Origin: Salegentibacter sp. 24
GTDB lineage: Bacteria > Bacteroidota > Bacteroidia > Flavobacteriales > Flavobacteriaceae
DNA: 33,222 bases
Direction: 5' to 3'
Assembly (NCBI RefSeq): GCF_004362395.1
Contig: NZ_SNWE01000032.1
Location: forward strand, 1 to 33,222
This document shows positions 1-33,222 of the stretch, piece after piece (the first letter of the stretch is position 1; every line of letters begins with the position of its first letter). The position numbers were made by a program, and so were the translations under genes. A model generated the notes under the pieces. That model saw only the letters and a program-made list of their open reading frames with translations, searched no databases and had not been told where the DNA came from.

Positions 1-58
1 AACTTTTCCGATAAGCTCCATCTCTTGTATTTCATATTTCAAAGGTATAAATTGAAAT

Positions 59-535
59 TTAAAATATCACTCCGATCTTATTGGGGGCTAAATTAATAGC
101 GGCATCACCTTGAAGCAATTTTCTAATTTCCTGAATTACATTTAAAAAGGCAGTATTGGGACTGCTCCAATTAGCAATGGCTTTTCCATCCTCAGGGAGT
201 GCTTTGAATTTTTTAAAAGGTGTATTTAGCCAATCACAATCTTCAATCACTATAGGTATAATAATGAGTTGATCCCTTTCTTCCATAGTCAAAGCCTGTT
301 CAAATTCCTTTTCGTAACAATAGTTCGAATTAATATAATCAGGGCTCAATAGGGCAATAAAAAGCTTGCTGCTAGATAATGAGTCAGAGATTGCATTATC
401 CAATTTTCCTCCTGCCAAAATATCCTTATCTGTCCAGGTTGAAATCAGATTTTCTCGTTGGAGTTGAGCTAAATGCACATGTAAGCGGTCTAAAAACCTC
501 TGGTCTACGTGGCTGTAAGATATAAATGCTTTCAT
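59..535 (-). CDS. TIR-domain protein
   Basis: A 158-residue protein that is essentially one TIR domain. The N-terminal strand motif KAFISYSH (residues 2-9), the middle segment SSKLFIALLSPDYINSNYC (about 55-73) and the following helix CYEKEFEQAL (73-82) are the usual TIR landmarks. Glu77 sits where the catalytic glutamate of NAD-cleaving bacterial TIR domains lies, which is known family behaviour and not shown here. No fused sensor domain, signal peptide or membrane segment is visible. It is downstream of the type I restriction operon on the same strand, so a defence-effector role is plausible, but a partner sensor would have to be encoded beyond the left edge. It could also be a non-enzymatic adaptor. 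Confidence 0.88.
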   Translation of the reverse strand: MKAFISYSHVDQRFLDRLHVHLAQLQRENLISTWTDKDILAGGKLDNAISDSLSSSKLFIALLSPDYINSNYCYEKEFEQALTMEERDQLIIIPIVIEDCDWLNTPFKKFKALPEDGKAIANWSSPNTAFLNVIQEIRKLLQGDAAINLAPNKIGVIF

Positions 536-608
536 AATAAAATTATTACTAATTCAATATTCGTCTGTCCTCCCTTCTACTTATTTTAGAAGTTGTGCTA
601 CTATTTAT

Positions 609-1154
609 TTATTTCCCCTCAAGTATTTTTTTCTTCTCGCTTTCAAACTCTTCTTCCGTCAAAACCCCACTATCAAAAAGCTCTTTAAGCTTCGCTAATT
701 GGTCATACTTATCAGTTGAACTTGGTGCAGTTTCATTTTCTTCGCTGCAGTCATCGATTTCGCAGGTTGCAATGGCATTTTCAATATCGAGCGTGTAATT
801 GGTTATATTACCACCTCCAACAGTAAAAATGACTCCTTTGAATCTTTTTTTATTATACTCCTTAATTTTTTTGACCGTTACTATTAAACCGGAGTTGGTA
901 GATCCTAACCTATTTTGTTCTGCGTTGTATTTTGCATTATTGGTAGCCGTCAAAGCTGCTCCCCAACCAGCCATATTAACATATACAAATCTCCCGTCGG
1001 TATCAGAACCCCTGCCGAGTTTTATTTCATCTCCAACTTCATAGGTTATTCCATTGGAAGCTGTGTATTCATCTAATTTCTGGACTCTTTTTTGTGCCTG
1101 AATTGAGTATAGGCTAAGTATGCTAATAAGCACAATAAGGTAATTTCTTTTCAT
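609..1154 (-). CDS. Secreted protein with C-terminal SHOCT domain
   Basis: A 181-residue protein starting with a hydrophobic signal peptide (residues 1-20, ending near SIQAQ), so it is probably exported. The middle region (about 25-135) is a beta-rich segment that I do not recognise. The last 35 residues (KLKELFDSGVLTEEEFESEK) match the SHOCT motif, a short amphipathic helical module found at protein ends, often linked to oligomerisation. It lies between the TIR gene (74 bp away) and hsdR (52 bp away) on the same strand, but an exported protein fits poorly with a cytoplasmic defence role and may simply be a neighbour. Confidence is high that it is a gene and low about its function. Confidence 0.82.
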   Translation of the reverse strand: MKRNYLIVLISILSLYSIQAQKRVQKLDEYTASNGITYEVGDEIKLGRGSDTDGRFVYVNMAGWGAALTATNNAKYNAEQNRLGSTNSGLIVTVKKIKEYNKKRFKGVIFTVGGGNITNYTLDIENAIATCEIDDCSEENETAPSSTDKYDQLAKLKELFDSGVLTEEEFESEKKKILEGK

Positions 1155-1206
1155 AATTGATTATTTAATATTTACCGTTTACTTAATATTTAGTTTAGTT
1201 TTTTGA

Positions 1207-4200
1207 CTACGAATCATATGAATTACCTACTCCATACCTTCCCTTAAAATAATCATACAACAACTCTGTCTTCACTGCTATATCTCCATCTTCATAAGTA
1301 GGGTATGGTAGTTTTTCATATAGATAATCATTTATAGCCTTCCTTACGGCTGCTGAAGTCTGGACTTTTTCAGCCCAACTATCAACGGTAAATTCATGGG
1401 CCTTTAGGCGTTCTAATAATTTTTGTGCAGCCGATTTTACTGTGGCTTTTTCCTTGTCGGTAATCTTCTTGCCTTTGTTCAGCATATCAAATACAATTAA
1501 CTCATCTTCTGTAAGATCTTCCTTTCCTGCCCTTTTTTCTTCTTCACTTAAATCCCGAAATAGCCTAATTAACTGATCAAAAATTTCTTTAATGGATTTA
1601 TATTCTTTCCCCAAATTATAATCCTCAATTATCTTTTGATACCGCTCATAATAATCTATTCTTAGCGGATTATTATTCAAAAGCTTTTCCATTTTTTTAT
1701 TTACCCGGTCTTTTAAAGATTGAACGGCTATATTTTTATTTCCCTTAATCTTCAAAAATTCCTCCTCAATTCTTTTAAAGTCCAAACTGCTTAAATCTAC
1801 TGTTTCCCCGTATCCTTCTATCTTTTTAAGCTCGGTGTTATAGGTTTCTATAGATTCATTTACTACATCTTGTACTTCCTTTACGATATAGGAAATATCT
1901 GAAGCTTCAACTTTTTCATCAATAAGCGAATAAAGTCCGTTAATGGCATCTCTGCGGTCTTTATATTCATAAATCGCATTATCGGGCATTAGTGCCTTGT
2001 ATTTCTTAAATACCTCCCGGGCTAGTACTCCAAATTTATTCCTGCTTTCATCTGATCTACAAACCGCATTATATCCTTCTTCCAGAAATTTAATACGGTA
2101 TAAATTATCATCTGCCTCAAGAACTTTCTCCAAGTTAAACTCGCATTCATTCTTCAGGAACAGTTCAGTTGCCAATAAAGTCTCTTCAAGTTCCCCTACC
2201 AGTTCCTCCAGGGGTTTAACCGGTTGGTCAATCCCACCTTCCGGACCTTTGCCACCATTTTCGCCTCCGCCGTCCCCATATACAGCCAAAGCTTTTAAAA
2301 GCGCTTTATAGGTCTCTATATAGTCTACAATTAAGCCGTTGTTTTTTCCTTCGTGTACCCGGTTTGCCCTGGCAATGGTTTGCATCAGGGTATGGGATTT
2401 TAAAGGTTTATCCAGGTAAAGCGTGGAAAGGGATTTTACATCAAAGCCGGTGATCCACATCGCACAAACAATCGCTAAACGAAAAGGATGGTTTTCATCC
2501 TTAAATTCCTTTTCCAGATCCCTGGTATTCATTTTTAATCGATGGGGTTCTATATCGTAGCCCCAGGCCCTGAATTTCTCTATTTCATTTTGCTCATGAC
2601 TTACAATAACACTAAGCTCAGTTTCCTTTGTCCAATTGCGGTTTCTATAGGCTATTATTTGTTCTTGCTCGTCATGGATTAACCGGATACGTTTCTCTTC
2701 AGTGGTGATATAATTCTGCCATTCTTCTGAAATGAAGTCATACATCTTTACCGCTGTAATCTTATCTAAAGCAACAAATAATGCTTTGCCCTTATAGCCC
2801 CGGGTATTAAAATGTTGTACCACATCCTTGGCAATTGCCCTTAATCGTTTATTTGCAGTAAGTATAGGGTATTCCCTGGCAAAAAGTTTTTCCAGTTTTT
2901 CTTGCTGGTCACCCTCCAGCTCAAACTCTTCAATTTTGTTCCTGATCTCTTCATTAATCTTCGGATTTTCCAGCTTTAGTTTCTCTCCCCTATTTTCATA
3001 GTATAAAGGAACTGTTGCACCATCTTCAATAGAGCGTTTAAAGTTGTAAGTAGAAACATAGTCGCCAAATATCCTTTTGGTAAGTTCATCATTCTTAAAA
3101 AGTGGTGTTCCCGTAAAGCCCATAAAAGATGCCTTAGGTAAAGCCTTTCGCATATTCAAAGCAAGACTTCCGCCCTGGGTTCGATGAGCTTCATCTGAAA
3201 TTACAATGATGTTTTCTCGCTGGGTTAATTCTTCTTCAAAATTGAATTTATGAATCAGTGAAAAGATATATTTTTTATCGGTTTGCAGCAGTGCTTTAAG
3301 ATTTTCTCCGCTGCTGGCTTTAGATTTTTTATCGGTTACCGCTCCCACTCCGTTAAAAGTGCCGTAGATCTGCTTATCTAGTTCTGCCCTATCGGTTATG
3401 AGCACAAAAGTATAGCTACCTACCGTTCTTAGAATCTTTTGGGTAAGGAAAACCATGGAATAGGATTTCCCACTGCCCTGGGTATGCCAGAATACTCCAA
3501 GTTTTCTAGATTCCTCAGGAGTGATTTTTCCTGCTTTAGTTTTAGCATTTAATTCTTTGAAATGATCTATAGCTTTGTTTACTCCAATAAACTGGTGGTT
3601 TCTTGCTACCAATTTGGCTATTTTCCCCAGGGAATCATCAAACAGAATAAAGTTCTCGAAAAGATCTATTAGCCTGCTTTTCTCACAGGTTCCTTTTAAA
3701 GCTTTGTCTAAACTAATTACGCCTTCCTCCTCTTCACTTATTCTCTTCCAGTCGTTGAAATGTTCAAACCTTGACGTGATAGAGCCTACTTTTGTTTCTA
3801 TTCCATTACTAAGGATAATGAAAGCGTTATAATAAAAGATTGCCGGAATAGTTTCTTTATAATCGCTTAGGTTGGTTTCATAAGCAACCCTGATCTTCCG
3901 ATGATGGGCTTTTAATTCAATAAATACTAGTGGAATTCCATTAACAAAACAAACTACATCAGGTCTTTTTCTCCGTTTAGATTTTCCTTCTATCCATAAC
4001 TGTTGTACCACCAAAAAATCGTTTTCTTCCGGTTGCTCGAAATTGAAAACCTTTATTTTTTTATTGCGTACAATTTCCCCCTTCTCATCTTTATAAGTAA
4101 CCGGAATACCATCTTTTAGAAAATCGTGTTTTTCCCGGTTGATTTCCGGCAGGGCTTTAGTGGCATCTTTAGCACTGAAAATCTCCCAGGCTTTCTGATA

Positions 4201-4413
4201 AGCCTGAGAAGGTAGATTTTTATTTAGTCCTTTTATCGCTTTAAGAAAACGATGCTTTAACAGCACCTCAGCAGCAGAATCTCTTCCAATTTTACCGTTC
4301 TCCCCAAATTTCTCCCCCTGGTACACATTGGCGATTTGCCAATTTAATTGATTTTTAAAAATATCAATACTGGTTTTCTCAATTAATGCGTCTTCGGAGT
4401 AGTTGTTACTCAT
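1207..4413 (-). CDS. hsdR: Type I restriction enzyme, restriction/translocase subunit
   Basis: A 1068-residue HsdR, the ATP-driven DNA translocase and endonuclease of a type I restriction-modification complex. The N-terminal nuclease domain shows the PD-(D/E)xK pattern (Pro151-Asp152, then E166-x-K168). The superfamily 2 helicase motor follows: Walker A QGSGKSY (312-318), the DEAH box at 407-410, and motif III FTGTP near 433. The helical C-terminal region that docks on the methyltransferase follows. Length and domain order are normal and no catalytic residue is missing. It is the last gene of the hsdM-hsdS-small ORF-hsdR series, starting 6 bp after the 78-residue gene, so it is almost certainly cotranscribed with it. 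Confidence 0.97.
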   Translation of the reverse strand: MSNNYSEDALIEKTSIDIFKNQLNWQIANVYQGEKFGENGKIGRDSAAEVLLKHRFLKAIKGLNKNLPSQAYQKAWEIFSAKDATKALPEINREKHDFLKDGIPVTYKDEKGEIVRNKKIKVFNFEQPEENDFLVVQQLWIEGKSKRRKRPDVVCFVNGIPLVFIELKAHHRKIRVAYETNLSDYKETIPAIFYYNAFIILSNGIETKVGSITSRFEHFNDWKRISEEEEGVISLDKALKGTCEKSRLIDLFENFILFDDSLGKIAKLVARNHQFIGVNKAIDHFKELNAKTKAGKITPEESRKLGVFWHTQGSGKSYSMVFLTQKILRTVGSYTFVLITDRAELDKQIYGTFNGVGAVTDKKSKASSGENLKALLQTDKKYIFSLIHKFNFEEELTQRENIIVISDEAHRTQGGSLALNMRKALPKASFMGFTGTPLFKNDELTKRIFGDYVSTYNFKRSIEDGATVPLYYENRGEKLKLENPKINEEIRNKIEEFELEGDQQEKLEKLFAREYPILTANKRLRAIAKDVVQHFNTRGYKGKALFVALDKITAVKMYDFISEEWQNYITTEEKRIRLIHDEQEQIIAYRNRNWTKETELSVIVSHEQNEIEKFRAWGYDIEPHRLKMNTRDLEKEFKDENHPFRLAIVCAMWITGFDVKSLSTLYLDKPLKSHTLMQTIARANRVHEGKNNGLIVDYIETYKALLKALAVYGDGGGENGGKGPEGGIDQPVKPLEELVGELEETLLATELFLKNECEFNLEKVLEADDNLYRIKFLEEGYNAVCRSDESRNKFGVLAREVFKKYKALMPDNAIYEYKDRRDAINGLYSLIDEKVEASDISYIVKEVQDVVNESIETYNTELKKIEGYGETVDLSSLDFKRIEEEFLKIKGNKNIAVQSLKDRVNKKMEKLLNNNPLRIDYYERYQKIIEDYNLGKEYKSIKEIFDQLIRLFRDLSEEEKRAGKEDLTEDELIVFDMLNKGKKITDKEKATVKSAAQKLLERLKAHEFTVDSWAEKVQTSAAVRKAINDYLYEKLPYPTYEDGDIAVKTELLYDYFKGRYGVGNSYDS

Positions 4414-4419
4414 GTTAAT

Positions 4420-4656
4420 CTACTTAATTTCTACCCTATCTATTAATTCTACTGATTCAACATTGAAAAGATGAATCCTTTCTATATTCTCCTCTGCTCC
4501 CACAGTTAATATTACCGCAGTATGAAGCGCTTCTCCTTCGGTTATATAAGCGTGACCTTGATGCAGAAATGTTTTTCTAGTACTGCCATCCTTAAATCTT
4601 ATTTCTACAACGTCTAAGGAGGCTAATTTCAAATTATTAAATTCTGTTATGTTCAT
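4420..4656 (-). CDS. Small conserved-looking protein inside the hsd operon
   Basis: A 78-residue protein wedged between hsdS (3 bp gap) and hsdR (6 bp gap), so cotranscription is nearly certain. The sequence is rich in alternating hydrophobic and polar residues (LDVVEIRFKDGSTRKTF, HTAVILTV, IHLFNVESVELI), suggesting a small beta-barrel or beta-sheet domain. There is no signal peptide, membrane segment, HTH or metal motif. I do not recognise the family. Its position suggests a role in assembly or control of the restriction subunit, for example an HsdR-binding or anti-restriction safety factor, but this is inference from context only. Confidence 0.75.
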   Translation of the reverse strand: MNITEFNNLKLASLDVVEIRFKDGSTRKTFLHQGHAYITEGEALHTAVILTVGAEENIERIHLFNVESVELIDRVEIK

Positions 4657-4659
4657 ATT

Positions 4660-5838
4660 TTATACTTCTAAAGTTCTATTCATTAAACGGGGCAGTAAAA
4701 GATCGCGAGCTTTTTTAAGCTTATCAATTTGATTATTTAAATTCTGAATTAGAAAACTTTGTTTGTTCACAATATGTTCAAAGTCCTTTATTATCTTTTC
4801 GTCAGGAACAACTATCTCCATATTTAAGATATAGCTCTTATTAGCGTGAGGAATTGCAGCACCAGTATTTTTTGAGATTATATCATTTTCATTTAATTTG
4901 AAATATTGATAACAAAATTGCTTCCCCATTCTTTCATCAGTTATTCTCAAAACCGCCAAAGTTGAACCAATCGCCCCACCTATACTCTTTAGGACAATTC
5001 CGCTACGTGAACCATCCATAACCATTAGAGTCTCCTCCTCTTCAGTAATTCTTAATTTAAAATTTTCCGCATATCGATTTGCTCTTCTTTCCAAGACATC
5101 AATTAAAAGATAAGGTACACTTCCGGGAATCGGCTTATCTAATTCTACTTTAGGTTTCTTCCCTTTAATTATCTTTATACAATCATCTAAAATTACCGAC
5201 TCCCACCCTTCCGGCAGACCAGTTTCTTTTTTTATTGGCGTGCTTTCACTTCCGGGAAACCTGAAATTTACGAACCATTCCTTATATAAATGCTGTGCTG
5301 CTTCTTCCAGGAGTTTAATGCGTTTAAGGTTGGTTTCAATAAGAATATCATAGTTCGAAAGAATATTAGCTATTTTAACCTGTGTCTGATATTCAGGTAT
5401 TAGGCTCTTTTTTGACAAAAGTTTTGCCATACTCAAATTTTCACGTGCTGCTCCTACTGAAATTCTTTTTAGTTCATCTTTTATTGTGTCAAGAAGGTAT
5501 TTCACAAAAAGATTTGTAGATACATCCTTATAAGCATTAAATCCAATTACACTGTCTGGAAAACAAGCCTCCACATTAAGAATTGCGGATTCTGCTGTAT
5601 TTGCTCCAACTATGGAGATACAAAGAGTTCCCGGACTCCAAAGAAGACTTTGAGCTAATCCAAATTCATTATATGTTTTTTGAAAATCATTTATAAACAA
5701 ATTGGAAGCTTGAATTTCTGCAGTTTGGATTAAAGGATATTTTCCTCCCAATAGTTTCTTATCATTTCTGGGACGATGACGTGATTTACCACGTTTAAGT
5801 TCACCTAATTGATCCAAGGTTTTTAATTCCCAATTCAT
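4660..5838 (-). CDS. hsdS: Type I restriction enzyme, specificity subunit
   Basis: A 392-residue HsdS, which recognises the bipartite DNA target for both methylation and restriction. Two target-recognition domains are visible: TRD1 from the N-terminus (WELKTLDQLGELKRGKSRHR) and TRD2 from about residue 205 (GLPEGWESVILDDCIKIIKG). Each is followed by a conserved helical spacer; the first contains ILIETNLKRIKLLEEAAQ, the second ends in KARDLLLPRLMNR. The YKEWFVNFRFPG segment between halves is typical of this family. Its ATG overlaps the hsdM stop by 4 bp (5835-5838), indicating translational coupling. The recognition sequence cannot be read from the protein. Confidence 0.95.
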   Translation of the reverse strand: MNWELKTLDQLGELKRGKSRHRPRNDKKLLGGKYPLIQTAEIQASNLFINDFQKTYNEFGLAQSLLWSPGTLCISIVGANTAESAILNVEACFPDSVIGFNAYKDVSTNLFVKYLLDTIKDELKRISVGAARENLSMAKLLSKKSLIPEYQTQVKIANILSNYDILIETNLKRIKLLEEAAQHLYKEWFVNFRFPGSESTPIKKETGLPEGWESVILDDCIKIIKGKKPKVELDKPIPGSVPYLLIDVLERRANRYAENFKLRITEEEETLMVMDGSRSGIVLKSIGGAIGSTLAVLRITDERMGKQFCYQYFKLNENDIISKNTGAAIPHANKSYILNMEIVVPDEKIIKDFEHIVNKQSFLIQNLNNQIDKLKKARDLLLPRLMNRTLEV

Positions 5839-7724
5839 AAGCCTAATTCATTAAAGTTTGCCTGGATCTGGTTTGCAAGCTCAGCAGCTTCTTCATTAAG
5901 TCCTTGTAATTCCAATTTAATTTCTCCCATCCGTGTTTCAAAGTCAAAATCTTCATCTTCCTCCACAGGGGCTACTCCAACATATCTCCCGGCAGTAAGG
6001 CTATAGTCATTATCAGCAATGGCTTCTTTATCTACTACTTTACAAAGTCCGGACACATCAACATATTTCCCTTCCGGAAATCGCTGTGTAAGCCAGGCAG
6101 TTTCTTTAGTAAAATAAAGACTTTGGTTTACTGTTTCTGTAAACTTTGAAACCAGGCGTTCGACTTCAGCAATTTTCTTTTGGAGTCTTTCTTTTTTGTC
6201 TTTATGCTTTTTATAGTCTTCAGATCTCAGCAGCTCTTTACTGTCATTAACAAAGGCTTTAACAGCATTATTTATCAGTCTTTTTTCCTCTTTTAGGTTT
6301 TCAGCAGAAAACGTTTTAAACTCATGTTCTATACTTTCAGCTTTCTCAATTTGCTTAGCCAGGTTTTGAGCTTCAGTAAGTGAATTTTCAGCCGTAGTTT
6401 TATATTCGGTTAAAACCTTTTCAAAATAGGAATTATCACCCCTATACATCGCTACCAGAGCGTGAATATTTTTTAGTTGTTCCTCAGTAAAATCGTGAAG
6501 ATTTGTAGATACTTTTCTATAAACATCCCTAAGATCCAGCATCAGGGTTTGGTCTGCCCGAATTTCATCTTTGGCTTTGGCTTTATCAAAAAACCACAAA
6601 GAACAAGGCAGCGATCTGGTATAGAAAAACTTTGTACCTATAGAAACCATTACATCAACCGCACCAGTTTCCACCAGCTTCTGGCGAATCAGTTTTTCAG
6701 AATGCCCGGCATCTGAGGCAGAAGAAGCCATCACAAACCCGGCTCTTCCACTGTCATTTAAATAACTATAGAAATACTGAATCCAAAGGTAATTGGCGTT
6801 ATCATTATTTGGTAGACCAAAAGGAAGTCGCCTGTCATTCTTTACGCTATCTTTTCCTTTATCTACCCCATCAACATTAAATGGAGGGTTCGCCATCACA
6901 AAATCACACTGCCCAACGAGTTCATGGTGATCTTCATAAAAAGAATTTCCCTGAAGAATATTGGCATCCAAACCGTGAACCGCCATATTCATTTTAGCCA
7001 GTTTCGTGTTGGTATCGGCTTTTTCCTGTCCGTAGAAAGTAACTTTCTTAGAGGCATCAGTAAGTAACTCCTCTTCAATAAAGTGTGCTGACTGTACAAA
7101 CATACCGGCACTCCCACAAGCAGGATCGAAGACGGTGCCGTGATTAGGTTCAATAATATTTACAATAGCATTTACCAGACTTGGCGGGGTAAAAAATTCA
7201 CCACCTTCCTGCGCTCCTGTCATTGCAAATTTGTTGAGGAAGTATTCATATATCCTTCCAAATACATCTCCGGTAACATTATTCAACTCCTCATCATTAA
7301 AAATGCGAATAAGCCGGAATAAAAGATCTTTTTCGAAAAGCGTATATTCTTTGGGCAAGACTCCGTTTAGCACTTCATATTCTTCCTCAATGCTACGCAT
7401 TGCATTATTTAGAAATTCACCGGGATCCTCAACTGTTTTGAGATTAGCTATAGTTTTCCACTGTGCATTTTCAGGAAGGAAAATAGCTTTGGCATTTAGA
7501 AAGTCGTTTTTACTGACAGCTCTTTTCCCCCGCTGTGGATGTGAAGGCAAAGATTTTTCAATCTCCTCCTTAGCCACCACAAAACGGTTATAGGCGTGTC
7601 TCAAAAAGATTATTCCCAGAACCGGAAAGCTATATTCAGATGCAGTAAGTTTAGAATTTGCCCGAAGGTCATCGGCAGCTTTCCAGAGTTTATTTTCCAG
7701 ATTTTTGAGTTGGTATCTTGTCAT
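5835..7724 (-). CDS. hsdM: Type I restriction enzyme, N6-adenine methyltransferase subunit
   Basis: A 629-residue HsdM that methylates adenine in the HsdS-selected site using S-adenosylmethionine. The N-terminal helical HsdM domain (about 1-150) is followed by the catalytic domain with GEFFTP (175-180), SAM motif I FDPACGSAGM (199-208) and catalytic motif NPPF (279-282). The C-terminal third is an extended, charged coiled coil (about 430-540), making it longer than the roughly 500-residue classic form; this is common in Bacteroidota. It is the first gene of the operon and is coupled to hsdS by a 4-bp overlap. Nothing suggests inactivation. Confidence 0.96.
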   Translation of the reverse strand: MTRYQLKNLENKLWKAADDLRANSKLTASEYSFPVLGIIFLRHAYNRFVVAKEEIEKSLPSHPQRGKRAVSKNDFLNAKAIFLPENAQWKTIANLKTVEDPGEFLNNAMRSIEEEYEVLNGVLPKEYTLFEKDLLFRLIRIFNDEELNNVTGDVFGRIYEYFLNKFAMTGAQEGGEFFTPPSLVNAIVNIIEPNHGTVFDPACGSAGMFVQSAHFIEEELLTDASKKVTFYGQEKADTNTKLAKMNMAVHGLDANILQGNSFYEDHHELVGQCDFVMANPPFNVDGVDKGKDSVKNDRRLPFGLPNNDNANYLWIQYFYSYLNDSGRAGFVMASSASDAGHSEKLIRQKLVETGAVDVMVSIGTKFFYTRSLPCSLWFFDKAKAKDEIRADQTLMLDLRDVYRKVSTNLHDFTEEQLKNIHALVAMYRGDNSYFEKVLTEYKTTAENSLTEAQNLAKQIEKAESIEHEFKTFSAENLKEEKRLINNAVKAFVNDSKELLRSEDYKKHKDKKERLQKKIAEVERLVSKFTETVNQSLYFTKETAWLTQRFPEGKYVDVSGLCKVVDKEAIADNDYSLTAGRYVGVAPVEEDEDFDFETRMGEIKLELQGLNEEAAELANQIQANFNELGL

Positions 7725-7990
7725 GTATGGGGCGTGATAATTCCAGAGTTTGTTTATCTGTGATTTACAGCATTTTAATTCGCCTAACGGGTGTAGGGAG
7801 TGTTAAGCGTGGTACAATTTAGGAAAAATTAAGAATTTACAGAATATATATCTATTACAAAATTACACTAGGTTGATTTTTTAAGATAAATCTTACTCAC
7901 TTTATAATTAATATGGTATAAAACAGCAAACAGATATTGGGCTTATTAACTCCTTAAAACTTCATCTGTATTTTATCAATTACACCATTA
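7725..7990. promoter_or_regulatory. Intergenic region upstream of hsdM with candidate promoter and inverted repeat
   Basis: This 266-bp gap separates the methylase at 7991 from hsdM. On the minus strand 7865-7858 reads TAATTTTG, matching the Bacteroidota -7 consensus TAnnTTTG, about 130 bp upstream of hsdM; no convincing -33 element accompanies it. Between it and hsdM is an imperfect inverted repeat, CGCCTAAC (7781-7788) and GTTAAGCG (7802-7809), 7 of 8 positions complementary, which could be an operator or an RNA hairpin in the leader. Both are sequence observations without functional support. Confidence 0.35.
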
Positions 7991-9883
7991 TCATAATTCA
8001 ATATCAATAATATTATATTTTTTTAATAAGAATTTATTAATAGTTGATTTTCTGCACAAATTCATAAAATACTGTCTCTCCCTATCAGTAAATTCAGGAA
8101 TACTGAAATTCTTCACATAGTTCTTAGCTAATGCAAAATATCCACCAGAATAAGGTTTACTGGCATACTTAATATAGTACCAGAATACATCGGTTTCAAG
8201 TAGTTTTTTAATAAATAATAACTCGGCTTCATTTTCGGAAACCAAAGCGTATCCATTGTAAAACAATAAATCTTCATTATTGGTATATACAAAATAGGGC
8301 GCATTAGAAATATAAGGAAAAAGTAATTTGAAACCACTAATATTTAAAGCCTGGCTACGACCATACGCAAACCAAGTTTCATATTCTCTCTTTCCCTTGT
8401 CTCTTTTTGATAATTCATCCCTGTAGTCATTTAAGTAATTATAAGCATGCGGATAATTCTCTCGAAAATGGTTTTCTGGGATAATTTTAACCCTACGATT
8501 TTGAGAGTTTTGAAATAAATCCCTATTATTTTCATCAATTATAGTGTAAGGAAAAATAATTTTTTCATTGTAAGTTTCCAGATCAATTTCATTTTTTAAA
8601 ATATTAGGCTTAATAGCATCTTTACAAATCAATCTTTCTACTCTATAACTTATAGAATCTTTTTCAAAATAATAGTACTCATCATCTTCATTTATGGGAG
8701 AAAATAAATAAATTTTATTCCTTAGGGTTGCAAAGCCATTTCTAATATTCATTAGATCCCCTAATTTGTCTCCGGAATTCTCTAGCCTGTCCAAATTCAA
8801 TTTTGTTTTAGCATCGTCCAGTTGCCATCCGTGAAGATCATTTAAATCAGTATATTGAAAATTGAGGAAATCGCGTTCTGATAAATCCTTAATATTTTCT
8901 GGTGTGGAACTAGTATAATTTAAATAACCTCTTCGTTTAGATATTAGACAAATACAAGTATAGGTTAGTCTAGATTTAAATACTTGTTCGCTCCCGAAAT
9001 CAACGAAAGTAAAGTGAAAATTTTTCTCTGAAAAATAACTGCGTAGAGCTCGACCATTTAAACTCCTGTAGAAGTTATTTACAGTAATATATCCTAAAGT
9101 ACCATTTCGTCGGAGCCATTTAAGACCAATTTGAAAAAAAGGAATATACAAGTCTAGTTTGCCAGTTGAAGCTACAGACCAATTTTTCATTAGTGTTTTG
9201 GTCTCTTCCTCTAAATTAGAAGAGCCTACGTACGGTGGATTACTGAATACGAAATGAAATCCCCCGTTTGCTTCGATTAAAGGTGAATTTTCAAACCAAT
9301 CAAAATTAAGAGAATCTCCAATGAATAAATTGAAATCTATTCTTTCCTTATCTTCACCCTGAGAAAGAGCTAATAAGGTTAATAAAATTTTAGTCCGTTC
9401 AATACTATAGGCAGTAATATCTATTCCATAAAGGTTATCTTCAATAATCTGAATAAAATTTTTACCGGTTTCTTGATTGATTTTTAGTGCATATTCAAAC
9501 AAAAAGCCACCACATCCACAAGCAATATCGCACGCGGTTAAATCTTCTAAGCCATCGTAATCTTCAATCGCCTGCGATACAATATAATCCCTAATATATT
9601 TTGGAGTATAAACCGCGCCATTAACTATTTTGTCACTGGGAGAAATAACAAACTCAAAAAATTCTATTAACTGTTCTAAAGTGAAAGGTCTATCATTAAA
9701 AAGTTCTGAGAACTTATTTAATTCATCAATTTCTTCATCCTGATTTATTATATAACTCTTAATAATCTCATTGGAAATATTTTGAAAATTATTGACTTTT
9801 AAATATGAAGAAACTAGAAGCCTATTTATTTCTCTAATATTACTAGAGTATTGACGTAAATGTTTTAATATGTGTTGATTCAT
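7991..9883 (-). CDS. TaqI/Eco57I-like N6-adenine DNA methyltransferase
   Basis: A 630-residue class I N6-adenine DNA methyltransferase. The catalytic domain shows GAVYTPKYI (89-97), SAM motif I DIACGCGGF (119-127), the acidic loop YGIDI (152-156) and the catalytic tetrad NPPY (215-218). The C-terminal half resembles the TaqI-type target-recognition region (IRNGFATLRNKIYLF, KIIFPYTI, ending near a GGYFALAKNYVKN segment). The first 85 residues are helical with no visible PD-(D/E)xK motif, so it looks like a methylase rather than a fused type IIG enzyme. It is the last gene of a minus-strand cassette, 1 bp after the 236-residue gene. With a receiver protein and GHKL ATPases upstream, its activity may be signal-controlled; that is inference. 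Confidence 0.9.
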   Translation of the reverse strand: MNQHILKHLRQYSSNIREINRLLVSSYLKVNNFQNISNEIIKSYIINQDEEIDELNKFSELFNDRPFTLEQLIEFFEFVISPSDKIVNGAVYTPKYIRDYIVSQAIEDYDGLEDLTACDIACGCGGFLFEYALKINQETGKNFIQIIEDNLYGIDITAYSIERTKILLTLLALSQGEDKERIDFNLFIGDSLNFDWFENSPLIEANGGFHFVFSNPPYVGSSNLEEETKTLMKNWSVASTGKLDLYIPFFQIGLKWLRRNGTLGYITVNNFYRSLNGRALRSYFSEKNFHFTFVDFGSEQVFKSRLTYTCICLISKRRGYLNYTSSTPENIKDLSERDFLNFQYTDLNDLHGWQLDDAKTKLNLDRLENSGDKLGDLMNIRNGFATLRNKIYLFSPINEDDEYYYFEKDSISYRVERLICKDAIKPNILKNEIDLETYNEKIIFPYTIIDENNRDLFQNSQNRRVKIIPENHFRENYPHAYNYLNDYRDELSKRDKGKREYETWFAYGRSQALNISGFKLLFPYISNAPYFVYTNNEDLLFYNGYALVSENEAELLFIKKLLETDVFWYYIKYASKPYSGGYFALAKNYVKNFSIPEFTDRERQYFMNLCRKSTINKFLLKKYNIIDIEL

Positions 9884-9884
9884 A

Positions 9885-10595
9885 CTAGCTTATATACAAC
9901 GGGAAGACATTGTTAATAGTGAAATCCTGATGTTTATTTGTTGAGTCAAAAGCATTAAAATACGGAGTCCATAATCTTTTTTGTGCTCTTTTTATTATTG
10001 ATTTATAATCGTCATGTTCTTTTAGTTCATTGACAAAGGGATATTCTTTGGAACTATAAAAATTAGATATAACAAAATGAAATCCTAAAAAAATATCCAT
10101 TGGAGGATGCGGCAATCTAGGAAATGAAAATATTGAAATTTCACCAGTATCTAAACCTTCAATATATTCTCCGCCAAAATGAAAATGATATGTAGGGTGT
10201 GTATATTTTGGTGGAGAACTATCAATATGTTTATCTAAGTGCCAACAATTCTTATATGGCTTTCCATCATTCCCATTCTCACTTGCAAATGAATCAATAT
10301 TTAATTCAAAAATAAAATTTTCTAAATTATCATTAATTTGATGATCTTTATTATTAAGGTTTATGGTATTGTCAAGTGAGATTTTATACTTGTTGAGAGT
10401 TTCTGGCATAGTTCCCGAAATCCTTTTTCTCAGATGAAATACTATGTCTTTAACTTCATATTCAAAAGTATCCAATGATTCCAATTTCCCTAATAAAACA
10501 TGTAGCGAATTGAAATCACCAATTTGGTAACCTTCGATGAGTTCTAAAAATTTGCTAAGATCTTGCCTGAAACGTCGTAAACTCCAATTATCCAT
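9885..10595 (-). CDS. Histidine-rich protein of the GHKL-receiver-methylase cassette
   Basis: A 236-residue protein of unknown family. The N-terminal 70 residues are helical (WSLRRFRQDLSKFLELIEGY). The middle and C-terminal parts carry a dense set of His, Cys and Asp residues: CWHLDKH, YTHPTYHFHFGGEYI and PRLPHPPMDIFLGFHF. That spacing suggests a metal-binding or metal-dependent catalytic fold, possibly a nuclease or hydrolase, but I do not recognise a catalogued motif. It starts inside the receiver gene (8-bp overlap) and ends 1 bp before the methylase, so the three are translated together. It may be the effector or an adaptor of the system; both are guesses from position and composition. 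Confidence 0.85.
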   Translation of the reverse strand: MDNWSLRRFRQDLSKFLELIEGYQIGDFNSLHVLLGKLESLDTFEYEVKDIVFHLRKRISGTMPETLNKYKISLDNTINLNNKDHQINDNLENFIFELNIDSFASENGNDGKPYKNCWHLDKHIDSSPPKYTHPTYHFHFGGEYIEGLDTGEISIFSFPRLPHPPMDIFLGFHFVISNFYSSKEYPFVNELKEHDDYKSIIKRAQKRLWTPYFNAFDSTNKHQDFTINNVFPLYIS

Positions 10596-11655
10596 TGGCT
10601 CTTTCCTTTTTTACTATTTCACGGATAGCCTTTTTATCAATATCACTAACTAGCGATTTATATTCATCCATTTTGTTTAATGCTGAATCAATGGATAGGT
10701 ATTCTTTTTCTTGCCAGGGTGTATAGACTTTAAGTAATTCAATTCCATCAAATGGATCAATTGGTTGCCCTGAATATTTACAAATTGTCCAAAAATTTGA
10801 ACTAAGGGAATGCTTTGTTTTAATTATGGGAATTAATTTTTCTAAACCAGTTTTTGATTTAATTAACTTGACTCTTTCTTCAGCACTTAGACTCCGCAGT
10901 GAAACTTTAGGACTTATTTCGTCATTCCACCATCTATTAATTTTATCCATCCACCAACGTGAAAGATATTCTGAAAAAACACCTTTATACATACAGGAAC
11001 TAATTTTTTCTAGTAGTTTATCCCAATCTCCTGATTTTTTTGAAACACCAAGTCTTGCAGAAAGTACATCTTCACCAATCATTATACCTATTGGTCTTAC
11101 AATATCATAATAAATAAAACTGCTTAATGTAAATAGGTTTTTACTAATAGCAGCGGCATCAGATTTAATCCTAGAGTGTAATATATAATTATCATCAAAC
11201 TTAATAGTTTTTTTTAAATCAAATTTGTATTCCACAATGGTTTCATATGATTTAATAAAAGCATCTAGTTTTTTCTTAAATTTTTTCTTATTACTTGAAA
11301 ACTCCTCTTTAGTTAAAACAAAATCAAATAAATCCTGACTTGTTAAATCTTTGTCATACTCTTTTACTTTAATGGTCTCATTCGACATTAAAACCAAAGG
11401 AAAATCTTTCAAATCATTTTTATGTTTAGTTCGGAGAGTTTGAGCTATAGTCGGAGCATCAAAGCACGCATTATTTATTCCTTTAGTCAATCTATAATCT
11501 AATACACAAGCTCTAGTATCTGGTTCCAGTTCATCAAATAAATCGGTTAAGTCTGAAGTTGGATTGTAAAGCTTAACCTCATAACCTAAGTTTCCGATGT
11601 CTCTGAGTCGGCTTTCTGTTTCTAAGTCATCTATATACAATACTTTATATGCCAT
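10588..11655 (-). CDS. Receiver-domain protein with unknown C-terminal domain
   Basis: A 355-residue protein with an N-terminal response-regulator receiver fold: YKVLYIDDLETES with the acidic pair Asp9-Asp10, a phospho-acceptor candidate Asp53 in CVLDYRL, Ser91 in VLMSNE, and Lys116 in VLTKEEF. All key receiver positions are therefore present. Residues about 125-355 are helical, with no DNA-binding HTH, GGDEF or known output domain visible; the segment SRWWMDKINRWWNDEI is a recognisable landmark. It overlaps the GHKL gene by 11 bp and the histidine-rich gene by 8 bp. I infer that it is phosphorylated by the upstream kinase-like protein and passes the signal to the histidine-rich protein or methylase. 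Confidence 0.87.
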   Translation of the reverse strand: MAYKVLYIDDLETESRLRDIGNLGYEVKLYNPTSDLTDLFDELEPDTRACVLDYRLTKGINNACFDAPTIAQTLRTKHKNDLKDFPLVLMSNETIKVKEYDKDLTSQDLFDFVLTKEEFSSNKKKFKKKLDAFIKSYETIVEYKFDLKKTIKFDDNYILHSRIKSDAAAISKNLFTLSSFIYYDIVRPIGIMIGEDVLSARLGVSKKSGDWDKLLEKISSCMYKGVFSEYLSRWWMDKINRWWNDEISPKVSLRSLSAEERVKLIKSKTGLEKLIPIIKTKHSLSSNFWTICKYSGQPIDPFDGIELLKVYTPWQEKEYLSIDSALNKMDEYKSLVSDIDKKAIREIVKKERANG

Positions 11656-13960
11656 AATCGTCTAATTCCTTTTCTGTTGCTTTCGGTATTTCTATTCTTA
11701 TGCAGGTGTTAAATCCTTCTTTAGGAGATACTACCCCTATACTTCCTCTATAACTAGAAACAATATCTTTTACTATTTTTAAGCCTAACCCGGTTCCTGT
11801 TATTTCATTGCTAGAATCGATATCATCCAGAGTATTTGGTGAAGTAGTAGTGAAAAATTCATCAAATATTTTTTCCTCAATTTCTTCGGAAATCCCATCT
11901 CCACTATCTGAAAATTCTAGAAAGATTTGGTTATTCTCTAACCCGCATTCAATCATTATTTCACCCGGTTTTTCCGTTCTTTTAATTGCTTTTTTCGAAT
12001 TGGTATATAAGTTAAATAAAATGGAAGACCATTCCGATGGATGCATAGGTCTAGTGTATAAGTAAGATCCATTTCTTACCGGTAAACTGAACTTTATATT
12101 ACTTTTTAAAGCATCATTATGAATTGATTTCCAGAAGTATTCAGCTCTATTTTGGATTTCAATAGGCTTTATTTCTCGAACCACATTCTGGGATATTACG
12201 TTGTCGAAGTATGAGGTGTAACTTTTAAAAGTTATTATGTTTCTCTCTAAGATCAAAAGTCTTTCAGTTAATACTGTGTCGGAACGTAGTTTTTCCAGAA
12301 GAAATTTTACATCAGATTCCATATTAATTACATAATCCCTCACTTCATGTATAAATTGCCCTATGGTGATTCCTACACTACTTAATACGCGAAGCATAGA
12401 TTTTTCCTTGAGCATTTTACTGGTTTCTTCTTTTTGTAGTTCAGCAACTTCTTTAATATCCTTTTTGAGCTTATTTAATCTTTTTTTTCTTCTATTTTTT
12501 ATTTGAATATTACCTTCCTCTTTTTCCAACTCAATGTCTAAAGATTCAAGAGTATGTGCTATATCTTTGATCCTTACTTCTATTTTTTCATAGAGTTTAC
12601 CCTCTTTTTGTTGTCCAGAGACAATTTTAATATTTCGAGCTTCTGCTGTAATAATAACACCCTGCATTAAAGTTCTATAAACAAAATTCTGTAGTTGAAT
12701 TAATGCTTCATTTTCCATTAGACCTTCTCTACTTGAGGTCTCATTAAACTCTCCCTCTTTATCTGTTAATTCTACAAATCCAAAAAAATTATTATTTCCA
12801 TGCACCGGAAGAATAGATCTTCTAGTTACCGATTGATCTAGTTTGAGCCAATCGTTACCCGGTTCACCATATGGTAGAACTCTAAAGCCATTCCTATATA
12901 ATCTTATTCCACCAGAGGTTCTCGCTGATTTTTTTATAGTTGTTTCATGCATTTTTGGAATTAATCCTGCGTTATAAACAAAATAATAAGCTTTAAAACG
13001 GACTTTTTTTAGCTGAGTAAAAGGTACTGTCATATCATCTGGATCACTACCTATTTCTCCCATCACCTCAATATCAAGTTTTTTACTGATTACGGAATAA
13101 ATACCTAATCCATTATCATCTATCCAACCTTCGATTTCTGCAATGGCATGATCATAAATCATTTTAGATTCATCGGCAATTAAAATTGACTTTTCCCCTT
13201 CTAATTTTTTAAAAATAGTTTTAAATCCAGGGTCTAAAATTTCATCCTGTTCTTTATTCTCATCAACTTTTTCTTCAGATAATGGAAAGGGTTGAATTAT
13301 CGCACTTACATACTTGTAGATACGTTTTATAGCTGCTTGTGTCCATCTATCTTTTAAACCTTCTATTTTTAGAGTAGTTCCCTCCTCTTTTCTTTTTGGA
13401 ACGGAAATTATTTTATTAGTAATATTTACTAGATCTATATCTCCTTTGTAGTGTGACCAATCTATAGTTAATACTAATGCGTAATTATTGCGAAGCGTTT
13501 GAGTTGTTATAGTTAATTTTTCTCCTAATCTTTGAACAGCAAATCTTCCGATACCTTTTTGACCAGCTCGCTTTCGTTTATACCTTTCAGATACTGGGTT
13601 ACGTAGTTTATCTGTAGAAGATATTCTCATAAAACCATTAATTAGCTGATCTTTGGTCATTCCTAACCCATTATCGTCAATAAATAATGTTCCCCCTATA
13701 GCATCAGAATTTTCAAATTTTAGTATCACTTTTTTTGCATCAGCATCATATGAGTTTTTTACTAATTCAGAAACAGCTGTTTCTTGTCTAGCCACTAATT
13801 CTGTTCCTAATCTGTCGATTACTCCTGCATCTACACTAAATCGTACGTTGTCTTGATCAAAACTTGCTAGTTTGGACGAAAGCTCTAATATTTTAGAATA
13901 ATTATTAGGCTCTTCAGATAATACTTTAGCCAAATCACTACGTACTTGGTCTTCATCCAT
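11645..13960 (-). CDS. Double-GHKL ATPase / soluble histidine-kinase-like protein
   Basis: A 771-residue protein with two Bergerat-fold (GHKL) ATPase domains. The N-terminal one is MutL/Hsp90/MORC-like: E65-LVKN69-SYD72-ADA, IDDNGLGMT (94-102) and QKGIGRFAVQRLGE near 135-148. The C-terminal one is histidine-kinase-like: NLYTNSKKA near 650, FSDSGDGIS near 680 and GTGLGLKIV near 722. Between them lies a long coiled coil (about 460-520) and an H-box-like segment IGQFIHEVRD in which His538 is a candidate phospho-acceptor. No transmembrane or extracellular sensor part exists, so any signal is cytoplasmic. It is upstream of the receiver gene with an 11-bp overlap. The N-terminal domain may sense DNA or a partner; that is inference. 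Confidence 0.92.
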   Translation of the reverse strand: MDEDQVRSDLAKVLSEEPNNYSKILELSSKLASFDQDNVRFSVDAGVIDRLGTELVARQETAVSELVKNSYDADAKKVILKFENSDAIGGTLFIDDNGLGMTKDQLINGFMRISSTDKLRNPVSERYKRKRAGQKGIGRFAVQRLGEKLTITTQTLRNNYALVLTIDWSHYKGDIDLVNITNKIISVPKRKEEGTTLKIEGLKDRWTQAAIKRIYKYVSAIIQPFPLSEEKVDENKEQDEILDPGFKTIFKKLEGEKSILIADESKMIYDHAIAEIEGWIDDNGLGIYSVISKKLDIEVMGEIGSDPDDMTVPFTQLKKVRFKAYYFVYNAGLIPKMHETTIKKSARTSGGIRLYRNGFRVLPYGEPGNDWLKLDQSVTRRSILPVHGNNNFFGFVELTDKEGEFNETSSREGLMENEALIQLQNFVYRTLMQGVIITAEARNIKIVSGQQKEGKLYEKIEVRIKDIAHTLESLDIELEKEEGNIQIKNRRKKRLNKLKKDIKEVAELQKEETSKMLKEKSMLRVLSSVGITIGQFIHEVRDYVINMESDVKFLLEKLRSDTVLTERLLILERNIITFKSYTSYFDNVISQNVVREIKPIEIQNRAEYFWKSIHNDALKSNIKFSLPVRNGSYLYTRPMHPSEWSSILFNLYTNSKKAIKRTEKPGEIMIECGLENNQIFLEFSDSGDGISEEIEEKIFDEFFTTTSPNTLDDIDSSNEITGTGLGLKIVKDIVSSYRGSIGVVSPKEGFNTCIRIEIPKATEKELDDYGI

Positions 13961-13962
13961 AA

Positions 13963-14188
13963 CTATATAGCTTTATTTTTTGAAACTCCCTTTCTAATGT
14001 ATAACCTATATTTTCCGAAAATTTCAAATGTCCGATTCAATTTATTAAATTTTAATTCTTTTAAAAATCTATCTCTTTGGGTCTTTTCTAAAATTTTATA
14101 CTCAAAAATTGATAATCCTTCTTTACATAATCCTTAATAGTCCAGTAATACCACCCATAAAATCAGCATCTTCAATTTTATTTTCCAT
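13963..14188 (-). pseudogene. Short frameshifted gene directly upstream of the GHKL gene
   Basis: Reading the minus strand from the ATG at 14188 gives 21 codons (MENKIEDADFMGGITGLLRI...) and then TAA at 14125-14123. A second open frame continues from there (CKEGLSIFEYKILEKTQRDR...) for about 55 codons to a TAG at 13965-13963, only 2 bp before the GHKL start codon. The total of 226 bp is 3n+1, consistent with one extra base near 14123-14130 splitting a roughly 75-residue protein. The charged, well-formed sequence and the operon-like spacing argue for a once-real or still-expressed component of the cassette. The family is unknown. It could be a true pseudogene, a sequencing error or a programmed shift. 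Confidence 0.5.
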
Positions 14189-14270
14189 ATGGCTATTTGG
14201 GAGTGATGCCATCTATTTCGGTCAAATATGGTCACTTTGAAAGATACTGCAATTATATAAAAAATTAATG

Positions 14271-14598
14271 TTACTCCTTACTTAAACCGCCTTTTCTTAG
14301 TGATCTTCTTTGGGGGTTGATACGATGTTTGAAATTAATGAACCTATTCATAATGTCCTCCCCTTTATGTAAATGATCGCATAATCGAAGTACTATTTTA
14401 GACCAATTAGTATTTGCTTTTCCTTGAATAGATTTAAGGGAGAAAGTTATAAAAAAGCTTTAATATCTTCATTATCTAACCTTAGAAAAAATAGCCTAAA
14501 GAGGGTTCCGTATAATGTGTACGAGGGGTCAGCTTCATTGAAAGAGCCTTTTATCCAAGTTATCTTTTTTTAAACAAAAAATTCCGAGATGAATCCAT
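14271..14598 (-). pseudogene. Frameshifted gene between the XRE regulator and the GHKL cassette
   Basis: An ATG at 14598 opens MDSSRNFLFKKR and stops at 14562-14560. In the -1 frame the sequence continues without a stop for about 95 codons (ITWIKGSFNEADPS..., NWSKIVLRLCDHLHKGED..., RRSLRKGGLSKE) to TAA at 14273-14271. The switch falls on a run of seven A residues (T-run 14565-14571 on the plus strand), a classic indel or slippage spot. A fused product would be about 108 residues, basic, soluble and helical; I do not recognise it. It follows the XRE gene by 112 bp on the same strand. It may be a broken gene, a homopolymer sequencing error, or a gene using slippage. Confidence 0.5.
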
Positions 14599-14710
14599 TT
14601 TCGCTAAATATAAAAAATTAAGATAAAAGGAAATTACGAAAAACTATACAGAAGGATATTTTAGGCTAGGCAAATTAAACGAATAAAATCAATTTTAAAC
14701 GTTTTAAAAA

Positions 14711-14959
14711 TTATCTAAACAATTCATCGTCAAAGAATTCTTTTAAAGTAATTCCAAGCGCTTTACATATCCTATTTAGGGAATAAATGGTTATCCCGCG
14801 CTTTGATTTAATATTTTCCCAGGGTTGAAAATTTTGCCGATCAACATCTATATTTTTTGAAATACCACTTTTAGAATCCCCTTGTTTTTCTCTTAGTCCA
14901 AGAAGTCTTAGTTTAATTTTTTGTTTCAGTATTTCGTCTTCTTCCCTCAATTTTGCCAT
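14711..14959 (-). CDS. XRE-family transcriptional regulator
   Basis: An 82-residue protein consisting of one Cro/C1-type helix-turn-helix. The helices run from about residue 10 (LKQKIKLRLLGLREKQG), through the recognition region SGISKNIDVDRQNFQPWE, to the C-terminal helix SLNRICKALGITLKEFFDD. Its size and compactness are like the controller (C) proteins of restriction systems and small phage repressors. The gene faces away from the sigma/dCas12f operon and lies upstream of the minus-strand GHKL cassette. A perfect palindrome at 14991-15010, just upstream of its start, is the obvious operator candidate, so autoregulation and control of the rightward leader RNA are plausible. Confidence 0.85.
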   Translation of the reverse strand: MAKLREEDEILKQKIKLRLLGLREKQGDSKSGISKNIDVDRQNFQPWENIKSKRGITIYSLNRICKALGITLKEFFDDELFR

Positions 14960-14990
14960 AAGGCAATTTGGTTAAATCTATATTTTTTAT

Positions 14991-15010
14991 TGTAATGCAT
15001 TTGCATTACA
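14991..15010. promoter_or_regulatory. 20-bp palindromic operator candidate
   Basis: TGTAATGCATTTGCATTACA is two perfect 9-bp half-sites (TGTAATGCA / TGCATTACA) separated by 2 bp. It lies 32 bp upstream of the XRE start codon and about 33 bp upstream of the candidate rightward promoter box at 15043. The dimer-like symmetry fits a small HTH regulator. Assignment to the neighbouring XRE protein is inference. Confidence 0.6.
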
Positions 15011-15042
15011 TGAATTTTTATTTTATATTTACTTCATATTAA

Positions 15043-15050
15043 TATATTTG
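15043..15050 (+). promoter_or_regulatory. Candidate -7 promoter box for leader RNA / sigma operon
   Basis: TATATTTG matches the Bacteroidota -7 consensus TAnnTTTG. A clear -33 TTG is not present, so the box is only moderately convincing. Transcription from here would start within the first hairpin of the structured leader, a few bases downstream. Confidence 0.4.
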
Positions 15051-15230
15051 CGAAACTTCTTTAAGTAAAAATATTAGAAGCATTTCGCTTTGAATCTCAA
15101 TCTGAAAACTGGTAATTTTTTGCAACGAGATGATAAGCAAGGATGCTCACGACCCGGGCGTGGGCTCTCTTATCGTTGCACGGTATACCAGTACCTCAGA
15201 TTGATAAGTTGAGTCTCCACGCCTTTTTTG
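15050..15230 (+). ncRNA. Highly structured leader / small RNA upstream of the sigma factor gene
   Basis: Two strong structures are visible. Hairpin 1: GCGAAA (15050-15055) with TTTCGC (15083-15088), and CTTCT (15056-15060) with AGAAG (15076-15080). Hairpin 2 is a long stacked stem: CAATCTGA (15098-15105)/TCAGATTG (15196-15203); ACTGGTA (15108-15114)/TACCAGT (15186-15192); TGCAAC (15121-15126)/GTTGCA (15175-15180); GATAAG (15132-15137)/CTTATC (15169-15174); GCTCACG (15145-15151)/CGTGGGC (15159-15165). A T-run follows at 15224-15229. TTGATAAG (15201-15208) can instead pair with CTTATCAA (15250-15257), so two alternative folds exist, as in an attenuator. It may be an independent RNA, a regulated leader of the sigma/dCas12f operon, or DNA-level structure. 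I do not recognise an RNA family. Confidence 0.6.
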
Positions 15231-15360
15231 TTTGTAGGAAACAGGCCTTCTTATCAACTGTTTTCAAAGCTATCTTCTCTTTATATCTTATAAGAATTCG
15301 CTAAAGCTAAATTCAGTTTAATTCTGGTGGCATTTACCTCCGGCTTAATAACGACTGCTT

Positions 15361-16143
15361 ATGTTACAGCGTATTTTCGAATTATTACAACAAGGACATC
15401 CCGATGCTTTGAAATTGATCTATGCCAGGTATAACCGAAGCCTCTTTTGGCTGGGCAAGAGAACAATTAAGGATGAATTTGTCATAGAAAACATCCTTCA
15501 GGATGCTTTCCTCATATTATGGGAAAAAAGAGACCGGATAGAAACTCCCGAGCATATTTACTTTTTCCTTCGTTATGTAATGAAAAGAGATTGTACCTAT
15601 TATTATTGCCGACCTAAAAATAAGTTTCACAAGATCACCGACAGGTTAGAATTATACGAAAATTATCAGGAATATATGCACGGTTATGACCCGGAGGAAG
15701 AAGATAAGCATCTACTGGAGCAGGAAGCGGATCAAAAAGCTTTCGACCGGATTCAGAGTGTTCTTCCCTTGCTTAGCGGTAAAAGAAAGCTCCTGATTGA
15801 ACTCTGTTTAAAATACGGTTTTCAGTATAAAGCCATCGCCGAAGCGATGGGAACCAGCATCACCAAAACCAGTACCGAGGTAAAAAGCGCCATTGAAGAT
15901 ATTAAGAATATCATTAATAATGGGAGGTCCCTTGAAGCTAAACCACAACCGATGCTAGCGGTAAAGATCCAGGGTACTATGACCCGGAAACAGGAAAAGG
16001 TGTTACAGCTGCGTACGGAAAAGCAATATTCCTTTGCTGCCATCGCTAAAGAACTGAACCTTGCCCAAAAGGAAGTGCACAAGGAATTTATGGCTGCCTA
16101 TAAACTATTGCAACTCAAACACGAACAACAACAATCAGCTTAG
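15361..16143 (+). CDS. ECF-like sigma factor paired with a nuclease-dead Cas12f
   Basis: A 260-residue sigma-70 family protein of ECF type. Region 2 spans about residues 15-78 (ALKLIYARYNRSLFWLGKR; VIENILQDAFLILWEKRD), and region 4 spans about 135-182 (LLSGKRKLLIELCLKYGFQY, KAIAEAMGTSITKTSTEV). Unusually, a second sigma-4-like HTH follows at about 208-252 (MTRKQEKVLQLRTEKQYSF, AAIAKELNLAQKEVHKEF), making it longer than the usual 170-200 residues. No anti-sigma gene is adjacent. Its stop is 2 bp before the start of the Cas12f-like gene, so the two are coexpressed. Bacteroidota sigma factors linked to dCas12f have been reported to be recruited by the guide RNA complex to start transcription; this pairing suggests the same job here. 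Confidence 0.88.
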   Translation: MLQRIFELLQQGHPDALKLIYARYNRSLFWLGKRTIKDEFVIENILQDAFLILWEKRDRIETPEHIYFFLRYVMKRDCTYYYCRPKNKFHKITDRLELYENYQEYMHGYDPEEEDKHLLEQEADQKAFDRIQSVLPLLSGKRKLLIELCLKYGFQYKAIAEAMGTSITKTSTEVKSAIEDIKNIINNGRSLEAKPQPMLAVKIQGTMTRKQEKVLQLRTEKQYSFAAIAKELNLAQKEVHKEFMAAYKLLQLKHEQQQSA

Positions 16144-16145
16144 TC

Positions 16146-17246
16146 ATGGGAAAAGATACGATAAAACTCACCCGGAAGATCCAGCTGCAGGTGGATGCCC
16201 CTACCAAGGAAGAAAAAACGGAGGTTTATGATACGCTGTACCGCTGGCAGAACAGAAGCTTTAAAGCAGCCAATCTCATTGTTTCACATCTGTACGTGCA
16301 GGAAATGATCAAAGAATTCCTTTATTTATCGGAAGGAGTAAGATATAAGCTGGCGGATGATAAAAAAGCTGAAGACGGCATCTTGGATCGGCACCGGATC
16401 AGTACTACCTACCGGGTGGTATCCGATCGGTTTAAAGGGGAAATTCCCACCAACATTTTAAACAACCTGAACAATAATATCATCAATAACTTTCGTAACA
16501 ACTTGCCGGAATATATTAGAGGAGAACGCTCTCTGGCAAATTTCAAAAGGAATATCGCTTTTCCTTTTGGACCCGTAGGTATTCATGGTTTATCTTATGA
16601 AGAAGAAAAAAAAGCATTTTGTTTTCGTTTGTTTTCCATTCCCCTTAAAACATATTTAGGGAAGGATTATACTGATAAACGAAGCTTGCTGGAACAGGTA
16701 ATAGCCGGCAAAATCAAGCTATGTACTTCTAAAATTCAACTGAAAAGACAAAAAATTTATTTGTTAGCCACCTTTGAATTTGAGAAAGAAAAGCATAGCC
16801 TCAAACCGGAAGTAATTGCAGAAGCTTCTTTATCTCTTGAATATCCTATTACAGTGAAATCCGGAAAAGCAACACTTAGTATTGGCAATAGGGAGGAATT
16901 CCTATATAGAAGGCTAGCCATACAGGCTTCTCAAAAAAGGGCACAAAGCGGGGCCACCTATTGCAGACCCGGAAAAGGCCGTAAACGCAAAACAAAAGCA
17001 GTGGATAAATTCTACGAACTGGAAAAAAACTATGTAAGTAACCGCTTGCATGTATACAGCCGAAAGCTCATTGATTTTTGTATTAAACACCAAGCGGGGA
17101 CCCTCATTTTGTTAAACCAGGAAGATAAAATAGGAATCGCCAAAGAAGAAGACGGATTTCTTTTAAGGAATTGGAATTATTATGAACTGACGACCAAAAT
17201 AAAATACAAGGCCAAGAAAGCCGGTATTGAACTTATAGTAGGTTAA
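16146..17246 (+). CDS. Nuclease-dead, C-terminally truncated Cas12f/TnpB-family RNA-guided protein (dCas12f-like)
   Basis: A 366-residue protein aligned by eye to the Cas12f/TnpB fold. The N-terminal recognition/wedge part (1-220) is followed by a RuvC-like part. The position of RuvC motif I (normally GIDxGIxYP) reads EASLSLEYP (226-234), so the Asp is gone. The basic bridge region RRLAIQASQKRAQSG and GKGRKRK (255-284) is kept. Motif II (normally IEDL or similar) reads TLILLNQEDKIGI (319-331), without the Glu in register. The segment NWNYYELTTKIKYKAKKAG (342-360) is the conserved region before the zinc finger, but the protein ends at 366, so the zinc finger and motif III Asp are absent. It is therefore an RNA-guided binder rather than a cutter, coupled to the sigma gene upstream and followed by guide-RNA units. 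Confidence 0.88.
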   Translation: MGKDTIKLTRKIQLQVDAPTKEEKTEVYDTLYRWQNRSFKAANLIVSHLYVQEMIKEFLYLSEGVRYKLADDKKAEDGILDRHRISTTYRVVSDRFKGEIPTNILNNLNNNIINNFRNNLPEYIRGERSLANFKRNIAFPFGPVGIHGLSYEEEKKAFCFRLFSIPLKTYLGKDYTDKRSLLEQVIAGKIKLCTSKIQLKRQKIYLLATFEFEKEKHSLKPEVIAEASLSLEYPITVKSGKATLSIGNREEFLYRRLAIQASQKRAQSGATYCRPGKGRKRKTKAVDKFYELEKNYVSNRLHVYSRKLIDFCIKHQAGTLILLNQEDKIGIAKEEDGFLLRNWNYYELTTKIKYKAKKAGIELIVG

Positions 17247-17256
17247 ATCGAACTAG

Positions 17257-17345
17257 GAGGGTGCTTGTACACCCATAAGGTGAGGTATTTAATGACACTC
17301 ACTAAATGCTCGCAGCATATACAACCCTCCCCTAAAGATTAAAAG
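17257..17345 (+). ncRNA. Guide RNA 1 (scaffold 17257-17325, candidate guide 17326-17345)
   Basis: The scaffold contains stem GGGTG/CACCC, stem GTGAG/CTCAC and hairpin ATGC-TCGCA-GCAT, then ATACAAC. Ending in CAAC is shared with Cas12f repeats, where the guide starts immediately after. The candidate guide is CCTCCCCTAAAGATTAAAAG. The true 5' end may lie upstream, inside the coding sequence. Confidence 0.75.
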
Positions 17346-17434
17346 GAACTGGAATTATTATGAACTGATGACCAAAATCAAAGACAAGGCCGGGAAAACC
17401 GGTATTGAACTTATAGTAGATTAAATTCAATGAT

Positions 17435-17523
17435 GAGGGTGCTTGTACACCCGTAAGGTGAGGTATTTAATGACACTCACTAAATGCACGTAGCATATAC
17501 AACCTTCCCCAAAAGATTAAAAT
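17435..17523 (+). ncRNA. Guide RNA 2 (scaffold 17435-17503, candidate guide 17504-17523)
   Basis: Same scaffold as unit 1, with only a few substitutions, all in loops (for example ATGC-ACGTA-GCAT), so all stems are kept. The candidate guide is CTTCCCCAAAAGATTAAAAT, identical to guide 1 at 17 of 20 positions. The two may address related targets or still be diverging after duplication. Confidence 0.73.
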
Positions 17524-17612
17524 GAACTGGGATTATTATGAACTGATGACCAAAATAAAATATAAGACCGAGAAAGCCGGTATTGAACTAATAGTGGATT
17601 AAATTCAAAGAT

Positions 17613-17701
17613 GAGGGTGCTTGTAAACCCGAAAGGTGAGGTCCCTAATTACACTCACTAAATGCACGCAGCATATACAACTTAAGTCAATTAGCCTTCT
17701 A
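17613..17701 (+). ncRNA. Guide RNA 3 (scaffold 17613-17681, candidate guide 17682-17701)
   Basis: The scaffold keeps GTGAG/CTCAC and ATGC-ACGCA-GCAT. The first stem is shortened (TTGTAAACCC replaces TTGTACACCC), and the loop of the second stem differs (GTCCCTAATTACA). The candidate guide TTAAGTCAATTAGCCTTCTA is unrelated to guides 1 and 2. It is the outermost unit and is followed by a hairpin at 17711-17731. Confidence 0.72.
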
Positions 17702-17710
17702 GGTGTGAAG

Positions 17711-17731
17711 GTTGAGGAGTGTTAGCTCAAC
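17711..17731 (+). terminator. Candidate terminator after the guide array
   Basis: GTTGAG (17711-17716) pairs perfectly with CTCAAC (17726-17731) over a 9-base loop, and TTTGTCT follows. The stem is short and the T-run is interrupted, so this is a weak intrinsic terminator, but it is well placed to define the 3' end of guide RNA 3. The rest of the gap up to 17982 is AT-rich, and I see no gene in it. Confidence 0.4.
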
Positions 17732-17982
17732 TTTGTCTGCTTAAAAGCAAAAAGCTTGATTTCACTACTTCCCAAGGGTGTAATTTAACTAAATGGATTA
17801 TTACCTTGCTTTAATATATCCAGTACGGTGCTATTTACCATAAAATAATTCTTAGCAACTAGCTCCGTTTGGATAATTCAGATTCTTTAGAAAAATTTTT
17901 ATTTATAGCATAACTGTATTTTATCCTAAACAAAGGAAAATAGAAATCTTTTAGTAAATTAGAAACACCAAATAATAAAGCC

Positions 17983-18603
17983 ATGTGCTACCGTACCAAA
18001 TTAAATTCCAAGCTTAGTGAAATTGAACGCAGCCTGGACGCAAGGTTTATTGAACCGGATTCCTATAAACCCCATTTAGAAATAAACGCTTTTACGTTCT
18101 CAAAAACTCCAGTAATTTCAGATGAAAACCAGGGCGAGATCCAGATGTTCAATTGGGGGCTTATTCCATTCTGGGCCAAGGATGATACCATCAAAAAAAT
18201 GACCTTGAATGCTAAAATTGAAACCATTGCAGAAAAACCTGCCTTTAGGAATTCAGTAAAAAAGCGTTGTTTAATTATTGCAGACGGCTATTACGAATGG
18301 CAGTGGAAAGATGCAAAAGGGAAAGAAAAACAGAAGTACTTAATTACCCCTACTGACCAGGAAATTTTTGCTTTTGCAGGCATCTACTCCACCTGGATTA
18401 ACCCTGAAACCAACAAATCCGTTAACTCTTATTCTATTGTAACAACAGAAGCCAATGAACTCATGGCTGAAATCCATAACAATAAAAAAAGAATGCCGGT
18501 AGTACTGAAAAAACAGGATCACCAGTCCTGGTTAACTGGCACCGACCACCAGAATTTTGCCTTTCCTTACGAAGTACCTTTAATAGCAAGTGCGGTAGCA
18601 TAA
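17983..18603 (+). CDS. yedK: SOS response-associated peptidase (SRAP), HMCES/YedK family
   Basis: A 206-residue SRAP protein, which protects cells by forming a covalent DNA-protein crosslink with abasic sites in single-stranded DNA. The start is fixed by MCYRTK: Cys2 becomes the catalytic N-terminal residue after Met removal (the usual family start is MCGR). Other family landmarks are LNAKIETI (the Asn and Glu of the NAR-ET motif), KRCLIIADGYYEW, and the active-site His segment IHNNKKRMPVVL. Length is normal. It is a lone gene about 250 bp downstream of the guide-RNA array, with its own spacing and no sign of coupling to that system. Confidence 0.92.
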   Translation: MCYRTKLNSKLSEIERSLDARFIEPDSYKPHLEINAFTFSKTPVISDENQGEIQMFNWGLIPFWAKDDTIKKMTLNAKIETIAEKPAFRNSVKKRCLIIADGYYEWQWKDAKGKEKQKYLITPTDQEIFAFAGIYSTWINPETNKSVNSYSIVTTEANELMAEIHNNKKRMPVVLKKQDHQSWLTGTDHQNFAFPYEVPLIASAVA

Positions 18604-18904
18604 ACTTAATTGAATTCAGTTACAATTTTGGATGATTCTTTCCACTACCCTCCCGATGATATTTAAACCCGTTACAGCACTTAATCCCAATCCTGCCGAT
18701 TATTTTAATTTTCCGCGAGCTGAGTAAAAGTAAAAAAGCGAAAGGGCAATCTGGTCTACCAGCGATCTGAAGAATTCTAATACTCTAAACGATCACAAAC
18801 AAGTACTGAAGGTATGGATATGACCCAGGTGCAAATGAAATATTTGTCATCAAAAATCCCTCCTGAAATATCAACATTTGACCTTTTAAATAACAAAACA
18901 GTAT
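18604..18904. other. Intergenic region between SRAP gene and lepB
   Basis: Both flanking genes end here (convergent). No strong hairpin with a T-run, repeat or RNA gene was seen. A 50-codon plus-strand frame starting at 18813 runs into the antisense of lepB and has no family resemblance; I treat it as chance. Confidence 0.4.
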
Positions 18905-20503
18905 TTATTTTCTTTTCTGTTTATGGTATTTCCCAAATCCAAAAATTAAAAGTAAGATCAAAATAAATGGTAAAAGATAAGAATTAGGTTTCCCTTCTCC
19001 TCCTACTGTAGTGAACATTCTATCCCATCTGATTTTGTCAAATCCTTCCCCATCCTGATTTATACTTAACCATATAAAAACTGGTTTACCAACCACGTGA
19101 TCAAATGGTACAAATCCCCATTTCCGAGCATCCAGTGAATTCTGACGATTATCCCCCATCATCCAGTAATAATCCTGTTTAAAGGTGTACTTATCCGTTT
19201 GTAAACCATTTATAAATATTTTATTGTTTTTTACTTCTAACTGATTGCCCTCATATTCGGTGATAACCCGTTTATAAAACGGTAAAGTTTTGCGATCTAG
19301 GTTTACGATCGCACCCTTCTTAGGAATATAAATAGGTCCATAATTGTCGAGATTCCATGACAGAGAGTCTATGTATGGAAAAACGCTTTGAGCTTCCCCT
19401 GGATTACTCAAAGATTTTTTAACATCTTTTACTACGGGATGTTTTCTGATTAAATCTGCTTCTGAATCAGTAAGTGTCAGTATATAACCTCCATTTTGAT
19501 TCAGGGCAAAATTACCATTTGGATATTTGAGCCCATCACGAGCTCCATATCTTTCTTTCAGTAATCTTTGATCTATTGCCTGACCCTGAGTGTTTACAAA
19601 AAAATTATATTGAGGCTTTGCCCGGTCCGGTAAAACGGTTCGGTTTCCATTAATATAAATATACCCTGCTTTGATTTCCAAGCTGTCCCCGGGAATACCA
19701 ACGGCCCTTTTTACCAAATTGGTTTTTTTATCCACAGGCTTATAGTAGTTACGATCTGGGGAAAAATCATTCATATCTAAGAGCGTATCTGCTGGTTGGT
19801 TGAAAACCACTAAATCATTTCTTTTGATTTTTTCCAGGCCAGGAAATCTTAGGTAAGGAAATTGAAATTTATTCATCCATGATGAATTCTTTTCCTCCTT
19901 CTCATCATTAAACAGATATGATTTACCTAAACCTGGAATAGTATCATGAACCATTGGGGCAGCAATAGTGGTCATAGGTATTCTTGCCCCGTAATTGATC
20001 TTACTAACCAATAAAAAATCACCTACTAATAAGGTTTTTTCTAAAGATGATGATGGTATCGTATAAGGTTGTATAAAATAAGTATGAACAATCGTGGCGG
20101 CAATAATTGCGAACAAAATTGAGCTGACCCACTCACCAACAGAAGTTCTTGGTTTAAGACTTCTATCTTTTATATAAGAGACATTCAGGAAATAATTGAG
20201 ATAATAAATATAAAACCCAAAGGTCAAAATAGCCAACCACGTGTCTAGTACTGAATGTTTTCCAAAACTCCTAACCGTCTCCACCCAAATAACCGGGAAC
20301 ATAATAAGATTTACCACCGGTATAAAAAATAATATTGTCCACCACCAGGGCCGGTTGATAATTTTCATCAATACTATAGCATTATATATAGGAATAGTGG
20401 CTTCCCAGGAATGCCTTCCAGCTTTTCGATAAAGTTTATATGTACCTAAGAAATGAATTATTTGTATTACTAGAAAAAGTAAGAACCATTGGAAAAATGT
20501 CAT
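18905..20503 (-). CDS. lepB: Signal peptidase I, long Bacteroidota form
   Basis: A 532-residue membrane serine protease that removes signal peptides from exported proteins. Residues 1-110 hold several membrane segments (for example FQWFLLFLVIQIIHFLG and WWWTILFFIPVVNLIMF), an N-terminal extension typical of Bacteroidota. A further membrane helix at about 125-145 anchors the catalytic domain. The Ser-Lys dyad is visible: Ser153 in IPSSSLEKTLLVGD and Lys265 in LVKRAVGIPGD; the closing box GDNRQNSLDARKWGFVP follows. A large insertion between these boxes and a final C-terminal membrane helix are also usual in this lineage. It is a housekeeping gene that marks the left side of the mobilisable module. 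Confidence 0.95.
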   Translation of the reverse strand: MTFFQWFLLFLVIQIIHFLGTYKLYRKAGRHSWEATIPIYNAIVLMKIINRPWWWTILFFIPVVNLIMFPVIWVETVRSFGKHSVLDTWLAILTFGFYIYYLNYFLNVSYIKDRSLKPRTSVGEWVSSILFAIIAATIVHTYFIQPYTIPSSSLEKTLLVGDFLLVSKINYGARIPMTTIAAPMVHDTIPGLGKSYLFNDEKEEKNSSWMNKFQFPYLRFPGLEKIKRNDLVVFNQPADTLLDMNDFSPDRNYYKPVDKKTNLVKRAVGIPGDSLEIKAGYIYINGNRTVLPDRAKPQYNFFVNTQGQAIDQRLLKERYGARDGLKYPNGNFALNQNGGYILTLTDSEADLIRKHPVVKDVKKSLSNPGEAQSVFPYIDSLSWNLDNYGPIYIPKKGAIVNLDRKTLPFYKRVITEYEGNQLEVKNNKIFINGLQTDKYTFKQDYYWMMGDNRQNSLDARKWGFVPFDHVVGKPVFIWLSINQDGEGFDKIRWDRMFTTVGGEGKPNSYLLPFILILLLIFGFGKYHKQKRK

Positions 20504-20803
20504 GAGGGCTTTAATTTCTTAATCAGTCCTAAAACCCAGGATATTGTTACACTTATTGTTAATTCAGGTTGTGTAATGATGCATTAATGGGGCCATCATC
20601 TACTTCCTTTCTACAAAACCAGTAAATTTCAACCTGTTATAAGAGCCTTTGAGCACATTTACTGGAGTATCCACTCAGTATCCACTGATCTAAAAAATTG
20701 CTTTTATTTTTTACTAATTTTTTGCCACAAATTCTAAGGATTACACCAGGGTTTCCGGGCATTTGCCGCAAATTCCAGGATTTTATGCCAAAGCCATTTG
20801 TCA
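20504..20803. other. Gap between lepB and the mobilisation genes, with an inverted repeat
   Basis: CCAGTAAAT (20619-20627) and ATTTACTGG (20657-20665) form a perfect 9-bp inverted repeat with a 29-base loop. It is followed by the short direct repeat GTATCCACT, present twice around 20668-20687. This lies at the left border of the mobilisation module and could be part of an element end or attachment region, but no matching copy was found near 25200-25900. An overlapping 65-codon frame here is a shadow of the neighbouring gene. Confidence 0.3.
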
Positions 20804-21268
20804 TTACAAACCCTGGTATCCACCCTCTAGCCACTTGCAGTATGCCTCGTGGCTTTCCGGGTGTGCAGCAAAATAATCTTCGTAGTGAGTATTTTGAGAT
20901 TTCATTTCCATCATCGCCCCGTAAACCGAAAAGCTTTCCTCCAGTTTTTCATTAGCGGTATAGCCAAAATACCCCACCAAGCCTAGACTAAGAATTCCAA
21001 GTATCCCAAAAAGGATCAGCAGGTAATTGGGGATGATCCTGGCACGTTTTAATTTCCGGTCTATCTCCTTCAGTATCTCATCTGTTATTTCCTTTTCTGT
21101 TTCCTGCTTTTTAAGGAATATGCTTAGATTATGTTCCAAAGCATCGGTGCTAATGGGAATACTCATAGTTATCAATTGCTTCGAAAGCTTTTGTAGTTCC
21201 AGCACCGCAGTTTTAAAATCAGCCATCTCATCGGCCATCAGTTCCATAATCTCATCTAGTTTTTTCAT
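20804..21268 (-). CDS. Membrane protein of the mobilisation operon
   Basis: A 154-residue protein with a helical, partly coiled-coil N-terminus (about 1-75), one transmembrane segment (LLILFGILGILSLGLVGYFG, about 83-103) and a short C-terminal tail ending in HESHEAYCKWLE-like residues. It follows the relaxase gene by 11 bp on the same strand, and proteins of this shape are common after relaxase genes in Bacteroidota mobilisable elements. The exact role is unknown; membrane anchoring of the relaxosome is a reasonable guess. It is the last gene of the module before lepB. Confidence 0.8.
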   Translation of the reverse strand: MKKLDEIMELMADEMADFKTAVLELQKLSKQLITMSIPISTDALEHNLSIFLKKQETEKEITDEILKEIDRKLKRARIIPNYLLILFGILGILSLGLVGYFGYTANEKLEESFSVYGAMMEMKSQNTHYEDYFAAHPESHEAYCKWLEGGYQGL

Positions 21269-21279
21269 AACTTAAAATT

Positions 21280-22152
21280 TTAATATCCCATACCTATACC
21301 GGTATCTCTTATAATCTTAACTGCTCCTTTTAAAAGTTCCTTGGTTATTTTGGTAGACAGGTTACCACTTAGCTGCACGGTCTTGTTTAAGATCTGAAGC
21401 TCCTTTGGTGCCTGCGTTAGCTTTTTAAAACCCTGGTTATGAGAGATAACAGGGATTAACCGGTTACCACTCATCGACCGGTGGACTTCACTGGCCTTAA
21501 GGTTCACTCCTTTGTATTCCATCCGGAAGCCCTGCAGTTGGTTCGCTTTATTAATGCTGGGGATCACCTCCACCTTCTGGCCCTTCATTTTGCTTATATA
21601 CTCATCCAGGGATTTCGGCCTTGACTGAAGCACCCGGTCATGTATATTTTTGATCTCCTGTCGCAGGCCCTTTAACTCCTGAAGCTTTTCCTGCTGCACT
21701 TCCCGAACTCTTTTAAAGCCTAATTCCCTGGCAACATTATCCGCCGCTATCTGGCTTCGTTTCCCGATAAACCGATCATTGTAAGTCTTACCATCAAAGC
21801 CGATCCTGTTGGTATAGATATGGATGTGCGTATGCGCCTTATCCCGGTGAACAAAGCCAATAGATTGGTGGTCCTGCAGGTTCATCTCCTTTAAAAACTT
21901 TTTAGCGACCTCTTCCAGATCCATTTTACTGAGATCCTTCCCGTCCTCGATGTTCGGGCTGACGATAAAGCTTAAGGTATTATTGGTACAACGCTCATTT
22001 TGCGACTGGATAATCCTAAACTCTTCGGCTATCTCCGAGGGAGTATCCCCGGCCACATGTTCTCGGAGTACAATTTCAGCTTCCTTTTCCTGGTTCCAGC
22101 CATAGGATATAGAAGCCCTGGTCCTGGAAATAGCATGTCCTTTTCCTATCAT
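21280..22152 (-). CDS. Relaxase / mobilisation nuclease (MobB-like)
   Basis: A 290-residue relaxase that would nick the element at oriT and lead the transferred strand into a recipient through a helper conjugation system. The N-terminal part carries a Tyr candidate (RTRASISYGWN, Tyr17), and the HUH-type metal motif is clear: HTHIHI with His107, His109 and His111, preceded by FVHRDKA. The C-terminal third is a charged helical region. It is shorter than many relaxases but usual for Bacteroidota mobilisable elements. Its ATG overlaps the mobC stop by 4 bp (22149-22152), so the pair is translationally coupled. Confidence 0.93.
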   Translation of the reverse strand: MIGKGHAISRTRASISYGWNQEKEAEIVLREHVAGDTPSEIAEEFRIIQSQNERCTNNTLSFIVSPNIEDGKDLSKMDLEEVAKKFLKEMNLQDHQSIGFVHRDKAHTHIHIYTNRIGFDGKTYNDRFIGKRSQIAADNVARELGFKRVREVQQEKLQELKGLRQEIKNIHDRVLQSRPKSLDEYISKMKGQKVEVIPSINKANQLQGFRMEYKGVNLKASEVHRSMSGNRLIPVISHNQGFKKLTQAPKELQILNKTVQLSGNLSTKITKELLKGAVKIIRDTGIGMGY

Positions 22153-22445
22153 TTTTTAAAGTTTTTTAAATGTTCCCTGATTTCCCTGGCAAGGTCTTGC
22201 ACCTCCCTGGCCAGCCTCGGATCCCGCTTTCGAAACATATTTCCGATACGGCTAAAGTTGTTCTTGTACTGTACCAGCATCTGGTAGGTCTGCAATTGTT
22301 CAGCAGTGAGCCGTTCCACAATATTCTTATCAAAGGCAGTAGCACGGATATACTCTGAAAGGGAAATCCCTGCCCTGGCCGCTCTTCTCTGGAGTAGCTT
22401 TTTCTCATAGATCGAACAACGCACCTGGATGTATTCCCTTTTCAT
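22149..22445 (-). CDS. mobC: MobC-like relaxosome accessory protein
   Basis: A 98-residue basic protein of the MobC type, which binds near oriT and helps the relaxase open the DNA. The N-terminal strand EYIQVRCSIYEKKLL with the following helices RRAARAGISLSEYIRATAF forms a ribbon-helix-helix-like DNA-binding unit. The C-terminal helix contains the family-typical NNFSRIGNMFRKRDPRLA. It overlaps the relaxase start by 4 bp, and a candidate oriT lies directly upstream. No abnormality was seen. Confidence 0.88.
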   Translation of the reverse strand: MKREYIQVRCSIYEKKLLQRRAARAGISLSEYIRATAFDKNIVERLTAEQLQTYQMLVQYKNNFSRIGNMFRKRDPRLAREVQDLAREIREHLKNFKK

Positions 22446-22479
22446 TTTTTACCTTTTAAAATCTTTGCAACCACCGGGC

Positions 22480-22520
22480 GCAAAGCAAGATTGTCATGAC
22501 AATGACACATCTTGCTTTGC
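22480..22520. other. Candidate oriT: nested inverted repeats upstream of mobC
   Basis: GCAAAGCAAGAT (22480-22491) and ATCTTGCTTTGC (22509-22520) are a perfect 12-bp inverted repeat. Inside it is a second perfect palindrome, TTGTCATGACAA (22491-22502). The structure sits in the 129-bp gap between the primase-like gene and mobC, the usual place for the transfer origin. A terminator for the upstream gene is the alternative, but no good T-run follows on either strand. Confidence 0.55.
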
Positions 22521-22574
22521 CTTTTCAACTGAAAATTCCGATAGGCATCTACTTTTTGCCAACGCATCAATTTT

Positions 22575-23444
22575 CTACTTCTCTGCTCTTCTAAAACTTC
22601 CTTCAGCCTTCAGTTTTTCGTTGAGATCTGCATACCCCTTATAGGAATCACTGCAATCCGTGATATGCTCATAAAGGTTAACAAGTAAAGCAGTCGCTTT
22701 TTTACCGGCAGCATCATTATCCAGGTAGAGGAACACCCGCTCATATTTCAGAAGTAAGCCTTTAATACGGTCCACAAAAGCCAGGGAATTCAAAACGATG
22801 GCATCCGAAGAATTCACTAATGTTTCCTCTATAGTAGCCAGGGATAGAAAATCAAACATCCCCTCCGTTACAATTAACTGTCTCGAATCATTTTGAATAA
22901 AGGAATAGGTCTTGGGACTACTGGAGTTTTTAAAGTATTTATTGCGAAGTTCCCAGCCGCCCCTGTTATTGCGAAGTCCGATAGCATAGAACTGCCGGTC
23001 TTTATACTGGTACCAGACCTGAACGCAATAGACCCTGGCAACTTCAATAGGAATCTTGCGGGACTCCAGGTACCCTATCAATGCCCGGTGTTTTAAAGCT
23101 TCCACCCTTAGCACCTCGATCCCTTGTTTTACTACCGGCTTCTTTACAGGTGGATGAAAAGAAGTAATTGTACCGGCTTCCAAAAATTCCAAAGCCTCCC
23201 TGTTGGAATAAGACTTTAGCAGCATAACAAGGTCAATCACATTCCCTCCTTTTCCCATTCCGAAATCATACCACAGGTTCTTTCTTAAAGAAACGCTGAA
23301 AGAGGCATGTGTTTCTGACCGAAGGGGACTCAGAAACCAGGCTTCTTTTTCCGTTGTTTTGCTGGGAAAGTGCCCTAATTTTGCAAGCGTTTTTACGATG
23401 CAAATATTACGGGCTTTTTCCCAGCTTAATTCATTTAAGTTCAT
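22575..23444 (-). CDS. Primase-like Toprim protein with degenerate CHC2 zinc-finger domain
   Basis: A 289-residue protein built like the N-terminal part of DnaG primases. Residues about 35-75 correspond to the CHC2 zinc-binding fold (AWFLSPLRSETHASFSV, then WYDFGMGKGGNVIDLV), but the Cys and His ligands of the usual CPFH and CxxC positions are replaced, so zinc is probably not bound. The Toprim part includes LIVTEGMFDFLSL (the metal-binding Glu) and VFLYLDNDAAGKKAT (the DxD-like acidic pair). It likely primes replication of the mobile element or assists its transfer. It stands between the candidate oriT and the repeat-rich origin candidate. Confidence 0.87.
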   Translation of the reverse strand: MNLNELSWEKARNICIVKTLAKLGHFPSKTTEKEAWFLSPLRSETHASFSVSLRKNLWYDFGMGKGGNVIDLVMLLKSYSNREALEFLEAGTITSFHPPVKKPVVKQGIEVLRVEALKHRALIGYLESRKIPIEVARVYCVQVWYQYKDRQFYAIGLRNNRGGWELRNKYFKNSSSPKTYSFIQNDSRQLIVTEGMFDFLSLATIEETLVNSSDAIVLNSLAFVDRIKGLLLKYERVFLYLDNDAAGKKATALLVNLYEHITDCSDSYKGYADLNEKLKAEGSFRRAEK

Positions 23445-23463
23445 TTTTTCATTTTTAAGTTAC

Positions 23464-23642
23464 CATCTTACCCAACCCCCTTTCTAAAAGGCCTAAGAAA
23501 GATTTAGATTCGATTTTCCGATCTTACCATGTTACCCGGGCAAACTTTAAGGGTAAGTTGGGTAAGATGCCTTTAAATGATCTTACCAGCCCGAAGGCCC
23601 TAAAATACCTGAGCTTAAAGAAGCTTTAGGTAGGCTGGTAAG
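23464..23642. repeat. Iteron-like and inverted repeats, candidate replication origin of the element
   Basis: The 214-bp gap between the VapE and primase genes is packed with TTACC/GGTAA motifs. CATCTTACCCAAC (23464-23476) is mirrored exactly by GTTGGGTAAGATG (23557-23569). ATCTTACC recurs at 23521 and 23580, and CTTACCAGCC (23582-23591) is mirrored by GGCTGGTAAG (23633-23642). Lying between helicase-like and primase-like genes, it is a good candidate for an origin or initiator-binding region. A regulatory role in the operon leader is the alternative. Confidence 0.5.
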
Positions 23643-23658
23643 TAGATTTCAGTATTAA

Positions 23659-24849
23659 TTAATTAATTTCCCAGGGGCTATTCTTAAAAAGAGGTTTTGC
23701 CAGGTAGCCGTAAACCCCTTTTACAGGATGCTTGATCCTCTCAAAACCTCTGGACTTCAGTGCCCTCCCCATATTTATTACATTAAGCCGTGGATTTATA
23801 CAGCTTAGTTGAGTAATGAAATCAGAAGCCGTCATAAAAAAATTCTGATCTTCACTGGTTTCATAAAACTTGGCAAGTAATTCTTCCTCCAGGGTAGGTT
23901 CCCGATAGCGTTTATTGCGTTCCTCGTTTCTAAGAATATCCTGGTAAGTCAGCTCAGGATCAAAATTTGGATCCACGTAAGCCAGGTAATAAGCCTGGGC
24001 CCATACCTTATCTATATCCACCTCCTTACTATACCTAAAATCGATTGTCCCCAGCAGTTCAAAACATAACCACCTGACCGAGCCGGTTTCATCGCTTAAG
24101 AAACTTGCCCTATTGGTAGATCCTATAAAACTGCAGGTCCTTCGAAGGTTTGAATTTTTGCGGTCATAAGGCAAGCGTTCATTGATGATCGTTTTGGAAA
24201 AATAAGCCTTAAGTGCATTTAATTCTTTCCTTGCCAGTACCGATAACTCATCAAGATTGATAAGGAAATTTCTGGTAAGCTGAATTCTGGCATCTTTATC
24301 TGTAGTCATATCCTCCGCGAAATACCTGGACAAAGCCGGTGGACATAAAAACCGGCACCAGGTAGACTTTCCGGAATTCTGATCTGAATGAACCAGCACC
24401 AGGCATTGCTTATTAAAGTAATTAGCCTCAAGGGCACCCTTCACTGTTCGTACCAGCCATTTACGAAAATGGTACAGGAATTCTTCAGAATCCCGGGTGG
24501 GAAGATAAGAAGCCAGTTTTCTGATATGGTCCCCTCCCACCCATTTCGGTAGCCGATCAAAATACTCCGTGATAGGATTAAACCTTTCAATGAGGTTAGA
24601 CCGTAAATAAATATCCAGTTTTCCCGGGGTCACCTCAATATTGGATTTGGCCAGTTCTATTAGCAGAGAATTCACTTCAAAATCCTCCCAGGTTCGCTTC
24701 CCTTTAATAGCAATCTGAAACTCCTGGGCTATTTCATTAAACCGGATATCATATTTCGCAGAAACATAATCATCCACATAATCGTAGATTGTTTGCTTCT
24801 TCTGGTCAGAAACCTGGTAGAGTTTAAGTTCTTCCTTTTTCATAACCAA
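23659..24849 (-). CDS. VapE-family (virulence-associated E) P-loop ATPase
   Basis: A 396-residue protein of the VapE family, superfamily 3-like helicase/ATPases found in satellites and mobile elements next to primases. The Walker A region is HSDQNSGKSTW (154-164) and the following acidic strand NFLINLDELS supplies Walker B. The segment IGSTNRASFLSDETGSVRWL is the typical sensor region. It probably unwinds the element origin together with the Toprim protein downstream. A Met three codons in (MKKEE) is an equally good start. It follows the HTH gene by 5 bp, so one operon is likely. Confidence 0.9.
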   Translation of the reverse strand: MVMKKEELKLYQVSDQKKQTIYDYVDDYVSAKYDIRFNEIAQEFQIAIKGKRTWEDFEVNSLLIELAKSNIEVTPGKLDIYLRSNLIERFNPITEYFDRLPKWVGGDHIRKLASYLPTRDSEEFLYHFRKWLVRTVKGALEANYFNKQCLVLVHSDQNSGKSTWCRFLCPPALSRYFAEDMTTDKDARIQLTRNFLINLDELSVLARKELNALKAYFSKTIINERLPYDRKNSNLRRTCSFIGSTNRASFLSDETGSVRWLCFELLGTIDFRYSKEVDIDKVWAQAYYLAYVDPNFDPELTYQDILRNEERNKRYREPTLEEELLAKFYETSEDQNFFMTASDFITQLSCINPRLNVINMGRALKSRGFERIKHPVKGVYGYLAKPLFKNSPWEIN

Positions 24850-24854
24850 TATCC

Positions 24855-25142
24855 TTAAAACCTTTTTTTACGATAAGCATACTCCACTGCCTGCTGCCTG
24901 ATCTCCTCTTTAGAAGAATGACTATTATCGAGCAGCCATTTATCCAGTTTTTCCCTGGAGAAAAAGATTAATTTGCCTTTTGGTTTAGAAAAAGGAATTT
25001 CACCCCTGGCCGTAAGCTTATACATATAACTCCTGGAAATCCCAGTATAATCACAGGCCTCGTCAAAGGTAAGTACCGTCTTGTGAGCACGAACTATTTT
25101 TTCAATACGGTCCAATTGCTCTAAAATCTTTAGATCATTCAT
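24855..25142 (-). CDS. Excisionase-like helix-turn-helix protein
   Basis: A 95-residue protein with a MerR/excisionase-type winged HTH: VLTFDEACDYTGISRSYMY, then KLTARGEIPFSKPKGKLIFF and REKLDKWLLDN. Such proteins direct excision or control replication genes in Bacteroidota mobile elements. It is the first gene of the minus-strand operon leading into vapE (5 bp gap). Two palindromes immediately upstream (25169-25186 and 25238-25256) are candidate binding sites. No integrase is encoded nearby, so its excision role, if any, would need a partner outside the window. Confidence 0.88.
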   Translation of the reverse strand: MNDLKILEQLDRIEKIVRAHKTVLTFDEACDYTGISRSYMYKLTARGEIPFSKPKGKLIFFSREKLDKWLLDNSHSSKEEIRQQAVEYAYRKKRF

Positions 25143-25168
25143 TTTAGAAATTTTTAAGTTAGAAAATG

Positions 25169-25186
25169 AACAAAAGCGCTTTTGTT
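25169..25186. promoter_or_regulatory. 18-bp perfect palindrome upstream of the HTH gene
   Basis: AACAAAAGCGCTTTTGTT is perfectly self-complementary and lies 27 bp upstream of the HTH start codon, in its likely leader or promoter. It is a plausible operator for the module. Confidence 0.45.
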
Positions 25187-25237
25187 AGTAGAATTCTGAA
25201 GCTAAACTAAGAAGGGAAATAGTAGGAAGTGTATGCC

Positions 25238-25256
25238 TTACATACCAGGTATGTAA
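25238..25256. promoter_or_regulatory. Second inverted repeat upstream of the HTH gene
   Basis: TTACATAC (25238-25245) and GTATGTAA (25249-25256) are perfect 8-bp arms with a 3-bp centre, flanked by TGCC and AGGCA. It is about 95 bp upstream of the HTH start, and could be an operator or an excisionase-binding site. Confidence 0.4.
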
Positions 25257-25890
25257 AATGCAGGCATAAGTATCCCTTCGACGAATTAGAAAGGCTTATG
25301 TATAATTTTTAAAAAATTATACTATCATGATTTTTCTATGAAGGTTGATGAAGAAATTCAATAAATCTATAATATAAATATACCGGTATATTTATAATGA
25401 AGTTTGTTCCACATCACAAAAAAAAATCATTATAAAAGTAAGTTCTTAAAGGCAATAAAAGACCTTAGACAACTCTATCTGACCATATTTCTTTAGATCT
25501 GAGAGCTTAATACAAAAAGTGGTGACCATAAACTTTTTTATTAAAGGAACCTTCGGGAAAAAATATTCAGCTGAAAAGTGTGGCCAAAGTGGTGTGGGAA
25601 TCAGCAAAGAGGCGGAATAATAAAACGAGCAAGTCTTTAGGTGCAGGGTCCCTTCTTAGTCGTGCAATTACTGGAAAGTGGCACCAAGTAAGATCTTTTA
25701 CAGGTATTTTTTCGGAAGTAAATTAACCAAAGCCACCGAAATTAACCCCCTTGTGGCTACAATTATTTTTTTCATAATAGGAAATCCGCTAGTTTCGTAA
25801 TATAATTTATATAAATGTACCAGTGCTTTATATATAAGTTGGCAAATAGTTATAGAAAAAATATGTTGTATCACATAGCGCCAGATTCTA
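25257..25890. other. Non-coding stretch with a 24-bp perfect palindrome (25373-25396)
   Basis: No credible gene was found in this gap on either strand. TATAAATATACC (25373-25384) is mirrored exactly by GGTATATTTATA (25385-25396). From about 25500 to 25760 the composition is less AT-rich (for example around 25560-25700), suggesting a decayed gene or transposon remnant, but no frame is long enough to name. It marks the right side of the mobilisable module. Confidence 0.4.
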
Positions 25891-26274
25891 ATGAAAATTA
25901 AATATAAAAAAAGCCGCTCCAGATTTCACCTCATAATGATCTGTATTTGGTCTATTTTACTGATTATAAATATTTTGTATGGAGATAGCGACAATTGGAC
26001 ATTTTGGATCTGGATAGTGCTGCCACTGGGATACAATTCCCTTTATGCTTTTGAATATGTTAACCAATACTTGAAGATTGAGAACGGCACTATTTATAAA
26101 ACATCTTTATTCCCAAAGAAAGTTGAATTAAATAAAATCCAGTCGGTTAAAAAATTTGCGGGTGATTATATAGTAAAAACAGATCAGTCTGAACTGAGGA
26201 TAGATACAACCATTATTCATCCGACTTCCCTAAAAGAACTAGATAAAATACTGATCTCTCATAATCTAATTTAG
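25891..26274 (+). CDS. Small membrane protein with PH-like C-terminal domain
   Basis: A 127-residue protein with two transmembrane helices (about 12-29, FHLIMICIWSILLIINIL; and about 36-55, WTFWIWIVLPLGYNSLYAF). A short beta-rich domain follows (YLKIENGTIYKTSLFPKKVE, ELNKIQSVKKF, DQSELRIDTTII) and resembles the bacterial PH-like domain found after paired membrane helices. Function is unknown. It stands alone on the plus strand just before the first hairpin repeat of the cassette-like region. Confidence 0.75.
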   Translation: MKIKYKKSRSRFHLIMICIWSILLIINILYGDSDNWTFWIWIVLPLGYNSLYAFEYVNQYLKIENGTIYKTSLFPKKVELNKIQSVKKFAGDYIVKTDQSELRIDTTIIHPTSLKELDKILISHNLI

Positions 26275-26304
26275 AGAATAAACCATTGCTATTAACTATT
26301 TAAA

Positions 26305-26401
26305 AAGCTGAAACCTGTCTTGAATCTAAGCTACGTTCTCACTTGCTTAGCTGATTGTCCTGCGGACAATCACTCTCACCCGCTAGAACAGTTTTTATAG
26401 C
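26305..26401 (+). repeat. Cassette-type hairpin repeat, copy A
   Basis: Contains the core GATTGTCCTGCGGACAATC (26353-26371; 8-bp arms, 3-bp loop). The left part is GAAACCTGTCTTGAATC and the right end AGAACAGTTTTTATAG. These parts recur at D, E and F (31676, 32381, 33046). It separates the PH-like gene from the AbiU2-like gene. Confidence 0.75.
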
Positions 26402-26415
26402 ATCAATTATAAAAA

Positions 26416-27033
26416 ATGAGTCAAAAAGAAGAGATTAACAACAATATTTGGGAGATTTGGAAAATTTCTCTTAATGCGAAAAGATTTTTAAAATACTCCT
26501 TTTATCTTCATAAGCCTGATACCAATGAGGAATTTGAATATCTAAAAAAATCGCGTGATTTTAAATTTATCGCTGACGCCCTTTGGAGAAATTGTGTAAT
26601 TGAACTTTCAAAGCTTTTTTATGATTCAAAAAAACGGGATAAGTTTAACATATTTCACTTCATTAAAAAGCTAGAAAAAGATGTACATTTTAGAAATTTT
26701 AAAATTTCTAAAACCAAAATAGATTTTTGGTATAATCAAATAGAAGAAAATAGAAAAACGATCGATTTAATAACTGAACTTAGAGATAAAGTTTATGCGC
26801 ATACAGATGGTCCAATAGAAAGAATTGGTTTGGACACACCTACATTTGAACAGACCGAAAAGCTAATCGATATAATAGAAAGCGTAATTACAGAAATCTA
26901 CTCAAGTGTTTTTGATAGTCATGCAATGATGAACAGTCCAAATTTAGAGCTAAATCCATCTAAAATTATTAAGATTCTCGCAGCTGAGAAAAAAGCAAGA
27001 ATCTCTGATATGGAAGAATTATTGAAAAAATAA
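26416..27033 (+). CDS. AbiU2/HEPN-like protein
   Basis: A 205-residue, all-helical soluble protein. The segment ITELRDKVYAHTDGP (around 130-142) carries an R-x5-H arrangement like the catalytic motif of HEPN ribonucleases, and the overall layout (FIADALWRNCVIELSKLFYD early, the R...H segment in the middle) resembles the AbiU2 family associated with phage resistance. Identity rests on pattern recognition only. It could be a toxin or abortive-infection protein; no antitoxin gene is evident. It is preceded by hairpin repeat A and followed by the serine hydrolase gene after 20 bp. Confidence 0.7.
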   Translation: MSQKEEINNNIWEIWKISLNAKRFLKYSFYLHKPDTNEEFEYLKKSRDFKFIADALWRNCVIELSKLFYDSKKRDKFNIFHFIKKLEKDVHFRNFKISKTKIDFWYNQIEENRKTIDLITELRDKVYAHTDGPIERIGLDTPTFEQTEKLIDIIESVITEIYSSVFDSHAMMNSPNLELNPSKIIKILAAEKKARISDMEELLKK

Positions 27034-27053
27034 ATCCTAAAAACTTTACTTCA

Positions 27054-28139
27054 ATGAAATTTAAAATTTTACTCTTACTTACATTTGTATTTAATCTATC
27101 ATATTCTCAATCTACAAATTCTCAAATCAAAAATTATTTAGATAGCATTGATGATTCAGAGTTTTCAGGAGCAATACTGGTAGCTAAAAATGATGAAGTA
27201 ATTGATAAAAGGGCTTACGGCCTTTCAAGTATAGAATACGATGTAAAAAATAAAATTGATACGAAGTTTAATATAGCTTCAATTACAAAAATGTTTACAG
27301 CTGTTGCAGCTTTACAACTTTATGAGCAAGGTAAAATAGATCTTAAGAAACCAATAGGTAAATATTTACCCGATTATCCAAATGAGATTGTCAGGAACTC
27401 GGTAACCGTTCATCAACTCTTAACACATACATCGGGCCTTAACAATTTTTACGTTACCGATTCAGATAAACTCAAAAATTCAGATTACAAGGAAATTTCT
27501 GATTTTGTACCACTTTTTGCAAATGATACGCTCTTATCCAAACCAGGAACTAAATATGACTATAGCGGAACTGGTTTCGTGGTTCTAGGTTTAATAATTG
27601 AAAATGTTTCTGGTGAGGATTATTACGATTATATAAGAAAAAATATTCTCGAACCATCAAATATGAAGGCAACATCCGAAATCCAGGTAGACTCTATTGT
27701 TAAAAATATAGCAAGTGGCTATACTTCACAATTTGGTCAAAATAAAGTTTTAAAGAAAAATGATTATTACCTAACAAAGGCATCTCCAGCTGGATTTTAT
27801 TATTCTACGGTAGTAGATTTATTTAAGTTCTCAAGAGCTTTAAGGAACCATAAATTACTTAATAAAAAGACAACAGATTTGATGTTTGAACCTAAAGTAA
27901 AAGGTTATAATACTCATTTAGGATATGGTATTGACATCGATAACAGATACAATCAAACTATAGTCGGCCACAGTGGCGGATGGTATGGAATTCACGGCGA
28001 GTTAATGGATTTTATGGACGATAATTATACAGTAATTATTTTATCCAATATTGATGACGGAGGAAAGACAGGTGCATCAAAAGTAGCTGACTTCTTTAAG
28101 AGCTTACTAGCGGATAAAGAATTAGAACCTAACCAATAA
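27054..28139 (+). CDS. Secreted serine hydrolase, class C beta-lactamase fold
   Basis: A 361-residue protein with a signal peptide (1-19, ending NLSYSQ) and the beta-lactamase/transpeptidase fold. The catalytic SxxK is Ser76-Ile-Thr-Lys79. The second motif, normally YxN, is YSG (170-172), a variant seen in esterase and peptidase relatives. The third motif is the GHSGGWYG region near 305-312. The segment VTVHQLLTHTSGL is also typical. The substrate is unknown; esterase or D-amino peptidase activity is as likely as beta-lactam hydrolysis. It begins 20 bp after the AbiU2-like gene. No hairpin repeat separates it from that gene, so the two may share one cassette. Confidence 0.92.
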   Translation: MKFKILLLLTFVFNLSYSQSTNSQIKNYLDSIDDSEFSGAILVAKNDEVIDKRAYGLSSIEYDVKNKIDTKFNIASITKMFTAVAALQLYEQGKIDLKKPIGKYLPDYPNEIVRNSVTVHQLLTHTSGLNNFYVTDSDKLKNSDYKEISDFVPLFANDTLLSKPGTKYDYSGTGFVVLGLIIENVSGEDYYDYIRKNILEPSNMKATSEIQVDSIVKNIASGYTSQFGQNKVLKKNDYYLTKASPAGFYYSTVVDLFKFSRALRNHKLLNKKTTDLMFEPKVKGYNTHLGYGIDIDNRYNQTIVGHSGGWYGIHGELMDFMDDNYTVIILSNIDDGGKTGASKVADFFKSLLADKELEPNQ

Positions 28140-28305
28140 GCATTATAAAAAAATAGTGTACACCAAGTCGATTGTATCCAAATATAGGGCTTAGTCGAAA
28201 TGTGTAATTTAGATATCCAAGAAAGAAAATGGTTAAGCCGAAAAGCTCGCGTCCCTATTCCCCTAACTTGAGAACCGTAACCGATTACCCACCATTTAAA
28301 AAAAT

Positions 28306-29301
28306 ATGAGAATACTAATGAACATCGGGATATTATTTATTTCCTTTTCCGTTTTCGGCCAGAAAGTACCAGAAATAAACCTTAATAAAACTCTTTCAGA
28401 AAATCTTGAGAAAAATAAAGTTGAAATTGTTGATGAAACCTCTCTGTACATAAATGATGGAAATTCAAATGAACTCTTCTATTATGCACTAAAACCCAAA
28501 GGCAAAATTAAAGGTACCCTTATACTATTACCCCCAACTGCACAAAAAGTTGAAGATGCTATAAATAACAATATCAAACTAGCCGAACTAGCATTCGAGA
28601 AAGGAATTCTGTTGATAATACCCTCGATTAATTATAATCTTTACCTTGATAAAATCGCAATGGACTTTTTAAATACTACTTTTAAAAATGCCATTTCTAA
28701 ATATCAAGTACCAAAAGACAAAATAATAATTGGAGGTTTTTCTCTGGGTGGGATGAACGCCATTAGATATGTAGAACTCTCGAAAGAAAACCCTGATTTA
28801 ACATCAATTCAACCAGTTGCTGTTTATGGAATAGACCCACCATTGGATTGGGCAAGAATTTACTATTCATTTCAACGAACTAAAGAATTAAACTTTTCGG
28901 AAGTAGCCGTGAATGAGGCTAAGGATTATTTAGCAAAACTTGATAAGCAATTTGGTGGTTCACCTAAAGCAGTACCGAATATTTATTCTAAGCATTCAAT
29001 GTATTCAAAAGCTGTAAAAGGTGGTGGCAATGCTACATTCCTAATTGATACACCAATCAGAATTTACTCTGACCCAGATATTGATTGGCATTTAACAGAA
29101 AGACAAACGGATTTTTATGACATTAACGCATTAGACCAAACTGCAATGATTAATGAATTGAGAATTTCGGGCAATCAAGAGGCAGAATTTATTAATGCTT
29201 TGGGTAAAGGATATCGATTAAATGGAATACGCCATCCCCACTCATGGTCGATTGCTGAACCAAATGGATTAATGGATTGGATAATTGACAAAATAAATTA
29301 A
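28306..29301 (+). CDS. Secreted alpha/beta hydrolase
   Basis: A 331-residue protein with a signal peptide (1-19, ending SVFGQ) and an alpha/beta hydrolase core. The nucleophile elbow is GGFSLGGMN with Ser146. The oxyanion-side strand is GTLILLPPT, and a late His in GIRHPHSW may complete the triad; the acidic member could be in YSDPDIDWH. The substrate is unknown. It stands 25 bp upstream of another alpha/beta hydrolase on the same strand. The two proteins have little obvious similarity, so they are not recent duplicates. Confidence 0.88.
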   Translation: MRILMNIGILFISFSVFGQKVPEINLNKTLSENLEKNKVEIVDETSLYINDGNSNELFYYALKPKGKIKGTLILLPPTAQKVEDAINNNIKLAELAFEKGILLIIPSINYNLYLDKIAMDFLNTTFKNAISKYQVPKDKIIIGGFSLGGMNAIRYVELSKENPDLTSIQPVAVYGIDPPLDWARIYYSFQRTKELNFSEVAVNEAKDYLAKLDKQFGGSPKAVPNIYSKHSMYSKAVKGGGNATFLIDTPIRIYSDPDIDWHLTERQTDFYDINALDQTAMINELRISGNQEAEFINALGKGYRLNGIRHPHSWSIAEPNGLMDWIIDKIN

Positions 29302-29326
29302 ACGGCAAGTACCATATAAAACTATT

Positions 29327-30310
29327 ATGAAATTAATTTTAAAAATACTTAAGTGGATTGGCAAAATTTTAGCCGGACTCATAATTCTATTATTGATAGC
29401 TGGAGTTGGTTTCAGATTATTTAGTTCAAAACCCGTTCCTCCCGGAAAATTAGTTGATGTTGATGGAACTAAACTTCATATAATAGCAGAAGGTAAAAAA
29501 AATGATTTGCCAACGCTTGTACTTGAATCAGGTGCAGGGGGTGGCACGGGTGTATTTCATTGGGTTGCAGATGGGTTGAAAAAAAACATGAGAGTTGTGC
29601 GTTATGATAGAGAAGGAAAATGGTTTAGCGAATCGAGTAACGACAGTATTACCTCGGAATTTTATGCTCGACAATTACATAAATTACTAGAAAAAAATGG
29701 TGAAAAACCACCTTATATATTAGCAGGTCATTCTATGGGCGGTCCTTATAATCGAATATTCAGAGACCTATATCCAAATGAAGTAGAAGCCCTTGTTTTT
29801 ATAGATTCGAGTCATCCAGAACAATGGGAACGATTAGGAGTAAAAGGATTGTTTGATGAAAATCAAATTATCTTTGGGAAATTTTTTATAATACTTGCTG
29901 ATATGGGAATATTGGGAGTTTACAATAAAATAATGAAGCCTGAGTCTATGGATAAAGATTTACCGAAAGAGTACCAAAATCGCAAACTTTATCTTACTTC
30001 TTATTCTGGGGACGTTTATCGTAGGTTACTCAAAGAAAATAGCATAAATGATGATATTTTTCAACGAGCAGGTGTGGCAAGTAGCTTAGATTCCTTACCT
30101 GTTCTGGTTTTTACAGCAAAGAAACAGTACGGGGATACTCAAGTATGGTATGAAATGCAAAAAGAATTGAAAGAACTATCTACTAAAGGAAAACAATTTT
30201 ATATGGATGCAAATCACGGTTCTATAATTACAAAAAAAGAAAATGCCGAAATAATTAATAAAGAAATACTTTTAATGGCTGAAACACTTAAACAGAAAAG
30301 CCAAGGTTAA
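29327..30310 (+). CDS. Membrane-anchored alpha/beta hydrolase
   Basis: A 327-residue protein with an N-terminal membrane anchor (about 8-30, LKWIGKILAGLIILLLIAGV) and an alpha/beta hydrolase domain. The oxyanion region is VLESGAGGGTG, the nucleophile is Ser136 in AGHSMGGPYNR, and the C-terminal catalytic His lies in DANHGSII. The domain faces either side of the membrane; the periplasm is more likely. The substrate is unknown. It follows the previous hydrolase by 25 bp and is followed by divergent hairpin repeat C. Confidence 0.9.
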   Translation: MKLILKILKWIGKILAGLIILLLIAGVGFRLFSSKPVPPGKLVDVDGTKLHIIAEGKKNDLPTLVLESGAGGGTGVFHWVADGLKKNMRVVRYDREGKWFSESSNDSITSEFYARQLHKLLEKNGEKPPYILAGHSMGGPYNRIFRDLYPNEVEALVFIDSSHPEQWERLGVKGLFDENQIIFGKFFIILADMGILGVYNKIMKPESMDKDLPKEYQNRKLYLTSYSGDVYRRLLKENSINDDIFQRAGVASSLDSLPVLVFTAKKQYGDTQVWYEMQKELKELSTKGKQFYMDANHGSIITKKENAEIINKEILLMAETLKQKSQG

Positions 30311-30420
30311 AGGTTTTACAACCCTATATAAGAATTTCGTGTGTTTGTTGCGTCTGATTACCTTGCGGAAAACCATTGCCCAGACGCAGCACTGTTTTTA
30401 CAGGACGAGACGTTGGTCAG
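30311..30420 (+). repeat. Divergent cassette-type hairpin repeat, copy C
   Basis: Arms GCGTCTG (30350-30356) and CAGACGC (30381-30387) flank a core that keeps only CTTGCGGA of the usual centre. The right end GCACTGTTTTTACAGGACGAG resembles the other copies (CACAGTTTTTATAGGAC at D), followed by ACGTTGG. It has the same 3' layout but a divergent core. Confidence 0.5.
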
Positions 30421-30450
30421 AATTCATCTTATAAAAATTGATATTTTTAG

Positions 30451-30744
30451 GGAAGTTCAAAAAGCAATATAAATAAGGACGAAAAAAGAAGAGAGCTCGA
30501 TTTTTTAAGTGGCGTACTTTCATCTATTAACGAAAACTCGATCAGAATTCTGGGCCGGGCACGATTCGAAAAGCTGAAAGGAGGAGCATATGCTACCCCG
30601 GAGAGAGTATTACTTAAGAGCTATGTAAAAGTGCCTCTTCCTTTTTTGACTTTAAAGAGAATTTATCTGAATGAATCGAATACAAAAAACTATAATTGGA
30701 TTATTCATTACCTTTTTCACTCTCATAGCAATTGTGATTTTTAG
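30451..30744 (+). pseudogene. Open frame without a start codon, possible gene remnant
   Basis: Between a TAG at 30448 and a TAG at 30742 the plus strand stays open for 97 codons, including KRRELDFLSGVLSSINENS and RILGRARFEKLKGGAYA. There is no ATG at its beginning, and the 103-residue gene starting at 30671 overlaps its end in another frame. The first 70 codons look protein-like. It may be the residue of a cassette gene truncated at its 5' end; no family is recognised. Confidence 0.3.
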
Positions 30745-30982
30745 ATACAATCTTATTTTTGGTGAAACCGTCTTCCAAAAATCAATGATGGCTGGTTGTA
30801 TGCATAAAGAGCTAAAAACAAAAAATTTTGGTAAGAGTAAAAAGTTATGTGAATGTTATATTGGAATTCTAGTAGAAAATTATTCAGAAAGCCAGATTCG
30901 GAATAATATTGATCAAATAAAACTAGAGAATAAAAATCCTTTTAAAAATTGCAGATCAGAAGATGATGCCTCGGTGAAATAG
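30671..30982 (+). CDS. Small anchored protein with cysteine motif
   Basis: A 103-residue protein with an N-terminal membrane helix (about 8-26, IIGLFITFFTLIAIVIF) and an exported, helical C-terminal part containing GCMHKEL and LCECYIGIL. The paired cysteines suggest disulfide bonds. I do not recognise the family. The last roughly 6 codons overlap the broken end of the downstream S9 peptidase remnant, so its own C-terminus may be a recombination junction. Confidence 0.6.
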   Translation: MNRIQKTIIGLFITFFTLIAIVIFRYNLIFGETVFQKSMMAGCMHKELKTKNFGKSKKLCECYIGILVENYSESQIRNNIDQIKLENKNPFKNCRSEDDASVK

Positions 30983-31605
30983 CAAAAAAAGGTTATGTAG
31001 TAATTGCAAGCCAATATAGAGGAAATGCAGGCAGAGAAGGAAAAGACGAATTTAGAGGCAAAGATGTTAATGATATAACTATTTTACCGGAAGTATTAAA
31101 AGAAGTAGAATCGGCAGATACTAATAAGATCGGAATGTATGGATGGAGTCGTGGCGGAATGATGACTTATATTGCCTTAACCAAAACAGATAAAATACAA
31201 GCTGCAGTTGTTGGAGGTGGGGTTTCAGATCAATTTAATGCAATTGAAAACAGACCTGAAATGGAAACCAATGTTTTATCAGAACTGATTCCCAACTATG
31301 CAGAAAACAAAGAGGCGGAATTAGAAAAAAGGTCTGCAATAAAGTGGGTAGACCAATTTCCAAATGACGTTCCTATTCTAATGTTACACGGCAATTCCGA
31401 CTGGAGAGTAAAACCTGAGCAAAGTCTAAAGCTTGCTCTAAAGTTTGAAAAACACAGAATTCCTTACCGCCTTATAATGTTCGAAGGTGGGGATCACGGG
31501 ATTTCAGAAAATAAAGAAGAAGTTAACGAAGAGGTGATCAACTGGTTCGACCGATACTTAAAGAATAATGAACAGTTACCAAATATGGAATACCACGGCA
31601 GATAA
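30970..31605 (+). pseudogene. 5'-truncated S9-family (prolyl oligopeptidase-like) hydrolase
   Basis: The open frame begins without a start codon after TGA at 30964 and encodes LGEIAKKGYVVIASQYRG, then the nucleophile elbow GWSRGGMM, NSDWRVKPE (acid residue) and GGDHGI (His). All three catalytic residues survive, but the first part of the domain (and any beta-propeller) is missing. The only in-frame ATG, at 31135, would remove the strand before the nucleophile. It is therefore probably a remnant joined to the tail of the 103-residue gene by recombination, in keeping with cassette-like shuffling here. Confidence 0.8.
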
Positions 31606-31675
31606 AAACGGTGAGCAACATTATAAAAACAAAGATACTTGATTTGCTGCTTTTTCATCGATACTAAAAACATAA

Positions 31676-31780
31676 GATGCTTAAACCTGTCTCGAATCCA
31701 AACTCTGCGCTCGCTTGCGGATTGTCCTGCGGACAACACACCCCAGCTCGCACAGTTTTTATAGGACGTTGTGCGTAATC
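31676..31780 (+). repeat. Cassette-type hairpin repeat, copy D
   Basis: Core GATTGTCCTGCGGACAAC (31720-31737). The left part is TTAAACCTGTCTCGAATCC and the right end GCACAGTTTTTATAGGAC, followed by GTTGTGCGTAATCC. The AAAC-type left end and GTTGTGC right end resemble relaxed integron attC core sites. Confidence 0.75.
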
Positions 31781-31805
31781 CCAAGAATACTAACATTATA
31801 AGGAT

Positions 31806-32297
31806 TTACCACAATTTATTCTCTCTTTTAGCTTTCCTCCGATCAACCAAACTAGATATAGCGATATACAAAGAAAAAACTGGTATATAGAAAAAGTACT
31901 GGCCAATAAAATATAACAGGAAAACATCCAGTGGTAGGACCATAATTGAAGCAATTAACCAAGCGTTTCTTGTGGTATAACCAATTTCTCTCAATTTTCC
32001 GTCAATTGAAGGCAATAGGTAATCTCTTTCTAGTTCAAGCAATTCTTTCAATGTCAGATCAGAAACGGATTTGGATTGAATTGTCTTTAAATAATTAATA
32101 AACAGTTTTTTTTCTTTACGGACTATTTCACCATTATTGTAATTATCTAAATCCCTTGCTAATTTTTCAAGTTTATGGAATTTTATCCTTTGTAAAGAAT
32201 TGGGAGAATTATTCTTCTCAATTTTTAATAACAATGATAAGGAAGAAGACAAAAATATTTTATCGAATTCCTCTTCATTATAAAAATCTAAATTCAT
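31806..32297 (-). CDS. Small membrane protein with helical N-terminal domain
   Basis: A 163-residue protein. The first 110 residues are soluble, charged and helical (for example SLQRIKFHKLEKLARDLDN, LTLKELLELERDYLL). Two transmembrane helices follow (about 112-152: AWLIASIMVLPLDVFLLYFI, FFYIPVFSLYIAIS). The family is not recognised. It is the only reverse-oriented gene in the cassette-like region and sits between repeats D and E. Confidence 0.7.
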   Translation of the reverse strand: MNLDFYNEEEFDKIFLSSSLSLLLKIEKNNSPNSLQRIKFHKLEKLARDLDNYNNGEIVRKEKKLFINYLKTIQSKSVSDLTLKELLELERDYLLPSIDGKLREIGYTTRNAWLIASIMVLPLDVFLLYFIGQYFFYIPVFSLYIAISSLVDRRKAKRENKLW

Positions 32298-32301
32298 AAA
32301 T

Positions 32302-32493
32302 ATGGTGAAAATTCTTTTAATATCTATTCAAGATGGAGAATCAAATGTATGGGAAATAAAGGACTACGCACAAAAATATAAAAACAATGCTATATTAGTG
32401 GCCATTCGAAAGCCTGTGTTCGCTTGCATATCGGATTGTCCTGCGGACAATCAAGCTCGCCAGATCGCACAGTTTTTATACGGGACCTCTTGA
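32302..32493 (+). CDS. Doubtful short gene running into a hairpin repeat
   Basis: A 63-codon frame. The first 27 or so codons (MVKILLISIQDGESNVWE and a helix-like stretch) look protein-like, but from 32381 onward it simply translates hairpin repeat E. It starts 4 bp from the divergent 163-residue gene. It is either a gene fragment whose 3' end was replaced by the repeat, or chance. Confidence 0.3.
   Translation: MVKILLISIQDGESNVWEIKDYAQKYKNNAILVAIRKPVFACISDCPADNQARQIAQFLYGTS
32381..32484 (+). repeat. Cassette-type hairpin repeat, copy E
   Basis: Core GATTGTCCTGCGGACAATC (32434-32452). The left part is AAAACAATGC then GAAAGCCTGTGTTCGCTTGC, and the right end TCGCACAGTTTTTATACGGG. The left start matches copy F (AAAACAATGC), which fixes the repeat boundary. 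Confidence 0.75.
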
Positions 32494-32506
32494 GAAATTT
32501 ATAACA

Positions 32507-33025
32507 ATGGATAAAAAAGATACTTTTGGAGACATAACTATGAAAAAAATAAGTTTAGCAATTTGTACTGCTCTTGGCTTATTTTTTCTATACGAACATT
32601 TTGCCAATCCAGAAATTACTGAAGAAAAAGACCTTGCCACACTTAATGTTGTACTTGAAGATTTCACTTTTGAACGTCATGAAGATTTTAGTAGAAGATC
32701 TCCCAACTATTATATAAAAACTTTTGAATACAATAATATTTTTAGAGTAGCTTCAGATGATATATGGTTATTTAATATGCGGAAATTCGAGAGCGATAGT
32801 CTAAAGAACAAACCGGTTCAAATTAAAATTTCGAATGAAGAAAAAGCATATTTAAATCAACCTGACCACCTTGTCTCTCTTTACGCAATATCGAAAGACA
32901 ATAATCCTTACTTAAGTTCTAAAGAAACTTTAAGGGAAAATCAAGGACCAATGAGTTTAATAATATCATTAGGCTTTTTTGGTCTTGCAGGTTTCATCGT
33001 AATTTTATTAAAAAAGAAGTTCTAA
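32507..33025 (+). CDS. Small membrane protein, two terminal helices
   Basis: A 172-residue protein; a Met twelve codons in (MKKISLAICTALGLFFLY) gives a more natural N-terminal membrane helix and is the likelier start (32540). A soluble beta-rich region of about 100 residues follows (TLNVVLEDFTFERHEDFS, SDDIWLFNMRKFESD), and a second helix at the end (LIISLGFFGLAGFIVILL). The layout suggests a periplasmic domain between two anchors. The family is not recognised. It lies between repeats E and F, as a single-gene cassette would. Confidence 0.72.
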   Translation: MDKKDTFGDITMKKISLAICTALGLFFLYEHFANPEITEEKDLATLNVVLEDFTFERHEDFSRRSPNYYIKTFEYNNIFRVASDDIWLFNMRKFESDSLKNKPVQIKISNEEKAYLNQPDHLVSLYAISKDNNPYLSSKETLRENQGPMSLIISLGFFGLAGFIVILLKKKF

Positions 33026-33045
33026 AAACTATAGCCAATAATAAT

Positions 33046-33148
33046 AAAACAATGCTAAACACTGTCTATATTCAAAAGTCCGTGTTCGCTTGCAACGTCT
33101 GATTGTCCTGCGGACAATCAGGCACACCTGTTTTGGCCCCTATAAAAC
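33046..33148 (+). repeat. Cassette-type hairpin repeat, copy F
   Basis: Core GATTGTCCTGCGGACAATC (33101-33119), extended to 10-bp arms (CTGATTGTCC/GGACAATCAG). The left part is AAAACAATGCTAAAC then GTGTTCGCTTGC; the right end ACACCTGTTTTGGCCCC is altered relative to A, D and E. The remaining bases to 33222 show no gene. Confidence 0.72.
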
Positions 33149-33222
33149 AAGAGAATTATTCTAAATTTCAAAAATTAATTAAGCGGTTTGTTTTTTCATT
33201 AAAATCAGGTGTTGATCCCGAA

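What the first reader, a model, noticed from the sequence alone, without database searches (positions are those of the whole stretch)
15361..17731. A dCas12f-sigma RNA-guided transcription locus with its own guide-RNA array
Seen: a sigma factor gene ends 2 bp before a Cas12f/TnpB homologue that lacks the RuvC motif I Asp, the motif II Glu, the zinc finger and motif III. Structured repeats ending in ACAAC follow it. Established: dead TnpB relatives act as RNA-guided regulators, and dCas12f-sigma pairs from Bacteroidota were recently reported to start transcription at guide-chosen sites, as I recall with a minimal 5'-G target-adjacent motif. Inference: this locus is such a system, with sigma first in the operon and three guides rather than one.
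Basis: partly seen in the sequence, partly recalled or inferred. Interest (0 to 1): 0.93.

Follow-up and report, generated by a model that had tools for sequence, protein, structure and literature searches.

The report
RNA-guided sigma factor and target leaders
A marine bacterium carries a dead CRISPR-like protein paired with a transcription-starting factor and three guide RNAs, and the commonest guide of this family matches a conserved switch-like RNA leader that stands in front of nutrient-uptake genes and of the system itself.

Summary
Observation confirmed, reading mostly right. The locus is a new member of the known dCas12f-sigmaE kind: the protein matches solved dCas12f 9n9c over its full length and the sigma matches 9n9q chain C. 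Three 178-nt units follow, each a 3' piece of dcas12f plus a guide-RNA scaffold with covarying stems. Sigma-first order is the norm (1-2 nt gap in 53 of 57 loci); arrays of 2-6 guides occur in 14 of 57 loci. The genome holds five such systems.

New, as far as I could search, is the 182-nt leader RNA upstream of the sigma gene (15050-15231): no Rfam match, two mutually exclusive covarying folds, one a terminator. It is found in 45 of 48 dCas12f genomes and 54 of 299 family genomes; of 113 copies 52 precede SusC-like genes and 38 the sigma. The commonest guide, GCGTGGGCTCTCTTAT, is the terminator's 5' strand, preceded by G in 117 of 118 copies. I infer RNA-guided starts that bypass leader hairpins. 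Against it: guide-leader co-adaptation is not significant, and the window's own guides match imperfectly.

The parts
14711..14959 (-). small divergent HTH gene (82 aa); other small ORFs lie divergently beside the C21 system and the C31 leader
   Evidence: PF13443 E=5e-5, over its cut-off; the two others match PF13443 only below its cut-off, E=0.0067 and 0.02
15043..15050 (+). TAnnTTTG (TATATTTG), the -7 element of a Bacteroidetes housekeeping promoter (motif recalled), 5' of the leader
   Evidence: 106 of 118 distinct leader copies have TAnnTTTG in the 110 nt upstream, shuffled mean 13.25, maximum 22; 101 motif positions lie 65-56 nt before the AAACTGGTA core
15050..15231 (+). 182-nt leader RNA: 5' hairpin, nested aptamer-like helices P1-P5, overlapping terminator
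   Evidence: 56-copy alignment: fold A 192 double-change cells against 65 +- 5.5 shuffled; fold B (terminator) 28 against 10.1 +- 3.7; RNAalifold picks B unaided; model R1 155 bits, the window copy being one of its training rows; no Rfam match; extent
15157..15157 (+). G in the position of the 5'-G target-adjacent motif
   Evidence: G precedes the GCGTG-type strand in 117 of 118 distinct leader copies
15158..15173 (+). GCGTGGGCTCTCTTAT: terminator 5' strand / P5-P4 3' strand; identical to the commonest dCas12f guide; matched by guides of the C4 and C30 paralogues of this genome
15203..15229 (+). terminator 3' strand GATAAGTTGAGTCTCCACGCC and T-run
   Evidence: hairpin -29.7 kcal/mol, fallen to -10.2 or weaker if the transcript starts 10 nt or more past the G
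15361..16143 (+). sigma factor gene (260 aa)
   Evidence: PDB 9n9q_C 'RpoE' E=6e-88 over residues 1-257; TIGR02985 E=4e-21, under cut-off, and TIGR02937 over cut-off
16146..17246 (+). dcas12f gene (366 aa), nuclease-dead Cas12f
   Evidence: PDB 9n9c_A 'Nuclease-deactivated Cas12f' E=3e-173; AF2 model, Foldseek top hits 9n9m, 9n9c
17247..17325 (+). gRNA scaffold 1
17326..17343 (+). guide 1, CCTCCCCTAAAGATTAAA; 13/16 with 5'-G upstream of the C31 susC
   Evidence: shuffle fraction 0.020
17343..17424 (+). duplicated 3' end of dcas12f between gRNA 1 and gRNA 2
17425..17503 (+). gRNA scaffold 2
17504..17521 (+). guide 2, CTTCCCCAAAAGATTAAA; no significant target found
17521..17602 (+). duplicated 3' end of dcas12f between gRNA 2 and gRNA 3
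17603..17681 (+). gRNA scaffold 3
17682..17699 (+). guide 3, TTAAGTCAATTAGCCTTC; shares AATTAGCCTT with a susC leader
   Evidence: shuffle fraction 0.038; genome-wide search at control level

Best explanation
A dCas12f-sigma RNA-guided transcription operon with three guide RNAs. SHOWN by sequence: gene order, dead Cas12f, covarying gRNA scaffolds, five paralogous systems in this genome, and guides of the family that match leaders of SusC-type uptake genes and of sigma-dcas12f operons. INFERRED: a dCas12f-gRNA complex opens an R-loop in such a leader next to a 5'-G, the sigma brings in RNA polymerase, and transcription starts downstream. Because the matched strand is the 5' strand of a leader hairpin (for the commonest guide, of a terminator), the RNA-guided transcript should lack that strand and escape the attenuator that holds back transcripts from the upstream housekeeping promoter. 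In this genome the C4 and C30 guides would act on the window's own sigma-dcas12f leader (a cascade between paralogues), while the window's guides point, imperfectly, at leaders of SusC genes beginning MKNNYSRLKW.
For: Homology to the solved dCas12f and its sigma. Conserved guide searched at <=2 mismatches in 31 genomes: 85 hits against 7 for the reversed pattern; 28 of 31 genomes have a match; 27 of the 85 begin with C (gRNA genes but for one leader copy), 58 with G, of which at least 4 are gRNA genes with an extra G. 55 of 95 guide regions are of the GCGTG type; of these 15 hold the exact 16-mer and 33 hold it at <=2 mismatches. G before 117 of 118 leader copies. Of 113 distinct leader copies with >=900 nt of downstream sequence, 52 precede SusC-like genes, 38 the sigma, 23 others; the sigma share is inflated because dCas12f loci were fetched on purpose. 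Two exclusive covarying folds. Leader in 45 of 48 dCas12f genomes and 54 of 299 family genomes. Cross-check: the A. taeanensis-type guide TTGTGGGATAYACGCTA (<=3 mismatches, in sequences already fetched, rich in susC leaders) has 14 non-gRNA hits, 11 in susC leaders, 10 of these with 5'-G, as the 5' arm of another hairpin. In this genome C4 15/16 and C30c 12-nt seed on the window leader, C30a 15/16 on the C3 leader, all with G.
Against: Own-genome specificity of guides for leaders is not significant: mean 11.04 against permuted 10.84 +- 0.18, 294 of 2000 permutations as high (51 guides, 34 genomes). In one search, 5 of 13 own-genome guide regions (u2, C29b, C29c, C30b, C14g) show no match better than shuffled. 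C21 guides match without a 5'-G. Genome-wide searches for the C21, C29 and u3 guides were at or below control level (1 against 3, 12 against 22, 18 against 18 hits, the guides themselves included), and the degenerate u1/u2 pattern had 11 hits against 6 (3 of the 11 at susC leaders). No leader was found at the C38 and C4 systems. Where transcription starts relative to the R-loop is not known to me. 23 of 113 leaders precede other genes. The conserved G also pairs in the leader's folds. No expression data.
Confidence: 0.72

Rival explanations
1. RNA-guided transcription with no role for the RNA fold: the leader is an independent riboswitch-like attenuator, and the guides sit in it only because conserved leader DNA is a stable place upstream of susC.
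For: The leader stays conserved where the local guide does not match it (Echinicola L024/L026/L042 and L029). Guide-leader co-adaptation is not significant.
Against: Three guide families all coincide with the 5' strand of a leader hairpin. The leader is commoner in dCas12f genomes (45 of 48) than in sampled family genomes (54 of 299), though the model was trained on dCas12f genomes.
Confidence: 0.4
2. Repression: dCas12f blocks transcription through the leader, as the nuclease-dead TnpB relatives TldR do.
For: TldR are nuclease-dead relatives with multi-locus cross-targeting (passages of PMC13418256).
Against: A sigma homologue stands next to dcas12f with a 1-2 nt gap in 53 of 57 loci, and dCas12f and RpoE chains share PDB entry 9n9q.
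Confidence: 0.1
3. RNA-level action: the gRNA guide mimics the leader's terminator strand and acts as an antiterminator or decoy by pairing with leader RNA.
For: The guide has the sense of the leader and could pair with the leader's P4-P5 5' strand or terminator 3' strand.
Against: A G precedes the target in 117 of 118 copies, which RNA pairing does not ask for, though that G also pairs in the fold. A relative's structure holds DNA (title of 9n9m).
Confidence: 0.1
4. The window copy is decaying: its array is a drifting remnant, and the other four systems of the genome do the work.
For: u2 has no significant target, u1 and u3 only partial ones; units 1 and 2 are 90% identical, guides included.
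Against: Both ORFs are intact; the scaffolds keep their pairs; promoter and leader are intact.
Confidence: 0.25

Closest known systems
dCas12f-sigmaE RNA-guided transcription system of Flagellimonas (Allomuricauda) taeanensis, PDB 9n9c/9n9m/9n9o/9n9q (the paper and the organism name of the entries are recalled; the paper was not held in the library)
   Same: Sigma-dcas12f operon with the same order and close spacing, dead RuvC, downstream gRNA with the same scaffold family (L012 found by the same HMM); protein match over the full length (E=3e-173)
   Different: Three gRNAs in tandem made by duplication of the gene's 3' end against one in L012; five paralogues in one genome; different guides; leader matches of the commonest guide described here
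TldR, nuclease-dead TnpB transcription regulators (PMC13418256, passages read; Wiegand 2024 seen only as a reference)
   Same: Dead RNA-guided protein, gRNA downstream, several loci with cross-targeting of one gene family
   Different: TnpB-derived and acting on flagellin genes; here Cas12f-derived with a sigma partner
Type V-F CRISPR-Cas12f
   Same: Cas12f fold
   Different: No RuvC motif I Asp, no motif III; 178-nt gRNA units with dcas12f remnants instead of a repeat-spacer array
Riboswitch/attenuator leaders
   Same: Housekeeping-type promoter, structured RNA, overlapping terminator with a T-run
   Different: No Rfam family matches; the terminator strand is the sequence of a guide RNA

Membership tests
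dCas12f-sigmaE RNA-guided transcription | ECF sigma gene in operon with a Cas12f homologue | tested here: met
   2-nt gap; sigma matches 9n9q_C E=6e-88
dCas12f-sigmaE RNA-guided transcription | nuclease-dead Cas12f | tested here: met
   motif I Asp to Ser, C-terminal truncation; motif II unclear; fold match to dCas12f
dCas12f-sigmaE RNA-guided transcription | structured gRNA downstream | tested here: met
   55-row alignment with covariation
dCas12f-sigmaE RNA-guided transcription | genomic targets next to 5'-G | tested here: inconclusive
   in relatives yes; window guides partial
dCas12f-sigmaE RNA-guided transcription | RNA binding and guide-dependent transcription start | not testable with these tools
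   needs RIP-seq, ChIP-seq, 5'-end mapping
TldR | descends from TnpB rather than Cas12f | tested here: not met
   best matches are dCas12f and Cas12f chains; TnpB chains rank lower; no tree was built
Type V-F CRISPR-Cas12f | active RuvC nuclease | tested here: not met
Type V-F CRISPR-Cas12f | CRISPR repeat-spacer array | tested here: not met
   in 16900-18100 only the 178-nt units with gene remnant and scaffold, and one 18-nt family partly inside them
known riboswitch or leader RNA (Rfam 15) | matches a curated covariance model | tested here: not met
   only unrelated hits, E 0.71 and above, all under their gathering scores

The most novel reading that the evidence does not exclude
Guides of natural dCas12f-sigma systems are copies of the 5' strands of leader hairpins, so that RNA-guided initiation cuts the attenuator out of the transcript: an RNA-guided bypass of a previously uncatalogued family of switch-like leaders, used for SusCD uptake genes and, through paralogues, for the sigma-dcas12f operons themselves.
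Probability: 0.35. Interest if true: 0.92.

Novelty: new variant of a known kind. Interest (0 to 1): 0.78.

Why it matters
It ties a newly described class of RNA-guided transcription machines to a defined set of likely natural targets (SusCD uptake genes and their own operons) and gives a testable reason for where guides sit: on the strand whose removal disarms a terminator. It also offers a leader-RNA family without an Rfam entry, present in 54 of 299 sampled family genomes, and a route by which guide arrays may grow (duplication of gene 3' end plus gRNA).

Tried and rejected
Rejected: 'sigma first' and 'more than one guide' as distinguishing marks. Rejected: a dispersed orphan-cassette reading of the extra units; those at C38, C21, C30 and C4 lie behind full dcas12f paralogues. 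C29 and C38 units both lie at a contig edge and may be one array; C14 looks orphan. Tried without support: own-genome co-adaptation of guides and leaders. Tried without support: genome-wide targets for C21, C29 and u3 guides at 3 mismatches, counts at or below the reversed controls, although one hit (C14:25203) is a susC leader. The CCTTCCCCTAAAGATTA pattern in 9 genomes gave 27 places: 10 are gRNA units, one is a susC leader (L213), the rest look like chance (not every place was inspected). No viral relatives. The discovery paper was sought and not found in the held library; whether its authors already reported SusC or leader targets I cannot say. A literature search for SusC leader RNAs gave no listing that I judged related (ten of 190 listed, none opened).

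Correction: the count of 173 leader copies wrongly included gapped alignment rows; one search repeats it on loci alone (118). In one search the SusC references were three proteins (two of five start patterns were not found), and L053, a sigma-dcas12f locus, fell under 'other'.

Fold A: one of the five measures, further pair types (56 against 53.0 shuffled), was reached by 55 of 500 shuffles.

Rows dropped: element alignment A1 used 56 of 59 candidates (L045 and L121:2798 judged false, L026 a near-duplicate). gRNA alignment A3 used 55 of the 89 references. dCas12f alignment A2 used 34 sequences of the 57 loci plus window. One search left out guides not of the GCG type and genomes without a known leader. 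One search was given 32 loci; one (L039) was not held. One search covered 48 genomes, not every genome behind the 61 loci.
Full report
1. The locus. The sigma ORF (15361-16143) and the Cas12f-like ORF (16146-17246) are 2 nt apart. Pfam sees the Cas12f-like protein only weakly; NCBIfam's guided TnpB model matches at E=2e-16, under its cut-off. Its closest solved relative is 'Nuclease-deactivated Cas12f' 9n9c_A over the full length (E=3e-173), and the sigma matches chain C 'RpoE' of 9n9q. An AlphaFold2 model (pLDDT 78.9, pTM 0.54, 34-row alignment) finds 9n9m and 9n9c first (70% and 66% identity, TM-scores 0.63-0.66), then Cas12f and TnpB structures. The RuvC motif I Asp is Ser and the chain stops early; motif II is ambiguous between alignments.

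2. The guide array. Three 178-nt tandem units each join the last ~80 nt of dcas12f to a gRNA scaffold and a guide. Over 55 scaffolds the three stems have 28 double-change cells against 5.0 +- 1.8 shuffled. Of 57 dCas12f loci counted, 43 have one gRNA and 14 have two to six. In 8 of these 14 blastn finds dcas12f 3'-end remnants between units (L002, L004, L005, L006, L024, L026, L042, L054), so arrays seem to grow, in these, by duplicating the gene's 3' end with its gRNA; in the other 6 it finds none. A sigma homologue lies upstream of dcas12f in 56 of 57 loci, with a 1-2 nt gap in 53.

3. A family within one genome. The window's genome (61 contigs) holds five full dCas12f genes: C32 (window), C38 (89%), C21 (80%), C30 (74%) and C4 (74%), with further gRNA units at C29 and C14. 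The close relative L002 (Salegentibacter agarivorans, 98%) has an array of five. The family search places the window in one genus with a genome (G305) whose leader coordinates equal those of G005, the genome of Salegentibacter maritimus locus L006.

4. The leader. The 16-mer GCGTGGGCTCTCTTAT, which heads the guide of many relatives, stands at 15158-15173 upstream of the window's sigma gene, after a G. It lies in a conserved element. Alignment of 56 copies supports a nested fold A (36 pairs; 192 double-change cells against 65 +- 5.5 shuffled; slid controls at most 79; pair types not beyond shuffles) and an overlapping terminator fold B (23 pairs, 96.0% of cells paired against 94.6% shuffled; 28 double-change cells against 10.1 +- 3.7). 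RNAalifold alone chooses B. In the window the 138-nt element folds as A at -43.3 kcal/mol and the 75-nt 3' part as B at -29.7. Against 200 shuffles a 151-nt stretch folds at z -2.5. Upstream, TAnnTTTG is present in 106 of 118 distinct copies (shuffled mean 13) at a fixed place, and a 5' hairpin completes a 182-nt RNA at 15050-15231. Rfam has no match. Of 118 copies, 88 have CACGCC (<=1 mismatch) followed by TTT in the 60 nt after the GGTATACCAGTACC motif.

5. Where the leader occurs. Model R1 finds 116 matches (E<=1e-3) in 45 of 48 genomes that hold a dCas12f locus, the best in each at E<=1e-21, and matches (E<=1e-8) in 54 of 299 family genomes. The model was built from dCas12f-bearing genomes, so the comparison is biased towards them, and which of the 299 hold dCas12f was not tested. 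Of 113 distinct copies with at least 900 nt of downstream sequence, 52 precede SusC-like genes, 38 a sigma-dcas12f operon and 23 something else. A SusC behind a leader (C31) is TIGR04056 above cut-off and is followed by a SusD-like gene below the cut-off of the models it matched.

6. Guides match leaders. In 31 genomes GGCGTGGGCTCTCTTAT (<=2 mismatches) has 85 hits, the reversed pattern 7. Of the 85, 27 begin with C: these are gRNA genes (..CAAC then GCGTGG) except one leader copy, L125. 58 begin with G: mostly leaders, but at least 4 are gRNA genes with an extra G (L034, L060, L138, L155), and a few (L151, L156) look like chance. 55 of 95 guide regions are of this type, in 43 of 60 loci, and 117 of 118 leader copies have G before the strand. 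That G also pairs in the folds, so its conservation is not proof of a target motif. A second family, TTGTGGGATAYACGCTA (A. taeanensis and kin), scanned at <=3 mismatches over sequences already fetched, has 14 non-gRNA hits: 11 in susC leaders, 10 of them with 5'-G and 10 lying 242-290 nt before the next ORF, and 3 elsewhere. Three of the 11 leaders are of a genome (G027) whose known guide is of the first type. The site is the 5' arm of a hairpin behind a small ORF. A third family, CCTTCCCCTAAAGATT-like (window, L002-L005), resembles the 5' arm of a hairpin about 80 nt before SusC genes; genome-wide its degenerate pattern had 11 hits against 6 for the reversed one.

7. The window's own guides. 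Against leaders of four SusC genes and of the window's sigma gene, with 500 shuffles each: u1 13/16 with G (0.020), u3 shares 10 nt (0.038), u2 nothing. Of the paralogues' guides, C4 15/16 (0.002) and C30c a 12-nt seed (<0.002) lie on the window's sigma leader, C30a 15/16 (<0.002) on the C3 susC leader, C29a 14/16 (0.012) on the C14 leader, all with G; C21a 12 nt (<0.002) and C21b 11 nt (0.006) lie on susC hairpins without 5'-G. C29b, C29c, C30b and C14g: nothing. These fractions are not corrected for 13 guides and two measures.

8. Mechanism. A transcript begun 10 nt or more past the G can no longer form the terminator (-29.7 falls to -10.2, and to -2.8 from 30 nt on). I therefore propose that RNA-guided initiation skips the attenuator. 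The start distance, the direction of the effect and the role of the aptamer-like part are inference. Against it: own-genome co-adaptation is not significant, the C4 and C38 systems lack a leader, and the leader is conserved where local guides do not match it.

9. Known or new. The core system is known: two solved relatives were released on 2025-12-24, and the paper is recalled, not read. Not found in the papers and databases searched: the leader family and the guide = hairpin 5'-strand rule. Multi-locus cross-targeting has a precedent in TldR (passages of PMC13418256).

Noticed in passing
own genome C38, C21, C30, C4 (loci L080, L082, L083, L084): Four further full dCas12f systems in the same genome, 74-89% identical to the window protein.
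   Followed up: partly
C29:39333-39721 and C38:96-234 (L081, L082): gRNA units at two contig ends on matching strands; possibly one long array broken by the assembly.
   Followed up: no
C14:40587-40716 (L085): A diverged gRNA unit without a dcas12f gene beside it, guide ATTGCGGGTACAGAAAACG, target unknown.
   Followed up: partly
L289, L276, L281, L111, L140, L141 (susC leaders): A conserved small ORF between leader and susC ending FDILFKKKPKNPV/I (read by eye from the alignment), followed by the TTGTGGGATA hairpin; Echinicola guides resemble its 3' end.
   Followed up: partly
L161, L349, L307, L311, L312, L313, L168-L170: Leader copies in front of other genes: ECF-sigma-like proteins, response-regulator-like proteins, small unknown families (named by eye).
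   Followed up: no
C31:14000-24000 (L092): Leader and susCD beside a small divergent ORF, without sigma or dcas12f in between; the same susC also has the -80 hairpin matched by guide u1.
   Followed up: partly
window 1207-9883: Type I restriction-modification genes (HsdR-, HsdS-, HsdM-like) and an Eco57I-type methylase.
   Followed up: no
window 21280-24849: MobA-type relaxase and VapE-like protein: the system lies near what looks like a mobilisable island.
   Followed up: no
own genome C9:29462-29659 (L001): The only match to the Cas12f1-like TNB domain in this genome, a possible canonical TnpB.
   Followed up: no
window 27054-28139: Protein matching the Beta-lactamase family PF00144, ordinary annotation.
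   Followed up: no
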